Assembly: GCF_036195045.1 (NCBI RefSeq)
Contig: NZ_CP108100.1
Location: 3,968,001-4,032,000, forward strand
DNA: 64,000 bases
Origin: Streptomyces sp. NBC_00236
Lineage (GTDB): Bacteria; Actinomycetota; Actinomycetes; Streptomycetales; Streptomycetaceae
Reading direction: 5' to 3'
Below are positions 1 through 64,000 of the stretch, piece after piece. Positions within the stretch are counted from its first letter, which is position 1; every line of letters begins with the position of its first letter. A program made the translations under genes and the position numbers. The notes beneath the pieces are model-generated. The model searched no databases, was not told where the DNA came from, and saw only the letters and a program-made list of their open reading frames with translations.

Positions 1-73
1 CCACACGGTGGGCCAGGTGACGGCCGGGACGGCGCTGGGCGCGGCGACGGCGGGCGCGTTCCTGTTCGGGTGA
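1..73 (+). CDS. C-terminal end of a PAP2-type phosphatase (partial)
   Basis: The frame from base 2 to the TGA at 71-73 encodes the last 23 residues of a protein that begins before the window. They read HTVGQVTAGTALGAATAG and then end in a short hydrophobic tail. A His followed by a V.AG...G helix is typical of the last transmembrane segment of PAP2 / phosphatidic acid phosphatase-like membrane proteins, where this His belongs to the third catalytic motif. So little sequence is visible that the family assignment is tentative. The GNAT gene follows about 50 bases downstream on the same strand. Confidence 0.45.
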   Translation, partial: HTVGQVTAGTALGAATAGAFLFG

Positions 74-123
74 GCGGGCCCGGCGTCATTGAACGGACCG
101 CGCGCGGGGGCCATGGTGGTGCC

Positions 124-972
124 GTGCCGACATTCGAGATCACCACAGCAAGCGCGGACGACATCAGGATGATGGCGGACTGGGCCCATGCCGAGGGCTG
201 GAACCCCGGGCTGACCGACGGTCAGGCGTTCTTCGCCGCCGATCCGTGCGGCTTCCTGATCGGCCGCCTCGACGGGGTGCCCGCCTCCTGTGTCTCCGTC
301 GTCCGTTACGGCTCCGGCTTCGGCTTCCTGGGCTTCTATCTGACCCGCCCGGAACTGCGCGGCCGGGGATACGGGAGCCGGATCTGGGCCACCGGGACGG
401 CCCGGCTGGCGGGGCGGAACACCGGCCTCGACGGAGTGGTCGCACAGCAGCCCAACTACCGGAAGTCCGGTTTCAGTCCGGTCTGGACGAACCTGCGGTA
501 CGAAGGGCTCGTCCCGCTCGACGTCGCAGCGCCGCCCGGCGTCACGCTGGCGGACGCCCGGACCCTGCCCTTCGGCCAGGTCACCGCGTACGACCGCCGG
601 TTCTTCCCCGCGGAGCGCGACGGCTTCCTCGCGGCCTGGACGACCACGCCCGGGCGCACCGCGCTGGTCGCGCTGTCCGAGGGCGAGGTCCAGGGGCTCG
701 CCGTGCTGCGCGCCTGCCGTACGTCCTCGCGCATCGGCCCGCTGTACGCGGCGACGCCCGAGATCGCCCGTGCCCTGGTGAGCGCGCTCGCGGCCACCGA
801 TCCGTCCGCGCCCGTCGCCGTGGACGTACCCGACGTGAATCCGGCGGCGGTGCGGCTGGCCGAAGAGCTGGGGCTCACCCCGTCGTTCGAGACGGCCCGC
901 ATGTACACCGGCCCGGCGCCGGACGTCGATCACAGCGGGCTGTTCGGCATCACCAGCCTCGAACTGGGGTGA
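124..972 (+). CDS. GNAT family N-acetyltransferase
   Basis: A two-part GNAT protein of about 282 residues. The N-terminal half carries the acetyl-CoA binding core, with a beta strand GFGFLGFYLTRPELRGRGYG in which RGRGYG is the classic pyrophosphate-binding motif A. The C-terminal half (from about residue 150) resembles the second GNAT-like domain of YitH-type acetyltransferases. The open frame extends to a GTG at 70, but that start overlaps the upstream stop. GTG 124 (MPTFEITTASADDIR) fits the usual family N-terminus, so it was chosen. The acceptor substrate cannot be told from sequence. The gene is convergent with the phosphatase gene at 992. Confidence 0.8.
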   Translation: MPTFEITTASADDIRMMADWAHAEGWNPGLTDGQAFFAADPCGFLIGRLDGVPASCVSVVRYGSGFGFLGFYLTRPELRGRGYGSRIWATGTARLAGRNTGLDGVVAQQPNYRKSGFSPVWTNLRYEGLVPLDVAAPPGVTLADARTLPFGQVTAYDRRFFPAERDGFLAAWTTTPGRTALVALSEGEVQGLAVLRACRTSSRIGPLYAATPEIARALVSALAATDPSAPVAVDVPDVNPAAVRLAEELGLTPSFETARMYTGPAPDVDHSGLFGITSLELG

Positions 973-991
973 GCACGGGCGGGCGAGGGCC

Positions 992-2710
992 TCAGTCCGT
1001 CACACCGTCGCCGCCCTGGACCCACCGGGACCGTGAGGCCATCACCGCGATGTCGTCCTCGGCGCCCGGGCCGAACCGTTCGAGCACCGCGTCCAGAAGC
1101 TCCTCCAGGTCGCCGCTCGCCGGCAGGCGCAGTTCGCCGAGCCTGCCGACGGACACATCGATGTCCTCGCCGCGCCGCTCCACCAGTCCGTCGGTGTACA
1201 TGAACAGCACGGTTCCCGGTCCGCACTCCACCCTCGTCGTCCGGTAGCCGCCGAAGCCGGTGCCCAGCGGCGGGCCCGCCGGCACGTCGGCCAGCCAGGT
1301 CCCGCCCGGCCCCGGATCGATGAGGACGGGCGGCAGATGGCCGGCGCTCGACAGCTCGCAGAGCCCGCCGGCCCGGTCGACCACGGCCAGCAGACAGGTC
1401 GCCGCCCGGTCGAGCCCGGACCGTTCGACCATCCGGTCGAGCTGCTCCAGGATGCGGTGCGGCGGCAGTTCCTCATCGGCCAGGAGCCGCAGCAGCGAGC
1501 GGTAGTGGCTCATCGCGACGGCCGCCTCGACGCCGTGCCCCATCACATCGCCCATCGCCTTGAGGTGGCGGCCGTCCGGCAGCGGGATGACGTCGAACCA
1601 GTCGCCACCGACCAGCACGCTCCGGTCGGCCGGCAGGTAGCGGGTGGCGATCTCGATGTGCGGATGCGGCGGGCGCGGCTCGGAGAGCAGGGAGCGCTGG
1701 AGCTCCAGCGCGATGGTGTGCTCATGGGTGAAGCGGCGCGCGTGGTCGAGGTCGACGGCGACCCGGCCGGCGAGCTCCCGGGCGATCACCACGTCCTCGT
1801 CCGTGAAGACGGGCGAGTCGCCGGCGCGTACCAGGCCGAGGATGCCGATCGGCTCGCTGCGCACGGCGACCGGCACGATGACGGCGGAGTGCATGCCGAG
1901 GGCCCGGTAGGCGGCGACCCGTTCGGGCGAGGGCGCGGAGCGGCCGAGCTGCTCGTCGTCGGTGAGGTTCTCGACGACGGGCTGGTTGGCGGCCAGGCAG
2001 CGCGGTACGGCCGCGGTCTCCTGGTAGTCGACGTAGTCGCCGGGCCCGCCGAACGGGGCCACCCGTTCGCGCAGCCACGGCACCGCCGTGACTGCGGCCC
2101 GCCGCAGCCGGACCACCCCCGGTGGTGCGGGGCGCACCGGCGGGGCGACGTCCCGGGGGAAGACCTCGACGGTGGCGTAGTCGGCGAGCCCCGGGACGAC
2201 GAGGTCGACGAGTTCGGCGCAGGTGGTGTCCATGTCGAGGGTGGTGCCGATCCGGGTGCTCGCGGCGTCCAGGAGATTCAGGTGGCGCTGCGCCTGGGCG
2301 AGCAGCCGCTGGTCCTCGTCGGATGCCATGACCTCCAGGACGATCCCGGCGATGCCCACGACCCGGCCGGACACCTCCAGCCGGTGGTAGGCCCCGTGCC
2401 AGTAGCGCGTGGCGGTGCCGGACGCGGCGGGGGTCCGGCCGCTGGAGGTGATCTCGCGCGCCCGGCCGTCGGCGAGGACCGCGCGCATCAGGTCCTCGCG
2501 CGCGTCGACCTCGGGAAGCACCTCGGAGACCGTACGGCCCAGATGGGCGACGGCCGGGACGCCGTTGAGCCGTTCGAGGGCCGGGTTCACGTAGAGGTAG
2601 CGCAGCCGGGTGTCGAGGACGCCCACCCCGGCCGTGGTGCCGTCGATGAGGGCCGCGAGCGCCACGATGTCGAGCGGCGACGGGATGTCGGCGTGCGCAT
2701 CGACCGGCAA
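992..2710 (-). CDS. PAS-GAF-SpoIIE/PP2C family protein phosphatase
   Basis: A soluble signalling phosphatase of about 572 residues. Order: a PAS domain (first 130 residues), a GAF domain (about 170-320), and a C-terminal SpoIIE-type PP2C domain (about 355-570). The metal-binding signatures are visible: VGGDWFDVIPL, MGDVMGHG and LFMYTDGLVERR. Such proteins usually dephosphorylate anti-anti-sigma factors in partner-switching cascades, with PAS and GAF as sensors. Unlike the second phosphatase in this window it has no HATPase domain. The frame opens at GTG 2776, but TTG 2710 has a perfect AGGAGG five bases upstream and is preferred. An MFS gene lies upstream on the same strand. The ligand is unknown. 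Confidence 0.85.
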   Translation of the reverse strand: MPVDAHADIPSPLDIVALAALIDGTTAGVGVLDTRLRYLYVNPALERLNGVPAVAHLGRTVSEVLPEVDAREDLMRAVLADGRAREITSSGRTPAASGTATRYWHGAYHRLEVSGRVVGIAGIVLEVMASDEDQRLLAQAQRHLNLLDAASTRIGTTLDMDTTCAELVDLVVPGLADYATVEVFPRDVAPPVRPAPPGVVRLRRAAVTAVPWLRERVAPFGGPGDYVDYQETAAVPRCLAANQPVVENLTDDEQLGRSAPSPERVAAYRALGMHSAVIVPVAVRSEPIGILGLVRAGDSPVFTDEDVVIARELAGRVAVDLDHARRFTHEHTIALELQRSLLSEPRPPHPHIEIATRYLPADRSVLVGGDWFDVIPLPDGRHLKAMGDVMGHGVEAAVAMSHYRSLLRLLADEELPPHRILEQLDRMVERSGLDRAATCLLAVVDRAGGLCELSSAGHLPPVLIDPGPGGTWLADVPAGPPLGTGFGGYRTTRVECGPGTVLFMYTDGLVERRGEDIDVSVGRLGELRLPASGDLEELLDAVLERFGPGAEDDIAVMASRSRWVQGGDGVTD

Positions 2711-2809
2711 GGCAACCTCCTGGGGCAGGGCGCGGGCCGCCCGACTGCCCGGCCCTTCATCGTCGGACGGCCGCACCCCCGCCGCATCCGCAGACCGCCC
2801 GCCCCACCG

Positions 2810-4276
2810 TCAGTGCAAGGGCATCGCGCCCCCGGTCTCCGGCTTCCCCGGGGGCACCAGCGCCGCGGACACCACCGCGCAGCCGCCCGCCGCCACCGCG
2901 CACACGAGGAACGCGTCCGCGAAGCCGCCCGCCGCGCCCGCCGCGCCGCCGATTCCCGCGGCGGCCACCGTGGACACGACCGCGACACCGATCGACCCGC
3001 CCACCTCGTGGAAGGTGTTGACCACGCCGGACGCGAGCCCGGCCTCCTCGTGCGCGACCATGCCCAGGGCCGTCGTGGTGGCGGTGACGAACACCGCCCC
3101 GAGCCCGAACGCGGCCACCGCGAGACCCGGCAGCAGCACCCCGTACACGCTGCTGTCCCCGTCGATCCGGGTGAGCGGGACGCAGGCGGCGGTGGCGATC
3201 AGCATCCCGCCGACCGCGGTGGCCCGGCTCCCCGCCGACGTGACGAGCCGCGAGCCCAGGTGCGCGCCCGCGCCGACGGCGACCGCCACCGGCAGGAAGA
3301 CGAGGCCGGTCCGCATGGCCCCGAAGCCGCGGCCGTGCTGGAGGTAGACGGAGCCGAGGAAGAAGAAGGCGATCAGCAGTCCGGTGGCGATCAGCATCAG
3401 GAACGCCCCGGCGAGCACCGGGCGACGGGTGAACATGCGCAGGTCCATGAGCGGCTCCCGGACCATCCGTTCGATCGCCGCGAACCCCGCGTACAGCACC
3501 ACGGCGGCGGCGAGCGGCAGCAGGGTGGCTGGAGCGCCCCAGCCACCGTCCCCGGCCTTGACCAGTCCGTAGATCAGCGCACCGGTTCCGGCAGTGACGA
3601 GCACCGCCCCGGGCACATCGAGCCGGGCCGTGCCGGCCGAGGGTCGCGGTGCGCGCGGCGGGACGAAGACGGGGAGGGCGGCCAGCAGGACCAGCCCGAC
3701 GGGCACGTTGACGTAGAAGACCCAGCTCCACCCGGGCCCGGCGGCCAGGGCGCCGCCCACCAGTACCCCGATGGCCGATCCGGTACCGCCGATCGCGGCC
3801 CACACCCCGAGCGCCCTGCTGCGGGCGGGGCCGTGGAACGACGTGGTGACGAGCGAGAGCGCCGCCGGTGACAGCAGGGCGGCGCCCGCGCCCTGCGCGA
3901 TCCGGCCGCCGATCAGCACCGGGGCGCTGCCGGCGAGCCCGGAGACCAGCGAGGCGGCGGTGAAGACGGCGAGGCCCGCCATCAGGGTACGGCGGGCGCC
4001 CAGGACGTCGGCGAGACGTCCGCCGAGCAGCATCAGGCCACCGAAGCAGAGGGTGTACGCGGTGACGACCCAGGTCAGCGCGGCGCGGTCGAGGTGCAGG
4101 TCGGCGGCCATGCCGGGCAGCGCGACGTTCACCACGGTGACGTCGAGCACCAGCATGAACTGGGCTGCGCAGATGAGCGCGAGCACCGTCCCGGGCCTGC
4201 GGACGGCGGCCGGGTAGTGCCCGTGCGGGGGGCTGTCGCCGTGTGCGGCGCTCTTCGAGGCAGTGTCATGTGTCAT
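2810..4276 (-). CDS. MFS transporter, DHA2 (EmrB/QacA-like) drug exporter
   Basis: A 488-residue, probably 14-helix major facilitator. TM1 carries LDVTVVNVALPGMA, typical of the DHA2 family, followed by motif A GGRLADVLGARR, and motif C-like glycines lie in TM5. It likely exports hydrophobic drugs using the proton gradient. The frame could open at 4312, but ATG 4276 is preferred because the palindromic operator at 4278-4304 would otherwise be coding. It is divergent from the TetR gene at 4346, with operators between them, so the TetR protein is the probable repressor and a transported compound the likely inducer. Confidence 0.88.
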   Translation of the reverse strand: MTHDTASKSAAHGDSPPHGHYPAAVRRPGTVLALICAAQFMLVLDVTVVNVALPGMAADLHLDRAALTWVVTAYTLCFGGLMLLGGRLADVLGARRTLMAGLAVFTAASLVSGLAGSAPVLIGGRIAQGAGAALLSPAALSLVTTSFHGPARSRALGVWAAIGGTGSAIGVLVGGALAAGPGWSWVFYVNVPVGLVLLAALPVFVPPRAPRPSAGTARLDVPGAVLVTAGTGALIYGLVKAGDGGWGAPATLLPLAAAVVLYAGFAAIERMVREPLMDLRMFTRRPVLAGAFLMLIATGLLIAFFFLGSVYLQHGRGFGAMRTGLVFLPVAVAVGAGAHLGSRLVTSAGSRATAVGGMLIATAACVPLTRIDGDSSVYGVLLPGLAVAAFGLGAVFVTATTTALGMVAHEEAGLASGVVNTFHEVGGSIGVAVVSTVAAAGIGGAAGAAGGFADAFLVCAVAAGGCAVVSAALVPPGKPETGGAMPLH

Positions 4277-4277
4277 G

Positions 4278-4322
4278 AACTGAACTGTACGGCTCAGTTC
4301 AGTTGAACTCAACTGTTCAGTT
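4278..4322. promoter_or_regulatory. Tandem palindromic operators between the MFS and tetR genes
   Basis: There are two dyads. The first is a perfect 10-bp inverted repeat, AACTGAACTG at 4278-4287 and CAGTTCAGTT at 4295-4304, with a 7-bp spacer. The second is AACTG-TT-CAGTT at 4311-4322. Both use the same half-site core. They fill the gap between the divergent starts (4276 and 4346), as expected for autoregulatory TetR operators. A -10-like TAGCAT at 4334-4339 lies 6 bases before the tetR ATG, which suggests a leaderless tetR transcript (inference). Confidence 0.75.
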
Positions 4323-4345
4323 CAGGTCGCTGTTAGCATCGCCTG

Positions 4346-4993
4346 ATGGACATCAAGCCCCGCCCCGCAGGACCCCGCGCCGAGGCCAAGCGGCAGGCCA
4401 TCGTGAAGGCGGCCCGCGAGGCGTTCCTCCGGGACGGGTTCGGCGTCGGCATGGACACCATCGCCGCCGGGGCGGGCGTCTCGAAGGTGACCGTCTACAA
4501 CCACTTCGGCAGCAAGGAAGCGCTGTTCACCGCGGTCATCGCGGGCGCGCTCGACGAACCGCTCGGCGGCGCGTCCGCGACGGCGCTCGCCGCCCTCGCG
4601 GACGCCCCCGACCTGCGGGCCGCGTTCGTCGAAGCGGCCCGCACCTGGGTGGCGTCCGTGCGCGGCAACGCGGATGTGATCGCCCTGCGCAATCTGGTGG
4701 CCACCGAACTGCACCGCTTCCCGGAGATCGCGCAGGCCTGGCAGGGCCACGGGCCCGAGGGCCACCACCCCGCCGTCGCCGAAGCCCTGCGCGAACTGGC
4801 GGGCCGCGGCCGGCTGGTCGTCCCCGACCTGGAGACGGCGATCATCCAGCTGTACGCACTGCTGGTCTTCCCGCACCTGGTCTTCGGCTCGTACGGCACG
4901 ACGATCGACGACGCCGCCACCGACCGGCTGATCACCCACGGCGTGGACATGTTCCTGGGCTATTACGCCCCGCCCGTGCCGCCCGACGCGTAG
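4346..4993 (+). CDS. TetR/AcrR family transcriptional regulator
   Basis: 215 residues. The N-terminal helix-turn-helix (about 14-60) has the family signature GVSKVTVYNHFGSKEALF. The remainder is an all-helical ligand-binding domain similar to AefR-type C-terminal domains (TetR_C_7). It is divergent from the DHA2 exporter at 2810-4276 and separated from it by two palindromes with a shared half-site, so it very probably represses both genes and releases DNA when a drug-like ligand binds. The ligand is not predictable. No terminator was recognised in the short gap before the next gene at 5075. Confidence 0.9.
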   Translation: MDIKPRPAGPRAEAKRQAIVKAAREAFLRDGFGVGMDTIAAGAGVSKVTVYNHFGSKEALFTAVIAGALDEPLGGASATALAALADAPDLRAAFVEAARTWVASVRGNADVIALRNLVATELHRFPEIAQAWQGHGPEGHHPAVAEALRELAGRGRLVVPDLETAIIQLYALLVFPHLVFGSYGTTIDDAATDRLITHGVDMFLGYYAPPVPPDA

Positions 4994-5074
4994 GACCCGG
5001 GTGTGGTCCCGGACGTGTGCCGGAACGACCGGATGAACACGCTCGGCCCCCTGTAGCCGCACGCCGGGGACTGT

Positions 5075-5782
5075 CTACCGCGGCCCGCCGGGGCGGAGCA
5101 CCCGGTCCAGGTCCACCGTCCCCTCGTCGGCCGTGGCCCCCGGAGGCAGTCGCAACGCCTCGGCGACGGGGCCGGGCAGCGGCGTACGGTCCAGCAGCCC
5201 GGCGACCAGAGCGGCCGTCAGGCGGTGCCAGGCTCCGGCGCGCCGGAGCATCGCGTGGTCCCCGCCCGGCACGGTGACCAGACAGGTCCGGGCGCCGCCC
5301 TTCCTGGCCCGTTCGGTGAGCGCGCGGGACTCCGCCGGCTTCGTGACCCGGTCGTCCGTGCCGTGCACCAGGACGACGTCCCGTCCGGCGAGCTGGGCGG
5401 TCCGGTCGCCCGGCGGGCACCACGGGGCGAGGCCGACCACGCCCCGTACCAGCGGATGCCCGGCGGCGGCCAGCGCGGCCCGGCCGCCCATCGAGTGCCC
5501 GAGCAGCACGACCGGGACCTCGCCCGCCGTACTCCGCAGCACGTCCAGGGCGCGCACGGCGTCGTGCAGCGGATCCGACCGGTCCCCGTTCCACCCCCGG
5601 TGCCGGTACCGGACCGCCCGCACCAGCACCTCGCCGGGCAGCGCGCCCCGCAGGACGCGCGCGAACGGCCGCATCCGCACCGCGGGCAGGTTGAACGGGC
5701 CGGGCGGCGGCACCCCGAGACCGGTCTCCCGGCCGCCGTGCAGCAGGAGTACCGCGGCCGCCGGCGGGCGTGGTTGCGTCAT
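5075..5782 (-). CDS. Alpha/beta hydrolase (dienelactone hydrolase-like fold)
   Basis: 235 residues. Visible landmarks are the oxyanion-hole strand AAAVLLLHGGRE, the nucleophile elbow LGHSMGG (Ser nucleophile), an acid loop DVVLVHGTDDRVT and a late His in VPGGDHAMLRR, giving a complete Ser-Asp-His triad. ATG 5782 was chosen over the longer frame to 5893 because GGAGG lies 7 bases upstream. The protein is probably a cytoplasmic esterase or lipase-like hydrolase. No substrate can be named. It is divergent from the peroxiredoxin gene. Confidence 0.8.
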   Translation of the reverse strand: MTQPRPPAAAVLLLHGGRETGLGVPPPGPFNLPAVRMRPFARVLRGALPGEVLVRAVRYRHRGWNGDRSDPLHDAVRALDVLRSTAGEVPVVLLGHSMGGRAALAAAGHPLVRGVVGLAPWCPPGDRTAQLAGRDVVLVHGTDDRVTKPAESRALTERARKGGARTCLVTVPGGDHAMLRRAGAWHRLTAALVAGLLDRTPLPGPVAEALRLPPGATADEGTVDLDRVLRPGGPR

Positions 5783-5893
5783 GCGTACCTCCGGGTGCGG
5801 TGATCGGATCCGTACCGAGCATGCTGTACGGGCACGGGCAGCACCCGCACGCAGCGCCGCTCCCCCAATTGCCGGACCCGCAAAGGACATCAC

Positions 5894-6379
5894 ATGGGAT
5901 CCTCACCCCAGATCGGCCAGCAGATCCAGGACTTCACGCTCCCGGGAGGCGTCCTGGACGGGGACTCCTTCGGACGCCGCGACTACACGCTCTCCGCCGC
6001 ACGTGGCCGCGCCCTCGTCCTCGCCTTCTACCCCGGCGACAACACGGCCGTGTGCACCAAGCAGCTCTGCTCGTACTCCTCGGGCATGGAGACCTTCGAA
6101 GGGCTCGACGCGGAGGTCTGGGGGATCAGCCCGCAGGACGTGGACAGCCACGAGTCGTTCGCCCGCGCCCACCGGCTGCGGATGCCGCTCCTTGCGGACA
6201 CCGGCCGCACGACGGCCCGGACGTTCGGAGTGGCGGCGCCCGGGATCGGGGTGCGGCGCGCGGTGTTCCTGATCGACGCCGAGGGGGTGCTCCGCTGGAA
6301 GCACGTGGCACTGCTCGGTGCCACCTTCCAGTCGCTGGACACCCTGTCCGCGCGTTTGTCCGGCATGGGTAACAGCTAG
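5894..6379 (+). CDS. Peroxiredoxin (BCP / AhpC-TSA family)
   Basis: 161 residues, normal for a bacterioferritin-comigratory-type peroxiredoxin. The peroxidatic motif PGDNTAVC places the reactive Cys at about residue 54, with the supporting Thr three residues before it. A second Cys at 59 (CTKQLC) is the spacing of atypical 2-Cys BCP enzymes, so the pair can form an intramolecular disulfide reduced by thioredoxin. The role is removal of organic and hydrogen peroxides in the cytoplasm. AAAGGA lies just upstream of the ATG. The NfeD-like gene follows after about 100 bases. Confidence 0.9.
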   Translation: MGSSPQIGQQIQDFTLPGGVLDGDSFGRRDYTLSAARGRALVLAFYPGDNTAVCTKQLCSYSSGMETFEGLDAEVWGISPQDVDSHESFARAHRLRMPLLADTGRTTARTFGVAAPGIGVRRAVFLIDAEGVLRWKHVALLGATFQSLDTLSARLSGMGNS

Positions 6380-6485
6380 AACACTGCCGGGACACGGCAG
6401 TGTCGGCGGTCGGGGATGTATGGGACCATCCAGCCAGTTCGACGGAAATCTTCGGGGGATTCCGGCAGCCGGGAGGGGTGACCGC

Positions 6486-6995
6486 GTGAACGTGTTTCTT
6501 GGTCTCGGAATCGCGGGAATCGCGCTTCTCGCCCTGTCACTGATCTTCGACGGGATCCTCGAAGGACTCTTCGGGGGCCTGCTGGAAGGCCTCTTCAGCG
6601 GGCTGGTCTCCCTTCCGGTGATCGCCGGATTCCTCTCGATGCTCGGTTTCGGCGGCGCCATCGTGCTCGGTACGACCGGTGCCGGCACGATCGCCGCCAC
6701 CGCCGCCGGGGCGCTCGCCGGTCTGGTCGCGGCCTGGCTGACCTGGAAGTTCAGCCGGGCCCTGATGCGGGATCAGACCGATGCCACCCCGCGGGAGGCG
6801 GACCTCGTCGGCACGTCGGGGTCCGTGGTCACGGCCATTCCGGCCGACGGCTACGGGGAGGTGCTGGTGCAGCTCGGGGGCCAGCCCGTGAAGCTCTCGG
6901 CGAAGAGTCCGGTACCGGTCGCGCGCGGCGCCGAGATCTGGGTCGAGGCCACGCTCTCGACCACCTCGGTCTCGGTCCGTCCCGTCGAACGCTGA
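6486..6995 (+). CDS. NfeD-like membrane protein (flotillin partner)
   Basis: 169 residues. The first 100 are very hydrophobic with two to three membrane segments and glycine-rich turns. The last 70 residues (from about ADLVGTSGSVVTAI) form a beta-rich OB-fold-like domain as in NfeD proteins. GTG 6486 follows GGGAGGGG. It lies directly upstream of a flotillin gene, the conserved NfeD-flotillin arrangement known for YuaF-FloT (YuaG) of Bacillus. It probably helps assemble or position flotillin in membrane microdomains. It is a short NfeD without the serine-protease domain. Confidence 0.72.
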   Translation: MNVFLGLGIAGIALLALSLIFDGILEGLFGGLLEGLFSGLVSLPVIAGFLSMLGFGGAIVLGTTGAGTIAATAAGALAGLVAAWLTWKFSRALMRDQTDATPREADLVGTSGSVVTAIPADGYGEVLVQLGGQPVKLSAKSPVPVARGAEIWVEATLSTTSVSVRPVER

Positions 6996-7073
6996 GCCGG
7001 CCCACCGGCCCGCACGCCACCGCTCGCCACGCAACTGCCGCCCCCCTGTCGGGAGGCAGAGGGGGACATCCTT

Positions 7074-8513
7074 ATGAGTCCAGTCCTGATCGCCATCGTC
7101 GGAGTCGTCGTACTCCTGTTCCTGCTCGCCCTCGCCGTCATCACGCGCTACAAGGTCGCGGGACCCAGCCAGGCCTTCATCATCACCGGACGCCGCGGCA
7201 AGAAGTCCGTGGACCCGGTGACCGGACGGTCCAGCATCGACAACAGCGGCCAGAAGGTCGTCGTCGGCGGCGGCGTCTTCGTCGTCCCGTTCGTCCAGCA
7301 GAAGTTCACCCTGGACCTGTCCAGCCGGCACATCCCCGTCGCCGTGCGCGGGGCCGTCACCCTGCGCGGGGTCAAGTCCCACCTCGAAGGCGTCGCCATC
7401 GTCAAGGTCGGCGGCAGCGAGGATGCCATCCGGGCCGCCGCCCAGCGCTTCCTCCAGCAGCAGGACGGCATCGTCGGCTTCACCCAGGAAGTGCTCTCCG
7501 GTGCGCTGCGCGCCATCGTGGGCCGGATGTCGGTCGAGGACATCATCCGCGACCGGGCCGCGTTCGCCGGCCAGGTGGCGGAGGAGGCCGAGGCCAGCCT
7601 GTCCGGTCAGGGCCTGATCCTGGACGCCTTCCAGATCCAGGACATCACCACCGAGGGCTCGTACCTGGAGGACCTCGGCCGCCCCGAGGCCGCCCGCGCC
7701 AAGCAGGAGGCGGACATCGCGGAGGCGATCGCCCGTCGCGCCTCGGAGCAGGCCCGGCTGAAGGCCGCCGAGGAGATCGCCATCGCCGAGCGGACGTTCT
7801 ACCTGAAGCAGGCCGAGATCAAGGCCGAGACGGAGGCCGCCGCGGCGATGGCCGCCGCAGCGGGTCCGCTCGCCGAGGCCGCCCGTCAGCAGGAAGTCCT
7901 CACCGAGCAGGAGAAGGTGGCCCAGCGTCAGGCCGCCCTGACCGACCGCGAGCTCGACACCAGGGTCCGCAAGCCCGCGGACGCCGCGCGCTACCAGGCC
8001 GAGCAGGAGGCGGAGGCCCGCCGCATCGCCCAGGTCAAGGAGGCCGAGGCGGACGCCGAGCGCTCCAGGCTGACCGGTCAGGGCGAGAAGCTGCACCGCT
8101 CGGCGCTCGCCGACGCCGTACGCATCGAGGGCGAGGCCGAGGCCGCCGCCATCGCCGCCCGGGGTTCGGCCGAGGCCGAGGCCATGCAGAAGAAGGCCGA
8201 CGCCTTCGCACAGTACGGCGACGCGGCCGTCCTCCAGATGCTCGTCGAGGTGCTCCCGCAGGTCGTCGCCAAGGCCTCCGAGCCACTGAGCGCCATCGAC
8301 AAGCTGACCGTGATCTCGACCGACGGCGCGAGCCAGCTGTCGCGCACGGTCACGGACAACGTCGCCCAGGGCATGGAGCTCCTCAGCTCCACCACGGGCG
8401 TCGACCTCGCCGCGCTGCTGAAGAACCTCAAGGGCGCGGGCCCGAAGGCGGAGGTCCCGGCCCAGCAGGACACCGCGGCCGAACCGAACGGCAAGATCGA
8501 GATCAGCGGCTGA
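7074..8513 (+). CDS. Flotillin family protein (SPFH/band 7, FloT-like)
   Basis: 479 residues: one N-terminal membrane hairpin (about 2-24), an SPFH/band 7 domain (about 30-200) with an ITRYKVAGPSQAFIITG entry, then a long Ala/Glu-rich coiled coil (about 205-400) typical of flotillins, and a short C-terminal tail. Flotillins oligomerise and organise lipid-ordered membrane regions. It is preceded by the NfeD-like gene and ends at a strong hairpin (8532-8566), so the two genes form one transcription unit. A second, longer flotillin lies at 16611, so this cell has two different types. Confidence 0.9.
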   Translation: MSPVLIAIVGVVVLLFLLALAVITRYKVAGPSQAFIITGRRGKKSVDPVTGRSSIDNSGQKVVVGGGVFVVPFVQQKFTLDLSSRHIPVAVRGAVTLRGVKSHLEGVAIVKVGGSEDAIRAAAQRFLQQQDGIVGFTQEVLSGALRAIVGRMSVEDIIRDRAAFAGQVAEEAEASLSGQGLILDAFQIQDITTEGSYLEDLGRPEAARAKQEADIAEAIARRASEQARLKAAEEIAIAERTFYLKQAEIKAETEAAAAMAAAAGPLAEAARQQEVLTEQEKVAQRQAALTDRELDTRVRKPADAARYQAEQEAEARRIAQVKEAEADAERSRLTGQGEKLHRSALADAVRIEGEAEAAAIAARGSAEAEAMQKKADAFAQYGDAAVLQMLVEVLPQVVAKASEPLSAIDKLTVISTDGASQLSRTVTDNVAQGMELLSSTTGVDLAALLKNLKGAGPKAEVPAQQDTAAEPNGKIEISG

Positions 8514-8531
8514 CGCCCCGCCTCGACCACC

Positions 8532-8566
8532 GCGTGCCCGGCCGGTTGCGCACCGGCCGGGCACGC
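8532..8566 (+). terminator. Strong hairpin after the first flotillin gene
   Basis: A perfect 15-bp inverted repeat, GCGTGCCCGGCCGGT at 8532-8546 and its complement at 8552-8566, with a 5-base loop. It lies 16 bases after the flotillin stop. There is no U tract, as is usual for hairpin terminators in this GC-rich group. Confidence 0.75.
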
Positions 8567-8689
8567 GTGCGTTCGGGCGGTTACGGAACCGGCCACGAAG
8601 GCGGCGGCACCCTCCGGATATGGTCATGGGCAACTAAAGAGATCACCAAGAACGCCACAGACGCACATCGTGCTCCTCGGGAGGAAGCC

Positions 8690-9160
8690 ATGGGAACCCA
8701 CCGCACCACACTGCCCGGAGTCGGTGTGCAGTACGACTACACCACCGAGTCCGGCCAGCACATCTCCGTCGTCGTCCACCACGACGGGCGCCGGTTCATC
8801 GGCTTCTACGACCAGGACGACCCCGATTCCTGCAAACTCTCCGTACCCCTGACTCCACAGGAGGCGACCGGCCTCGCCCACCTCATCGACGCGGCGCCGA
8901 TCGACGCCGTGCGGACCGAGGGCATCGACCTGGTCACCGAGCACATCCCGCTCGGGACGCGCTCCCCGTACGGCGGCCGGCTGCTCGGGGACACCCGGGC
9001 GCGGACCCGGACCGGGGCCTCCATCGTGGCGGTGCTGCGGACCCACAGCGCGCATCCGTCACCCGGGCCGGACTTCCGGCTCGCCATCGGGGACACGCTC
9101 GTCGCCGTCGGTACGAGGGAGGGCGTCGACACGCTCTCCGAGATCATTGCGGAGGGCTGA
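8690..9160 (+). CDS. Cation:proton antiporter regulatory subunit (TrkA-C/RCK-C domain, KhtT-like)
   Basis: 156 residues and soluble. The N-terminal part (about 1-75) is a small beta-rich domain. The C-terminal part (about 80-156), with GASIVAVLRTHSAHPSPGPDFRLAIGDTLVAVG compressed around a conserved glycine turn, is a TrkA-C / RCK-C ligand-binding domain. In B. subtilis KhtT this type of subunit gates the KhtU K+/H+ antiporter in response to c-di-AMP and pH, which is the probable role here. ATG 8690 has GGGAGG at the right spacing. The antiporter gene starts 2 bases after the stop, so translation is probably coupled. Confidence 0.85.
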   Translation: MGTHRTTLPGVGVQYDYTTESGQHISVVVHHDGRRFIGFYDQDDPDSCKLSVPLTPQEATGLAHLIDAAPIDAVRTEGIDLVTEHIPLGTRSPYGGRLLGDTRARTRTGASIVAVLRTHSAHPSPGPDFRLAIGDTLVAVGTREGVDTLSEIIAEG

Positions 9161-9162
9161 CC

Positions 9163-10431
9163 GTGCACGACACGACCGCACTGCTGGTGGAGCTCGGCTC
9201 CGTCATCCTGGGACTCGGCATCATCGGCCGGTTCGCCGGCCGCGTAGGACTCTCGCCCATCCCGCTGTACCTGCTGGCCGGGCTCGCCTTCGGCGAGGGC
9301 GGGCTGCTGCCCCTCGGGGCGAGCGAGGAGTTCACCGCCGTGGGCGCCGAGATCGGCGTCATCCTGCTGCTGCTCCTGCTGGGCCTCGAATACAGCGCCT
9401 CCGAACTCGTCACCAGTCTGAAGACCCAGTACCCCTCCGGCGCCGTGGACTTCGTCCTCAACGCGACCCCCGGCGCCGTCGCGGCGCTGCTGCTCGGCTG
9501 GGGACCGGTGGGGGCCGTGGCCCTGGCCGGGGTCACCTGGATCTCCTCGTCCGGGGTGATCGCCAAGGTCCTCGCGGACCTGGGCCGGCTCGGCAACCGG
9601 GAGACGCCCGTCATCCTCGGGGTGCTGGTCATCGAGGACCTGTCGATGGCCGTCTACCTGCCGCTGCTCACCGCGATGCTCGCCGGCGTCGGCTTCGCCG
9701 GAGGCAGCATCGCGCTGCTCGTCGCGCTCGGCACCGTCGGCTTCGTGCTCTACCTGGCGCTGCGCCACGGGCGGCTGATCAGCCGGGCGGTGTCCTCCGA
9801 CAACCCGGAGATGCTGCTGCTCGTCGTGCTCGGCCTGACCGTGCTGGTCGCCGGTGTGGCCCAGCAGCTGCAGGTCTCGGCGGCCGTCGGGGCGTTCCTC
9901 GTCGGCATCGCGCTCTCCGGTGAGGTCGCGGAGGGCGCGCGCAAGCTGCTGACCCCGCTGCGGGACCTCTTCGCCGCCGTGTTCTTCGTGTTCTTCGGGC
10001 TCTCCACCGATCCTGCGGAGATTCCGCCGGTGCTGCTGCCGGCCGCGCTGCTGGCCGTCGTCACCGTCTTCACCAAGATCGCCACCGGCTGGTACGCGGC
10101 CCGGCGGGCCGGCATCGGATCGCGCGGGCGCTGGCGGGCGGGCGGCACGCTCGTGGCCCGTGGCGAGTTCTCCATCGTCATCGCCGGACTGGCCGTGGCC
10201 ACCGAGCCCCGGATCGGGCCGATCGCCACCGCGTACGTCCTCATCCTCGTCATCGTGGGCCCGCTCACCGCGCGCTGGACCCAGCCGGCGGTCGAGCAGA
10301 TCCGGAAATGGCGCGGCAAGGACGACGGTACGGCCGGCAGGACCGGAACAGGCCCCGCCGCAAGGGTGCCCGCCGCGAAGGAGGAGCCGAAGACCGAGCC
10401 GGAGCTGGCCGCGTCCGCGGACACTCCTTAA
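9163..10431 (+). CDS. Cation:proton antiporter (CPA2, KefB/KhtU-like)
   Basis: 422 residues with about 12 membrane helices, matching the Na+/H+ exchanger (CPA2) domain, followed by a short charged tail without a TrkA-N domain. The missing regulatory domain is supplied in trans by the RCK-C protein encoded 2 bases upstream, the KhtT-KhtU arrangement. It probably exports K+ (or other monovalent cations) in exchange for protons, for pH and potassium homeostasis. It starts at GTG 9163. Its TAA overlaps the stop of the opposing MarR gene within the palindrome TTAA (10428-10431). Confidence 0.88.
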   Translation: MHDTTALLVELGSVILGLGIIGRFAGRVGLSPIPLYLLAGLAFGEGGLLPLGASEEFTAVGAEIGVILLLLLLGLEYSASELVTSLKTQYPSGAVDFVLNATPGAVAALLLGWGPVGAVALAGVTWISSSGVIAKVLADLGRLGNRETPVILGVLVIEDLSMAVYLPLLTAMLAGVGFAGGSIALLVALGTVGFVLYLALRHGRLISRAVSSDNPEMLLLVVLGLTVLVAGVAQQLQVSAAVGAFLVGIALSGEVAEGARKLLTPLRDLFAAVFFVFFGLSTDPAEIPPVLLPAALLAVVTVFTKIATGWYAARRAGIGSRGRWRAGGTLVARGEFSIVIAGLAVATEPRIGPIATAYVLILVIVGPLTARWTQPAVEQIRKWRGKDDGTAGRTGTGPAARVPAAKEEPKTEPELAASADTP

Positions 10432-11030
10432 GCGGTCTGCTCGGGGGGCTCCTCAGAGGTCTCCCGAGGGGGCTCCTCAAGGGTCTCCCCGGGGGCGGGG
10501 AGGTCGGGTGCCCAGCCCAGGGGGTAGGCATCCGCGCCGCCCCCGGGCACGGCCGGTTCGCCGCCCGCCGCGGTGAACGCCGTCAGCGCCTCGATCAGCG
10601 CGGTGCGCTGCTCCGGCGCGAGGCGTTCGACGATGGCGGCGACCTCGCGGCGGCGGGCGGAGGTGACGTCCTCCACCAGCCGGAAGCCCCCGGAGGTCAC
10701 CCGCAGTGAGGTCTCCCGGCGGTTGGCCGGGTTGACCTGCCGTTCCGCCAGACCGGCGGCGATCAGCCGGTCCACCATGCGCATCGCGGTCGACGGGTTC
10801 ACCCCCAGGCGTTCGGCGAGCGAGACCAGCTTGGCGTCCCCGTGCGTGGCGAGCACCACGAGCAGCCGGAACTGGGGCAGCGTCACCCGGTCCTCGACCG
10901 TCGCCAGTGAGCGGGCGGCCACCGCCACCAGCAGCCGCGACGCCGTGAGCACCGCGCGCGTCACCGCGTCGACATCGTCCCGGCCCGGGGCGGACGGTCG
11001 TTCCTCAGAGGACTGTTCGTGCGCGGCCAT
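10428..11030 (-). CDS. MarR family transcriptional regulator
   Basis: 200 residues. The winged-helix core (about 30-150) has LPQFRLLVVLATHG, then the recognition helix LGVNPSTAMRMVDRLIAAGL, then the wing RRETSLRVTSGG. The last 45 residues are a proline/glutamate-rich tail with two near-repeats (GETLEEPPRE, then TSEEPPEQ) that MarR proteins normally lack. ATG 11030 is preferred over the longer frame because it gives the normal N-terminus. The target is unknown. It is convergent with the antiporter gene, which it need not control. Confidence 0.82.
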   Translation of the reverse strand: MAAHEQSSEERPSAPGRDDVDAVTRAVLTASRLLVAVAARSLATVEDRVTLPQFRLLVVLATHGDAKLVSLAERLGVNPSTAMRMVDRLIAAGLAERQVNPANRRETSLRVTSGGFRLVEDVTSARRREVAAIVERLAPEQRTALIEALTAFTAAGGEPAVPGGGADAYPLGWAPDLPAPGETLEEPPRETSEEPPEQTA

Positions 11031-11094
11031 GCTTCTTTGTACCGTGCGCGACGGCCGTACTCGAATCCTGTGCCACCCGTGACCAGCGCGCCCG

Positions 11095-11742
11095 TCAGCC
11101 CTTCCGGGCCAGCAGGTAGACCTCCTGGAACTGCCGCCGGTCGGCCGGCTGCGGCTCGCGCACCATCCGGGCCGTCTCGGCCAGCCCGGCCGTGCGCAGC
11201 GACGCGGCGAGGTGATCGGGCCACCACCGGTAGGCCGGCGCGACCGCGTGGTCGAAGACCTGCGTCGGGCGCGCGGCGCCCTCACTGGCGGAGAAACCGA
11301 TCAACAGGTGGCCGCCGGGGGCCAGGACCCGGTGGAATTCCGCCAGGATGCCGGGCAGTTCCTTCGGAGGTGTGTGGATGACGGACCACCGGGAGAGAAC
11401 GCCGCCCAGCACGCCGTCGGCGATGTCGAGCGCGGCCATGGAGCCGATGTCGAACCGCAGGTCCGGATGGGCGTGCCGCGCCGCTTCGATCATCGCGGAG
11501 GACGCGTCGACTCCGAACACGGAAAGGCCCAGGGCGTCCAGATGGGCGGTGACATGACCGGGTCCGCATCCCAGGTCCGCGACCTGCCCGTCCCCGTTCG
11601 CGCGTACGTGCTCGGCGAAGGCGCCCAGCATCGCGCGGTCCAGCGGCCGGTCGCGCAACTCGTCGCCGAACAGCTCGGCGTAGGTGCGGGCGGCGGCGTC
11701 GTAGGCCTCGCGGGTCGTCGTGAGGGCATCGTGTTCGACCAT
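11095..11742 (-). CDS. Class I SAM-dependent methyltransferase
   Basis: 215 residues. Rossmann-type methyltransferase motifs are visible: motif I VADLGCGPGH (about 50-60), the acidic end of strand 2 in VFGVDASSAMI, and post-motif I strands in VIHTPPKELPGILAEFHRVLAPGGHLLIGF. This matches Methyltransf_11/25-type small-molecule methyltransferases. The substrate is unknown. ATG 11742 (MVEHDALTTTREAYD) was chosen as the family-like N-terminus. It is divergent from the deazaflavin-type reductase gene, with an intergenic region that holds two dyads. Confidence 0.85.
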   Translation of the reverse strand: MVEHDALTTTREAYDAAARTYAELFGDELRDRPLDRAMLGAFAEHVRANGDGQVADLGCGPGHVTAHLDALGLSVFGVDASSAMIEAARHAHPDLRFDIGSMAALDIADGVLGGVLSRWSVIHTPPKELPGILAEFHRVLAPGGHLLIGFSASEGAARPTQVFDHAVAPAYRWWPDHLAASLRTAGLAETARMVREPQPADRRQFQEVYLLARKG

Positions 11743-11849
11743 GGCCGCGACACTAGGGCGTTCCCGGTCACTCCGCGGGCGCATCGAGTTCGAAACGGTG
11801 TCGAACCGTCACCGAATCCTTGACGCAGGACCATGACACCCACCTTTGG

Positions 11850-11870
11850 ACTGTGCAACGTTTGCACAGT
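11850..11870. promoter_or_regulatory. Perfect palindrome at the start of the deazaflavin-type reductase gene
   Basis: ACTGTGCAA (11850-11858) is followed by a 3-base spacer and its exact complement TTGCACAGT (11862-11870). It ends one base before ATG 11872. A TTGACG -35-like element at 11820-11825 would place the start of transcription inside or next to it. It is most easily read as the operator of an unidentified dimeric repressor. A weaker dyad, GTTCGA/TCGAAC at 11788-11806, lies nearer the divergent methyltransferase gene. Confidence 0.55.
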
Positions 11871-11871
11871 G

Positions 11872-12387
11872 ATGCCTGAACCCGCACCTGAGCCCGGACC
11901 GCAGCGTCCGCCCCTGCCGACCGGACTGCGGCGCGCCGCGGCCCGGCTGCCCGTCCATATGTTCCGTGCGGGGCTAGGACCGTTGTTCCGCGGCCGTCTG
12001 CTGCTCCTCGTGCACACCGGTCGCACCTCGGGCCTTCCCCGGCGGACGGTGATCGAGGTCGTCGAGTCCAGGTCGGCGGACGGCCGGCGGAGCTGGACGG
12101 TGGCTTCCGGCTTCGGCCCGGGCGCCGACTGGTACCGCAATCTGCTCCGTACGCCGCATGCCACGGTCCAGGTCGGGCGCGGGTTCCACGCCGTGACGGC
12201 GCACTTCCTGCCGGACGAGGAGGGCGGCGAGCTGATGGCACGGTACGCGCCCCGCCACCCCCGGACCGCCCGCCGGCTCTCCGCGTTCATGGGGTTCACG
12301 GTCGACGGCGGTACGGAGGACTACCGGCGGGTCGGCGCGTCGATCCCGTTCGTCCGGCTGGTGGAGAGCCCCGGGCCCGGTCGCTGA
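11872..12387 (+). CDS. Nitroreductase/deazaflavin-dependent oxidoreductase family protein (DDN-like)
   Basis: 171 residues from ATG 11872; an in-frame ATG at 11833 is possible. The split-barrel signature is clear: LLLVHTGRTSGLPRRTVI, then a middle FGPGADWYRNLLRTPHATVQV stretch, both typical of F420-dependent DDN-family proteins. These use deazaflavin F420 or flavin to reduce diverse small molecules. It sits alone between a divergent methyltransferase and a convergent MFS exporter. The perfect palindrome directly upstream suggests tight repression. Confidence 0.8.
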   Translation: MPEPAPEPGPQRPPLPTGLRRAAARLPVHMFRAGLGPLFRGRLLLLVHTGRTSGLPRRTVIEVVESRSADGRRSWTVASGFGPGADWYRNLLRTPHATVQVGRGFHAVTAHFLPDEEGGELMARYAPRHPRTARRLSAFMGFTVDGGTEDYRRVGASIPFVRLVESPGPGR

Positions 12388-12406
12388 GCCCGGGCGGCCG
12401 GGTGTC

Positions 12407-13951
12407 TCAGGCCGGTGCCGCCCCGGTCTCCTCGACCAGGTGGGGACGGGGTGCGCCGCGGCGGTAGAGGATCGCCGTGATCAGCAGGCCGAGGGCGAAG
12501 AAGCCCGCCGACCACCAGTACGCGGTCGAGTAGCTCTCCAGCTGGGCCTGGGCGAGGGCGTCCGGCGTCGGTTTGCGGCCCACCATGTAGTCGGTGGCGG
12601 CGCTCGTGGCCAGGGTGTTGAGCAGCGCCGTACCGATGGAGCCACCCACCTGCTGGCTGGTGTTGACCATCGCCGAGGCCACTCCCGCGTCCCGCGCCCC
12701 CACTCCGGCGGTGGCCAGGTTCATCGCCGTGGCGAAGACCATGCCGAGCCCGAGGCCCATGCAGAGCAACGGCGGCAGGACGTGGGCGAGATAGCTGCTG
12801 CTCAGGTCCAGCGTGGTCAGCCACATCATGGCGGCCGCCGCGAGGCCCATACCGAGCGGCACGATCGGTTTGGCGCCGAACCGCGGCACGAGCGTGTTGG
12901 TCGTCGTCACGGACGCCACGATCATGACGGCGACCATCGGCAGGAAGGCGGCACCCGTGGAGACCGGCGAGTACAGCAGGCTCTTCTGGAGGTAGTACGT
13001 CAGGAACAGGAAGACGCCGAACATACCGGCGCCGGAGATGAACATGCCGAGGAACGAGGCCGCACGGTCCCGGTCCAGCACCACGCGCAGCGGCAGCAAC
13101 GGGTGCTCAGCCCGGGTCTGCCACCACGCGAACGCGACGAGGAGCACCGCACCGGCCAGCAGGAACCCCCAGGTCTGCACCGAACTCCACGCATGCGTTT
13201 CGGCGTTGGAGAACCCGAACACGATGCAGAAGAGCCCGGCGGAGACCAGCACGGTCCCCGGGATGTCGAGCTTCGGCCGGTTCGCCGGCGCACCGGCGGT
13301 GAGCAGGCGCGCGCCGCCGACGAAGGCGACGAGCGCGAACAGCAGGTTCACGTACAGGCACCAGCGCCAGTTCAGGTACTCGGTGAGCACCCCGCCGAGC
13401 AGCAGCCCCACCGCACCGCCCGCACCCGCGATGGCGCCGTAGATCCCGAACGCCTTCGCCCGCTCCTTGGGCACGGTGAACGTCGTCGTGAGGAGCGAGA
13501 GCGCGGCCGGGGCGAGGAGTGCCCCGAACATGCCCTGGAGAGCGCGGGCCAGCACCAGGACCTCGAAGCTCGGGGCGGCGCCGCCGATGGCCGAGGCGAC
13601 CGCGAAGCCGACCAGACCGGTCAGGAACACCACCCGCCGGCCGACCAGGTCGGCGATGCGTCCGCCGAGCAGCAGCAGCGAGCCGAAGGCGAGGGCGTAC
13701 GCCGTCACGATCCACTGCCGGTTCCCGTCGCTGAAACCGAGGTCCTGCTGGGCGGACGGCAGCGCGATGTTCACGATCGTCGCGTCGAGGACGACCATCA
13801 GCTGGGCCAGCCCGATCACGCCCAGCACCCACCACCGGTGGGAGGGGCCGCGCTCCTGTCCCGGCGCGCCCCGGGACGCCGCTTCGGTGGCCACCCGCCC
13901 CCGCCTGCCGTCCTCGGAGGGTTCCCCTGACTGACGTGAATGACGGGCCAT
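12407..13951 (-). CDS. MFS transporter, DHA2 (EmrB/QacA-like)
   Basis: 514 residues with about 14 helices. TM1 LAQLMVVLDATIVNIALPSA and motif A GGRIADLVGRRVVF define a DHA2 drug/proton antiporter. It is similar in type to, but clearly diverged from, the exporter at 2810. A GGGAG site precedes ATG 13951. The frame is open for another 450 bases upstream, but that part is the 45-bp minisatellite and has no credible start, so the shorter protein was called. No dedicated regulator is adjacent; the PucR gene is next upstream on the same strand beyond the repeat array. Confidence 0.87.
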   Translation of the reverse strand: MARHSRQSGEPSEDGRRGRVATEAASRGAPGQERGPSHRWWVLGVIGLAQLMVVLDATIVNIALPSAQQDLGFSDGNRQWIVTAYALAFGSLLLLGGRIADLVGRRVVFLTGLVGFAVASAIGGAAPSFEVLVLARALQGMFGALLAPAALSLLTTTFTVPKERAKAFGIYGAIAGAGGAVGLLLGGVLTEYLNWRWCLYVNLLFALVAFVGGARLLTAGAPANRPKLDIPGTVLVSAGLFCIVFGFSNAETHAWSSVQTWGFLLAGAVLLVAFAWWQTRAEHPLLPLRVVLDRDRAASFLGMFISGAGMFGVFLFLTYYLQKSLLYSPVSTGAAFLPMVAVMIVASVTTTNTLVPRFGAKPIVPLGMGLAAAAMMWLTTLDLSSSYLAHVLPPLLCMGLGLGMVFATAMNLATAGVGARDAGVASAMVNTSQQVGGSIGTALLNTLATSAATDYMVGRKPTPDALAQAQLESYSTAYWWSAGFFALGLLITAILYRRGAPRPHLVEETGAAPA

Positions 13952-14060
13952 GGTGCGGATCTCCCTCACTGCACACGCCACCGGAATCCCCCGGGTGATC
14001 ACGCTAGGCGCAGCTCGGCCTCCCCGCATGCGGGGAGAGCCGCGCACGGCGAACGCTGCC

Positions 14061-14440
14061 GGAACCCGGCAGCGGGGAGGGCGGCGGGACACCATCCGAC
14101 GGGCGGCTGCCCGGCAGGGCGGGCGACGGCAGGACACCGTCCAGCGGGCGGCTGCCCGGCACGGCGGGCGACGGCAGGACACCATCCAGCGGGCGGCTGC
14201 CCGGCACGGCAGGCGACGGCAGGACACCGTCCAGCGGGTGGCGGCCCGGCATGGCAGGTGACGGCGGGCCACCATCCGGCGGGTGGCTGCCCGGCACGGC
14301 AGGTGACGGCGGGCCACCATCCGACGGGCGGCTGCCCGGCACGGCAGGCGACGGCGGGCCACCGTCCGACGGGCGGCTGCCCGGCACGGCAGGCGACGGC
14401 AGGACACCGCCCGACGGGCGGCTGCCCGGCACGGCGGGGC
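14061..14440. repeat. 45-bp minisatellite between the PucR gene and the MFS gene
   Basis: Seven full 45-bp units run from 14110 to 14424, starting at 14110, 14155, 14200, 14245, 14290, 14335 and 14380. A degenerate unit precedes them (14061-14109) and a partial unit follows (14425-14440). Each starts CCCGGCA(C/G)GGC and ends GGGCGGCTG; units differ by a few substitutions. Because 45 is a multiple of 3 and the DNA is GC-rich, several frames stay open and give artificial Pro/Gly/Ala repeats. The array lies in the 490-bp gap upstream of the MFS gene and directly downstream of the PucR stop. Confidence 0.9.
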
Positions 14441-15526
14441 TCAGATCTCCTTGGCCGGCCAGTCCAGCAGCCGGGCCCCGATCACCGCGGTCTGCAGGGT
14501 GTAGCGGTGCATCGGGTCGGCCGGGTCGGAGCCGGTGAGCTGGTGGATCCGCTCCAGCCGGTACGTCAGCGCCCGTACGCTCAGCGCGAGGCGCCGGGCC
14601 GTCTCGGCCGCGACACAGCCGGCGTCGAAGTACACGGAGAGCGTCTTCAGCAGCGGCTCCGCGCCGCCCCGCGCCTGCTGGAGCGGGCCGAGCTCGCTGC
14701 GCACCAGATCGGCCATCGCCTGCCGGTCCCGGGTCAGCACGGGATAGACGAGCAGATCCGCGGCGTACAGGACGGGGTCGTCCAGACCCATCCGGTCCGC
14801 CAGATCGAGCGCGTCCAGCGCCTCGTCGTACGACTGGACCACCCCGCCGGGCCCCCGGTGGGGCCGGCCGACCGCCACCCGGCCGCCGTCCGTCGCCGCG
14901 TGCGCCTGCTTGGCGAAGTACCGCAGGACATCGGGCTGGCTGCCGGGCGCGATGCAGATCAGCCGGCCGTCCTTCGTCGTGAGCAGGATCTTGCGGCCGC
15001 TGAACCGGGCCAGCAGTGCCGACTCCACCTGCCGCGGCACGGCGTCGGTCTCGGTGTACGCCTCGGGGCCCGCCGCCACGGCAACGGCGTGCGCGCGGGA
15101 GAGCCGCAGCCCGAACCGGGTGGCGCGCTCGGCGAGCCGGCCCAGGTCGCTGCGTCCGTACAGCAGGTCGTCGATGAACTCCCGGCGGGCGGCCTCCTCC
15201 CGCCGGACGGTGAGGCGCTGGGCCCGCTCGAAACCCTCGGCGAACGCGTCGACCGTCTGCTCCACCGCGGCCAGCACGCTCTCGGTGGACGCGGCGGTGG
15301 CGGACGCCGTCGCTCCGGGAACGGCGGACGGCCAGGTGGCGCGGGTCTCGGCCAGATGCATCCGGACCAGGGCGCGCAGCTGGTGCCCGGCCTCCGCCGC
15401 CTGCCTGCCGAGGGTGCGGCGGGTGTCGAGCTCCTCCCGGGTCAGCCGACGTCCGGAGACGGCGACTTCGCCCAGGATCTGGGCGTAGCCCTCCAGAAAA
15501 TCGTCGGAAATCACCGGTTCCGCCAC
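14441..15526 (-). CDS. PucR/CdaR family transcriptional regulator
   Basis: About 361 residues. The middle carries a degenerate GGDEF-like/CdaR region, and the C-terminal 60 residues contain the PucR helix-turn-helix (HTH_30), with VAAETARRLALSVRALTYRL as recognition region. PucR proteins usually activate nearby purine, amino-acid or secondary-metabolite genes. GTG 15526 has GGAGG six bases upstream and is preferred to GTG 15553. It is divergent from the NfeD-like/flotillin operon. A perfect dyad at 15613-15631 in between is a possible binding site. Confidence 0.82.
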   Translation of the reverse strand: MAEPVISDDFLEGYAQILGEVAVSGRRLTREELDTRRTLGRQAAEAGHQLRALVRMHLAETRATWPSAVPGATASATAASTESVLAAVEQTVDAFAEGFERAQRLTVRREEAARREFIDDLLYGRSDLGRLAERATRFGLRLSRAHAVAVAAGPEAYTETDAVPRQVESALLARFSGRKILLTTKDGRLICIAPGSQPDVLRYFAKQAHAATDGGRVAVGRPHRGPGGVVQSYDEALDALDLADRMGLDDPVLYAADLLVYPVLTRDRQAMADLVRSELGPLQQARGGAEPLLKTLSVYFDAGCVAAETARRLALSVRALTYRLERIHQLTGSDPADPMHRYTLQTAVIGARLLDWPAKEI

Positions 15527-15612
15527 GCCCCGCCTCCACTCCTGATGCGTCACTGATATTTACACAACGCATACGCGCGCATGCCGGTGCCCGGCATCGA
15601 GCACGGAGAAAG

Positions 15613-15631
15613 ATTGCCGGATTCCGGCAAT
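15613..15631. promoter_or_regulatory. Perfect dyad upstream of PucR and the second flotillin operon
   Basis: ATTGCCGG (15613-15620), ATT, then CCGGCAAT (15624-15631) form a perfect 8-bp inverted repeat with a 3-base centre. It lies in the roughly 300-bp gap between the divergent PucR gene and the YqiJ-like gene at 15830, about 85 bases before the PucR start. No other gene was recognised in this gap. The operator role is inferred from position only. Confidence 0.45.
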
Positions 15632-15829
15632 GCGGCCGACCGGCTGTGGATGACACGATCCTGTCAGCACCAACCGGGGGACCACGGGGGAACACGGGGG
15701 TGCAGGGGGACGGGGGAAGACCCGGTTGCCGCGGTGCCGTTGGGACGGCACCGCGGCTCCGGAGTCACCACCGGACCCCGCGACACGCTCCGGCGCAACC
15801 GCCGGAACAGCGGGCAGGGAGGTGGACCG

Positions 15830-16492
15830 ATGCAGGAGTTTCTGACCGCGACGCAGTCCTTCCCGGCCGTGCTCTTCTCCGCGGCCCTGGTCGTCGTCAT
15901 CGCCTTCTGGCTGCTCGTCCTGGCCGGTGCGGCGGACCACCACTCCTTCGACGCGGACCTCGACACCGATCTCGCCGGGATCGGCGGCGTGCCCGTCACC
16001 GTCTCGGTCTCCGTGATGGTGGCCGTCGGCTGGTTCTCGGCGCTGACCGGTTCGGTCCTGCTCCACCGCAGCGACACCACCGGAACCGTCCGGGCCGCGC
16101 TCGCCGTCGGCATCCTCGTCGGCGCGCTGCTGCTGGCCTGGGCCGTGGTGCGGCTGCTGGTGCACCACTTCCGCCGCTTCTTCGCCGACCAGCCTCCTCC
16201 ATCGCGTCAGGACTTCCTGGGCCGGGTCTGCACGATCCGTACCGGCTCGGTCGGCACGGACTTCGGTCAGGCGGAGGTCGCCGCGGCCGACGGATCCACC
16301 GCGATCGTGCAGGTACGCCAACTGGCGCCGGCCGACGACGCGCTGTCGGCGGGAAGTCCGGGACTGCTGTACGCGTACGACGACACGGGCGAGTTCTTCT
16401 GGGTCTCCCCGTACGACCGTGCGCTCGACCCGGGACCGCCGCCGGCCCTGCCGCGTACGCACCGCCGTACGCCGCCCCGCCGCACCGCCTGA
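15830..16492 (+). CDS. YqiJ-like OB-fold membrane protein (NfeD-like flotillin partner)
   Basis: 220 residues. There are three hydrophobic segments (about 13-34, 56-78 and 88-110), then a cytoplasmic C-terminal half of OB-fold type starting at DFLGRVCTIRTGSV and rich in beta strands. This is the layout of E. coli YqiJ, whose gene precedes flotillin yqiK exactly as here. ATG 15830 follows GGGAGG. The C-terminus is Pro/Arg-rich. It probably helps insert or stabilise the flotillin encoded 118 bases downstream. It differs from the NfeD-like protein at 6486 and represents a second subtype. Confidence 0.75.
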   Translation: MQEFLTATQSFPAVLFSAALVVVIAFWLLVLAGAADHHSFDADLDTDLAGIGGVPVTVSVSVMVAVGWFSALTGSVLLHRSDTTGTVRAALAVGILVGALLLAWAVVRLLVHHFRRFFADQPPPSRQDFLGRVCTIRTGSVGTDFGQAEVAAADGSTAIVQVRQLAPADDALSAGSPGLLYAYDDTGEFFWVSPYDRALDPGPPPALPRTHRRTPPRRTA

Positions 16493-16610
16493 TCCGACAC
16501 GCCCCGTACCGCTCCGTGCTGCCCCGTGCCGCTGCGCGCTGCCCGGATCCGCGCGGGCCGCACACCCCTCCTTCTTCTCCTGTCCGCACCACCAGCCGCC
16601 AAGGACTGTC

Positions 16611-18719
16611 ATGGAAGCCATCTCCTTGGGCCTCGGCCTGATCGTCGCCGTGGTCCTGCTCATCGCGATCGCCCTGCTCCTGGTCGTCACCCGGCTCTTC
16701 CGCAAGGTGGAGCAGGGCAAGGCCCTGATCATCTCCAAGACCAAGAAGGTCGACGTGACCTTCACCGGTGCCGTCGTCCTGCCGGTCCTCCACAAGGCCG
16801 AGTCCATGGACATCTCGGTGAAGACCATCGAGATCCGCCGCACCGGCCGCGAGGGCCTGATCTGCCAGGACAACATCCGCGCCGACATCCACATCACGTT
16901 CTTCGTCCGGGTCAACAAGACGGTCGAGGACGTCATCAAGGTCGCCCAGGCCATCGGTACGGAACGGGCCAGCGACAAGGTGGCGATCCAGGAGTTCTTC
17001 GCAGCGAAGTTCTCCGAGGCGCTCAAGACCGTCGGCAAGCAGCTGGACTTCGTCGACCTCTACACCAAGCGCGAGGAGTTCCGGGACCGGATCATCCGGG
17101 TCATCGGCACCGACCTCAACGGCTACCACCTCGACGACGCGGCGATCGACTTCCTCGAGCAGACCCCGATGGTGCAGCTGGACGGCGCCAACATCCTTGA
17201 CGCGCAGGGCATTCGGAAGATCACCGAGCTGACGGCGATCGAGCACGTACGGACCAACGAGTTCCAGCGCACGGAGCAGAAGGAGATCACCCGGCAGGAC
17301 GTCGACGCCCGGGAGACCATCCTGGAACTGGAGCGCCGGCAGGCCGAGGCCGAGATCAAGCAGCGCCGCGAGGTGGAGACGCTGCGCGCCCGCGAGGAGG
17401 CGGTCACCGCCCGCGTCCAGGAGGAGGAACGCCTGGGCGCCCAGGCCGCGTTCATCAAGACCGAGGAGCAGCTCGGTATCCAGCGCGAGAACCAGGCCCG
17501 GGAGATCGCCGTCGCGCAGAAGAACCGCGAGCGGGTCATCGCCGTGGAGAACGAGCGCATCGAGAAGGACCGCATGATCGAGGTCATCGGGCGCGAGCGG
17601 CAGACCGAGCTCAACCGCATCGCCGCGACGAAGGAGGTCGAGGCGGAGCGCCGCGAGGTCGCCGACGTGATCCGCGAACGCATCGCGGTGGACCGTACGG
17701 TCGCCGAGCAGGAGGAGTCCATCAAGACCCTGCGGTCCGTCGAGGAGTCCGAGCGCACCCGCAAGTCCGTGATCATCGCCGCGGAGGCGGAGGCGCAGGA
17801 GCAGCTGGTCAAGGACATCAAGGCAGCGGAGGCGGCCGAGGCGGCGGCGACGCACCGGGCCGCCGAGCAGCTGACCCTCGCGGAGGCCCGGCTGAAGACC
17901 GCGGACCTGGACGCGCGGGCCAAGCTGCGGCTGGCCGAGGGGGTCCAGGCGGAGTCGGCGGCGCCCGGGCTCGCGGACGTACAGGTACGGGACGCGGCGG
18001 CCGAGGTCGTCGAGAAGACCGGCCGGGCCGAGGCCGAGGCGACGTCCGCCCGGCTCAGGGCCGAGGCGGAGGGCTCCCGGCTCAAGGCGCTCGCGACGGC
18101 CGAGGGCACCCGGGCCCAGGCGACGGCGGACGCGGCGATGATCGGCGAGAAGCTGAAGGCCGAGGCGGCGGGGCTCACGGACAAGGCGGCCGCGATGGCG
18201 GCACTGGACGACGCGTCGCGCGGACACGAGGAGTACCGGCTGCGGCTGGCGGCGGAGAAGGAGATCCGGCTTGCCGGGCTGGAGGTCCAGCGCCAGGTCG
18301 CCGAGGCGCAGGCGACGGTGCTGGCGACGGGTCTGGAGAACGCCGACATCGACATCGTCGGCGGGGAGTCGGTCTTCTTCGACCGGCTGGTCTCGTCCAT
18401 CTCCCTGGGCAAGAGCCTCGACGGGTTCGTCGAGAACTCCGACACGGCGAAGGCGCTGGGCGGTGCGTGGCTGAACGGCACGTCGTCGTTCACGGACGAC
18501 GTGACGCGGGTGCTGGGGTCGGTGTCGTCGGGTGACGTACAGAACCTGACGGTGTCGGCGCTGCTGATGCGGATGATGGCTGCGCCGGGGGTGGGGGGCG
18601 TCGGCGCGGACCAGGTCCGCCAACTCCTGGACCACGCGCGGTCCCTGGGCCTGGCGGACGTCCCGGTCGCCGCCGTGCCGAGCCCTTCGCCCTCGCGGAA
18701 CGGTACGCCGGTGGGGTAG
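16611..18719 (+). CDS. Large flotillin family protein (YqiK-like)
   Basis: 702 residues: one N-terminal membrane helix (about 5-28), an SPFH/band 7 domain (about 30-200), a very long charged Glu/Arg/Ala coiled coil (about 205-560) and a C-terminal flotillin tail. The pairing with a YqiJ-like protein points to the YqiK branch. It is much longer than the FloT-like copy at 7074. It probably scaffolds membrane domains. The next genes on this strand (AAA+ ATPase, RCK membrane protein) follow after a 423-base REP-like region and could form one functional unit. Confidence 0.9.
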   Translation: MEAISLGLGLIVAVVLLIAIALLLVVTRLFRKVEQGKALIISKTKKVDVTFTGAVVLPVLHKAESMDISVKTIEIRRTGREGLICQDNIRADIHITFFVRVNKTVEDVIKVAQAIGTERASDKVAIQEFFAAKFSEALKTVGKQLDFVDLYTKREEFRDRIIRVIGTDLNGYHLDDAAIDFLEQTPMVQLDGANILDAQGIRKITELTAIEHVRTNEFQRTEQKEITRQDVDARETILELERRQAEAEIKQRREVETLRAREEAVTARVQEEERLGAQAAFIKTEEQLGIQRENQAREIAVAQKNRERVIAVENERIEKDRMIEVIGRERQTELNRIAATKEVEAERREVADVIRERIAVDRTVAEQEESIKTLRSVEESERTRKSVIIAAEAEAQEQLVKDIKAAEAAEAAATHRAAEQLTLAEARLKTADLDARAKLRLAEGVQAESAAPGLADVQVRDAAAEVVEKTGRAEAEATSARLRAEAEGSRLKALATAEGTRAQATADAAMIGEKLKAEAAGLTDKAAAMAALDDASRGHEEYRLRLAAEKEIRLAGLEVQRQVAEAQATVLATGLENADIDIVGGESVFFDRLVSSISLGKSLDGFVENSDTAKALGGAWLNGTSSFTDDVTRVLGSVSSGDVQNLTVSALLMRMMAAPGVGGVGADQVRQLLDHARSLGLADVPVAAVPSPSPSRNGTPVG

Positions 18720-18731
18720 CCGGGGCCTTTT

Positions 18732-19098
18732 GTCCTCAAACGCCGGACGGGCTGAATCGGACTGCGCCCCGTCCGCCTGAGGAGCCCCGGGGCGCGGTCC
18801 GTCCTCAAACGCCGGACGGGCTGGCGATGCCCGGACAGGCGGGGCGCCCACGCGGCGCACGACAACGCCGGACACATCGAGCCCGAGCCCGAAATCAAGC
18901 CCGTCCGGCGCTTGAGGACACCCCCGGACCGTCGTCAACCCGCACGGCAACCCGAGCCCGAGATCAAGCCCGTCCGGCGCTTGAGGACAGCCCGGCGCAC
19001 CGGAACCCGAGGCCACAACCAAACCCGTCCGGCGCTTGAGGACAGCCCGGCGCACCGGAACCCGAGGCCACAACCAAACCCGGCCGGCGCCTGAGGAC
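18732..19098. repeat. Cluster of REP-like 22-bp repeats between flotillin and AAA+ ATPase genes
   Basis: Copies of GTCCTCAAACGCCGGACGGG or its complement occur at 18732-18753 and 18801-18822 (one orientation) and at 18898-18919, 18967-18988, 19022-19043 and about 19077-19098 (opposite orientation), with a decayed copy near 18862. Around the last three, a roughly 55-bp block is tandemly duplicated. Opposed copies could fold into long hairpins. The region contains no gene and may act as an mRNA stabiliser or attenuator. The same motif ends the palindromic element at 45096-45560. Confidence 0.88.
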
Positions 19099-19142
19099 AA
19101 CGCCGGCCGCAGGTCACACCACCGCCCCAAGGAGCCGCCCGC

Positions 19143-22100
19143 ATGGACACCGCCACCTCGTCACCCCCGGACGGCCCCGAGGCCGGGGCCCACGACGTGC
19201 TGCGGAGGCGGCTCCGCACCCAGGCCGCCGAGCTCACCCACCGCGCCGAGGCGCTCAACACGCAGCGGACCGAGGAGTTCGGCTCCACCGGACTCCAGCT
19301 GCTCGGCAGCGAGCAGGTCCGGACGGCTCAGCCGTCCGCCGCCCGCGACCTCGTCGCCATCGGCGGCCAGCTCCTGTTCGGCTTCGAGCGTGGCCCGGGC
19401 CGGCGCGACGAGCCCGTGGTCGACGACGTACTCAGGGCGTACGGAACCGAGTTGACCCCCGTCACCGCCCCGCTCCTCGCCGACGAGCCCTTCGTGCGCG
19501 AGTTCGGCGGCCTCCACCGCTACTACCGCGACGCCCGCCTGCTGCGGCTGCGCCGTACCAATGGACGGCTCCTCGCCGTCTTCCGTACCGGCGAGAACGC
19601 CGAGGACATCCGCGTCCTGCGCTGGGCACTGGACGCCGACGGGTCGCCCGGCGCGTTCCTCGACGCCCGCGGCGAGCGCGACCACGTGTTCCCGCCGTCG
19701 CACGACTTCGCCTGGACGGTCGCGGGCCGCGAGGCCCACGTCCCCGGCCGTCACCCGCACATCGCCATCGGCGCACGCCGAACCGAGGACGGTGACGGCG
19801 CCCCCCTCTACCTCTCCACGCTCGGCGGACACCTCACCCTCAAGACCGTCGACGACACGGAGACCCCCGACGGAATCTACCGCGAACCGGTCACCGAACC
19901 CCTCCAGTCGCTCGCCGACGCCGAGGTCGCGTACGCGGAGTCCGGGCCGCTCGTCCTGCTCCGCGTCCGGCCGTACAAGGAGGACGCCTGGCGCCATCTC
20001 GTCTTCAACCGGCTCCTCGGCACCGTGCAACGGCTCGACGGGATCGGCCCCTCCTGCCATCTGCTCCCCGAGGACCAGGGGATCATCTTCCCCGGCGGCT
20101 ACTACCTGACCGCCGGCACCGCGAAGACCTTCGACATCGCCGAACCCCTCACCGACCCCGTCTTCGAGGGGGCCGTCCGCTCCCCCAACGGCGAGGACGT
20201 CCTGTACGTGTTCCGTTCACGGGAGGACGGGCGCAGCCTGCTGCTCCCGTACAACGTGATCCGGCAGGAGGTCGCCACCCCGCTCCAGGGCCGCGGCCAC
20301 GCGCTGCTCGACGATGGCACGCTGGTGCTCCTGCGCGACCCGGTGGAGGGCAGGGACGCCGGCCCGGCCCGCGTCCACCCGGTGCAGCGGTGGCGGACGC
20401 CGTACGTCTCCGACACCTTCGCCGCCTCCCGGCCGCCCGGGACGGGCCCGCTCGCCCGGGTCGGCAACGCCGACCTCGTGCGCGGCATCTCCGACTGCCT
20501 CGCACTCGCGCAGAGCGCCGAAGCGACGACCCCGACGGCCGCCGTCTACGCCCGGCTGGTGGCGGACTGCTCCCGCGCCGCCGACCGCTACCACTGGCTG
20601 GACGACATCGAACTCGGCTCTCTCGGCGCCCCGTTGGCCGCGCTCCGCGACACCGCACAGCAGGTGCTCGCCGAGTTCGACGCCGTGCAGGAGCAGATCC
20701 GGAGCGCCGCGGACGCCCTCACCGAGACGGCGGACCGCATCACCGTCCTGGTCCGCCGGGTCCGCGGCGAGGCTCCCCGGTCGGCCGCCGACTGGGTCGA
20801 CAGGCTGACCGAACTACGGGCCGCGCACGGCCACTTGGCCGGCCTCGCCGAGATGCGGTACGCGGACACCGGGCGGATCGCCGAACTCACCGCCGCCACC
20901 GCGGACGACATCGCCTCGGCAGGCCGGCGCGCGGTCGCGTTCCTGTCCTGGGACGACGCGTTCGCCGGCTACCACGAGGACGTCGCCCGGCTCACCGAGC
21001 AGGCCGCCGGCCTCGCCACGGTCACCGACGCCACCGTGCTCGGCGAGCGGCTGGCGGGGATGACGGGCGGGCTGAGCACGGTGACGGACGTCGTCGCCGG
21101 GCTCGACATCGGTGACGGCGTGGTCCGCACCTCGATCCTGGAGCGGATCGCGGACGTCCTCGGCGGGGTGAACCGGGCCCGCGCCACGCTCGACGCCCGC
21201 CGGCGCGCCCTGCTCGACCAGGAGGGCCGGGCCGAGTTCGCCGCCGAGTTCGCGCTGCTGGGACAGGCCGTCACGGCCGCGCTGGCCGCCGCGGACACCC
21301 CGGACGCCTGCGACGACCAGCTCGCGCGGCTGCTGCTCCGACTGGAGGACCTTCAGGCACGGTTCGCCGAGTACGACGACTTCCTCGCCGCGCTGGGCGA
21401 GCGGCGGACGGAGGTGTACGAGGCGTTCTCGGCCCGCCGGCAGACCCTTCAGGACGCGCTCGCCCGCCGGACGGAACGCCTCGCGGCCTCCGCCGCCCGC
21501 GTCCTGGAGACCGTCACCCGGCGCAGTTCCGCGCTGGCCGACGCGGACGCCGTGCACACCTATTTCGCCTCCGACCCCATGGTCGCCAAGGTCCGCCGCA
21601 CCGCCGAGGAGCTGCGCGGGCTCGGCGACACAGTCAGGGCCGAGGAGCTCGACGGGCAACTGCTGGCCGCCCGCCAGGAGGCGGGCCGGGCGCTGCGTGA
21701 CCGCAGCGAGCTGTACGCGGACGGCGGGGCGACGGTCCGGCTGGGCCGGCACCGGTTCGCGGTGAACACCCAGCCGTTCGAGCTGACACTGGTGCCGCAG
21801 GCGGACGGCCTCGCGTTCGCCGTCACCGGCACCGACTACCGGGCGCCGGTCACCGACCCGGGGTTCGCCGACACCCGCCCGTACTGGGACCAGCTGCTGC
21901 CCTCCGAGTCGCCGTCCGTCTACCGGGGCGAGCACCTGGCCGCCCGGCTCCTGGCCGAACACGGCGCGGAGCGGCTGAGTTCGCTGGACGACACCGAACG
22001 TGCCGCACTCGTCCGGGAGTCGGCGGCCGCCGCCTACGACGAGGGGTACCAGCGCGGGGTCCACGACGAGGACGCCACGGCGATCCTCGCCGCCCTGCTG

Positions 22101-24116
22101 CGGCTGCACGCGACCGCCGGGCTGCTGCGTTTCCCGCCCGCCGTACGGGCCGCCGCCCAGCTGTTCTGGGCGGACGGGACGGACGAGGCCCGCAGGACGT
22201 CCTGGTCGCGCCGGGCCCGCTCCCTGGCACGCGCCCGCGAGACGTTCGGTAGCGGCCCTGCCGTCGCCGCGCTCCAGGAGGAGTGGGCGTCGGTCATCCC
22301 GGGAGACGGCTCCCGGGCCGTCGCCGCGTATCTCTTCGAGGAGCTGACCAGCGGCCCCGACGGCTTCGTCACCGCCGCGCACCTCCGCACGTTCCTGGAC
22401 AAGTTCCGTCGCACGACCGGCACTTCGGCGTACGACGAGGACCTGACCGCCCTCAGGGACGACCTGCCGGCCCGCCGCCAGCTCGTCGAGGGCTGGCTCA
22501 GCTCGTACGCCCGGGCGAGCGGGACGGACCTGGAGGCGGGTGATCTCGCGGAGGCCGTCGCCGTCGAGCTCTGCCCGGAGCCGGTGCTGGCCCGCTACGA
22601 GGGCGACGCCCCGCTGACCGCGACCGTGGACGGGCTCCTCGGCGTCCATTCACGCATCGAGCGGGGCCGGATGACCGTACGGATCGACGAACTCCTTGTC
22701 CGTACCGAGACGTTCCGCACCGATACCGTCCCCGGCTTCCGCGCCTACCAGCGCCGGCGCACCGCCCTGGTCTCCGCCGAACGCACCCGGCTGCGGCTGG
22801 ACGACCACCGGCCCCGGATCATGTCCGCGTTCGTCCGCAACCGGCTGCTCGACGAGGTCTACCTGCCGCTGATCGGCGACAGCCTCGCCAAGCAGCTCGG
22901 CACCGCGGACGCCGACCGGCGCACCGACTCGCAGGGCCTGCTGCTGCTCGTGTCACCGCCCGGCTACGGCAAGACGACGCTCATGGAGTACGTCGCCGAC
23001 CGGCTCGGAATGGTGCTCGTCAAGGTCAGCGGGCCGAACCTCGGCCACGACGTGACCTCACTGGACCCCGCCCAGGCCCGCAGCGCGACCGCGCGCCAGG
23101 AGATCGAGAAGATCAACTTCGCGCTGGAGGCGGGCAACAACACCCTGCTCCACATCGACGACATCCAGCACACCTCACCGGAACTGCTCCAGAAGTTCAT
23201 CCCGCTCTGCGACGCCACCCGCAGGATCGAAGGCGTACGGGACGGCGAGCCGCGCAGCTACGACCTGCGGGGCAAGCGGTTCGCGGTGTGCATGACGGGT
23301 AATCCGTACACCGAGTCCGGGGAGCGGTTCCAGGTCCCCGACATGCTGGCCAACCGGGCCGACGTCTGGAACCTGGGCGAGGTGCTGAGCGGGCGCGAGG
23401 ACGTCTTCGCGCTGAGCTTCGTCGAGAACGCGCTGACCGCCAACCCGGTGCTGGCACCGCTCGCCGGCCGGTCCCGCGAGGACCTCGCCCTGCTGCTGCG
23501 GCTCGCCTCCGGCACCGACGCCACCGCCCGCGCGGACCGGCTCCAACACCCCTACGCCCCCGCCGAAGTGGACCGGATCACCGCCGTGCTCCGCCATCTG
23601 CTGCACGCCCGCGACACCGTGCTCGCGGTCAACGCCGCGTACATCGCCTCGGCCGCACAGACCGATGCGACCCGCACCGAACCGCCGTTCCGCCTCCAGG
23701 GCTCGTACCGCAACATGAACCGCATCGCGGAGCGCATCGTGCCCGTGATGAACGACGCCGAACTGTCCGCCGTCATCGACGACCACTACACGGGCGAGGC
23801 CCAGACGCTCACCACGGGCGCCGAGTCCGCCCTGCTGAAACTCGCCGCCCTGCGCGGAACGCTCGGCCCCGAGCAGGCCGCGCGCTGGTCCGCCGTCACC
23901 GCCTCGTACGTCCGCGGCCAGGCGCTCGGCGGCCCCGACGGCGATCCGCTGACCCGCGCGGTGGCCGCGCTCGGGGTGCTCGCGGACCGGATCGCGGCTG
24001 TCGAGACGGCGATCAGCAGGGCCGCCGACCCGCGCCACCTGCTCGCCCGGCCGCCGTCCGAAGCACACTCCGAGACGCCCTCCGGGACACACTCCGGGAC
24101 ACACGAGGGCCGCTGA
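19143..24116 (+). CDS. Giant AAA+ ATPase (DUF3686-type 'DNA repair ATPase')
   Basis: 1657 residues. The N-terminal 450 residues resemble DUF3686, a beta-rich region with many VLYVFR / YLSTLGG strands. A long helical middle (about 480-900) follows, then the AAA+ module at about 1240-1560. Walker A is SPPGYGKTT (G1274-T1278), Walker B LLHIDDIQ (D1339-D1340), and sensor-1 is TGNP (N1387), a MoxR-like layout. The DNA repair label of this family is historical and untested. It sits between flotillin and a double-RCK membrane protein, so a membrane-associated remodelling role is more likely here (inference). Start ATG 19143 is clear. Confidence 0.85.
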   Translation: MDTATSSPPDGPEAGAHDVLRRRLRTQAAELTHRAEALNTQRTEEFGSTGLQLLGSEQVRTAQPSAARDLVAIGGQLLFGFERGPGRRDEPVVDDVLRAYGTELTPVTAPLLADEPFVREFGGLHRYYRDARLLRLRRTNGRLLAVFRTGENAEDIRVLRWALDADGSPGAFLDARGERDHVFPPSHDFAWTVAGREAHVPGRHPHIAIGARRTEDGDGAPLYLSTLGGHLTLKTVDDTETPDGIYREPVTEPLQSLADAEVAYAESGPLVLLRVRPYKEDAWRHLVFNRLLGTVQRLDGIGPSCHLLPEDQGIIFPGGYYLTAGTAKTFDIAEPLTDPVFEGAVRSPNGEDVLYVFRSREDGRSLLLPYNVIRQEVATPLQGRGHALLDDGTLVLLRDPVEGRDAGPARVHPVQRWRTPYVSDTFAASRPPGTGPLARVGNADLVRGISDCLALAQSAEATTPTAAVYARLVADCSRAADRYHWLDDIELGSLGAPLAALRDTAQQVLAEFDAVQEQIRSAADALTETADRITVLVRRVRGEAPRSAADWVDRLTELRAAHGHLAGLAEMRYADTGRIAELTAATADDIASAGRRAVAFLSWDDAFAGYHEDVARLTEQAAGLATVTDATVLGERLAGMTGGLSTVTDVVAGLDIGDGVVRTSILERIADVLGGVNRARATLDARRRALLDQEGRAEFAAEFALLGQAVTAALAAADTPDACDDQLARLLLRLEDLQARFAEYDDFLAALGERRTEVYEAFSARRQTLQDALARRTERLAASAARVLETVTRRSSALADADAVHTYFASDPMVAKVRRTAEELRGLGDTVRAEELDGQLLAARQEAGRALRDRSELYADGGATVRLGRHRFAVNTQPFELTLVPQADGLAFAVTGTDYRAPVTDPGFADTRPYWDQLLPSESPSVYRGEHLAARLLAEHGAERLSSLDDTERAALVRESAAAAYDEGYQRGVHDEDATAILAALLRLHATAGLLRFPPAVRAAAQLFWADGTDEARRTSWSRRARSLARARETFGSGPAVAALQEEWASVIPGDGSRAVAAYLFEELTSGPDGFVTAAHLRTFLDKFRRTTGTSAYDEDLTALRDDLPARRQLVEGWLSSYARASGTDLEAGDLAEAVAVELCPEPVLARYEGDAPLTATVDGLLGVHSRIERGRMTVRIDELLVRTETFRTDTVPGFRAYQRRRTALVSAERTRLRLDDHRPRIMSAFVRNRLLDEVYLPLIGDSLAKQLGTADADRRTDSQGLLLLVSPPGYGKTTLMEYVADRLGMVLVKVSGPNLGHDVTSLDPAQARSATARQEIEKINFALEAGNNTLLHIDDIQHTSPELLQKFIPLCDATRRIEGVRDGEPRSYDLRGKRFAVCMTGNPYTESGERFQVPDMLANRADVWNLGEVLSGREDVFALSFVENALTANPVLAPLAGRSREDLALLLRLASGTDATARADRLQHPYAPAEVDRITAVLRHLLHARDTVLAVNAAYIASAAQTDATRTEPPFRLQGSYRNMNRIAERIVPVMNDAELSAVIDDHYTGEAQTLTTGAESALLKLAALRGTLGPEQAARWSAVTASYVRGQALGGPDGDPLTRAVAALGVLADRIAAVETAISRAADPRHLLARPPSEAHSETPSGTHSGTHEGR

Positions 24117-24145
24117 CCGTACCGATCACGAGAAGGGAGCAAGGC

Positions 24146-26134
24146 ATGCTGGGACTTGTGCCTCCTCTTCCCCAGCAGCCCCAACGCTCCCCCCTCTCCG
24201 GACACATGGTCGTCTGCGGCGACGACGCGCTCGCCCAGCGGCTCGCCGTCGAACTGCGGTACGTCTACGGGGAGCGGGTCACCCTGGTCCTGCCCCCGGA
24301 GCCCGGCACGGCCGGACCGGAGCTGCCGCTGACCGGGCGAGGCCGGGCGGCCGCGCTGTTCGGCCGGATGTCGTCGGCGATGAGCCGCAACGGGGGCAAC
24401 GGCGCCGGGAACGGGGACGGCGACACCAATGCCGGCGTGGAGGCGGTCCGCATCCTCCAGGCGGCCGAACCCTCCGACGAGGCCTTCGAGGAGGCCGGCG
24501 TCGGCACGGCCGCCGCGCTGGCCCTCGTCTACGACGACGACGAGCGCAACATCCGTGCCGCGCTGACCGCCCGCAGGCTCAACCCCCGTGTCCGGCTGGT
24601 GATCCGGCTCTACAACCGCAAGCTCGGCCAGCATCTGGAGACCCTGCTGGACCAGGCGGCCGCCGTCGCCTCACCCGGCATCGACCAGACCGTGCTGGAC
24701 GCCTCCACCACGGTCCTGTCCGACGCCGACACCGCGGCGCCCGCCCTCGCGGCGACCGCGCTCTCCGGCTCCAGCAAGGTGATCCAGGCGGAGGGTCTGC
24801 TCCTGCGCGCCGCCGAGCGCACCCCGCCGCGGGACGGCCAGGCCGTCCGCCCGGCCCTGTGCACGCTGGCGCTGCTCTCCTCCACCACCCATGACCCGGC
24901 CGGCACCGAGGGCTCCGACAGCAGCGGCGACGAGGGCCCCCGGCTCCTGCCCGACCAGGCGCAGGTGGCCGCCGCGACGGGACGCGGGACGATCGTCCTG
25001 GAGGCCGTCAGCCGGCCGGGCCCCACCGGCCGCGAACGCCGGATGGGGGGCAGGGGCGCCCCGCTGGGCCAGGTCTTCTCGCGGCGGCTGCGCTGGTCCG
25101 CGCTGGGCGTCGGCGCGGCCGTCCTGGGACTCGCGGTGGCGTCCACGTTCACCACCGGGGACGAGCCGGTGCACGCCGCGTATCTGACGCTGCTCGACCT
25201 GTTCGCGATGGGCGACCCGGCGATCGGTGACCCGACCGCCCGCCAGGTCATCCAGATCCTGTCCGGGGTCGCCGGGCTGATGCTGCTGCCCCTGCTGGTG
25301 GCCGGGGTGCTGGAGGCGTTCGGGTCGCTGCGCACCGCCTCCGCCCTGCGCCGGCCGCCGCGCGGTCTGTCGGGGCACGTGGTGCTGCTCGGTCTCGGCA
25401 AGATCGGTACGCGCGTCCTCGTCCAGCTGCGTGAACTCGGCATCCCCGTGGTGTGCGTGGAGGACGACCCGGACGCCCGCGGCATCCCCGTGGCACGACG
25501 GCTGCGGGTGCCGGTGGTCCTCGGGGACGTGACGCAGGAGGGCGTCCTGGAGGCCGCGAAGATCCGCCGTTCCCGCGCACTGCTCGCCCTGACCAGCGTC
25601 GACACCACGAACCTGGAGGCCGCGCTGTACGCCCGCTCGGTCAAGCCGGACCTGCGGGTGACGCTGCGGCTCTTCGACGACGAGTTCGCCACCGCCGTCT
25701 ACCGCACCCTGCGCACCGCCCATCCGCAGGCGCTGACCCGGTCCCGGTCGGTCTCGCATCTGGCGGCGCCGTCGTTCGCCGTCGCCATGATGGGCCGGCA
25801 GATCCTGGGGGCGGTGCCGGTCGAGCGGAAGGTGATGCTGTTCGCCGCGGTCGAGGTGGCCGGGCACCCGCAGCTGGAGGGCCGGACGGTGGAGCAGGCG
25901 TTCCGGGCCGGTGCCTGGCGGGTCCTCGCCCTGGACGTGGCGCAGCCCGCCGACCGCCGGCCGGACCTGGCCACGCCGGTCACGGGCGACGGCGCCCAGG
26001 ACCGGCCGGCCGGACTGGTCTGGAACCTGCACCCGGGGTACGTACTCCAGCCCACCGACCGGGTCGTCATCGCCGCGACCCGCCGCGGCCTGGCCGAACT
26101 CCTGCGCAGGCGCGGTTCGTTGACCCGGCACTGA
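24146..26134 (+). CDS. Membrane protein with two TrkA-N/RCK Rossmann domains (ion-channel-like)
   Basis: 662 residues. The N-terminal RCK-like Rossmann domain starts at GHMVVCGDDALAQRLAVEL. Near 320-395 there are two hydrophobic helices, WSALGVGAAVLGLAVAS and LSGVAGLMLLPLLVAG, enclosing a short P-loop-like segment. A second RCK domain follows (HVVLLGLGKIGTRV, then a PVVLGDVTQEGVLEAA acidic strand). This is the plan of CASTOR/POLLUX-type and Kch-like channels, but the canonical TVGYG filter is absent; the loop reads LLDLFAMGDP. It follows the AAA+ gene by 29 bases with a GAAGGGAG site, so they are co-transcribed. Function as a true channel is uncertain. Confidence 0.78.
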   Translation: MLGLVPPLPQQPQRSPLSGHMVVCGDDALAQRLAVELRYVYGERVTLVLPPEPGTAGPELPLTGRGRAAALFGRMSSAMSRNGGNGAGNGDGDTNAGVEAVRILQAAEPSDEAFEEAGVGTAAALALVYDDDERNIRAALTARRLNPRVRLVIRLYNRKLGQHLETLLDQAAAVASPGIDQTVLDASTTVLSDADTAAPALAATALSGSSKVIQAEGLLLRAAERTPPRDGQAVRPALCTLALLSSTTHDPAGTEGSDSSGDEGPRLLPDQAQVAAATGRGTIVLEAVSRPGPTGRERRMGGRGAPLGQVFSRRLRWSALGVGAAVLGLAVASTFTTGDEPVHAAYLTLLDLFAMGDPAIGDPTARQVIQILSGVAGLMLLPLLVAGVLEAFGSLRTASALRRPPRGLSGHVVLLGLGKIGTRVLVQLRELGIPVVCVEDDPDARGIPVARRLRVPVVLGDVTQEGVLEAAKIRRSRALLALTSVDTTNLEAALYARSVKPDLRVTLRLFDDEFATAVYRTLRTAHPQALTRSRSVSHLAAPSFAVAMMGRQILGAVPVERKVMLFAAVEVAGHPQLEGRTVEQAFRAGAWRVLALDVAQPADRRPDLATPVTGDGAQDRPAGLVWNLHPGYVLQPTDRVVIAATRRGLAELLRRRGSLTRH

Positions 26135-26200
26135 CACCGGGCCGGGCGCCCCGCGATATCCGGATGCCCGGTGCGGCCCCGGCCTCCTACCCTGCCCTCC

Positions 26201-26791
26201 ATGGACAAGGAACCGGAGCCGCGTCTCCTCAACGTCATCGACATCGAGGCGACCTGCTGGGACGGACAGCCGCCGCCGGGAGCGGTGAGCGAGATCATCG
26301 AGATCGGGCTGACGGTCCTCGATCTGCACGCCCGCGAGCGCCTCGCCCGCCACCGCGTCCTGGTCCGCCCGGTCCGCTCCTCGGTCAGCGCCTTCTGCAC
26401 CGAACTGACGGGCCTCACCCAGGCCGAGGTCGACACCGGCCTCCCCTTCGCCGACGCCTGCCGGCTGCTGGCGGCCGAGCACCGGGCCGGGACCCGCGCC
26501 TGGGCGAGCTGGGGCGACTACGACCGCAAGCAGTTCACCCGCCAGTGCGAGGCGACCGGCACGCCTTACCCGTTCGGCCACCGCCACACGAACGCCAAGA
26601 TCCCCTTCACCACCGCCCACGGCCTGCGCAAGCGCCCCGGCATGGCGCATGCCCTCCGGATCGCGGGGCTCCCGCTGGAGGGCCGGCACCACAGCGGCGC
26701 GGACGACGCGTGGAACATCGCGGCGCTGATCCTGGACGTGGTGGCCCGCGACGGATGGCCGTCGGAGAACCCTGCGGGTCAATACATCTAG
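26201..26791 (+). CDS. 3'-5' exonuclease (DEDDh family)
   Basis: 196 residues. Exonuclease motifs are visible: Exo I NVIDIEATCW (Asp and Glu), Exo II-like SWGDYDRKQF, and Exo III HHSGADDAWN with the His four residues before the Asp. This fits the DEDDh KapD/ERI1-like group, which trims RNA or DNA 3' ends. Two metal ions are expected at the acidic residues. It is convergent with trpS, and their stop codons overlap (26788-26791). The physiological substrate is unknown. Confidence 0.85.
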   Translation: MDKEPEPRLLNVIDIEATCWDGQPPPGAVSEIIEIGLTVLDLHARERLARHRVLVRPVRSSVSAFCTELTGLTQAEVDTGLPFADACRLLAAEHRAGTRAWASWGDYDRKQFTRQCEATGTPYPFGHRHTNAKIPFTTAHGLRKRPGMAHALRIAGLPLEGRHHSGADDAWNIAALILDVVARDGWPSENPAGQYI

Positions 26792-27825
26792 AGCAGGCCC
26801 CCCATCGCCTCCCGCACCTCCGCCAGCGTCGCGTCGGCGATCTCGTTGGCGCGCTCGTTGCCGGCCCGCAGCACGGACCGGACGTAGCCCATGTCCCGTG
26901 CGTACTCCGCCCGTCGGGCCCGCATCGGCGCCATCCGGCTGTTGACCGCGTCGGTCACGGTCCGCTTGAGGGCCGCCGCGCCCCCGCCCCCGATCTCCTC
27001 GGCCACGTCGTGCGGGTCCCGGTCGAGACAGAGCGCGGCGAGCTGCACCAGACCGGACACCCCGGGCCGGCTCTCGGGGTCGTACGTGATGTGGCGTTCG
27101 GCGTCCGTGGTCGCTCCCTTGATCAGCCGGGCCGTGGCATCCTCGTCGGCGCTCAGCGCAACGGAGTTGGCGCGGCTCTTGCTCATCTTGGTGCCGTCGG
27201 TGCCGAGCAGCAGGGGTGCGGCGGAGAGCAGCGCCTCGGGGTCCGGGAAGAGTGACCCGTAGCGCTCGTTGAACCGCCGGGCGACGGTCCGGGTCACTTC
27301 GAGATGGGGCACCTGGTCCTGGCCGACCGGCACCACGTTGCCCTTGCAGAACAGGATGTCGGCCGCCTGATGCACCGGGTAGGTGAACATCAGGCCGCTC
27401 ACGGCCGCCTGGCGTGAGTGCGCGATCTCGTCCTTGACGGTGGGGTTGCGGCCGAGTTCGGCGACGGAGACCAGACTCAGGAACGGCAGCAGCAGCTGGT
27501 TGAGCGCGGGTACGGCGCTGTGGTTGAAGATCACCGATCGTTCCGGGTCGATGCCGACGGCCAGGTAGTCCAGCAGCAGCCCCTCCATGATCGGGGTGAG
27601 CCGCTCCGCCACGTCCCGGTCGGTGAGCACCTGGTAGTCGGCGACGAGGACGAACACCTCGACCCCGAGGTCCTGGAGCCGCACCCGGTTGTGGAGCGTG
27701 CCGAAGTAGTGCCCGAGGTGCAGCGCCCCGGTGGGCCGGTCGCCGGTCAGGACCCGGAAGGCGGCGGGGTCCCGGTGGATCCGCTCGTCGAGCGTGGCGG
27801 TGCTGTCGGGGCAGGTCGTGGTCAT
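26788..27825 (-). CDS. trpS: Tryptophanyl-tRNA synthetase (inducible TrpRS-1 type)
   Basis: 345 residues. It is a class I synthetase with the HIGH-type motif HLGH at residues 36-39 and KMSKS at about 217. It charges tRNA-Trp in the cytoplasm. It is preceded by a leader peptide with two adjacent Trp codons and a terminator hairpin, so it is regulated by ribosome-mediated attenuation. In S. coelicolor the inducible, indolmycin-resistant TrpRS is controlled this way, so this is probably the accessory inducible enzyme with a second constitutive TrpRS elsewhere (inference). An AGGAGA site lies 8 bases before ATG 27825. Confidence 0.93.
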   Translation of the reverse strand: MTTTCPDSTATLDERIHRDPAAFRVLTGDRPTGALHLGHYFGTLHNRVRLQDLGVEVFVLVADYQVLTDRDVAERLTPIMEGLLLDYLAVGIDPERSVIFNHSAVPALNQLLLPFLSLVSVAELGRNPTVKDEIAHSRQAAVSGLMFTYPVHQAADILFCKGNVVPVGQDQVPHLEVTRTVARRFNERYGSLFPDPEALLSAAPLLLGTDGTKMSKSRANSVALSADEDATARLIKGATTDAERHITYDPESRPGVSGLVQLAALCLDRDPHDVAEEIGGGGAAALKRTVTDAVNSRMAPMRARRAEYARDMGYVRSVLRAGNERANEIADATLAEVREAMGGLL

Positions 27826-27902
27826 GGCTGGTCTCTCCTCGCGATGGTGTGTGCGTGGAGGACGGCCCCCGCCGGGCTCGGAGCCCGTACCGGAAGAGGG
27901 CA

Positions 27903-27933
27903 GAGAAAAGGGCCGTCCGCATCGAACGGCCCT
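27903..27933 (-). terminator. Attenuator terminator upstream of trpS
   Basis: Reading the minus strand: AGGGCCGT, a 9-base loop, ACGGCCCT, then TTTTCTCT. The U-rich tail is unusual for this genome and supports true intrinsic termination. It lies between the leader peptide (27961-28002) and trpS (start 27825). Confidence 0.85.
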
Positions 27934-27977
27934 GGTCCCGCGCTGAAGAGGTGGCCGCTCCTAGGAGGAGCGCCACC
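27909..27977 (-). promoter_or_regulatory. trp attenuator: alternative RNA hairpins of the trpS leader
   Basis: On the minus strand, segment 1 (27977-27966, spanning the Trp codons) can pair with segment 2 (27962-27950) in a near-perfect hairpin with one bulge. Segment 3 (27933-27926, AGGGCCGT) pairs with segment 4 (27916-27909, ACGGCCCT) in a perfect 8-bp terminator stem followed by a run of Ts. A ribosome stalled at the Trp codons would open 1:2, freeing segment 2 to pair with GGCCGTT of segment 3 and so block the terminator. This is the classic attenuation design. Pairings were read by eye. Confidence 0.85.
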
Positions 27978-28002
27978 AGTTGCGGCACGGTACGGAGGTC
28001 AT
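27961..28002 (-). CDS. trp leader peptide (MTSVPCRNWWRSS)
   Basis: A 13-codon open frame, ATG at 28002 and TAG at 27961, encodes MTSVPCRNWWRSS with two adjacent Trp codons. Trp is the rarest residue, so a tandem pair in so short a frame directly upstream of a Trp-tRNA synthetase and a terminator is diagnostic of a leader peptide. A TAAGCT -10-like box ends 6 bases before the ATG and no ribosome site is visible, so it is probably translated from a leaderless mRNA (inference). It is too short for ordinary gene finders. Confidence 0.88.
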   Translation of the reverse strand: MTSVPCRNWWRSS

Positions 28003-28055
28003 GGGTCGAGCTTAGCCGGGCGCGGGGGCGGGAGCACGAGGACTTTCCGCCGCCG

Positions 28056-28466
28056 TCAGGAGTTGGACCATGCGCGCCGGCAGAGCACGAGCCGGTACCC
28101 GTCCGGGTCCTCGACGGTGACGCCCCACTCGTTCCAGTACGGATTCGGCGAGGCGACCCGCGTGCCGCCGTGGTCCAGCAGCCGGTCCACGAGCTCCTGG
28201 GGCACGGCTCCGTCGAGGTAGAGGACGAGCAGGTCCTCGTCGGTGGGGCGGGGGTCCACGGGGTGGTCGCCGCCGTGCACGAGCTCCAGGTGCCACGAGG
28301 CGTCCGGATGCCCCACCATCAGCAGATCGTGGGCGCCGGGCTCCTCGCCGCCCACGGCACGGAACAGGACCGTCAGCCCGAGCCCCGCCGCCCAGAACCG
28401 CTCGGCGGCCACGAGATCCCGGGACGGCCGGGCCATACGGACATGGGTGTGACCGGTGAACAGCAC
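28056..28466 (-). CDS. VOC family protein (glyoxalase/dioxygenase-like)
   Basis: 136 residues made of two beta-alpha-beta-beta-beta units. The first metal-side strand starts HTHVRMARPSRDLVAAERFW, and the C-terminal strand WGVTVEDPDGYRLVLCRR has the typical ExxDPxGxx ending of glyoxalase/bleomycin-resistance folds. Such proteins bind metals and isomerise or cleave, or bind, small ligands. No specific activity can be assigned. GTG 28466 is preceded by a GAGAGGAA site. It is encoded upstream of the trp leader on the same strand. Confidence 0.8.
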   Translation of the reverse strand: MLFTGHTHVRMARPSRDLVAAERFWAAGLGLTVLFRAVGGEEPGAHDLLMVGHPDASWHLELVHGGDHPVDPRPTDEDLLVLYLDGAVPQELVDRLLDHGGTRVASPNPYWNEWGVTVEDPDGYRLVLCRRAWSNS

Positions 28467-28635
28467 GGTGTTCCTCTCCGCCGTCGGCCCGCTCGGCGCG
28501 CGCCGGAACCGGCAGCGTAGGCGTCCGGCGCGGGCGCCCGCATCGGCTGTTGGTCCTGGTCCCCGGGTTCAATCGCAGTGCATCGGGCTTCAGCCAGATG
28601 GTGAGGCGATTCTGAGAAGTGCTCCGACCTGGAGG

Positions 28636-28877
28636 TTACAGCGGACGATTTTGCTGCTCGATGTACTGCTTCACGATACTCAGCGGTGCCCCGCCCACCG
28701 ACCCGGCGAAGTAGGAGCCGGACCAGAGTCTGTTGGCCCGGTAGTAGTGCTGGACGAGGTCGGGGAACTCCTGGCGGAGCCTGCGGGAGGAGACGCCCTT
28801 CAACGAGTTCACGAGCTTGGAGACGGCCACCTTGGGCGGGAAGTTCACGAGCAGGTGCACGTGGTTGTTCTCCTCCA
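28636..28877 (-). pseudogene. Truncated IS200/IS605 TnpA (Y1) transposase remnant
   Basis: From ENNHVHLLVNFPPKVAVSKL to YIEQQNRPL the frame matches the C-terminal two thirds of an IS200-type Y1 transposase. The HUH motif (HVH) and the catalytic Tyr region (KQYIEQQ) are present. The N-terminal strand region is missing: upstream of 28877 the frame continues into unrelated, non-homologous sequence. No TnpB is present. It is therefore a decayed remnant. A possible insertion end lies in the 28470-28635 stretch, where no other gene was found. Confidence 0.8.
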
Positions 28878-29083
28878 CTGCGGACACGAGGACGACGCCG
28901 ACCACAACGCCTCGGTAGAGATCGAGGCCCGTGCCCGCCGGACCGGTGGCACGGTTACCAACAGCACGCGCAGCGTCCCCAAGACGCGAGTCCCGGCCAC
29001 CGGCCGGAGGCGGATGCGTGAAGCCCCGAAGCCTGCTCACACGAGCTGAAGGGAATCGCCCTCATTTACGGGGGCGAGGATGG

Positions 29084-29284
29084 TCAATTCTTCGCGTGCT
29101 CGCCCACGTAGAAGAGGATCCAGACGAACCCGGCGAACATATGCGTGGCGAAGACGTAGACGAAGACGCGCAGCGCGACGCCGCGCTCCTTCCAGCCTTC
29201 GGTGCCGCCGCCCCCGCCCTCGCCCGCACGCGCGGGCACGGTCTCGCCGCTCTCCGCTCCGGTCCGGCTCACGTCTGCCTCCAT
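29084..29284 (-). CDS. DUF6126 family small membrane protein
   Basis: 66 residues. A Gly-rich acidic N-terminus is followed by RVFVYVFATHMFAGFVWILF, a single membrane helix with an embedded His, and the tail YVGEHAKN. This matches the small DUF6126 proteins common in Streptomyces. The function is unknown. ATG 29284 was chosen because the frame continues upstream only into unlike sequence. It is divergent from the luciferase-like gene at 29484. Confidence 0.7.
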   Translation of the reverse strand: MEADVSRTGAESGETVPARAGEGGGGGTEGWKERGVALRVFVYVFATHMFAGFVWILFYVGEHAKN

Positions 29285-29483
29285 CCGCCCGGGGCTCGGG
29301 CGGCCTCCGTCTCCGACCAGGGTACGCAGCGGGGCCCGCGGTGACGGCTGACGCCCGGCGCTGGACGGGGTCCGGGCCTGCCGCGGAATAGGCAACCGGG
29401 GTGCTCCGTTGTAGGGTGTGTCCAGATAGTTCAACGTTCAACCACATGAGCGGTTCAACCCTACGAGCCTGGAGGCGGGCGCC

Positions 29484-30569
29484 ATGCAGTTCGGGATCTT
29501 CACCGTCGGGGACCTCACCACCGACCCCACGACCGGCACGACGCCGAGCGAGCACGAGCGGATCAAGGCCACCGTCGCCATCGCCCGGAAGGCCGAGGAG
29601 GTCGGGCTCGACGTGTTCGCGACCGGTGAGCACCACAACCCGCCGTTCGTCCCGTCCTCGCCGACGACCACGCTCGGCTACATCGCCGCCCGCACCGAAC
29701 GCATCATCCTGTCCACCTCGACGACCCTGATCACCACCAACGACCCGGTGAAGATCGCCGAGGACTACGCCACGCTCCAGCACCTCGCCGACGGCCGCGT
29801 CGACCTGATGATGGGCCGCGGCAACACCGGCCCGGTCTACCCCTGGTTCGGCAAGGACATCCGCCAGGGCATCCCGCTCGCCATCGAGAACTACGCCCTG
29901 CTGCACCGGCTGTGGCGCGAGGACGTCGTCGACTGGGAGGGGAAGTTCCGTACGCCGCTGCAGTCCTTCACCGCGACCCCGCGCCCGCTGGACGGCGTCC
30001 CACCGTTCGTCTGGCACGGCTCGATCCGCTCCCCGGAGATCGCCGAGCAGGCCGCGTACTACGGCGACGGCTTCTTCCACAACAACATCTTCTGGCCCAT
30101 CGAGCACACGAAGAAGATGGTGAACCTCTACCGGCAGCGCTACGCCCACTACGGCCACGGCACCGCCGAGCAGGCCATCGTGGGGCTGGGCGGCCAGGTG
30201 TTCATGCGCAGGAACTCGCAGGACGCGGTACGGGAGTTCCGTCCGTACTTCGACAACGCGCCGGTCTACGGGCACGGGCCCTCGATGGAGGACTTCACCC
30301 AGCAGACCCCGCTGACCGTGGGTTCCCCGCAGGAGGTCATCGAGCGGACGCTGTCCTTCCGGGACGCCGTCGGCGACTACCAGCGCCAGCTGTTCCTGAT
30401 GGACCACGCGGGACTGCCACTGAAGACGGTCCTGGAGCAGCTCGACATCCTCGGCGAGGAGGTCGTGCCCGTGCTGCGCAAGGAGTTCGCCGGCCTGCGG
30501 CCCGCCGGGGTGCCCGAGTCCGCGCCCCTGCACCCGGCCGTCGCCGCCACCGTCGCGAAGGAGAGCTGA
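29484..30569 (+). CDS. CE1758 family luciferase-like monooxygenase (LLM, FMN-dependent)
   Basis: 361 residues. The bacterial-luciferase TIM-barrel fold is evident from FGIFTVGD at the N-terminus, GLDVFATGEHHNPPF, RVDLMMGRGNTGPVYPWFG and FVWHGSIRSPEIAEQAAYYGDGFFHNN. This pattern matches the CE1758 subfamily, which is always paired with a CE1759 FMN reductase, as here (the next gene starts 4 bases after the stop). It probably oxidises a small substrate with reduced FMN. A GGAGG site precedes ATG 29484. Three GTTCAAC repeats lie upstream. Confidence 0.88.
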   Translation: MQFGIFTVGDLTTDPTTGTTPSEHERIKATVAIARKAEEVGLDVFATGEHHNPPFVPSSPTTTLGYIAARTERIILSTSTTLITTNDPVKIAEDYATLQHLADGRVDLMMGRGNTGPVYPWFGKDIRQGIPLAIENYALLHRLWREDVVDWEGKFRTPLQSFTATPRPLDGVPPFVWHGSIRSPEIAEQAAYYGDGFFHNNIFWPIEHTKKMVNLYRQRYAHYGHGTAEQAIVGLGGQVFMRRNSQDAVREFRPYFDNAPVYGHGPSMEDFTQQTPLTVGSPQEVIERTLSFRDAVGDYQRQLFLMDHAGLPLKTVLEQLDILGEEVVPVLRKEFAGLRPAGVPESAPLHPAVAATVAKES

Positions 30570-30573
30570 CACC

Positions 30574-31227
30574 GTGTTCACCACCGAACCGCTGAGGATC
30601 GTCGCCGTCGCGGCCGGGCTGAGCAGCCCCTCCTCGACCAGGCTGCTGGCCGACCGGCTGGCCGCGGCCACCCGGGAGCGGCTGGAGACCGAGCAGGACC
30701 GCCCGGTCGAGGTCCGCGTGATCGAACTGCGCGACCTGGCCGTCGACATCGCGGGCAACCTGGTGTCCGGATTCCCGTCGGCCAGGCTGGAGGAGGCCAT
30801 CGGCGCGGTGACGGGAGCCGACGGACTGATCGCCGTCACCCCGGTCTTCACCGCCTCGTACAGCGGTCTGTTCAAGTCGTTCTTCGACCTGGTCGAGAAC
30901 ACCGCGCTGACCGGCAAGCCCGTCGTCGTCGCGGCGACCGGCGGCACCGCCCGGCACTCGCTGGTGCTGGAGCACGCGATGCGCCCGCTCTTCGCCTATC
31001 TGCGGGCCGTCACCCTGCCGACGTCGGTGTACGCGGCGTCGGAGGACTGGGGCGCGTCGGGCGACGCGTACACGGAGGGTCTGCCGGCCCGGATCCGGCG
31101 CGCGGGCGGCGAGCTCGCGCAGGCGGTCACGGGTGGCCGGGCGGTCTCCGGGGCCACCAGGACCGCCGGGCCGGACGACGAGGTGGTCCCCTTCGAGCGG
31201 CAGCTGGCCGGTCTCCGGCCGGCCTGA
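30574..31227 (+). CDS. CE1759 family FMN reductase (LLM partner)
   Basis: 217 residues with a flavodoxin-like fold. IVAVAAGLSSPSSTRLLADRL gives the FMN phosphate-binding loop and VTPVFTASYSGLFKSFFD the isoalloxazine-binding region typical of NADPH-dependent FMN reductases. It presumably supplies reduced FMN to the monooxygenase encoded immediately upstream; the 4-base spacing means coupled translation. Start GTG 30574. The pair is conserved in actinobacteria (CE1758/CE1759 families). Confidence 0.88.
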   Translation: MFTTEPLRIVAVAAGLSSPSSTRLLADRLAAATRERLETEQDRPVEVRVIELRDLAVDIAGNLVSGFPSARLEEAIGAVTGADGLIAVTPVFTASYSGLFKSFFDLVENTALTGKPVVVAATGGTARHSLVLEHAMRPLFAYLRAVTLPTSVYAASEDWGASGDAYTEGLPARIRRAGGELAQAVTGGRAVSGATRTAGPDDEVVPFERQLAGLRPA

Positions 31228-31345
31228 TCACCCCAGCGTCTACCCTTTCGCCCGGTTTGACTACAGTTGCACGAGAAAGGTGCGTCCTGCGGGCATCCCG
31301 CACGACGCACCGGCATGACCGAGCGCAAGCGAGCGGGAGGCAGAG

Positions 31346-31768
31346 ATGGGCAGGATCGTGGTGGGCGTTGACGGCTCGGAGTCGTCGATCAAGGCACTGC
31401 ACTGGGCGGTACGCCAGGCGGAGCTGACCGGTGACACGGTGGAGGCCGTCAACAGCTGGGAGTACCCCGCGACCAGCTGGGCGTCGATGATGCCGGGGAT
31501 GCCGGAGGACTTCGATCCGCAGGCCCTGGCCACGGTGTCCCTCACCGAGGCGCTGGAGGAGGCCGTCGGCGGTGCGCGCGCGGCCGAGATCAGCAAGGTC
31601 GTGGTGATCGGCAATCCGGCTCAGGCCCTGCTCGACCGTGCCGAGGGCGCGAATCTGCTGGTGGTCGGCGCGCGCGGGCGCAGCCCCCTCAAGGCGACCC
31701 TCCTCGGTTCGGTCAGCCTGCACGTCACCCAGCACGCCCCGTGCCCGGTGACCGTGGTCCGCGGCTGA
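31346..31768 (+). CDS. Universal stress protein (UspA family)
   Basis: 140 residues, a single Usp domain. IVVGVDGSESSIKALHWAV at the N-terminus and the ATP-binding G-2X-G-9X-G(S/T) motif GARGRSPLKATLLGSVS near the C-terminus are intact, so ATP binding is expected. Such proteins accumulate in stationary phase or hypoxia. The gene is monocistronic, preceded by GGGAGG and followed by a strong bidirectional terminator hairpin at 31779-31828. Confidence 0.92.
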   Translation: MGRIVVGVDGSESSIKALHWAVRQAELTGDTVEAVNSWEYPATSWASMMPGMPEDFDPQALATVSLTEALEEAVGGARAAEISKVVVIGNPAQALLDRAEGANLLVVGARGRSPLKATLLGSVSLHVTQHAPCPVTVVRG

Positions 31769-31778
31769 CGCAGGCTCC

Positions 31779-31828
31779 GCACACCGGGACGGGCCCGCGC
31801 GGCGAAGCGCGGGCCCGTACCGGTGTGC
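31779..31828. terminator. Bidirectional terminator between usp and a membrane-protein gene
   Basis: There are two nested inverted repeats. The inner stem ACGGGCCCGCGC (31789-31800) pairs with 31807-31818 and the outer GCACACCGG (31779-31787) with 31820-31828. It lies between the stops of convergent genes (31768 and 31842), so it serves both. Confidence 0.8.
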
Positions 31829-31841
31829 GCACGCGGCGGGC

Positions 31842-32240
31842 TCAGTCCCCCCGCGTGTAGAAGTAGTAGAACGCGAAGACCAGCATGCCCGCCCCGGTCA
31901 GCAGCCCCAGCACCGATGCGGCCAGCACGCTCTTGCCGGAGAGGCTGTAGAGGAAGCCGACCGAGCCGCCGAACAGCGCACCGTACGCGGCCGCCGCGAG
32001 TTCGGCCGGCAGGCGCGTCTGCACCCGCCCCAGCCCGAAGCAGAGCGCCGCCAGCACGGCGCCGGAGACCAGTCCGAGCGCGAGCTGCGTGCCGGTGAGC
32101 ACACCGCCGCCGCGGACGATGGACGTCGCGTACCAGCCGAGGATCACACCGAGCGTGACGGGCACGGCCCAGCTCATCGTGGAATGGCGCCGGGCACGCG
32201 CATGCGTTCCGCGTGCCTGCACCGAAGCGTGTACGGCCAT
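31842..32240 (-). CDS. Hypothetical integral membrane protein, four helices
   Basis: 132 residues from ATG 32240. After a basic N-terminal 22 residues there are four hydrophobic segments: WAVPVTLGVILGWYATSIV, TQLALGLVSGAVLAALCFGL, AYGALFGGSVGFLYSL and SVLGLLTGAGMLVFAFYYF. No known family was recognised. GGAAGGAG lies about 10 bases upstream of ATG 32240. It is divergent from the membrane-protein gene that starts near 32374. Confidence 0.6.
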   Translation of the reverse strand: MAVHASVQARGTHARARRHSTMSWAVPVTLGVILGWYATSIVRGGGVLTGTQLALGLVSGAVLAALCFGLGRVQTRLPAELAAAAYGALFGGSVGFLYSLSGKSVLAASVLGLLTGAGMLVFAFYYFYTRGD

Positions 32241-32373
32241 GGCAGGAAGCTCCTTCCGTCGCCCCCGCTTTCCCTTCACGTTCACTTCCAGAGCACACCC
32301 GGCCGTCGCCACCGGCAACTCGGATGGCCCACGGCCCGGGGCGGGGCCCCGGCATCCGCGGTTCCCTGGTGAG

Positions 32374-33267
32374 GTGCGGACCTACTTCTCGGCGGCTCTC
32401 TCGGCGGCACTCCTGGTGCTGCTCGCCGTCCTGGTGCCGCTGAGCGCGCTGTCCGCCTGGGTCGATCTGGAGATCGACGACACGGACCGCTACGTGGCCG
32501 CGGTGGCGCCGCTCGCCTCGGACCCCGATGTGCGGAACACCGTCGCCGACCTGATCACCGACGAGGCGATGAAGCAGATCGACGTCGGCCCGCTCCAGGA
32601 CACCGTCCGCGACTTCCTCCACGAGGCCGTGCTGTCCTTCACCACCACCGACGCCTTCCAGGCCGCCTGGAACGCCGCCAACCGCACGGCCCACGAGGCC
32701 GTCACCGCCGCACTGGACGGGGACAGCGGCGAGAGCGTCACCATCGATCTGGCCCCCGTGACGGGGAAGGTGAAGCAGAACCTGGTGGACAACGGCGTGC
32801 CGTTCGCCGACCAGATCCCCGTCCAGCACACCGACATCCGGATCATCTCGGCCGACCGCGCCGACCAGATGCGCCAGAGCTTCCGGTGGCTGCGGGCCGC
32901 CGGCATCTGGCCGGCCGTCGGCACCCTCGTGTTCGCGCTGCTCGCCGTCGTCCTGGCCTGGGTGCGCGGCGGGCCGGGCCGCCGCGGCTCCGCCCTGGCC
33001 GCGCTCGCCGCCACCGCCGTCGCCGGGGCGGGCTTCGCGCTCGGCGCGCTGGTGCTGCGCGGGGCGATCGCGCTGGCGCGCAACCGGGTACTGGCCGAGG
33101 TGCCCGGCAGCGACACGGGCGGGGCGGCGGCGGTGTACGACGCGCTGACCGGGTCGCTGCGCACCACGGTGTGGATCGTCTTCGGTACGGGCCTGGCGGT
33201 GGCCGTGTGCGCGGTGGCGGCGCGGATCTGGGCCCAGCGGGTGCTGCCGGTACCGTCCGGGGCATGA
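32374..33267 (+). CDS. Hypothetical membrane protein with large extracytoplasmic domain
   Basis: About 297 residues. The N-terminal membrane helix is TYFSAALSAALLVLLAVLVP; a soluble region follows (about 30-190, rich in acidic residues and containing DTDRYVAAVAPLASDPDVRN); three C-terminal helices come last (about 200-290). This N-TM/soluble/3TM plan is common in actinomycete membrane proteins of unknown role. The start is uncertain: GTG 32374 is preferred, with an in-frame ATG at 32239. The next gene overlaps the stop by 4 bases (ATGA), so translation is coupled. Confidence 0.65.
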   Translation: MRTYFSAALSAALLVLLAVLVPLSALSAWVDLEIDDTDRYVAAVAPLASDPDVRNTVADLITDEAMKQIDVGPLQDTVRDFLHEAVLSFTTTDAFQAAWNAANRTAHEAVTAALDGDSGESVTIDLAPVTGKVKQNLVDNGVPFADQIPVQHTDIRIISADRADQMRQSFRWLRAAGIWPAVGTLVFALLAVVLAWVRGGPGRRGSALAALAATAVAGAGFALGALVLRGAIALARNRVLAEVPGSDTGGAAAVYDALTGSLRTTVWIVFGTGLAVAVCAVAARIWAQRVLPVPSGA

Positions 33268-34226
33268 CGGAACCGCTCCGCCGCCTCGCGCTCTGCGCGG
33301 CCGTCCTCCTCCTGGCCGGAGTGAGCGTCGTGATCGGCTTCCGCGCCGCCGACGCCGACGGCACGACCCCCGTCCCCCAGACCCTGGCCTTCCTGCCCTG
33401 GCTCCTGGTGCCCGGCGCCACCGCTCTCGGCCTGGCCGCGCTGGCCCGGTGGCGCGGCGGCCTGGTGTGGGCGTCGGTGGCGCTCGCGCTCACCGTGTGG
33501 TTCGTGCGCCCGTACGGCCCCGGCTCCACGGGCGCCCACGGCCCGGTGGTGGCCCGGCTGGAGGTCCTGACCTCCAACGTGGAGTTCGGGGACGCGACGG
33601 ACGCGCTGATCGGGGCGGTGCGCCGCGAGGGGCCCGACGTGGTCTTCGTCCAGGAGTGCGACCTCGCGTGCGCGGACGCGCTCGCCGCCCGTGTCCCGGC
33701 CGCCGCGTACCCGTACCGGGACGTCGTGCGGCTCGACGGTTCGCTCGGCTCGGCGATCCTCAGCCGGTTCCCGCTGCGTCCGGCGGGGCGGGTCGACGGG
33801 GCGATGGCCATGCCGGGGGCGGTCACCGAAGTGGCGGGCCGCCGGGTGCGGCTCCAGCTGGCGCACCCCATGCCCCCGGTCCCCGGCAACGTCGCCGCAT
33901 GGCGGCGCGAGCTCGGCCGGATCCGTGACCTCGCCGCCACTGCCCGGGCACAGCCCGCCATCGTGGCGGGCGACTTCAACGCCTCCCAGGACCACGCCGC
34001 CTTCCGGGCCGTCCTCGACGCGGGCGGCCTCCACGACAGCGCCCGCCTCGCCGGCTCCTCCCGTGCGTACTCCTGGCCCGCCGACCGGCCCGCACCGCTG
34101 CGGGCCCAGATCGACCATGTGCTGGTCAGCGAGGAGTTCTCGGTCCGCTCGGCCCGATTCCTGCGCCTCGCCGCCACCGACCACCGCGCACTGCTCGTCG
34201 CCCTCGAACTGCACGACGGCGGGTGA
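33264..34226 (+). CDS. Endonuclease/exonuclease/phosphatase family membrane hydrolase
   Basis: 320 residues. Three N-terminal membrane segments (about 7-80) are followed by the EEP fold (from ARLEVLTSNVEF). Catalytic residues are in place: the N of SNVEF, the E of FVQECD, IVAGDFNAS (Asp and Asn), QIDHVLV and ATDHRAL (the final Asp-His). It is probably a secreted or outward-facing phosphodiesterase, possibly acting on phospholipids or nucleic acids. It is cotranscribed with the upstream membrane-protein gene (4-base overlap). Confidence 0.82.
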   Translation: MTEPLRRLALCAAVLLLAGVSVVIGFRAADADGTTPVPQTLAFLPWLLVPGATALGLAALARWRGGLVWASVALALTVWFVRPYGPGSTGAHGPVVARLEVLTSNVEFGDATDALIGAVRREGPDVVFVQECDLACADALAARVPAAAYPYRDVVRLDGSLGSAILSRFPLRPAGRVDGAMAMPGAVTEVAGRRVRLQLAHPMPPVPGNVAAWRRELGRIRDLAATARAQPAIVAGDFNASQDHAAFRAVLDAGGLHDSARLAGSSRAYSWPADRPAPLRAQIDHVLVSEEFSVRSARFLRLAATDHRALLVALELHDGG

Positions 34227-34307
34227 GTCCCGCGCCGACGTGCGGGCGCCGCCGGGCCGGGCAAGAGTGGAAGAGGTGACCGCGGGGGCTACTGGGAGGT
34301 CGTGCGT

Positions 34308-35270
34308 ATGCGAGCCATCGCCGTCAGCTCACTCCGGGCCGATCCTGCCCTCGTCGTCGTCCCGAAGCCGGATCCGGGACCCGGCGAGGTCCGGGTGCGG
34401 ATCGAGTACGCCTCGCTCAACCCCTGTGACTGGCAGCTCGCGGACGGCACCCTGGACGGCCTCGCGCCCCAGGTGTTCCCCCTGGTCGTCGGCGTGGACT
34501 ACGCGGGCCATGTGGACATGATCGGCAGCGGCGACAACCGCTTCCGGGTCGGCGACCACGTCTTCGGCCGGGCCGGCGGTCCGGCGGCCGGTGCGGGGAC
34601 GTACGGCGACTACGTCTGTGTGCCGCAGGACTCCGCCATCGCCCTCGTCCCGCGCGGGCTGGACGCCCGGATCGCGGCCGCGCTGCCGTCGGCCGGGATG
34701 GCCGCCGCGCAGATCCTGGAGGCGGTGTCGCTCCGGGGCCACGAGAGCCTGCTGGTCGTCGGCGCGGCAGGCGGGGTCGGCAGCTGTCTGACCCAGCTCG
34801 CCAAGGCCCGGGACGTGCGCGTGATCGCCGCGGTGCGCGGTGACGAGCGTTCCCGCATGGGGTCGTTGGGCGCCGCCGTCACGATCGACGTCGCACAGGG
34901 CCCGGTGGCCGACGCGATACGGGCGTCCTGCCCGGACGGCGTCGACGCCCTGGCCGACCTGGCGTCCGCGACGCCCGAGGCCTTCGCCGCGCACGCCGCG
35001 ACGCTCCGGCCGGGCGCCGTCGCGCTGTCCACCCGCGGCGTCGCGGCCGGGGCGGCGCTCCCCGCGGCGGTGCGGGGCATCGACTTCCGGCTCGATCCGA
35101 GCCCGGTCCTGCTGGACGTGCTGGCCGCCGGCGCCGCGGACGGTGTCCTGCGCGTCCCCATCGACATCGAACTGCCCCTGGAGAAGTCCCCGCAGGCCCT
35201 GGACCGCAACCGGACCGGCGGGGCACGCGGCAAGACCGTCATCGTGCTGAAGGAGAACGGGCACTGCTGA
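34308..35270 (+). CDS. Zinc-type alcohol dehydrogenase-like / quinone oxidoreductase
   Basis: 320 residues. The N-terminal GroES-like domain contains EYASLNPCDWQLADG and VVGVDYAGHVDMIG; the Rossmann part has LLVVGAAGGVGSCLTQLAKAR (NADP(H) motif). No structural-zinc Cys cluster is seen, so it is a zinc-free MDR-type NADPH oxidoreductase (quinone/enone reductase). ATG 34308 is 8 bases after GGAGG; an in-frame GTG lies at 34302. The substrate is unknown. Confidence 0.83.
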   Translation: MRAIAVSSLRADPALVVVPKPDPGPGEVRVRIEYASLNPCDWQLADGTLDGLAPQVFPLVVGVDYAGHVDMIGSGDNRFRVGDHVFGRAGGPAAGAGTYGDYVCVPQDSAIALVPRGLDARIAAALPSAGMAAAQILEAVSLRGHESLLVVGAAGGVGSCLTQLAKARDVRVIAAVRGDERSRMGSLGAAVTIDVAQGPVADAIRASCPDGVDALADLASATPEAFAAHAATLRPGAVALSTRGVAAGAALPAAVRGIDFRLDPSPVLLDVLAAGAADGVLRVPIDIELPLEKSPQALDRNRTGGARGKTVIVLKENGHC

Positions 35271-35297
35271 ATCCGCCACGGCCGGGAGGAAGACGTC

Positions 35298-35549
35298 ATG
35301 GACGACCAGGAACGGGACATCATCGGCGGCATCGACGGACTCGTCGCGGAGGAACGCGCCCTGCGCGACCGCAACGGCCGGGAACCCGGCCTGTCCGCCG
35401 AGGAGAAGGCACGACTGCGTACCGTGGAGGTCCGGCTCGACCAGTGCTGGGACCTGCTGCGGCAACGCCGGGCCCTGAGCGAGTACGGCGAGGACCCGGC
35501 ACAGGCCCGGGTCCGCCCGGCCGACGAGGTCGAGGGGTACCGCAGCTGA
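35298..35549 (+). CDS. DUF2630 family protein
   Basis: 83 residues, helical and highly charged, with a central LSAEEKARLRTVEVRLDQCW and a following LLRQRRALSEYGEDP that match the small DUF2630 proteins found in actinobacteria. The function is unknown. GGGAGG precedes ATG 35298 by 8 bases. The FUSC gene follows after 22 bases, so a common transcript is likely. Confidence 0.75.
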   Translation: MDDQERDIIGGIDGLVAEERALRDRNGREPGLSAEEKARLRTVEVRLDQCWDLLRQRRALSEYGEDPAQARVRPADEVEGYRS

Positions 35550-35571
35550 CCGCTGCGCGGAGGGGGACGCA

Positions 35572-37548
35572 TTGACCGGCAGCAGGGCCGACGGAACCGG
35601 CCGCTCCGCCACCGCGGCGCACCGGCGCGGCACACCGCCCGTCTGGCTGCGCTACGGACTGCGTCCCCTGCCCACGCCCGTTCCCTGGGCCGCCGTCGCC
35701 CGCGCGAGTGTCGCCCTGGCCGCGCCGCTCGCCGCCGGATTCGCCGCCGACCGGCCGGTGTACGGAGCGCTGGCCTCCATGGGCGCGCTCTCCGGTGTCA
35801 TCGGCGACACCGCCGACGCGTACCGGATGCGCATCCTCAACATCGCCGTGCCGCAGGTGTTCGGCGCTCTCGGCATCATGATCGGCACCCTCGTGTACGG
35901 GACCGGCTGGGCGGCCGTCGCCGTGCTCACGGTCATCGGCCTCGTCTCCGGGATGATGTCGACGATCGGGGCCGTCGCCTCCGTGTCCGGCCTGCTGCTC
36001 CTGCTCAACTCCGTGGTGGGCGCCGGACTCCCGATGCCGGACCCGTGGTGGGTGGCGCCGCTGCTGCTGACGCTGGGCGGTCTGTTCGTCCTCGCCCTGA
36101 CGCTGCTGGCCTGGCCGTTGCGCCGGAAACTGCCGGAACGCGTCGCGGTCGCGGACACCTATCTCGCGGTCGCCGATCTGCTCGCCGCCGCCGGCACACA
36201 GGCGTACGAGGAGAAGCGACAGGCCGTCACCGAGTCGCTCAACACCTCCTACGACCTGGTCCTCGCCCGCCGCGCCCGCTATCACGGCCGCAGCGGCACC
36301 ATGGTGCGGATGCTCTCCCAGCTCAACGTGGTGATCCCGCTGGTCGAGGCGGCGCCCGCGGTGCACGTACGAGGGATCCTGCTGCCCGACGAGATCCCGG
36401 CGGCGGTCCGGGTACTGGCCGAGGACATCGAGGAGACCCGCACCGGCGGCGACCAACCCCGCCTGCCGCCGGCCGACTCACCCGCCACCCGCGCGGTGGA
36501 CAGCGCGCTGCGCCATGCCGCCGCCGTCGTGCACAAGGCCGACCCCGACCCGTACAACGTCGACGACCGGCTCGGCCGGCCCGCGGCCCTCGGGGTACGC
36601 GTCCGGCGCGCCACCCGCAACGTCGTGCTGTCCGGGCCCTCCTGGCGGTACGGGCTGCGCCTCGCGCTCTGCATCGGGCTGGCCCAGGCGCTGACCTCGC
36701 TGATCGACGTGCCGCGCTCGTACTGGGTGGCGCTGACCGTCACCTTCGTGCTCAAGCCCGACTTCGGCTCGGTGTTCTCCCGGGCCGTGCTGCGTTCCGT
36801 GGGCACGGCCGCGGGGCTCGTCATCGCGGCCCCGGTGCTCGCGGAGGTACCGATCGGCTGGTGGGACGTGCCGGTGATGATGCTGCTCGCCGCGCTGATC
36901 CCGGCGCTGACGGCGAAGGGGTACGCCTTTCAGACCGCGGCCGTCACTCCGGTCATCCTGCTCCTGTCGGACCTGCTGAACCACGAGGGCGTACATCTGG
37001 TCTGGCCACGCTTCCTGGACAGCCTGATCGGCTGCGCCATCGTGCTGGTGGCCGGATATCTGCTGTGGCCGGAGAGCTGGCACTCCCGGATCGGCCGACG
37101 GCTGGCCGACGCGGTCGCGGACATCGCGGACTATGTGGGGGTCGCGTTCGAGCCGGGCGGCGAGGGCGACCGTGCCGAACGGGTCCGCGCCCGCCGCCGC
37201 ATCTACCGCGATCTGTCGTCCGTACGCTCCGAGTTCCAGCGCGCCCTGACCGAGCCGCCGCCCACCGGAACCCGCGCCGCCGCGTGGTGGCCGCTGGTCG
37301 TGGCCGTGGAACGCATCGTCGACGCCACGACGGCCGCCCGTGTCCGCGTCAACCACGGAGCCGAGGAACCGGAACCGGCGGAGGTGGCCGCGGTCCAGGC
37401 CCAGCTCCGCGAACTGGCCGAAGGCGTGCGGACCAGCAAGGTCCTGGTGGCGGTACGCACCGAACTCCCCGGGGACGAGGAGGGCGTCCTGGCACCCCTG
37501 CGCCAGGAAGTGGCGGCCGCCCGGGCCATCGCCTCACCCGAGCCCTAG
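35572..37548 (+). CDS. FUSC family aromatic acid exporter-like membrane protein
   Basis: 658 residues, two halves. The N-terminal membrane domain (about 40-210) holds six hydrophobic segments. The second (about 350-500) starts RYGLRLALCIGLAQALTSLI and contains PRSYWVALTVTFVLKPDFG, the FUSC signature. A basic/acidic C-terminal cytoplasmic tail follows. FUSC proteins are inner-membrane exporters of organic acids or related solutes. The start is a TTG at 35572 with GGAGGGGG seven bases away, an unusual but clear start. Confidence 0.85.
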   Translation: MTGSRADGTGRSATAAHRRGTPPVWLRYGLRPLPTPVPWAAVARASVALAAPLAAGFAADRPVYGALASMGALSGVIGDTADAYRMRILNIAVPQVFGALGIMIGTLVYGTGWAAVAVLTVIGLVSGMMSTIGAVASVSGLLLLLNSVVGAGLPMPDPWWVAPLLLTLGGLFVLALTLLAWPLRRKLPERVAVADTYLAVADLLAAAGTQAYEEKRQAVTESLNTSYDLVLARRARYHGRSGTMVRMLSQLNVVIPLVEAAPAVHVRGILLPDEIPAAVRVLAEDIEETRTGGDQPRLPPADSPATRAVDSALRHAAAVVHKADPDPYNVDDRLGRPAALGVRVRRATRNVVLSGPSWRYGLRLALCIGLAQALTSLIDVPRSYWVALTVTFVLKPDFGSVFSRAVLRSVGTAAGLVIAAPVLAEVPIGWWDVPVMMLLAALIPALTAKGYAFQTAAVTPVILLLSDLLNHEGVHLVWPRFLDSLIGCAIVLVAGYLLWPESWHSRIGRRLADAVADIADYVGVAFEPGGEGDRAERVRARRRIYRDLSSVRSEFQRALTEPPPTGTRAAAWWPLVVAVERIVDATTAARVRVNHGAEEPEPAEVAAVQAQLRELAEGVRTSKVLVAVRTELPGDEEGVLAPLRQEVAAARAIASPEP

Positions 37549-37572
37549 GACGTGTTTCGGAAGTCCCGCCCG

Positions 37573-37980
37573 CTACTCCGCGGACTCGGGCCCCGCACCC
37601 CGCAGCCGGTCCATCTCGCGCCGGTCCCGCTTCGTCGGCCGCCCCGCGCCCCGGTCGCGTACCGGCACCTGGATCGCGGCCTCGCGCGGCGGCGGGGGCG
37701 GGCTGTTGTCGACGAAGCACTCCACCGCCACCGGTGCCCCGACCCGCTTCTTCACGATCTTCGACACGACCACGACCCGGTCCCGGCCGTCGTGCCGCAG
37801 CCGCACCTCGTCGCCGACGCGCAACGCCTGGGCCGGCTTGGCCCGCTCGCCCGCGACCTTCACATGACCCGCGCGGCAGGCGGCGGCGGCCTGCGCCCGG
37901 GTCTTCGTGAGCCGGACCGACCAGATCCAGACATCGACCCGAACGCTGCCTGCCGCCTGCGGCGCCTCACCGGAAACCAT
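37573..37980 (-). CDS. S4 domain RNA-binding protein (Hsp15-like)
   Basis: 135 residues. The N-terminal S4 domain (about 13-75) carries VRVDVWIWSVRLTKTRAQAA and GHVKVAGERAKPAQALRVGD, the pattern of heat-shock protein Hsp15, which recycles stalled 50S subunits. The C-terminus is a basic, Pro-rich tail (DRGAGRPTKRDRREMDRL) also seen in that group. It is convergent with the FUSC gene. Divergence from Hsp15 in the tail leaves the exact role open. Confidence 0.85.
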   Translation of the reverse strand: MVSGEAPQAAGSVRVDVWIWSVRLTKTRAQAAAACRAGHVKVAGERAKPAQALRVGDEVRLRHDGRDRVVVVSKIVKKRVGAPVAVECFVDNSPPPPPREAAIQVPVRDRGAGRPTKRDRREMDRLRGAGPESAE

Positions 37981-38041
37981 GGGACGACTGTAATGCGGCG
38001 GACTGTCCTTCGGCGGCCCGTACGGAGGTGGCCGCCCGGGA

Positions 38042-39712
38042 TCAGCCGAAGTCGCCGATCACCTCGGACAAGTTGTAGCTGTACACCTCCCGCTTGCACG
38101 TCGGGCACTTCGTGGCGTCCGGCGCGTGCTCGCTCAGCGACCAGAGCTGGGGTGCGAACCCGTCACCGCGCCCATGGGCGAGGTAGAGGTCCTCGGGCCC
38201 GAACGACGTCTGCAGGGTCTTCGGGTTGCCGACCAGCTGCGTCGTTCCGCCGACCGTGCCCGGGGTGGCCTGGAGCAGCCGGCCGTTGTCGTAGGCGTTG
38301 CTGCGGTGGAAGTACCACTTGCCCTCGTACCGCATCGCGCCCTGGATCTTGTGCCACAGGTCCTCGTCGCCGAACGCCGCCCCGGTGGGCAGACCGTAGG
38401 CCTCGTCGGCGCTCGCGGCGGTCCCGGTCGCACCCTCGACCGCGGCGGTCAGCGCGCTCATCGGATAGGCGCCCACCCGCCCGGGGCTGGTGCCGCCGTT
38501 GTTGGTGTTGCAGTACTCGCCGAGGACCATGTGGTCGGTGTCGGTGCGGTCCAGCGAGACGTACGAGGCCTTCGGCCGGCCGGTCGCGTAGCACTGGTTC
38601 AGGCTGGTGGTGCCGCCGTTCTTCGCCGTGGTGAACTTCAGCGTGGCGACCTGCGGCATGACGTAGCGGTAGCCGTACGCGTACCAGACGTTGTTCTGCC
38701 GGCCGACCTGCTTCTTGTCCTGGACGTCACTTTCGAGGCCGTCCGGCGTCGGGTCGTTGACGGCCGCGTCGTTGTCCGGGTTGAGGTCCATGATCGTGCG
38801 GAGGTCGAACACCCGCAGGCCGTTGGCGGTGTCGGCGACGTAGAGGTAGTTGCCGTACCAGACCATGCCGCCCGCGTGGATGCCGTTCTGCGCGGCGCAG
38901 CCCGTGACGATGACGGGGTTGCACCGGCCCTCGCGCGCGTGCAGGGCGTCGAAGGATATGTGGTCCTTGGAGTTGATGTAGGGCCACACCAGGAGCACAT
39001 GCCGGTACTTTCCGGTGGCCTGGTTGAAGAAGGTGACCCGGATGCCCTTCTCGTTGCAGGCGTCCGACGCGGAACTCTCCAGACAGTTGTCGCGCCCCGC
39101 GATGTAGTCGCTTCGTCCCGGGTTCACCGCGTCGTAGCTGCCCACGGCGACCGGCTCGGCGTCGGACGTGCCCCAGTCCTCGTCCTCCTGTGCGTCCGAG
39201 ACACCCGAGATGGCCTGCGGCACCCATTCCTTGGACGTCGCGTCGTCGTCGGCCTTCCAGCAGATCCGGTGGCTGACGGTCAGGTCGGGGCCGTAGATAC
39301 CGGCGGCACCGCAGTCGGCGGCCGGGCGGTTGGCCTGCTCCAGCAGTTCCGTGAGGCCCTGCTTCGGGAGTCCCGCGTCCAGCTTCGTCACGAGCCCGGA
39401 CAGGTCCGTGCCCTTGGCCAGCTTGAAGTCGGCGGGGCGCCCCGGCACCGGGGCCGCCGCCACGGCGCCCCTGCTCGCACCGGCCGCGGCGGCGCCGGCC
39501 AAGTCGTCCTGCTCACTCTCGGGTTCGTCGTCGAAGCCGTCGTCCGGCATGCCTTCGTGCTCCGGTACGGGATCGTCCGCGGCCGGGATCCCCGAGGCCG
39601 GTCCGGCGATGGGCGCCGCGCTCGCACCGACCGTGGGCGCGAGGCCGGAAAGCATCGCCCCGGCCGCCACCGCACAGGCCGCGAGACGTATTCGGCGGGA
39701 TGGGTTCTTCAT
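38042..39712 (-). CDS. Secreted protein of unknown function with acidic linker
   Basis: 556 residues. The Sec-type signal peptide is [20 protein letters not shown] with an APTVGASA cleavage region. An acidic/Ala linker (about 36-85) follows, then a beta-rich domain of about 430 residues with many [18 protein letters not shown] strands, reminiscent of a propeller, and a C-terminal CPTC motif. Numerous Cys (for example [12 protein letters not shown]) suggest disulfides outside the cell. No family was recognised. ATG 39712 is supported by the signal peptide. It is divergent from the VWA gene across a 322-base gap. Confidence 0.75.
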
Positions 39713-40034
39713 ACGAGAGCCCTTCTTTTCACATCTGCGGATAACGGAAACGGTGCCCCTGACTGTTTGTCAGACGCACCGGCCGCTCACGCTAGCAACG
39801 CGAACAGGCACCTCGAAGGCGTGTGTGAACGACTTACCGATGACATCCATGAGGTCCCCACACCCCGGTCACAGGACTCGGTACGGGATCGTTTGCGGTT
39901 CAGTTCTCCCACGGGCGGGCCGCGCCGACGAAGGGCCGGATCCGGCCGCTAACCTTACGTATCCGCCCTGGCCAGGGATCAATTCCCGCAGTACGGACAT
40001 TCATCGCACCCAACTCATGCGAAAGGCCTCGCCC
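39713..40034. other. Intergenic region between divergent secreted-protein and VWA genes
   Basis: 322 bases with no gene. It has AAAGG eight bases before ATG 40035, a small dyad CTGAC-GTCAG near 39760-39776, and a perfect GGCCGGATCCGGCC palindrome about 100 bases before the VWA start. Promoters for both genes must lie here, but no convincing -35/-10 pair was found by eye. Confidence 0.5.
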
Positions 40035-41441
40035 ATGGGCATTCGGAGCTTGCTGCGCAAGGTGTTCGGCCGTGACCGCACGGAGCAGGACGAGCCGACG
40101 ACGGCCACGGTCCCGGCCCAGGGCGAGCGCACCCTGGCCCCGGAGCCGGTGACGGTGGACGAGCCCGCGGCCGAACCCGCCCCGGCGGTCAAGGTGTCGG
40201 TACCGGCCCCGGCCTCTTCGGAGTCGGCCCCGTCCACCACGTCCCGGTCCACGAAGGACGACGCCGGGGTGGCGGCGGACCTGGTGGCCGCGGCCTTCGA
40301 CAAGGCCGCCGCGCCCGCCCCCAAGACCGCTCCCACGGTTCCGTCACAGGGATCGGGGTCCCGGACGAAGCCGGTGGAGGCTGCCGAGCCGGTGCAGGCG
40401 GCGGAGACCGTGGAGGCTGCCGAGCCGGTGCAGGCCGAGGCCGTGGAGCCGGTGGCCCCGCCCGCTCCGGAGGTCGAAGCGGAACCCGTGGCGGCCGTCG
40501 TGGTGCCGGAGCCCGAGGCCGTGGTGCCGGAGCCCGAGGAGACGGCGGCCGAGGCCCCTGCCGCAGTGGTCGAGCCCGAGCCGGTCGTGGCCGAGGCCCT
40601 TGCCGAGCCCGAACCGGTCGTCGCGGAACCGGTCGCGGAGCCCGAGCCGGTCGTGGCCGCGGCGGTCGCCGAGCCCGAACCGATCACGATCGACATGGAC
40701 CCGGCCCCCGAACCGGAACCGACCCCCGAGCCCCTGGCCGAGGCGGCCCCCGCCGCCCCCGCCGGCAAGCCCGCGCTCACCCTCGCCAAGGTCAAGGCCC
40801 GCGCGCCCGAGCTCGTGGGGCCGTACAAGGCCGCCCAGGCCGGGCTGAAGGCGCACGGCCTCACCGGCCTGCGCGCCACCGTCTACCTGGTCCTGGACCG
40901 CTCCGGTTCCATGCGGCCGTTCTACAAGGACGGCAGCGCCCAGCACCTGGGCGACCGCACGCTCGCGCTCGCCGCACACCTCGACGAGAGCGCCACCGTC
41001 CAGGTCGTGTTCTTCTCGACCGACATCGACGGCACCGCCACGGTCGGACTGGAGGGCCACGAGGGCCGCATCGACGAGCTCAACGCGGGACTCGGACGGC
41101 TCGGCCGGACGAACTACCACCGCGCCGTCGAAGAGGTCGTCACGCACTACGAGAAGTCCGGGTCCACCGGGCCGGCGCTGGTGATCTTCCAGACCGACGG
41201 CCCGCCGGACGTCAAGCAGGCCGCCCGGCAGGCGATCGACGACGCGGCACGGCTGCCGCTGTTCTTCCAGTTCGTCGCGTTCGGCGACGAGGACGCGAAG
41301 GGCTTCGACTTCCTGCGGAAGCTGGACGCCCCGAACGCCGGCTTCTTCCACGCGGGCCCCGCCCCGCGCGAGGTCGCGGACGCCGCGTTCTACCGCGAGG
41401 CGCTGGCCGCGCTGCCCGCCTGGGTCGCCGCCAACGCCTGA
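40035..41441 (+). CDS. VWA domain protein with long Pro/Glu/Ala linker
   Basis: 468 residues. After [15 protein letters not shown] there is a low-complexity stretch of about 200 residues rich in PE/PV/EA repeats. A globular VWA domain starts near 285 ([13 protein letters not shown], the DxSxS metal-ion-dependent adhesion motif) and the rest is a TerF/TerY-type VWA core with [11 protein letters not shown] domains bind protein partners through Mg2+; TerF-like ones occur with tellurite-resistance TerD proteins. No Ter gene is adjacent, so the partner is unknown. AAAGG precedes ATG 40035. It overlaps the opposing histidine kinase gene by 52 bases. Confidence 0.8.
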
Positions 41442-42586
41442 TCCACCGGGAGTCGTACGGTCACGGCGAGCCCGCCCTCCGGGCCCGGCACCGCCGTGAC
41501 CGTACCGCCGTGCGCCAGGGCGATGGAGCGGACGATCGAAAGACCGAGTCCCGAGCCCGCCCCCATCCGGTCCTTGCCCTCACCGCGCCGGAACGGCTCG
41601 AACAGGCCCGGGATGTCGGCCGCCTCCACCACCGGACCGCTGTTGCGCACCTCCAGCAGCGCACCCGCGCCCGCCGGCACCAGGGACACCTCCACACTCC
41701 CGCCGGGCACGTTGTACGTCACCGCGTTGGCCACCAGATTGGCCACCAGCTGGGCCAGCAGCGGCCGGTTCCCGCGCACCACGCAGAGCTCGGCGTCGGC
41801 CGCCACCCCCGGGTACCGGCCCGCCTCCTCCGCCACCACCCGGTCCAGGTCCACGGCTTCCCGCTCGCCCTTCTCCAGGCCGCGCTCGCTGCGCGCCAGC
41901 ACCAGCAGGCCCTCGATGAGCCGCTCACTGCGCCGGTTGTTGTCCAGGAGCGTCTGCCGGGTGCGTACGAGATCGTCCGGAGTCGGGTCCTCCAGGCCCA
42001 CCTGGATCGCCGCCCGCTGGGTGGCCAGCGGTGTGCGCAGCTCGTGCGAGGCGTTGGCGATGAACCGGCGCTGGCTGTCGAAGGCCTTCTCCAGCCGGGC
42101 AAGCAGCGCGTCCAGCGTGTCACCCAGCTCCTTCAACTCGTCGTCGGGCCCGCTGGAGGCGATCCGCTCGTGCAGTGTGTGCGCGGAGAGCCGGCGCGCC
42201 TTCGCGGTCATCTCGTGGACGGGCCGCAGGAGCCGCCCGGCCGTCCACCACCCCACGCCCACCGCGCACGCCGTCATCACGAGCAGGGCGGCCGCGGACC
42301 AGTTGAGGAGCTGGTCCCCGGCCGCGTTGCTGACATCGTCGGTGAGGTCGTAGACGGTCGGCGGCCCGAGGCTGCCCCGGGTGACGAGAGGACCGTTGAC
42401 GGCGTATCCGGGCTGGACGACCGCGGCGGTACGGGCGATGGCGCGGGCCTGCGAGTCGGTACCGGCCCGGGAGGCGAGGTTGACCGTGGCGAGGAGCGCG
42501 GTGCCGAGGACCAGGAAGACGCCCCCGTACACGAGCGCGATGCGGGTCCTGATCGTGGCGTGCGGCACCCGTGCCCAGATACTCAC
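41390..42586 (-). CDS. Sensor histidine kinase
   Basis: 398 residues. Two membrane helices (about 15-35 and 95-120) flank a short extracellular domain. A HAMP-like segment (from [12 protein letters not shown]), the phospho-acceptor box [10 protein letters not shown], and a catalytic HATPase_c part with N box NLVANAVTY and G-box [13 protein letters not shown] follow. Stop 41390 lies inside the 3' end of the opposing VWA gene. Its ATG overlaps the response-regulator stop by 4 bases, so the pair is translationally coupled. The signal is unknown. Confidence 0.9.
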
Positions 42587-43236
42587 AGGGCGTACCCCAC
42601 GCCCTGGACGGTACGGATCAGGGCCGGCTCCCCGAGCTTTCCGCGCAGCTTGCTCATGCAGACGCGGACGGCTCCGGTGAAGGGGTCGGCGTTGGCGTCC
42701 CAGGCCCGCTCCAGGAGCTCCTCGGCGCTGACCGTCCCGCCGTCGGCCTCCAGGAGCAACTGGAGCACGGTGAACTCCTTCGGCGAGAGGTCCAGCTCCC
42801 GGCCGTCCCGGGTCGCGGTGCGGCGCACGGTGTCGAGCCGGATGCCGTGCCGCACCAGCTGCGGCGGTACGGGGCGGGCGCTGCGCCGGCGCAGGGCGCG
42901 GACCCGCGACACGAGCTCGGGGAACTCGAACGGCTTGCCCAGGTAGTCGTCGGCACCCAGGTCGAGGCCGGAGACGCGGTCCTCCATGGACCCGGCGGCC
43001 GTCAGCATCAGGATCCTGGTCCGGGAGCCGGAGGCGACAAGACCGCGGGCCACGTCGTCGCCGTGCACCCGGGGCAGATCGCGGTCCAGGACGACGACGT
43101 CGTAGTCGTGCAGCCCCAGGTAGGCCTGGGCGGCGTCACCGCTGTACACCGTGTCGACGGCGAACCCGGCCCGCCGCAGTCCGGTGGCGACGAGCTCCGC
43201 CAGGATCTCCTCGTCCTCGGCGACCAGTACCCGCAT
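42583..43236 (-). CDS. OmpR/PhoB family response regulator
   Basis: 217 residues. The receiver domain (about 1-115) has phospho-acceptor D51 in VVVLDRDLPR, acidic cluster EDEE and conserved Lys in GKPFEF. The winged-helix DNA-binding domain (about 125-217) ends with [12 protein letters not shown], the OmpR-type wing. Its stop overlaps the start of the cognate histidine kinase gene at 42586 by 4 bases. ATG 43236 is preferred over upstream frames. The target genes are unknown; the VWA gene next door is a candidate. Confidence 0.92.
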   Translation of the reverse strand: MRVLVAEDEEILAELVATGLRRAGFAVDTVYSGDAAQAYLGLHDYDVVVLDRDLPRVHGDDVARGLVASGSRTRILMLTAAGSMEDRVSGLDLGADDYLGKPFEFPELVSRVRALRRRSARPVPPQLVRHGIRLDTVRRTATRDGRELDLSPKEFTVLQLLLEADGGTVSAEELLERAWDANADPFTGAVRVCMSKLRGKLGEPALIRTVQGVGYAL

Positions 43237-43393
43237 CGTGATGTCCCCTGCCTCGTGCATGCGTGTCCACTCCCTCCCAGGATGCGTCTTTGCTACCGGA
43301 ACAGATGTTTCGCAAAGCTCTCCGCGCTCCCGGCACTCCCGGCCGGGTTTATCGGTGTGAGTGGATCTCCCCCGGACCGTTAGGATTTCGACC

Positions 43394-44995
43394 ATGGCGG
43401 CCACTGGATCCGAGAAGCAGGGGGCGACGGCGTTCTACGTCTCGACCCCCATTTACTACGTCAACGACGCTCCTCACCTGGGCCACGCCTACACGACCGT
43501 CGCAGGCGACGTGCTCACGCGCTGGCACCGCCAGCGCGGCGAGAAGGTGTGGTACCTCACCGGCACGGACGAGCACGGTCAGAAGATCATGCGCACGGCC
43601 GAGGCGAACAACGTCACGCCCCAGGCGTGGTGCGACAAGCTCGTCGAGGAGGCGTGGAAGCCCCTCTGGGAGCACCTCAACATCGCGAACGACGACTTCA
43701 TCCGTACGACGGAGAAGCGGCACACCGACCGTGTGCAGGAGTTCGTGCAGGACCTGCATGACAAGGGTGAGATCTACAAGGGCGGGTACGAGGGCCCGTA
43801 CTGCGTGGGCTGCGAGGAGTACAAGCTCCCCGGCGATCTCATCGAGGACGAGGCCGGCGTCAAGCTGTGCCCGATCCACAAGAAGCCGGTGGAGATCCTC
43901 AAGGAGGAGAACTACTTCTTCAAGCTCAGCGAGTACGGCCCGAAGCTGCTGGAGTTCTACGCGGCCAACCCCGGCTTCATCCAGCCGGAGTCCGCGCGCA
44001 ACGAGGTCGTGAACTTCGTCAAGCAGGGTCTGCAGGACCTCTCGATCTCCCGCTCGACGTTCGACTGGGGCGTCCCGGTCCCGTGGGACGAGAAGCACGT
44101 CATCTACGTGTGGGTCGACGCCCTGCTCAACTACGCCACGGCGGTCGGCTACGGCGCCAACCAGGAGAAGTTCGACGGTACGTTCCCGGCGAACGTGCAC
44201 CTGGTCGGCAAGGACATCCTGCGCTTCCACGCGGTGATCTGGCCGGCGATGCTGATGGCGCAGGGCCTGCCGCTGCCGGGCCGGGTCGCGGCCAACGGCT
44301 GGCTGATGGTCGGCGGCGAGAAGATGTCGAAGTCGAACCTGACGGGCATCAAGCCGCAGGACCTGACCTCGCACTTCGGCGTGGACGCCTACCGCTGGTA
44401 CTTCCTGCGGGCCATCGCGTTCGGCAGCGACGGCTCGTTCTCGTGGGAGGACTTCACCGCCCGCTACACCTCCGAGCTCGCCAACGACTACGGCAACCTG
44501 GCCTCGCGCCTCGCCGCCATGGTCGGCAAGTACTACGGCGGCACGCTCCCCGAGGCCACGGCCTCGGGCGAGGCGGAGCGGGCGGTCCAGGAGGGGCTGG
44601 CCAAGGCGGTCGCCACGGCCGACCTGAAGATCGGTGAGGAGCTGGACTTCCAGGCGGGCATCCTGGCGGTCTTCGACTTCGTGAAGCAGGTCAACGGCTA
44701 CATCACGGAGCAGGAGCCGTGGAAGGTCGCCAAGGACGAGTCGCCGGAGGGCAAGGCCCGCCTCGCGACCATCCTGTACACGGCGTCCGAGGCGCTGCGC
44801 GGTGTCGCGGTCCTGATGAACCCCGTCATGCCGGACACCTCGCAGAAGCTGTGGGAGTCCCTGGGCGCCGAGGAGTCCCTGGGCGCCCTGTCCGACCAGC
44901 GCGTGCAGGACGCGGCCACGTGGGGCCGGCTGCCCGCGGGGGCGACGGTGACGAAGGGCGCGGTGCTGTTCCCGCGCCTGGAGGAGAAGCCGTAG
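43394..44995 (+). CDS. metG: Methionyl-tRNA synthetase
   Basis: 533 residues. The class I signature is near the N-terminus (FYVSTPIYYVNDAPHLGHAY, with HLGH as HIGH motif) and GEKMSKSN is the KMSKS loop. A CP-type zinc knuckle appears as CVGC and CPIH. It attaches Met to tRNA-Met (elongator and initiator). It lacks the C-terminal EMAPII/Trbp dimerisation domain, normal for many actinomycetes. ATG 43394 gives MAATGSEKQG; an earlier in-frame GTG at 43361 is less likely. It is a single gene, followed by two direct-repeat hairpins. Confidence 0.97.
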   Translation: MAATGSEKQGATAFYVSTPIYYVNDAPHLGHAYTTVAGDVLTRWHRQRGEKVWYLTGTDEHGQKIMRTAEANNVTPQAWCDKLVEEAWKPLWEHLNIANDDFIRTTEKRHTDRVQEFVQDLHDKGEIYKGGYEGPYCVGCEEYKLPGDLIEDEAGVKLCPIHKKPVEILKEENYFFKLSEYGPKLLEFYAANPGFIQPESARNEVVNFVKQGLQDLSISRSTFDWGVPVPWDEKHVIYVWVDALLNYATAVGYGANQEKFDGTFPANVHLVGKDILRFHAVIWPAMLMAQGLPLPGRVAANGWLMVGGEKMSKSNLTGIKPQDLTSHFGVDAYRWYFLRAIAFGSDGSFSWEDFTARYTSELANDYGNLASRLAAMVGKYYGGTLPEATASGEAERAVQEGLAKAVATADLKIGEELDFQAGILAVFDFVKQVNGYITEQEPWKVAKDESPEGKARLATILYTASEALRGVAVLMNPVMPDTSQKLWESLGAEESLGALSDQRVQDAATWGRLPAGATVTKGAVLFPRLEEKP

Positions 44996-45009
44996 GCCCC
45001 TTCGGGGCC
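44995..45009 (+). terminator. Small hairpin immediately after metG
   Basis: GGCCCC (44995-45000), TTC, GGGGCC (45004-45009), overlapping the G of the TAG stop. The hairpin reappears 58 bases downstream as part of the duplicated block. The stem is short, so the terminator role is tentative. Confidence 0.5.
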
Positions 45010-45110
45010 GGGTCTTCACGTTTCGGTTGACCCGGTCCCGGGTCGTGGGCCTCGGCCCTTCGGGGCCGGGTCTCCGTGTTTCGGTTGACCCGGCCCGGGG
45101 TCGGGGGTTC
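44998..45110. repeat. Tandem 58-bp duplication after metG
   Basis: The block starting CCCTTCGGGGCCGGGTCT at 44998 is repeated with a few substitutions at 45056. Each copy carries the hairpin GGCCC-TTC-GGGCC, a TTTCGGTTGACCCGG run and a Gly/Arg-poor GC-rich end. The second copy runs directly into the palindromic element. Confidence 0.75.
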
Positions 45111-45560
45111 CGTCCTCAAGCGCCGGACGGGCTTGGGTTGGGCGCCGAGCCCCGCGGGGTGCGCCTTCACCCGGTGGATGGGGGTCCGGGGTCCCTCCGG
45201 AGCGTCTCCTCGAACGACGAACGTTTCCAGTCCCACGCAACGGACCCCGGTATCCGTTCGTCGTCCTGCGGGGACGCCCCTGCACGCCCCCGGACCCGGC
45301 CGGAGTGCGCCCGTGCCCCCGGTTCTTCCACCGGTGGTGCCACCGGGGCGCGGGCGCACGACGGCGTCGGGTGGGGCCGTGCAGGGGCGTCCCCGCAGGA
45401 AAATGGCGTACTACCCGGCCCCCGCAACGGCGTACGTTGCCACGCCAGTTTCTGAGGAGACGCCCCGGAGGGGCCCCGCCCCCACCCACAAGCGCACCCC
45501 ACAAGGAACCCGCACCCGAACCAAGCCCGTCCGGCGCTTGAGGACGGAACCCCGCGCCCC
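45096..45560. repeat. Large palindromic element (about 465 bp, REP-tipped inverted repeat)
   Basis: Two arms of about 210 bases are imperfect inverted complements around a centre near 45330. Exact blocks include a 25-bp terminal match (45112-45136 with 45521-45545, the same REP-like motif as at 18732) and a 21-bp inner match (45266-45286 with 45378-45398). Flanking GGGTTCC/GGAACCC continue the symmetry outside the tips. The whole could fold as one long hairpin RNA or is a MITE-like mobile element. It has no convincing coding potential. Confidence 0.8.
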
Positions 45561-45604
45561 GGACCGGGGGGCACCCACACCAAGGACCCGGCCCCACAGG
45601 GGCC

Positions 45605-46447
45605 TCAGCGGCTCAGCGACGCCGCGTCCCCCATCACGATGACCGGCTCCTTCGCCGGGTCGAGGACGCTCAGCAGTTCCTTCATCCGGTCCTCGGTGAC
45701 CGAGACGCAGCCCTGGGTGGGGCCGCCGTGGTCGACGTGGATCCAGATGCCGCCGCCGCGTTCGTCGCCCAGGGGGCGGGTGTGGTCCAGGGGCGAGGTG
45801 CCGGGGATCCGGTTGTAGTCGATGGCGATCACGTAGTCGAAGGAGCCCTCCAGCGGCTCCCCGTGGAAGCCCTCGCCCTCCACCTTGAAGTCCGGGCTCA
45901 GGTCGTACGGGAAGGCGGTGTCCGGCGGTTCGAGGCGGCCGCCCGCCGCGGTCAGGGTGAAGACGCCGACGGGCGAGCGCAGGTCGCCCTCCCAGTGCTC
46001 GGCCGTCCAGCCGTTCAGGGCGTTGTGCGCGGGCCAGGGCGCGCGGGCCGCCCGCCAGCCGACGGCCGGGTCGTCCCGGGTGTAGAGCACGGCCGTGGAG
46101 CGGTTGGAGTCCGGTGACTGGCCGGTGACGACGAACGCCTGGTGGGCCCCGGCCGGAATCTGCGCGCGGGTCTGCGGCCCCAGCCCCGGGATCTCCTTCG
46201 GCGGCGCGGGAGCGGGCGGCACGGCTGCCCGGGACTGCGCCGGGGCGCCGGGTGCGCCCGGGGCGCCGGGTGCACCGGCTGCCCCGGGCGGTCCCGGTAC
46301 GCCGGAGGCGCCCGCGGCCTTCGTGGTGGCGCCGCTCCCGCCCATCCCGGCGAGCGGCCCCGCCCCGCACCCGGCCAGCAGCAGCAGGAGGGCGGCGCAG
46401 ATGACGTACGGGAGGCGCAGCGGAACGCGCGGACGGGGCACGGGCAC
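45605..46447 (-). CDS. L,D-transpeptidase family lipoprotein
   Basis: 280 residues. The lipobox LLLAGC puts the lipidated Cys at residue 27. A collagen-like GASGVPGPPGAAGAPGAPG linker follows, then the YkuD/ErfK catalytic core with HVDHGGPTQGCVSV (His and the nucleophilic Cys, the LDT signature). It likely forms 3-3 peptidoglycan cross-links outside the membrane. GTG 46447 follows AGGAG by 6 bases. It is downstream of the palindromic element and encoded opposite to it. Confidence 0.85.
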   Translation of the reverse strand: MPVPRPRVPLRLPYVICAALLLLLAGCGAGPLAGMGGSGATTKAAGASGVPGPPGAAGAPGAPGAPGAPAQSRAAVPPAPAPPKEIPGLGPQTRAQIPAGAHQAFVVTGQSPDSNRSTAVLYTRDDPAVGWRAARAPWPAHNALNGWTAEHWEGDLRSPVGVFTLTAAGGRLEPPDTAFPYDLSPDFKVEGEGFHGEPLEGSFDYVIAIDYNRIPGTSPLDHTRPLGDERGGGIWIHVDHGGPTQGCVSVTEDRMKELLSVLDPAKEPVIVMGDAASLSR

Positions 46448-46683
46448 GGAGGGCTCCTCAGCGGTAGGTGGCCGGCTCCGGGGCTCTGCGGACACGGGCC
46501 GGGGTCCGCGCTGCGCCGGGGTCGGCCCAGGCAGTCTTTGCCGCAGTCGCCGTCCGCCAATCCGGCGCGAGGGCCATCCGGGTCTCACCGTTCGGGTGAT
46601 TCATGTACTTGTATGCACGCAGCCATGTGTCCGTGGGCAGCAGGAGGGACCCGGAACCGGGGTGGGCGTGCGCCGCACACACG

Positions 46684-46719
46684 GAAACAGTCCCCGGCCG
46701 GGCGGCCGGGGACTGTTTC
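46684..46719 (-). terminator. Terminator of aspS (perfect 16-bp stem)
   Basis: GAAACAGTCCCCGGCC (46684-46699), loop GGGC, and its exact complement (46704-46719). It lies 28 bases after the aspS stop. Its 3' arm overlaps the parS-like site. Confidence 0.85.
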
Positions 46720-46728
46720 ACGTGGAAC
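46715..46728. other. Probable parS (ParB-binding) site
   Basis: GTTTCACGTGGAAC, on the other strand GTTCCACGTGAAAC. This is the core of the B. subtilis parS TGTTCCACGTGAAACA and is one mismatch from GTTTCACGTGAAAC, the Streptomyces consensus. It is intergenic, within the aspS terminator arm. Streptomyces parS sites cluster around oriC, so it fits a chromosomal core position. No other site was found in the window. Confidence 0.72.
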
Positions 46729-46747
46729 CGAAGCGGAGCGCCGACGC

Positions 46748-48565
46748 CTACTTCGCGCCGGTGTCCCTCGCCACGGAGTCCTTGGCCTCCGCCTTCTCCT
46801 TGGCCGACGCGACCGGCTTGCGGAGCTGGATGTTCAGCTCGCGCAGCCGCGTCTCGTCCAGCTCGCTCGGGGCACCCATCATCAGGTCCTGGGCGTTGCC
46901 GTTGAGCGGGAAGGCGATGGTCTCGCGGATGTTGGGCTCGTCGGCCAGCAGCATCACGATGCGGTCGACGCCCGGGGCGATGCCACCGTGCGGCGGAGCG
47001 CCGAGACGGAACGCGCGCAGCATGCCCGCGAACTCCCGCTCGACGGTCTCGGCCTCGTAGCCGGCGATCTCGAAGGCCTTCAGCATGACCTCGGGCTCGT
47101 GGTTACGAATGGCGCCCGAGGACAGCTCGATGCCGTTGCAGACGATGTCGTACTGCCACGCCAGGATGTCGAGCGGGTCCTTCTCCTCCAGGTCCTTCAT
47201 GCCACCCTGGGGCATGGAGAACGGGTTGTGCGAGAAGTCGATCTTGCCGGTCTCCTCGTCCTTCTCGTACATCGGGAAGTCGACGATCCAGCAGAAGCGG
47301 AAGACGCCCTCCTCGAAGTGGCCGGCGCGCTTGGCGGCCTCGACGCGGACGACGGACATGATCTTGGAGACCTCGTCGAACTCGCCCGCGCCGAAGAACA
47401 CGGCGTGGCCGGGGACGAGGGACAGACGCTCGGTGAGGGTCTTGATGTCCGCCTCGGTGAGGAACTTGGCGATCGGACCCGCCAGCGTGCCGTCCTCGCC
47501 GACGCGGACCCAGGCGAGGCCCTTGGCGCCGTGCTCGACCGCGTACGCGCCGAGGCCGTCGAAGAACTTCCGGGACTGACCCGCGGTGTCCGGCACCGGC
47601 AGGGCACGGACGTGCTTGCCGGCGAAGGCCTTGAACTCCGAGTCCGCGAAGATGTCGGAGATGTCGACGAGCTCCAGCTGGGCCCGCAGGTCCGGCTTGT
47701 CGTTGCCGTACTTCAGCATCGACTCGCGGAACGGGATGCGCGGGAACGGCGAGGTGACGGGGAGGCCGTTGCCGAACTCCTCGAAGAGCTCGGTCATGAG
47801 CTTCTCGATCGGCTGGAAGACGTCTTCCTGCTCGACGAACGACATCTCGACGTCGAGCTGGTAGAACTCGCCCGGCGAACGGTCGGCGCGGGCGTCCTCG
47901 TCGCGGAAGCACGGCGCGATCTGGAAGTAGCGGTCGAAGCCGGAGATCATCAGCAGCTGCTTGAACTGCTGCGGTGCCTGCGGAAGGGCGTAGAACTTGC
48001 CCGGGTTCAGGCGGGACGGGACCACGAAGTCACGGGCGCCCTCGGGGGAGGTCGCGGCGAGGATCGGGGTCGCCATCTCGTTGAAGCCGAGGGCCACCAT
48101 CTTGGAGCGGATGGCGGCGATGACGGACGAGCGCAGCATGATGTTGCGGTGCATGCGCTCGCGGCGCAGGTCGAGGAAGCGGTACTCCAGGCGCCGCTCC
48201 TCGTTGACGCCGTCCTCGGCGTTGATCGTGAAGGGCAGCGGGGCGGCCTGACCGAGCACCTCGACCTCGGTGACCTCGATCTCGATCTCGCCGGTCGGCA
48301 GCTCCGGGTTCACGTTGTCGGCGCCGCGGGCGGAGACCTTGCCGTCGATCCGTACGACGGTCTCCTTGGTCAGCTTCGCCAGGGCGTCGTTGCCGGGGGT
48401 ACCGGGACGGGCGACGAGCTGCACCAGACCGTAGTGGTCGCGCAGATCGATGAAGAGGATGCCACCCAGGTCTCGGCGATTGTGCAGCCAGCCGCTCAGC
48501 CGGACGTCGGTGCCGACGTCAGAGGCGCGGAGCTCGCCGCAGGTGTGGGACCTGTACCGATGCAT
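46748..48565 (-). CDS. aspS: Aspartyl-tRNA synthetase
   Basis: 605 residues, class IIb. An N-terminal OB anticodon-binding domain begins [20 protein letters not shown] and includes [21 protein letters not shown]; motif 2 is [10 protein letters not shown]; motif 3 is [13 protein letters not shown] near the C-terminus, with a GAD-type insertion (bacterial type). It charges Asp onto tRNA; in many actinobacteria the enzyme is non-discriminating, also charging tRNA-Asn with Asp, which cannot be decided here. It ends at a perfect terminator whose arm contains a parS-like site. It is divergent from the SpoIIE phosphatase gene. Confidence 0.97.
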
Positions 48566-48717
48566 CGTCGTTCATCCAGTCTTCGCGGTTGGGGGATGAT
48601 TCAGCCACCCCAGGCTACCGCCCGCGACCGGACCGTTTCATTGTCATTGATCGCGCCAAGATCGTCGGCGGGGCTCTGGCGCTGCCCCGCATGCACATGC
48701 CGGTCTAAAGTGGGGCA

Positions 48718-50814
48718 ATGCGCACCGAGGAAGTCCTGGCCGCGACGGCGACCGGCCTTTGGCGCTGGGACAACCGGGCCGGAACGGTCACGCTCGACGC
48801 GGAGGCGGCCCGGCTCCTGGAGCTGCCCGCCGAGCACAGCGTCTTCCGTGAGTCGGAGGTGCGCTCCCGCTTCCATCCCGTCGACTGGAACGAGATCTAC
48901 GCGGTGGTGAACCTCGCCGTCGCCGAGGACACGCTCGCCGAGGCCCGGGTGCGGATCGTGGACGAGCACGGACGGGTGCTGCGGACCGTCCGGAGCCGCT
49001 CCAAACCGCTGCGGCCCGAGGCGGGCTCCGAGGCGGACTACGTGCTGGTCGGCACGCTCCAGGAGGTCGCCGAGCCGCAGCCCGGCACCACCGGGGCGCA
49101 CACCCCGATCACCGGCGACTGGCGGCGCTCCCGCGAGGCGTTCCTGCTCGACGCGGGACGGGCGCTGGCCGAGGCCCGGTCGACGGCGGAGGTGCTGCGG
49201 GTGGCCTACTCGCTCTCCATGCCCGGGTTCTCGCCGGACGGGCTGGCGGTCTTCGGGGTCGAGGGCGAACGGCTGACGATCATCGGCCACCACGGGCACA
49301 ACATGGGCGACGAGGGCCCGTTCAGCGACATGCCGCTGGAAACCGACTACCCCGCCGCCGAGGTCGTCCGGACCGGCCGGGCCGTCTATCTGCCGACCGC
49401 CGACGACTACCGCGACCGCTATCCGGCCACCTGGCCGCTCGCCCAGCGGTTCGGGCGCCGGTCCTGGGCCTTCCTGCCGCTGATCGTGGCGGGCCGCACG
49501 ATGGGTACCTGGATGGCCGGGTTCCGGCACCCGGTCTCGTTCTCGCCGGACGAACGGTCGGTGCTGACGACCGTGGCCCGGATGCTCGCCCAGGCGCTCG
49601 CCAGGGCCGGGGTCGCCGAGACGGAGCGGGAACTGTCGCTGGGGCTCCAGCGCTCGATGATGCCGTCCCTGGGGCCCGACATCCCGGGGATGACGGTCGC
49701 CGCCCGCTACGTCCCGACCGGGGGCGGCCTCCAGGTCGGCGGCGACTGGTACGACATGATCCCGCTGCCCAACGGCCGCATCGCCCTCGTCATCGGCGAC
49801 GTCCAGGGGCACGACGTGCGGGCCGCGGGGCTGATGGGCCAGCTGCGGATCGCCCTGCGCGCGTACGCCTCCGAGGGGCACCCCCCGGACGCGGTGCTCT
49901 CGCGCGCCTCGCGCTTCCTGTCCGGGCTCACCGACGCGTACGAGGACGGCGAGGAGCCGGAGGCACGCTTCGCGACCTGCCTGTACGCGGAGGCGGACCC
50001 CGTGACCGGCGTCCTCGACATCGCGCGGGCCGGTCATCCCGACCCCGTGGTCATGACCGGCGACGGGACCGCCGTCATCCGCCGGACCGAGGGCGGGCTG
50101 CCGCTCGGGATCGAGGCCGACGCGGACTACCCGGCGACCCGGATCACGCTGGAGGCCGGGGAAACGATCATGCTGTGCACGGACGGCCTGATCGAGACCG
50201 GCGGGCACGACCTGGCCACCGGCTGGGTCCGGCTCCGGCCGATCCTGGAGGGGCACACCGGGGATCTGGAGAAGCTCGCGGACGAGCTGGTGCAGGCCGT
50301 GCACGGACCGGCCTCGCACCACACGACGGGGCCCCTCGCCGACCGGCGCGAGGACGACATAGCGCTCCTGCTGCTGCGGCGCGAGGCCTCCACGACGCAC
50401 CGGGCCGCGCCCCGCCGTATCGCGCTGACCATCGCCCAGGCGGAACCGGAACGGATCGCCGCCGCCCGCGCGCTGCTGCGCGAGTTGCTGCACGACTGGG
50501 CGGACGAGGAGCAGGTCGACTCGGCGGTGCTGATGGTCTCCGAGATGGCCACGAACGTGCTGGTCCACACGGACGGCGACGCGCTGATGGTCGCGCAGGC
50601 GACCGGTGAGCACGGGGAGCGGCGACTGCGGGTCGAGGTGTCCGACGGCAGCGACGAGCTGCCGCACAGGCGGCGGCCCGGCGAGATGGCGTCGAGCGGG
50701 CGCGGCCTGGTGCTGATGGAGATGCTCGCCGACGCGTGGGGGGTGGACCCGCGGGGCTCGGGGAAGTCGATCTGGTTCGAGCTGTACGAGTCGGCGGAGC
50801 TCTCGGAGCCGTAG
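48718..50814 (+). CDS. PAS-GAF-SpoIIE phosphatase fused to HATPase (anti-sigma kinase-like)
   Basis: 698 residues: PAS (about 1-130), GAF (about 140-305), a SpoIIE/PP2C domain (about 325-555, with QVGGDWYDMIPL, IGDVQGHD and MLCTDGLIE) and a C-terminal HATPase_c_2 domain (about 560-690, with MVSEMATNVLVHT as N box and SSGRGLVLMEMLADAWG). The combination means one protein could both phosphorylate and dephosphorylate an anti-anti-sigma factor. This arrangement is typical of Streptomyces partner-switch regulators. ATG 48718 sits in the gap after the aspS start (48565). Confidence 0.9.
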   Translation: MRTEEVLAATATGLWRWDNRAGTVTLDAEAARLLELPAEHSVFRESEVRSRFHPVDWNEIYAVVNLAVAEDTLAEARVRIVDEHGRVLRTVRSRSKPLRPEAGSEADYVLVGTLQEVAEPQPGTTGAHTPITGDWRRSREAFLLDAGRALAEARSTAEVLRVAYSLSMPGFSPDGLAVFGVEGERLTIIGHHGHNMGDEGPFSDMPLETDYPAAEVVRTGRAVYLPTADDYRDRYPATWPLAQRFGRRSWAFLPLIVAGRTMGTWMAGFRHPVSFSPDERSVLTTVARMLAQALARAGVAETERELSLGLQRSMMPSLGPDIPGMTVAARYVPTGGGLQVGGDWYDMIPLPNGRIALVIGDVQGHDVRAAGLMGQLRIALRAYASEGHPPDAVLSRASRFLSGLTDAYEDGEEPEARFATCLYAEADPVTGVLDIARAGHPDPVVMTGDGTAVIRRTEGGLPLGIEADADYPATRITLEAGETIMLCTDGLIETGGHDLATGWVRLRPILEGHTGDLEKLADELVQAVHGPASHHTTGPLADRREDDIALLLLRREASTTHRAAPRRIALTIAQAEPERIAAARALLRELLHDWADEEQVDSAVLMVSEMATNVLVHTDGDALMVAQATGEHGERRLRVEVSDGSDELPHRRRPGEMASSGRGLVLMEMLADAWGVDPRGSGKSIWFELYESAELSEP

Positions 50815-50829
50815 GCAGCCGCGCGGGCG

Positions 50830-51915
50830 TTACGCCGACGGCCCCGCGGCCGCCCCTCCGGGCACTTCCGGGGCGTCCGGGCCACCCGGGCGCAGCTCGC
50901 CCAGGACGCCGAAGGCCGCCGCGCACAGCGGGACCGCGAGCAGCATCCCGAGGATCCCCGCCACGCTCGCGCCCGCCGTCAGCGCGATCAGGATCATGGC
51001 GGGGTGCATCTGGACCGTACGGCTCTGGATCATCGGCTGGAGGACATGCCCCTCCAGCACCTGGACGGCGAGAACGACCCCGAGCGCCCAGAGCGCGATC
51101 ACCAGCCCCCGGTCCGCCAGCGCCACCAGGACCGCGACGGCGCCGGAGATGAAGGCGCCGAGGTACGGGATGTAGGCGCCGACCAGGACCAGCGCACCGA
51201 GCCCCACCGCGCCGGGCACGCGCAGGATCAGCAGGCCCACCGTGATGCAGACGGCGTCGATCAGGGCGATGAGCGTCGTCCCGCGCATGAAGCCCTCGAC
51301 GGCCTCGAAGGCCCGCCGGCCCATCGCCTCGACGAGGTCGCCGGTGCCGCGCGGCGCGATGGAGTGCGCGAGTTTCACGGCTCGGTCGGAGTCGCGCAGG
51401 AAGAAGAAGGTCAGCAGCAGGGCGAGGACGCTGGTGGCGACGAGCGAACCGATCAGGCTGATCCCGGAGAGGAGTCCGCCCGCGGCGCTCGCACCGAACT
51501 TCTCCACCAGGGTCTTGGCGTTGCCCGCGAGGTCGTCCACGTTCGCGCCGTCCTCGATCCCGAAGTGGTCGATGACCCACTGCGCGGCGTCCTTCAGCGA
51601 CTGGACGATCTGCTCGCCCGTGTCGACGAGCGCGGTGACGACGATGTAGCCCGCCCCGCCGACCACGGCGACGAGCACGGCGCAGGTGAGCCCGGCCGCC
51701 ACGGAGCGGTTCACCCCGTGGGCGGCCATCCGGCGGTGGACCGGCCCGAGCAGTCCGGTACCCAGCAGCGCGAGGAGGACCGGGGTGACGGCGGTCTTGA
51801 AGACGATGCAGAGGAAGACGAGGACGGCGGCGACACCCGCGACCAGCAGGACGACACCGCACCACGCGGCCGCACGCCGGGCGGCATCGGGCAGGAGGGG
51901 CTTCTGGGTCTGCAC
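50830..51915 (-). CDS. AI-2E family transporter
   Basis: 361 residues, about 8 membrane segments with a soluble insert (about 100-150). The AI-2E transporter signatures LRVPGAVGLGALVLVGAYIPYLGAFIS and GILGMLLAVPLCAA are visible. Family members export autoinducer-2 or act as Na+/H+ antiporters; the substrate here is unknown. GTG 51915 is directly downstream of GGGAGG with almost no spacing, so the exact start may differ. It is convergent with the SpoIIE gene. Confidence 0.85.
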   Translation of the reverse strand: MQTQKPLLPDAARRAAAWCGVVLLVAGVAAVLVFLCIVFKTAVTPVLLALLGTGLLGPVHRRMAAHGVNRSVAAGLTCAVLVAVVGGAGYIVVTALVDTGEQIVQSLKDAAQWVIDHFGIEDGANVDDLAGNAKTLVEKFGASAAGGLLSGISLIGSLVATSVLALLLTFFFLRDSDRAVKLAHSIAPRGTGDLVEAMGRRAFEAVEGFMRGTTLIALIDAVCITVGLLILRVPGAVGLGALVLVGAYIPYLGAFISGAVAVLVALADRGLVIALWALGVVLAVQVLEGHVLQPMIQSRTVQMHPAMILIALTAGASVAGILGMLLAVPLCAAAFGVLGELRPGGPDAPEVPGGAAAGPSA

Positions 51916-51999
51916 CCTCCCACCCGATCACGCCGCGGCAGTGGTGTCCCGCCTGCGCCGCCGTACGAGTGATGAACCGTCATACGGCGGCAGCGGGGC

Positions 52000-52956
52000 T
52001 CACATTCCGTGGACGGCGGGCACGGTGCCGAGGCGGCCGGCCTGGAAGTCCTCGAAGGCCTGCTTGAGTTCGGCCTGGCTGTTCATCACGAACGGTCCGT
52101 AGTGCGCCATCGGCTCCCGGATGGGACGGCCGCCGAGCAGCACGACCTCCAGGTCCGGGGTGTTCCCGTCCTGCTGCTCGTCCGCGCGGACGGTCAGCGA
52201 GGACCCGGCTCCGAAGACCGCGGTCTGGCCCATGTGGACGGGACGGCGCTCCTCACCGACGGTGCCGCGGCCGGCGAGCACGTACGCGAGGCCGTTGAAG
52301 TCCTCGCGCCAGGGCAGCGTCACCTCGGCGCCGGGGCGCACGGTGGCGTGGATCATCGTGATGGGGGTGTGGGTGACTCCCGGGCCCTCGTGGCCGTCGA
52401 GCTCGCCCGCGATCACCCGGAGCAGCGCGCCGCCGTCGGGGGAGGCGAGCAGCTGGACCTGGCCGCCGCGGATGTCCTGGTAGCGCGGGGCCATCATCTT
52501 GTCGGCCTTGGGCAGGTTCACCCAGAGCTGGAGGCCGTGGAAGAGGCCGCCCGACATGACGAGGGACTCCGGCGGCGCCTCGATGTGGAGCAGCCCCGAT
52601 CCGGCCGTCATCCACTGGGTGTCACCGTTCTGGATGGTGCCGCCGCCCCCGTTGGAGTCCTGGTGGACGAAGGTGCCGTCGATCAGGTAGGTCACGGTCT
52701 CGAAGCCGCGGTGGGGGTGCCACGGAGTGCCCTTCGGCTCTCCTGCGGCGTACTCCACCTCACCCATCTGGTCCATCATGATGAACGGGTCGAGGTGCTT
52801 GTAGTTGATCCCCGCGAAGGCGCGGCGGACCGGGAAGCCCTCGCCCTCGAACCCGCTCGGCGCCGTGGTCACGGCGAGCACGGGACGGGCCGCGGCGTCG
52901 CCGGCGGCGGCGACCTTGGGCAGGGTCAGCGGGTTTTCGACGGTCACTGCGGGCAT
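52000..52956 (-). CDS. Pirin family protein
   Basis: 318 residues, a bicupin. The N-terminal cupin carries the metal-binding HPHRGFETVTYLIDG (two His) and SNGGGGTIQNGDTQWM, then a second cupin domain in the C-terminal half. Pirins bind Fe/Ni/Zn and may have quercetinase activity or a regulatory role. ATG 52956 follows GGAGG by 8 bases. It lies upstream of the AI-2E gene on the same strand. Confidence 0.88.
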   Translation of the reverse strand: MPAVTVENPLTLPKVAAAGDAAARPVLAVTTAPSGFEGEGFPVRRAFAGINYKHLDPFIMMDQMGEVEYAAGEPKGTPWHPHRGFETVTYLIDGTFVHQDSNGGGGTIQNGDTQWMTAGSGLLHIEAPPESLVMSGGLFHGLQLWVNLPKADKMMAPRYQDIRGGQVQLLASPDGGALLRVIAGELDGHEGPGVTHTPITMIHATVRPGAEVTLPWREDFNGLAYVLAGRGTVGEERRPVHMGQTAVFGAGSSLTVRADEQQDGNTPDLEVVLLGGRPIREPMAHYGPFVMNSQAELKQAFEDFQAGRLGTVPAVHGM

Positions 52957-53097
52957 GGGAGCCACCTCCGGGGGACTGTTCTGGAACCAATTTAGTTGAA
53001 TGGTGAACATCCCGCAAGGCGCCATCCATTCCCGCGCGGTCCGGAGCGGCGGAATCCCCGGTCCGGAGCGACGAAAACCCCGCCGGAGCAGCAGAAA

Positions 53098-53128
53098 GGG
53101 GCCCGTACCGCCCAGCGGCACGGACCCC
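53098..53128 (-). terminator. Terminator of the sseB-like gene
   Basis: On the minus strand GGGGTCCGTGCCG (53128-53116), a 5-base loop, CGGTACGGGCCCC (53110-53098) and then TTTCT. It lies 18 bases after the SseB stop; two mispairs are G:U type. Confidence 0.7.
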
Positions 53129-53145
53129 CTCCCGACGGCCTGCGA

Positions 53146-53586
53146 TCAGCCGTACATGCGGCGCATCGCGAAGTCGACCATCTGCTCCACGGCCTTGGCG
53201 TCGAAGACCATGCGGTGCTCGCCCTCCATGTCCAGGACGAAGCCGTAGCCGGTGGGCAGCAGATCGATCACCTCGGCCCCGGTGATCACGAAGTACTTGG
53301 ACTCCTTGCCCGCGTACAGCCTCAGCTCCTTGAGCGTGGTGAACATCGGGATCACGGGCTGCTGGGTGTTGTGCAGCGCGAGAAAGCCCGGATTGTCACC
53401 GCGCGGGCAGTAGACCTTCGACGTCGCGAAGATCTGCTGGAAGTCCTCGGCGGCCAGCGAGCCGGTCGTGAAGGCCCGTACCGCGTCGCCCAGCGAGGGC
53501 GGCGAGGGTTCGGGATACAGCGGCTGCTCGCCGTAGCCGCCACCCATCGGCTGCTGTGCGCCCTGGTTCTGGTCGTAGCCGTACAT
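53146..53586 (-). CDS. SseB family protein
   Basis: 146 residues. A Gln/Gly/Tyr-rich disordered N-terminus (MYGYDQNQGAQQP) precedes an SseB-like domain (about 30-146), with FLALHNTQQPVIPMFTTLKE and FVLDMEGEHRMVFDAK. SseB-like proteins are small and cytoplasmic, often of unknown role; the name derives from an E. coli serine sensitivity factor. ATG 53586 was chosen because the longer frame has a non-homologous N-terminus. It is divergent from the acyl-CoA dehydrogenase gene. Confidence 0.75.
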   Translation of the reverse strand: MYGYDQNQGAQQPMGGGYGEQPLYPEPSPPSLGDAVRAFTTGSLAAEDFQQIFATSKVYCPRGDNPGFLALHNTQQPVIPMFTTLKELRLYAGKESKYFVITGAEVIDLLPTGYGFVLDMEGEHRMVFDAKAVEQMVDFAMRRMYG

Positions 53587-53736
53587 GGAGCAAAGAGTAA
53601 TCGGACACATCCGGCCCTTGAGGGGTTGCGTCTTATTACTGACGGGTAGCATCATCGTAGAGGTCAGCTGATACGTCCGGGCCACCCCTGCACACGGGGC
53701 GCTGCGCGCCACTGCTATTGATTACGGAGCCTTCCC

Positions 53737-55563
53737 ATGGGGCACTACAAGTCGAATCTCCGCGACATCGAGTTCAACCTCTTCGAGGTCCTCGGGCGCG
53801 ACAAGCTGTACGGCACCGGACCGTTCGCGGAGATGGACGTCGAGACCGCGAAGAGCATCCTCGACGAGGTCACCCGCCTCGCGGAGAACGAGCTCGCCGA
53901 CTCCTACGCCGACGCCGACCGCAACCCCCCGGTCTTCGACCCCGAGACCAACACCGCACCGGTCCCGGACTCCTTCAAGAAGTCGTACCAGGCCTTCATG
54001 GACTCCGAGTACTGGCGTCTCGGCCTCCCCGAGGAGATCGGCGGCACGACCTCGCCCCGCTCCCTGATCTGGGGTTACGCGGAGCTGCTGCTCGGCGCCA
54101 ACCCGGCCGTGTGGATGTACTCCTCCGGCCCGGCGTTCGCCGGCATCCTCTTCGACGAGGGCAACGAGGCGCAGAAGAAGATCGCCGAGATCGCCGTCGA
54201 GAAGCAGTGGGGCTCGACGATGGTGCTGACCGAGCCGGACGCCGGTTCCGACGTCGGCGCGGGCCGCACGAAGGCCGTCGAGCAGGAGGACGGCTCCTGG
54301 CACATCGAGGGCGTGAAGCGCTTCATCACCTCGGGCGAGCACGACATGTCCGAGAACATCATTCACTACGTGCTGGCCCGCCCCGAGGGCGCCGGACCCG
54401 GCACCAAGGGCCTCTCCCTGTTCATGGTCCCGAAGTTCCACTTCGACTGGACCACGGGTGAGCTGGGCGAGCGCAACGGCGTGTACGCGACGAACGTCGA
54501 GCACAAGATGGGCCTCAAGGCGTCCAACACCTGCGAGATGACGTTCGGCGACCAGCACCCCGCCAAGGGCTGGCTGATCGGCGACAAGCACGACGGCATC
54601 CGCCAGATGTTCCGCATCATCGAGTTCGCCCGCATGATGGTCGGCACGAAGGCCATCGCCACGCTCTCCACGGGCTACCTCAACGCGCTGGAGTACGCCA
54701 AGGAGCGCGTCCAGGGCACCGACCTGTCGCAGTTCATGGACAAGACGGCCCCCAAGGTCACCATCACGCACCACCCCGACGTGCGCCGCTCGCTCATGAC
54801 GCAGAAGGCGTACGCCGAGGGCATGCGCTCCCTCGTGCTGTACACCGCCTCCGTCCAGGACGCGATCCAGGAGAAGGAGGCCGCGGGCGAGGACGCGAAG
54901 GCGCTGCACGGCCTCAACGACCTGCTGCTCCCGATCGTGAAGGGCTACGGCTCCGAGAAGTCGTACGAGCAGCTGGCGCAGTCGCTCCAGACGTTCGGCG
55001 GCTCCGGGTACCTCCAGGAGTACCCGATCGAGCAGTACATCCGTGACGCCAAGATCGACACGCTGTACGAGGGCACGACGGCCATCCAGGGCCAGGACTT
55101 CTTCTTCCGGAAGATCGTCCGCGACCAGGGCGCCTCGCTCAACGCGCTCTCCGAGGAGATCAAGAAGTTCCTCGCGGGCGCCCAGGACAACGAGGAGCTG
55201 TCCGGCGCGCTGGACCACCTCGCGAAGGCCGCCGTGGACCTGGAGGCGATCGTCGGCACGATGATCACCGACCTCACCGCGACCGGCGAGGACGTCAAGA
55301 ACATCTACAAGGTCGGCCTCAACTCGACCCGTCTGCTGCTGGCCTCCGGTGACGTCGTCGTCGGCTACCTGCTGCTGAAGGGCGCGGCCGTGGCCGCCGA
55401 GAAGCTGCCGACCGCCTCCCCGAAGGACGTCGCCTTCTACCAGGGCAAGATCGCCGCCGCGAAGTTCTTCGCCGCGAACATCCTGCCGGGCGTCGGTGCC
55501 GAGCGCGCGCTCGCCGAGGCCGTCGACAACTCCCTGATGGAGCTGGACGAGGCCGCGTTCTAG
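53737..55563 (+). CDS. Acyl-CoA dehydrogenase (FadE-type, long form)
   Basis: 608 residues. The N-terminal domain carries the flavin/acyl signature ending [14 protein letters not shown], then a middle beta domain and a C-terminal helical domain. The catalytic Glu is probably in [12 protein letters not shown], and an extra C-terminal acyl-CoA dehydrogenase domain (about 470-600) makes this the longer FadE/AcdH type seen in actinobacteria. It oxidises fatty acyl-CoAs, the first step of beta-oxidation. The chain-length preference is unknown. It starts at ATG 53737 and ends at a hairpin (55592-55627). Confidence 0.93.
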
Positions 55564-55591
55564 AAGCTTCCGCCCTCAAGACCGTCACCAC

Positions 55592-55627
55592 GCACCGTCA
55601 CCCGGACACGCTTTCGGGTGGCGGTGC
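55592..55627 (+). terminator. Terminator after the acyl-CoA dehydrogenase gene
   Basis: GCACCGTCACCCG (55592-55604), a 10-base loop, CGGGTGGCGGTGC (55615-55627), with one G:U pair. It starts 28 bases after the stop. Confidence 0.7.
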
Positions 55628-55685
55628 TGTCGTCTGCGCCTTCTTCCCTATGATCGGACCTCGTTGACGAGGGGGAGGCCGGCGC

Positions 55686-56360
55686 ATGAGCCGAGTGGAC
55701 GGGCACAGGTACATACGGGGCGCGGCGGCCGGGGCGGTCCTGTTGCTGCTGGTCGCGGGCTGCGGCAGCGGGGACGACGGCGGCGGAGCCGCGAAGGCGC
55801 TCGGCAAGGCGGAGGTCTCCGCGGTCCTGCCCGACGCGAAGGCCATGCCGGGCTGGCGGACGCAGCTGGAGCCCGATGCCCAGGAGCCGGTCCGGGAGTA
55901 CCCGCCGACGGTCTGCCTGACGAAGGACAAGGCGAAGCGCGCCACGGCCTGCGGCAAGATCACCTACTACGGCGTCGCCGCCTACGTGCGCAAACCCGAC
56001 GTCACCTCGCTCAACTACTGGGTGCTCGCCTACCCGGACGAGAAGACCGCCGACACCGCCTATGACGCCATCGTCGAGTACTACGGCGGCGACCGGGTCG
56101 GCGTGGGCGCGGTGCCGGTGGACATCGGCGAACCGGGCGACGAACGCGAGGCCAACCGCGCCGGGATGGGCACCATGGGCGGGCCCGCCACCATCACCCA
56201 GCTCCGGGTCGGCACGACCGTGCTCGGCATCAGCACCGGGACCCAGGGCAAGAAGGCGGTTTCCGACCAGGAGGTGAAGGAGTTCGCCGCCGTGTTCGCC
56301 GAGCGCGCCCAGCAGGCGCAGAACGGCGAGAAGCCCTCCGCCGCCGTTGCCGGAGGATAG
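55686..56360 (+). CDS. Putative lipoprotein of unknown function
   Basis: 224 residues. The signal peptide ends LLLLVAGC, with the lipidated Cys at 26, followed by a Gly-rich tether. The mature part contains a conserved Cys pair (PTVCL and RATACG) and beta-rich stretches such as GKITYYGVAAYVRK. No known domain was recognised. It sits between acyl-CoA dehydrogenase and the M18 aminopeptidase, all on the same strand but separated by a terminator on the 5' side. Confidence 0.7.
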   Translation: MSRVDGHRYIRGAAAGAVLLLLVAGCGSGDDGGGAAKALGKAEVSAVLPDAKAMPGWRTQLEPDAQEPVREYPPTVCLTKDKAKRATACGKITYYGVAAYVRKPDVTSLNYWVLAYPDEKTADTAYDAIVEYYGGDRVGVGAVPVDIGEPGDEREANRAGMGTMGGPATITQLRVGTTVLGISTGTQGKKAVSDQEVKEFAAVFAERAQQAQNGEKPSAAVAGG

Positions 56361-56420
56361 CGGTGGCCCCGGGGGCACTACGGTGAATCCTCCGGGCCGG
56401 GCCTGGTTAGAGTGAAGAAC

Positions 56421-57719
56421 ATGAGTTCCTCCCTCCGGTTCGACCGCGGCCACACCGACGATCTGATGGCCTTCCTGATGTCCGCCCCCTCCCCGTACCA
56501 CGCCGTGGCGAGCGCCGCGGCGAGGCTGGAGAAGGCCGGCTTCCGGCAGGTCGAGGAGACCGCGGCCTGGGACGGGACGACCGGCGGGAAGTACGTCCTG
56601 CGGGGCGGCGCCATCGTGGCCTGGTACGTGCCGGAGGGCGCCGGGGCGCACACCCCGTTCCGGATCGTCGGCGCGCACACCGACTCCCCGAACCTCCGGG
56701 TGAAGCCGCTGCCCGACACCGGTGTGCACGGCTGGCGGCAGGTCGCGGTGGAGATCTACGGCGGCACGCTCCTCAACACCTGGCTGGACCGCGACCTCGG
56801 CCTCGCCGGCCGGATCTCGCTGAACGACGGCACGCATCGCCTGGTCGACATCGACCGGCCGCTGCTGCGCGTCCCCCAGCTGGCCGTGCACCTGGACCGG
56901 TCGGCCAACACCGACGGGCTCAAGCTGGACCGCCAGAAGCACATGCAGCCCATCTGGGGGCTCGGTGACGTCGCGGAGGGCGACCTCATCCGCTTCGTCG
57001 CCGAGGAGGCGGGCGTCGACGCCGAGGACGTCACCGGCTGGGACCTGATGACGCACCCCGTCGAGGCGCCGTCCTACCTGGGCCGTGACCGCGAGCTGGT
57101 GGCCGGTCCGCGCATGGACAACCTCCTGTCGGTGCACGCGGCCACCGCGGCGCTCGCCGCCGTCGCCGGGCAGCCCGACGCCGAGATCCCGTACATCCCG
57201 GTACTGGCCGCCTTCGACCACGAGGAGAACGGCTCGCAGTCCGACACCGGCGCGGACGGACCGCTGCTCGGCACGGTCCTGGAGCGCTCGGTGTTCGCCC
57301 GCGGCGGTACGTACGAGGACCGCGCCCGCGCCTTCGCCGGCACCGTCTGCCTCTCCTCGGACACCGGCCACGCGGTCCACCCGAACTACGCGGAGCGTCA
57401 CGACCCGACGCACCACCCGGTCGTCAACGGCGGACCGATCCTCAAGGTCAACGTCAACATGCGGTACGCGACGGACGGCAGCGGCCGGGCCGTGTTCGCG
57501 GCGGCGTGCGAGAAGGCGGGCGTGCCGTGGCAGACGTTCGTCTCCAACAACGCGATGCCCTGCGGGACGACGATCGGCCCGATCACCGCCGCCCGGCACG
57601 GCATCCAGACCGTCGACATCGGCGTGGCCATCCTGTCGATGCACAGCGCCCGTGAGCTGTGCGGCGCCGACGACCCGCATCTGCTGGCCACCGCGCTGGC
57701 GTCGTTCCTGGCGGGCTGA
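56421..57719 (+). CDS. M18 family aminopeptidase
   Basis: 432 residues. It is a cytosolic zinc peptidase with motifs VGAHTDSPNLRVKP (His and Asp metal ligands), DNLLSVHA, FDHEENGSQS (Glu-Glu) and SSDTGHAVHPNY. The C-terminal IGVAILSMHSARELCGADD supplies another ligand His. It removes N-terminal residues (usually acidic) from peptides. It starts at ATG 56421; a GTG at 56412 is also possible. It is followed by a perfect 13-bp terminator shared with GlxA. Confidence 0.92.
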   Translation: MSSSLRFDRGHTDDLMAFLMSAPSPYHAVASAAARLEKAGFRQVEETAAWDGTTGGKYVLRGGAIVAWYVPEGAGAHTPFRIVGAHTDSPNLRVKPLPDTGVHGWRQVAVEIYGGTLLNTWLDRDLGLAGRISLNDGTHRLVDIDRPLLRVPQLAVHLDRSANTDGLKLDRQKHMQPIWGLGDVAEGDLIRFVAEEAGVDAEDVTGWDLMTHPVEAPSYLGRDRELVAGPRMDNLLSVHAATAALAAVAGQPDAEIPYIPVLAAFDHEENGSQSDTGADGPLLGTVLERSVFARGGTYEDRARAFAGTVCLSSDTGHAVHPNYAERHDPTHHPVVNGGPILKVNVNMRYATDGSGRAVFAAACEKAGVPWQTFVSNNAMPCGTTIGPITAARHGIQTVDIGVAILSMHSARELCGADDPHLLATALASFLAG

Positions 57720-57733
57720 CGACACGCTCCGCC

Positions 57734-57764
57734 GGTCCCCCTGCCCCGATCGGGCAGGGGGACC
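57734..57764. terminator. Bidirectional terminator between M18 aminopeptidase and GlxA genes
   Basis: GGTCCCCCTGCCC (57734-57746), 5-base loop, and its exact complement (57752-57764). It lies between convergent stops at 57719 and 57769. Confidence 0.85.
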
Positions 57765-57768
57765 GCTG

Positions 57769-58761
57769 TCATTGCGGGCCTGTCCGGAAGCGGCGGCGGT
57801 ACTCGGTCGGGGTGGTGTCCAGCCTGCGGCGGAACGCCCTGACGAGGGTGTCCACGGTGCCGAACCCGCAGGCGGACGCGACCCGTTCAAGGGTGGCGTC
57901 CGTGGATTCGAGCTGGTTGCGGGCCCTCTCGACGCGGACCGACTCGATGTAGGCGTGCGGCGTCGTGCCGAGTTCGGTCTTGAAGATCCGGGTGAGCTGC
58001 CGGTCTCCGATGTGGCCGTACGCGGCGAGGTCCGCGACGGTGAGCGGTTCGGCGATGTTCCGCATGATGTAGTGCCGCAGGTCCTCGATGCGCCGGGTCG
58101 TGGAGACCTGTTCCAGCGGAACGCTGAACTGGCTCTGCCCGCTCGGCCGCTTCAGGTACATCACGAGCTGCCGGGCGACCCGCAGCGCGACGGCCTCGCC
58201 CAGATCGTCGGCGACGAGGGCGAGCGACAGATCGAGGCAGGCGCTGATCCCCGCGCCGGTCCACACGTCTCCCTCGCGGATGAAGATGGGATCGGCGTCG
58301 ACCTCCACCAGCGGGTGGTCGTCGGCGAGTCGCTGTGCGGTCGACCAGTGCGTGGTCGCCCGCTTGCCGTCGAGGAGTCCCGCGGCGGCGAGGATGTGCG
58401 CGCCGACGCAGACGGACGTGACCCGGCGCGTGCGCCCGGCGAGCGCTTCCACCCGGCGCACCACGGCCGGGTCGGTGAGCGGGTGCACACGCCCCTGCCC
58501 GTCGGTCTCCACCGCTCCGGGCACCAGGAGGGTGTCGATACTCCTCGCCGCCAGGTCGTCGAAGGTGAGGTCGGGGAGGATCCGGACCCCGGCGGACGTG
58601 GTGACGGGGGCAGTCGTCTCGGCGGCCAGGACCACCTCGTAGCCCGCCGCTTCCGCCGCCTCACGGCGCGCGAGGGAGAACACCTCGGGCGGCCCGGTGA
58701 CGTCGAGCAGGTCCACGCCGTCGAAGAGGACGATGACGACCAGCCGGTCAACGGTGCTCAC
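57769..58761 (-). CDS. GlxA family transcriptional regulator (DJ-1/PfpI + AraC HTH)
   Basis: 330 residues. The N-terminal DJ-1/PfpI class-I glutamine amidotransferase-like domain (about 1-200) has VIVLFDGVDLLDVTGPPEVF and a nucleophile-elbow SVCVGAHILAAAG. The C-terminal AraC-type double helix-turn-helix (about 230-325) ends VDTLVRAFRRRLDTTPTEYR. GlxA regulators usually activate nearby genes in response to a small ligand. It is divergent from an isochorismatase-like hydrolase with a shared dyad at 58828-58844, so it probably controls that gene. Confidence 0.9.
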   Translation of the reverse strand: MSTVDRLVVIVLFDGVDLLDVTGPPEVFSLARREAAEAAGYEVVLAAETTAPVTTSAGVRILPDLTFDDLAARSIDTLLVPGAVETDGQGRVHPLTDPAVVRRVEALAGRTRRVTSVCVGAHILAAAGLLDGKRATTHWSTAQRLADDHPLVEVDADPIFIREGDVWTGAGISACLDLSLALVADDLGEAVALRVARQLVMYLKRPSGQSQFSVPLEQVSTTRRIEDLRHYIMRNIAEPLTVADLAAYGHIGDRQLTRIFKTELGTTPHAYIESVRVERARNQLESTDATLERVASACGFGTVDTLVRAFRRRLDTTPTEYRRRFRTGPQ

Positions 58762-58827
58762 GGGCCTCGCGCCTCCTGTTTCCGCTCCAGCCGGGGTGTC
58801 TGTTTCTGCAGGTTAGACGACATTGCC

Positions 58828-58844
58828 GACACGCGGAGCGTGTC
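58828..58844. promoter_or_regulatory. Dyad between GlxA and isochorismatase-like genes
   Basis: GACACGC (58828-58834), GGA, GCGTGTC (58838-58844) form a perfect inverted repeat, flanked by weaker TTAGACGAC and GTCGTAAG half-sites. It lies in the divergent promoter region, 71 bases before ATG 58915. A GlxA-type binding site is inferred, not shown. Confidence 0.5.
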
Positions 58845-58914
58845 TTAGCGTCGTAAGTGCGCCCACCGATCCGGTGGGACCGCGCTCCCCGACCGAAACC
58901 CAGGTGCCACAGTC

Positions 58915-59505
58915 ATGCCCCGAACGACGCTGCGTCAGCTCAACGGCCTCGACGACACCCCCGCGAAGCTCGCCGAATCGACCCTCGTCCTCATCGACTA
59001 CCAGAACACCTACACGACCGGTGTGATGGAACTGGACGGCTGGCAGGCCGCACTCGACGCCGGCGCCCGGCTCCTGGCACGGGCCCGCGAGGCGGGCACG
59101 AAGGTCATCCACGTGATCAACGACGGCGGGGAAGGGTCCGCGTACGACATCCGGGCCGAGATCGGCCGGATCCACCCGGCGGTCGCGCCCGCCGACGGCG
59201 AGACCGTCGTCGTCAAACAGGCACCGGACTCCTTCGTCGGCACCGACCTGGGCGAGCACGTCGACGCCGCGGGCCGGACCGACCTCGTCATCGCCGGGTT
59301 CATGACCCACATGTGCGTCCAGTTCACCGCGCAGGGCGCCTTCCTGCGCGGTAACCGGCCCACCGTCGTGGCCGACGCCTGCGCCACCCGCTCCCTGCCG
59401 GTCGCCGGCCGCGAACTCGACTCCGACCAGGTGCACCAAGGCGCCCTCGCCACCATCACCGACCTGTACGGGGTCGTCGTCCCGACGCAGGAGTCCCTGG
59501 CCTAG
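58915..59505 (+). CDS. Isochorismatase family cysteine hydrolase
   Basis: 196 residues. The catalytic triad of the fold is visible: Asp28 in LVLIDYQNTY, Lys in ETVVVKQAPDSF, and the nucleophile Cys in IAGFMTHMCVQFTA. Such enzymes hydrolyse isochorismate, nicotinamide or related amides; no specific substrate can be assigned. Its divergent GlxA gene suggests ligand-controlled expression. It ends in a short hairpin at 59516-59543. Confidence 0.88.
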   Translation: MPRTTLRQLNGLDDTPAKLAESTLVLIDYQNTYTTGVMELDGWQAALDAGARLLARAREAGTKVIHVINDGGEGSAYDIRAEIGRIHPAVAPADGETVVVKQAPDSFVGTDLGEHVDAAGRTDLVIAGFMTHMCVQFTAQGAFLRGNRPTVVADACATRSLPVAGRELDSDQVHQGALATITDLYGVVVPTQESLA

Positions 59506-59515
59506 CGATATCCGC

Positions 59516-59543
59516 GGCGTCCGGCCCGTCCCACGCGGACGCC
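59516..59543 (+). terminator. Hairpin after the isochorismatase-like gene
   Basis: GGCGTCCG (59516-59523) and CGGACGCC (59536-59543), a perfect 8-bp stem with a 12-base loop, 10 bases after the stop. No U tract. Weak. Confidence 0.5.
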
Positions 59544-59634
59544 CCGGACCGGCGCCGGGGGCATGGCCGTTCCCGGACCGGGTACCCGTCTCGCACACGG
59601 CCCGGAGCTTCCGGCCGTCAAGGAGGCAGAACTC

Positions 59635-59853
59635 ATGGGACTCGGAGGATGCATCATCCTCATCGGTGCAGGGGCGATACTCGCCTTCGCGACCGACTGG
59701 GAAATGGACTCGGTCAACGTCGACATGGTCGGCTGGATCATGATGATCGTCGGCATCATCGGTGTCTTCGTCTACGCGAGCGTGATGCGCCGGCGCCGCA
59801 TGGTCGTGCCGCCCACCACCACCGTGGTGGGTGACGACGAACGGCGGCTGTGA
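59635..59853 (+). CDS. DUF6458 family small membrane protein
   Basis: 72 residues. Two hydrophobic segments, GGCIILIGAGAILAFAT and MVGWIMMIVGIIGVFVYASV, are separated by DWEMDSVNVDM, a charged loop characteristic of DUF6458, and the tail is basic then acidic. The function is unknown. ATG 59635 follows AAGGAGG by 9 bases; a longer frame from 59563 is unlikely. It is followed by a hairpin at 59861-59888. Confidence 0.75.
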   Translation: MGLGGCIILIGAGAILAFATDWEMDSVNVDMVGWIMMIVGIIGVFVYASVMRRRRMVVPPTTTVVGDDERRL

Positions 59854-59860
59854 CCTGCGT

Positions 59861-59888
59861 GGGTGCGCCCCGCCGGGCGGGCGCACCC
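59861..59888 (+). terminator. Hairpin after the DUF6458 gene
   Basis: GGGTGCGCCC (59861-59870) and GGGCGCACCC (59879-59888), a perfect 10-bp stem with an 8-base loop, 8 bases after the stop. Confidence 0.7.
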
Positions 59889-59979
59889 CTTGGCGGACAG
59901 GGCGGAACCCCCGATATTCTGGCCGCTTGTCCGTGACCCGGAACCGGGCGCGTCACGCCCGGGAATGGGAGAGCCGCTC

Positions 59980-62811
59980 GTGGAGTTCCGGTTGCTCGGC
60001 ACCGTCTGCGTCGACACGCTGACCGGACCGCTGCCACTCGGCCCCGCCAAGCGCCGCAGCCTGCTCGCCGCACTGCTGCTGCGCGCCAACACACCTGTTT
60101 CCATGGCGCGGTTGACGGACTGCCTGTGGGACGACGACCCGCCCCTGCACGCCCGCACGGTCATTCAGGGCCATGTGTCCCGGCTGCGCGTCCTGCTGAC
60201 GAGTGCGGACGCGGAGGCGTACGGGGTCGAACTGGCCACGCTCGGCGACGCCTACGTCCTGCGGGCGCCGGAGACCCTGCTGGACTCCCAGCGGTTCGAG
60301 GAACTGCTGATGCTGGCCCGGGAGCAGCGCAGCCCGGCCGACTCCGTGCTCATGCTGAAGGAGGCCCTGTCGTTGTGGCAGGGGCCCGCGCTCACCGGTA
60401 CGTACGCCAGCGCGCCGCTCCAGGCTGCCGCGCACGCGCTGGAGGAGTCCCGGCTGGCGACGGTCGAGCAGCTGGCGCGCGCCTACGCCGTGCTGGGGGA
60501 GCACCACCGGGCGGCGGCGGTCCTGCGGGCCGAGGCCGACGCCCATCCGATGCGGGAGTCCCTCGCCGCGGCCCTGATGACGGCGCTGTACCGGTCGGGC
60601 CGGCAGTCCGAGGCGCTGGACCGCTTCCACCGCACGCGCCGGATGCTCGCCGACGAGCTGGGCATCGACCCGGGGCGCGAGCTGGCCGACGCGTACGCGC
60701 AGATCCTGCGCGGCGATCCGGACCCGGCGGGCGACCGGTCACCGGGTGACCTGCCCGATGTGCCCGAGGCCGACCGCGCGCCCGGGGCCCCTGACGGCGC
60801 CGGAACGGTCCCGGCACGCGCCGCCGTGCCCGACCCCGCCGCTCCGACCCGCGCCCCGCTCGTCCTGCCGCCGACGCACCCCGGCACCACGCCGCACCCC
60901 ACCGACCTGCTGCCCCGCGCACCCCGCGGCTTCCACGGGCGCGGCGCCGAACTCACCGCGCTGTCCCGGGCCGCGGCCGGCGAGGCACCCGTCTGTCTGC
61001 TCACCGGACCGGCCGGGGTGGGCAAGACCGCGCTGGCCCTGCACTGGGCGCGCCGGTCCCCCGCGGCGTTCCCGGACGGGCGGCTCTACGCCGACCTGCG
61101 CGGGTTCTCCGACACCGGTGAGCCGACCCCCCTGGAAGTCCTGCGCGAGTTCCTGCTCGCGCTCGGCGTCGCGCCCCGCCGGGTCCCGGAGTCCGTCACC
61201 GGCGCCGCGGCGCTGTTCCGCTCGCTGACCGACCGGCTCAGCCTGCTCGTCGTCCTCGACAACGTCCGTGACTCCGCCCAGGTCAGGCAGCTGCTGCCGG
61301 GCGGCACGGACTGCGTCACGCTGATCACCAGCAGGCACCGGCTGGAGGGCCTCATCGCCTCGGACGCCGCCGTCCCGGTGCCGCTGGACGTGCTGGAGCC
61401 GCCGGACGGCACCGCGCTCCTGGCCGGGGTGCTGGGCGAGGAGCGGGTCGCCGCCGAACCGGTCGCGGCCCGGCGGCTCGCCGAGCTCTGCGGCGGACTT
61501 CCCCTCGCCCTGCGGGTCACGGCGGCCCGGCTGGCGGGACGCCCGCAGTGGACGCTCGCCGACATGGCGGACGAACTCGCCGACGAGCGCAGCCGGCTGA
61601 CGTACCTCGCCGTGGAGGACACCGGGGTCTCCGCCGCGCTGCGGCTGACCGTGCAGCAGCTGCCGCCGGACGCCGTCCGCCACTTCACCCGGCTCGGCCA
61701 CCACCCGGGCAGCCACTTCGACCCGTACACGACCGCCGCGCTCGCCGGCAGCGACCCGGTCGTCGCCGCGGCCGCGCTGGAACGGCTCGCCGCCGCTCAT
61801 CTGGTGACCGAGGCCGGACCCGGGCGCTGGATACTGCACGACCTGGTGCGGCTCTACGCCCGCGGGCTCGACCCGGCGGCCGGGCCTGACGCGCTCCTCG
61901 GCGTGCTCGACCACTACATCGCCACCGCGCTGGCCGCCGCGGACACGGCCGAACCCGGCGGCGAGCCCTGCTTCGTGCTGCCGGACGACTTTCACCGGCC
62001 CGCCGCCGTACGGGACTTCACCGGCCGGGACGCGGCGATGGACTGGCTCGCGGCCGAGCGCGAGGACCTCTCCCTGGCCGCTGCCGCCGCCCGCACCGCA
62101 GGACTCGAGGACCGGGCCTGGCGGATCATCCTGCTCCAGTGGCCGCACGTGGTGTGGCGGGCACGGGACGGCTGGGCCCCGATGCTGGAACTGGCCCTGG
62201 CCGCGGCAGTCGCGCGAAGCGATCCGTACGCCGAGTCCCGGGTGCGCAATCTGCTGGGCTGGGTGCTGTCGGAAGAGGGCAGGACCAGCGAGGCCGTGGC
62301 CCTTCTGGAGCCTTCGCCCGGCCTCGCGCGGCAGGCCGGGGACCGGCTCGGCGAGGCGACGGCCCTGATCAACCTGGCGATCGTCCAGGCCGAACAGGGC
62401 GGCCTCGACGTGGCCATGGAGGGCTGCGGCCGGGCGCTGGAGCTGGCCAGGAAGGAACCCGACGCGCACACCGAGATGCTCGCCCTCCAGCACCTCGCCC
62501 GCATGCAGCTCACCGCAGGACGCCCACAGGACGCCCTGGACTCCGCCCGCGCCGCCTTCGAGCTGGGCCCCGAGCACGAGGAGGCGGCCCGCCGGGTGCT
62601 CCTGACGACCGTCAGCGGCGAGGCGCAGCTCGCCCTGGGCGCGGAGGACGAGGGAGTCCTGCTGCTGGACCAGGCGGCCACGGAGGCCGAGCGGGCCGGC
62701 TACGACGTGGGCGCGGTGCGGGCGCTGGAGGCGCTGCTGCGGGTCTCCTCGGGGCCGGAGTACGTGCGGCGGTACGAGAAAGCGGTCCGGCGGCTCGCCG
62801 ACGACGGGTGA
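59980..62811 (+). CDS. AfsR/SARP family transcriptional regulator (BTAD, NB-ARC, TPR)
   Basis: 943 residues. The N-terminal OmpR-type winged helix (about 1-90, EFRLLGTVCVDTLTGPLPLG) plus bacterial transcription activation domain (about 95-245) defines a SARP. A Pro/Ala linker and an NB-ARC ATPase follow, with Walker A GPAGVGKTAL (about 345), then LVVLDNV and ITSRHRLEG, and C-terminal TPR-like repeats (about 760-940). Such proteins switch on secondary-metabolite or developmental genes, with ATP binding and phosphorylation often gating. The start may be GTG 59980 or ATG 59965. No biosynthetic cluster is in the window. Confidence 0.88.
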   Translation: MEFRLLGTVCVDTLTGPLPLGPAKRRSLLAALLLRANTPVSMARLTDCLWDDDPPLHARTVIQGHVSRLRVLLTSADAEAYGVELATLGDAYVLRAPETLLDSQRFEELLMLAREQRSPADSVLMLKEALSLWQGPALTGTYASAPLQAAAHALEESRLATVEQLARAYAVLGEHHRAAAVLRAEADAHPMRESLAAALMTALYRSGRQSEALDRFHRTRRMLADELGIDPGRELADAYAQILRGDPDPAGDRSPGDLPDVPEADRAPGAPDGAGTVPARAAVPDPAAPTRAPLVLPPTHPGTTPHPTDLLPRAPRGFHGRGAELTALSRAAAGEAPVCLLTGPAGVGKTALALHWARRSPAAFPDGRLYADLRGFSDTGEPTPLEVLREFLLALGVAPRRVPESVTGAAALFRSLTDRLSLLVVLDNVRDSAQVRQLLPGGTDCVTLITSRHRLEGLIASDAAVPVPLDVLEPPDGTALLAGVLGEERVAAEPVAARRLAELCGGLPLALRVTAARLAGRPQWTLADMADELADERSRLTYLAVEDTGVSAALRLTVQQLPPDAVRHFTRLGHHPGSHFDPYTTAALAGSDPVVAAAALERLAAAHLVTEAGPGRWILHDLVRLYARGLDPAAGPDALLGVLDHYIATALAAADTAEPGGEPCFVLPDDFHRPAAVRDFTGRDAAMDWLAAEREDLSLAAAAARTAGLEDRAWRIILLQWPHVVWRARDGWAPMLELALAAAVARSDPYAESRVRNLLGWVLSEEGRTSEAVALLEPSPGLARQAGDRLGEATALINLAIVQAEQGGLDVAMEGCGRALELARKEPDAHTEMLALQHLARMQLTAGRPQDALDSARAAFELGPEHEEAARRVLLTTVSGEAQLALGAEDEGVLLLDQAATEAERAGYDVGAVRALEALLRVSSGPEYVRRYEKAVRRLADDG

Positions 62812-62815
62812 ACGG

Positions 62816-63022
62816 CCCCGGGACCGACGGCAGGTGAAGGCCTGCGGGGGCGGGTGACGGTGAGGACGGCCGGGGCCGGGGGGTGGTCCCGCGCGCCCGT
62901 CCCGGGGCCGACGGCAGCGAAGACGGCCGGGGCGACGGCGGCGGTCCCGCGCGCCCGTCCCGGAGCCGACGGCAGCGAAGACGGCCGGGGCGGACGACGG
63001 TGGTCCCGCGCGCCCGTCCCGG
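62816..63022. repeat. Tandem 58-59-bp repeat after the SARP gene
   Basis: The block starting GGTCCCGCGCGCCCGTCCCG occurs at 62885, 62943 and 63002, preceded by a decayed unit (62816-62884). Each carries GACGGCAGCGAAGACGGCCG. The roughly 260-base stretch between the SARP stop and the NHL gene holds no other recognisable feature. Confidence 0.75.
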
Positions 63023-63069
63023 TCGCGTCCTCTCAGCCCTGCTCGTCCGTCATCCCGGCCGACGCGCTC

Positions 63070-64000
63070 TCAGCCCCGCTCGTCCATGCCCGCGAGCACC
63101 AGCGGCAGCCGCGAGGCCCCTTCGGCGGTCACGGTGACGGGGACGCCCCAGTCCTGCTGGTGGACGTGGCAGGCCGGGTACTCGTTCGCCGGGTCGTCGT
63201 CGCAGGAAGCGGCCATCGCGGAGACGTGCAGGACGCCCTCGGTGACGCCCTCGGCGAGGACCAGGTCGCGGAAGAGGTCGGTGCCCGCGCCTTCGCCCGC
63301 GGCCAGCAGCTCCGGCGGCGTCGAGGAGACCAGCAGCCGGGTCGAGGGCCCGTAGCGGGTGTCCAGCTTCTGGCCGGCGGGCGCCTGGAAGACGACATCG
63401 AGCCGGAGCGTGCCCGGAGCGATCGCGGTCGCCGCGCGCTGGGTCCGGTGCGCCTGGTCGGCGACCCGTACCGCCTCCTCGGGCAGCCGCAGCCGGGTCA
63501 GCCGGTGCCGGGCGGACTCGACGACCACGAGGTCGCCGTCGACCAGCACGGCGTCGCTGGGCTCGCGCAGATCCGTGGCCAGCGTGGTGACCTCGTCGCT
63601 CGCCGGGTCGTAGCGGCGCAGGGCGTGGTTGTACGTGTCGCAGACGGCGACGGACCCGTCCGGCAGGGCGGTGACGCCGAGCGGGTGCTGGAACAACGCC
63701 TGAGCGGCTGCGCCGTCGCGGTGGCCGAAGTCGAAGAGGCCGGTGCCGACAGCGGTGTGCACGGCACCCCCGCGGTCGACGTAGCGCAGGGAGGACGTCT
63801 CCGAGTCGGCGACCCACAGCCGGTCCTCGGTCGCGGCGAGCCCGGACGGCTGGGCGAACCAGGCCTCCGCACCCGGCCCGTCGACCAGCCCTTCGTTGGT
63901 GGTGCCGGCCGCGACCCGGACGGTGCCGGCCTCGGGGTCGTAGGTCCACAGCTGGTGCACACCCGCCATGGCGATCCACAGCCGGCCGTCGAACCAGGCG
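63070..64000 (-). CDS. NHL repeat-containing protein (NHLRC2-like, partial at window end)
   Basis: About 310 residues are seen; the frame is open to base 63999, so the N-terminus is outside the window. Several NHL/beta-propeller strands are recognisable: LWTYDPEAGTVRVAAGTTNEG, QPSGLAATEDRLWVADSETS, HPLGVTALPDGSVAVCDTYN and REPSDAVLVDGDLVVVESAR. The C-terminal ASCDDDPANEYPACHVHQQD carries Cys and His. In NHLRC2-like proteins an N-terminal thioredoxin domain precedes the propeller; it would lie beyond the edge here. The role is unknown. Confidence 0.75.
   Translation of the reverse strand, partial: AWFDGRLWIAMAGVHQLWTYDPEAGTVRVAAGTTNEGLVDGPGAEAWFAQPSGLAATEDRLWVADSETSSLRYVDRGGAVHTAVGTGLFDFGHRDGAAAQALFQHPLGVTALPDGSVAVCDTYNHALRRYDPASDEVTTLATDLREPSDAVLVDGDLVVVESARHRLTRLRLPEEAVRVADQAHRTQRAATAIAPGTLRLDVVFQAPAGQKLDTRYGPSTRLLVSSTPPELLAAGEGAGTDLFRDLVLAEGVTEGVLHVSAMAASCDDDPANEYPACHVHQQDWGVPVTVTAEGASRLPLVLAGMDERG

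Follow-up and report, generated by a model that had tools for sequence, protein, structure and literature searches.

The genes for the YqiJ-like protein, the flotillin and the DUF3686/DUF7902/AAA+ ATPase found in the window, i.e., the whole stretch of 64,000 nucleotides of Streptomyces DNA analyzed here, are a real gene unit, and the linkage of this trio to genes for cation transporters is non-random. In our preferred reading, held with moderate confidence, the trio would be an ATP-driven flotillin membrane-maintenance module that has become part of a scrambled island for monovalent-cation/pH stress. The large ATPase family would thereby gain a testable physiological setting, namely monovalent-cation/pH stress at the membrane.

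The genome around the window comprises 8.33 Mb on a single contig. Open reading frames (Table 1) bear out the four same-strand genes that a first-pass annotation had described, in the order YqiJ-like protein, flotillin, ATPase and RCK protein, and the named close relatives of the RCK and ATPase proteins are from Streptomyces. An apparent plus-strand gene at 13940-15556 (up1) was rejected, since the coding strand there is the minus strand, which encodes the PucR-type regulator. No Rfam family reached the gathering threshold within positions 4000-30000, and no promoter-like site was found in the region, as compared to 0.2 expected.

Table 1. Features of the locus and its surroundings, with positions in the window.
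Feature	Position	Strand	Remarks
Unnamed 169-aa protein, companion of second flotillin	6486..6995	+	co-travels with second flotillin
Second flotillin (Band_7 + Flot)	7074..8513	+	recurrent island member
KhtT/CpeA-like regulatory subunit (TrkA_C)	8726..9160	+	KhtT match, E 2.5e-9, residues 3-136
Cation/proton antiporter (Na_H_Exchanger)	9163..10431	+	KhtU/CpeB-like by position and domain
PucR-type regulator (GGDEF_2 + HTH_30)	14441..15526	-	divergent from YqiJ gene; recurrent neighbor
YqiJ/YuaF-like protein, putative 3-TM membrane protein	15830..16492	+	220-aa ORF; hydrophobic segments; homology
Flotillin (SPFH by homology, one N-terminal TM helix)	16611..18719	+	702-aa ORF, ATG at 16611
Direct and inverted repeat array between flotillin and ATPase genes	18731..19105	none	
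DUF3686-DUF7902-AAA+ ATPase	19143..24116	+	1657 aa; without hydrophobic helix
RCK1 - two-helix pore-like domain - RCK2 protein (predicted)	24146..26134	+	662 aa

A conserved flotillin-ATPase unit

Of 246 Streptomyces genomes, 125 have a DUF3686 match above the cut-off and 126 contain a flotillin relative (E <= 1e-60), both being common to the same 125; the 126th flotillin is a fragment in genome G342, and genome G249 holds only an ATPase fragment, below the cut-off. Four of the 132 ATPase matches were dropped (three second fragments of one gene, and that of G249), leaving 128 copies. Gap statistics, adjacency and gene clusters come from the author's own gene caller, according to which flotillin lies directly upstream of the ATPase, on the same strand, for 78 of the 81 called ATPases, the three exceptions being two contig edges and one split ATPase gene. 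Moreover, the pair is conserved in loci from Nonomuraea, Deinococcus, Pseudomonas, Hymenobacter and Proteus, and in L134, a locus from another genus of the same phylum; this check covered six non-Streptomyces loci, and further matches came from Halomonas, Photobacterium and Vibrio.

The YqiJ-like protein has hydrophobic segments at residues 13-31, about 48-78 and 89-107 (approximately three helices), and is homologous to the proteins at the YqiJ position in Pseudomonas (25% identity, E 2e-13) and Hymenobacter (26% identity, E 8e-12). Homologues occupy the same position in the Proteus and Nonomuraea loci as well. The proposed YqiJ-flotillin pairing holds. The OB fold named in the first-pass annotation is putative, a Pfam scan having returned no NfeD/YqiJ match for the window protein and only a sub-threshold NfeD match for its Deinococcus counterpart. 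The window flotillin, whose membrane segment is a single N-terminal helix (residues 8-26), gave no direct SPFH match in Pfam; its Pseudomonas counterpart, 44% identical, matches Band_7 at 9e-11. Its assignment to the SPFH family is based on this counterpart and on how annotated relatives are named, and its Band_7 domain is predicted to lie behind the N-terminal membrane anchor.

As a set, the trio is already known. Ravi et al. (2024; PMC11237479) present YqiJ-flotillin-AAA+ as the "abbreviated" version of a phage-shock (PSP)-type operon, alongside longer CesT/Tir-PspA-flotillin-AAA+-YqiJ operons; to this extent, the earlier suggestion of a possible uncharacterized system is wrong or incomplete. 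In the CesT-PspA-flotillin operons of that work, an N-terminal beta-propeller and a coiled coil are fused to the AAA+ protein. The window locus resembles the operons described there in joining a 3-TM YqiJ/YuaF protein, a band-7/flotillin protein and a large AAA+ protein with extra N-terminal domains in one unit, but differs in having no PspA and in the presence of RCK, PucR and cation antiporter genes nearby; the section of that paper on these operons names no RCK or antiporter partner for them, and a potassium channel is named in its third (polyamine) group. YjfI or Tir-type chaperone genes and PspA precede the trio in Hymenobacter and on the Pseudomonas plasmid pQBR103. The two PspA genes of the window's genome both lie more than 1.5 Mb from the locus, which would thus be at most the "abbreviated" form.

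A further likeness is to the bac operon of Pseudomonas aeruginosa, which is described as six genes, bacA-F, shown as one operon by RT-PCR in PA14 and including a PspA-like BacB and a chaperone-like BacA (PMC2587700, PMC10948618). In size, PA3730 (23 kDa) and PA3729 (76 kDa) resemble YqiJ and flotillin, and PA3728 is given as "ATPase" in PMC8190622; the bac operon has BacB, whereas the window locus does not. No mention of DUF3686 was found in the open-licence papers searched.

Cation-transport genes around the trio

Linkage was surveyed in 52 of the 125 genomes with the ATPase (54 ATPase copies) and in 45 of the 121 without it, all chosen for few contigs, with G249 and G342 left out. An NhaA gene lies within 20 kb of 16 of the 54 copies vs. 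0.43 expected, and an RCK gene within 20 kb of at least 22 vs. 0.25 expected, while TrkH, searched in the 52 ATPase genomes only, was found in 12 and lies within 30 kb of the ATPase in five of these vs. about 0.09 expected; the expected values assume random placement and, as the genomes are related, overstate the significance. The non-random RCK link put forward in the first-pass annotation holds up. RCK or NhaA occurs within 20 kb of at least 29 of the 54 copies. When the window's clade is defined by an RCK identity of at least 78%, NhaA is near none of the 13 copies inside it (in the window's genome, some 194 kb separate the NhaA gene from the locus) vs. 16 of the 41 outside, where RCK is equally close to at least 11 and either gene to at least 18. 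Gene orders and strands vary in both the RCK-ATPase and the NhaA-ATPase linkage.

In addition, more than one NhaA gene of non-fusion length was present in 21 of the 52 ATPase genomes vs. 3 of the 45 others (p 1.1e-4), and in 14 of those 21 one copy is near the ATPase. The long NhaA type, taken as a negative control, was found in 9 of 52 vs. 10 of 45 (p 0.61). From the NhaA matches, one below threshold and five short ones (G214, just over the cut-off, G325, G241, G310 and G202) had been dropped, the partial NhaA of G372 entering the linkage count and not the two-copy count; from the TrkH matches, one second fragment (G375) was removed.

Individual loci illustrate how these genes come together. 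Two islands occur in genome G128, both of them combining the ATPase with RCK and NhaA genes no more than 20 kb away, and a Streptomyces plasmid locus reads TrkG-TrkA-antiporter-CBS-NhaD-PucR-RCK-YqiJ position-flotillin-ATPase. The same gene pool occurs on Streptomyces plasmid DNA without the ATPase: the second flotillin, at 76% identity to that in the window, is found with its 169-aa companion (66%), a PucR regulator (67%), antiporter-CBS-NhaD and an RCK-like sequence, which matches in two pieces with no listed gene and may therefore be broken. Among Streptomyces loci in which RCK is far (L115-L127, 13 of the 20 loci of one fetched set, picked for this reason), a clustered cation-transporter gene was found only in L121; the tally covers clustered genes, those seen once being left unannotated. 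With no clustered transporter seen in 12 of these 13 loci, there are two kinds of context for the trio: with, and commonly without, clustered transporters.

In the window itself, a second flotillin gene lies upstream of a KhtTU-like K+/H+ antiporter pair (8726-10431), the first product of which matches KhtT almost end to end, with the antiporter gene directly after it, as in KhtTU/CpeAB. In locus L132, genes from two of these clusters are likewise found immediately upstream of the trio. Control by c-di-AMP through this subunit was looked for; unlike in KhtTU/CpeAB, the signature described in PMC10117811 is missing from the window subunit. The window's antiporter, RCK and ATPase proteins lack it as well, as do the six called members of the TrkA_C cluster, the window's included. 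This wider cation-transport neighborhood did not feature in the first-pass annotation, and no title or abstract reporting linkage of the trio to cation transporters was found in the open-licence literature.

The frequent occurrence of the trio among Na/K transport genes in Streptomyces suggests that it helps survival of salt or pH stress. In Bacillus, alkaline and salt shock elicit a response of sigma-W, which controls FloA and FloT (PMC8581546); in P. aeruginosa, osmotic shock raises BacB (PMC2587700, PMC10948618); and in Streptomyces, c-di-AMP stimulates the interaction between the subunits of CpeAB, a likely K+/H+ antiporter (PMC10117811); taken with the linkage data, these reports point to ionic or pH stress at the membrane as the most likely setting of the module. 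YqiJ, flotillin and the DUF3686 AAA+ protein would then make up one PSP-associated-type membrane-maintenance machine, in which flotillin and YqiJ may build a membrane-bound scaffold and the soluble ATPase may bind to it through its extended N-terminal region. There, the ATPase would spend ATP in assembling or dismantling flotillin (or PspA) oligomers, with the presumed outcome that the membrane stays ion-tight under stress. In Streptomyces, this machine would have been recruited into a loose, often rearranged monovalent-cation/pH homeostasis island, other members of which would be the RCK-pore-RCK protein, NhaA, KhtTU-type and other antiporters, Trk, the PucR regulator and the second flotillin. 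Points against this reading are the common context without clustered transporters, the distance of NhaA in the window's clade, the persistence of RCK after loss of the trio, its absence near the trio in the six non-Streptomyces loci, and a terminator-like site at the flotillin stop.

It is also possible, though we tend to doubt it, that the locus is a plain abbreviated PSP operon, the trio acting with PspA encoded elsewhere and the RCK and antiporter genes being neighbors by ancestry or through accessory-gene hotspots, with no shared function. The trio is in print as such an operon (PMC11237479), the genome does hold its two distant PspA genes, RCK is much more widespread than the ATPase (211 vs. 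125 of 246 genomes), and transporters are not clustered in most RCK-far loci. However, clustering with the ATPase is seen for RCK, NhaA and TrkH alike, in varied arrangements for the first two, the control NhaA type shows no bias, and the presence of the ATPase in the RCK locus changes at least eight times on a FastTree phylogeny of 80 RCK proteins, 74 of which were scored. A bolder proposal, which we consider rather unlikely, is that the flotillin-AAA+ pair provides ATP-driven quality control of monovalent-cation transporters, collecting antiporters together with the RCK-pore-RCK channel in flotillin domains, where it would remodel them under salt or alkaline stress, as an ESCRT/AAA-like counterpart for ion transport.

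The RCK protein as a companion of the trio

Two TrkA_N stretches were identified by Pfam in the RCK protein, in agreement with the two RCK-type domains annotated earlier, and hydrophobic helices (residues 319-337 and 371-389) are located between them. In the structural model (mean pLDDT 70.6), helices span residues 313-337, 341-352 and 364-392, so that the protein models as RCK1, a two-helix pore-like domain of predicted TM1-pore helix-TM2 order, and RCK2. TrkA also has two RCKs, but in one soluble chain, whereas here two TM helices stand between them. Compared with the TrkA gating ring and with the MthK/GsuK RCK channels, the window protein differs in its pore-like segment between the RCKs and in the missing K+ channel selectivity signature, T-x-G-Y/F/L-G, which was found in none of 45 sequences. 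The protein would thus be channel-like, with RCK domains flanking the pore on both sides and no K+ signature, and its selectivity is directly testable.

At E <= 1e-100, an RCK relative is present in 211 of the 246 genomes, comprising 114 of the 125 ATPase genomes and 97 of the 121 that lack the ATPase (Fisher p 0.017). Among the 128 ATPase copies, at least 77 have an RCK gene on the same contig, at least 47 of them within 30 kb; the RCK linkage counts are lower bounds, as weaker second RCK copies fall outside the matches listed, and for 23 ATPase genomes whose RCK match was beyond those listed, positions were taken from a separate search. In the class as a whole, RCK was matched in 16 of 197 genomes (E <= 1e-40), 14 of them from the window's genus and the remaining two from one other genus, at 38-39% identity, and no RCK gene was found near the trio in the six non-Streptomyces loci.

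Loci L040, L052, L065 and L071 have lost flotillin and ATPase, and RCK has kept its place next to the PucR gene; shortened YqiJ genes remain in L040 and L065. Moreover, the ATPase is missing in 5 of the 32 survey genomes with an RCK at least 78% identical to the window's. As RCK persists after loss of the trio, and as the linkage is so varied, the RCK gene is a frequent companion of the trio, not a required part. Hence, the four-gene system proposed in the first-pass annotation stands as regards the trio, which is a unit, but not as regards RCK, which is no obligate fourth member, given its presence in 97 genomes without the ATPase and its absence from 11 with it. As for the concern that relatives of the ATPase might mostly be found without flotillin or RCK neighbors, it is dispelled for flotillin, the constant partner, and only partly for RCK, given the at least 22 of 54 copies with RCK within 20 kb.

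Direct action of the ATPase on the RCK protein, in assembly, extraction or gating, seems to us quite improbable. The two genes are separated by a 29-bp gap on the same strand, and 51 adjacent same-strand pairs are found in the window's clade (in adjacency and gap counts of called loci, the window plus loci up to L100), which would favor such action; nevertheless, adjacency is confined to this clade among the called loci, RCK does without the ATPase in the 5 close-RCK genomes and the four loci above, and 11 of 125 ATPase genomes are without RCK at E <= 1e-100. If the trio is a membrane-maintenance module recruited into a stress island, as we prefer, RCK would be an effector working in parallel within that stress programme, not an obligate client of the ATPase.

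The ATPase family and the flotillin-ATPase gap

Pfam places DUF3686 at residues 30-484 of the ATPase (558 bits), DUF7902 at 605-688 and AAA at 1267-1343, with an AAA_5 match barely above its cut-off. The motifs noted earlier were located, with Walker A from residue 1272, a Walker-B-like motif from 1335 and a sensor-1-like motif from 1384. Placement of the AAA+ domain in a clade failed, the model being poor (pLDDT 55.8) and the matches mixed between RuvB and MoxR, with RuvB, CbbQ and NorQ all among its Foldseek hits. Relatives number 5,016 at E <= 0.001 among 7,992 scored, and many of the 120 listed are named "DNA repair ATPase".

An anti-phage defence module is very unlikely: in its favor are the uneven distribution (125 of 246 genomes) and the occurrence on plasmid records, but a PADLOC search gave weak P-loop matches to IetA alone (E 0.005-0.006) and no defence-model match, and no relative was found among 50,697 phage records, which bears on phage carriage only. 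Very unlikely, too, is a DNA-repair ATPase, as the Pfam title has it, since the RuvB similarity in its favor is weak and confined to the P-loop region, no repair protein was found among the part of the neighbor proteins that was Pfam-scanned, and the constant partners are membrane proteins, which upholds the membrane setting argued for in the first-pass annotation; altogether, nothing was found in support of the family's "DNA repair" title.

Close packing of the flotillin and ATPase genes is common, and the gap in the window is filled by the repeat array: it measures 423 bp, with a median of 261 (58-652) in the window's clade and of 98 in other loci. A 21-mer of the array has 23 copies genome-wide with at most one mismatch, while the reversed control has none, and the predicted folding energy of the 423-nt gap is -222 kcal/mol, well below that of shuffled sequences (z -5.5). 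Terminator-like sites in the region number three vs. 2.1 expected, near the shuffled mean, and one of them, made up of a stem and a T run, lies at the stop of the flotillin gene (18708-18723).

Loss and duplication of the locus

At two of the loci compared (L040 and L065), truncated YqiJ genes lie upstream of the RCK gene while both the flotillin and the ATPase are absent, and these shortened genes are footprints of flotillin-ATPase loss. Duplication was found on contig C1 of genome G128, where the island, i.e., the loose, putatively monovalent-cation/pH gene neighbourhood around the flotillin-ATPase pair, is present twice, near 0.37 and 2.60 Mb. Each copy holds the ATPase, RCK and NhaA genes inside 20 kb, one of the two ATPases (at locus L130) having been split into two ORFs by gene calling.

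Second flotillin and flanking features

The window also encodes a second flotillin, shorter than that of the locus, and its pairing with the 169-aa companion recurs at L133, L135 and on L142, a mobilizable S. goshikiensis plasmid. Aboard this plasmid are also PucR and antiporter-CBS-NhaD genes, together with RCK-like sequence spread over two frames; the ATPase is absent from its gene set. An IS256 transposase gene lies close by.

Additional features of the window
Feature	Position	Remark
Second flotillin (Band_7 + Flot) and 169-aa companion gene	6486-8513	companion upstream
Direct and inverted repeat array	18731-19105	flotillin-ATPase intergenic
RNase_T-type exonuclease gene	26171-26791	directly after RCK gene
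trpS	26788-27825	convergent with exonuclease gene

The repeat array is built of 55-nt units with arms of 21-28 nt, and its core 21-mer has 23 copies genome-wide, allowing up to one mismatch.

Naming of the ATPase family

Pfam PF12458 is titled 'ATPase involved in DNA repair', and public records correspondingly name proteins 'DNA repair ATPase'; no evidence supporting this title was found in the present analysis. In a table of a paper on cystic fibrosis adaptation (PMC8190622), P. aeruginosa PA3728, a possible DUF3686 protein, is entered as 'ATPase'. The PA3728 locus number adjoins the bac genes of that species.
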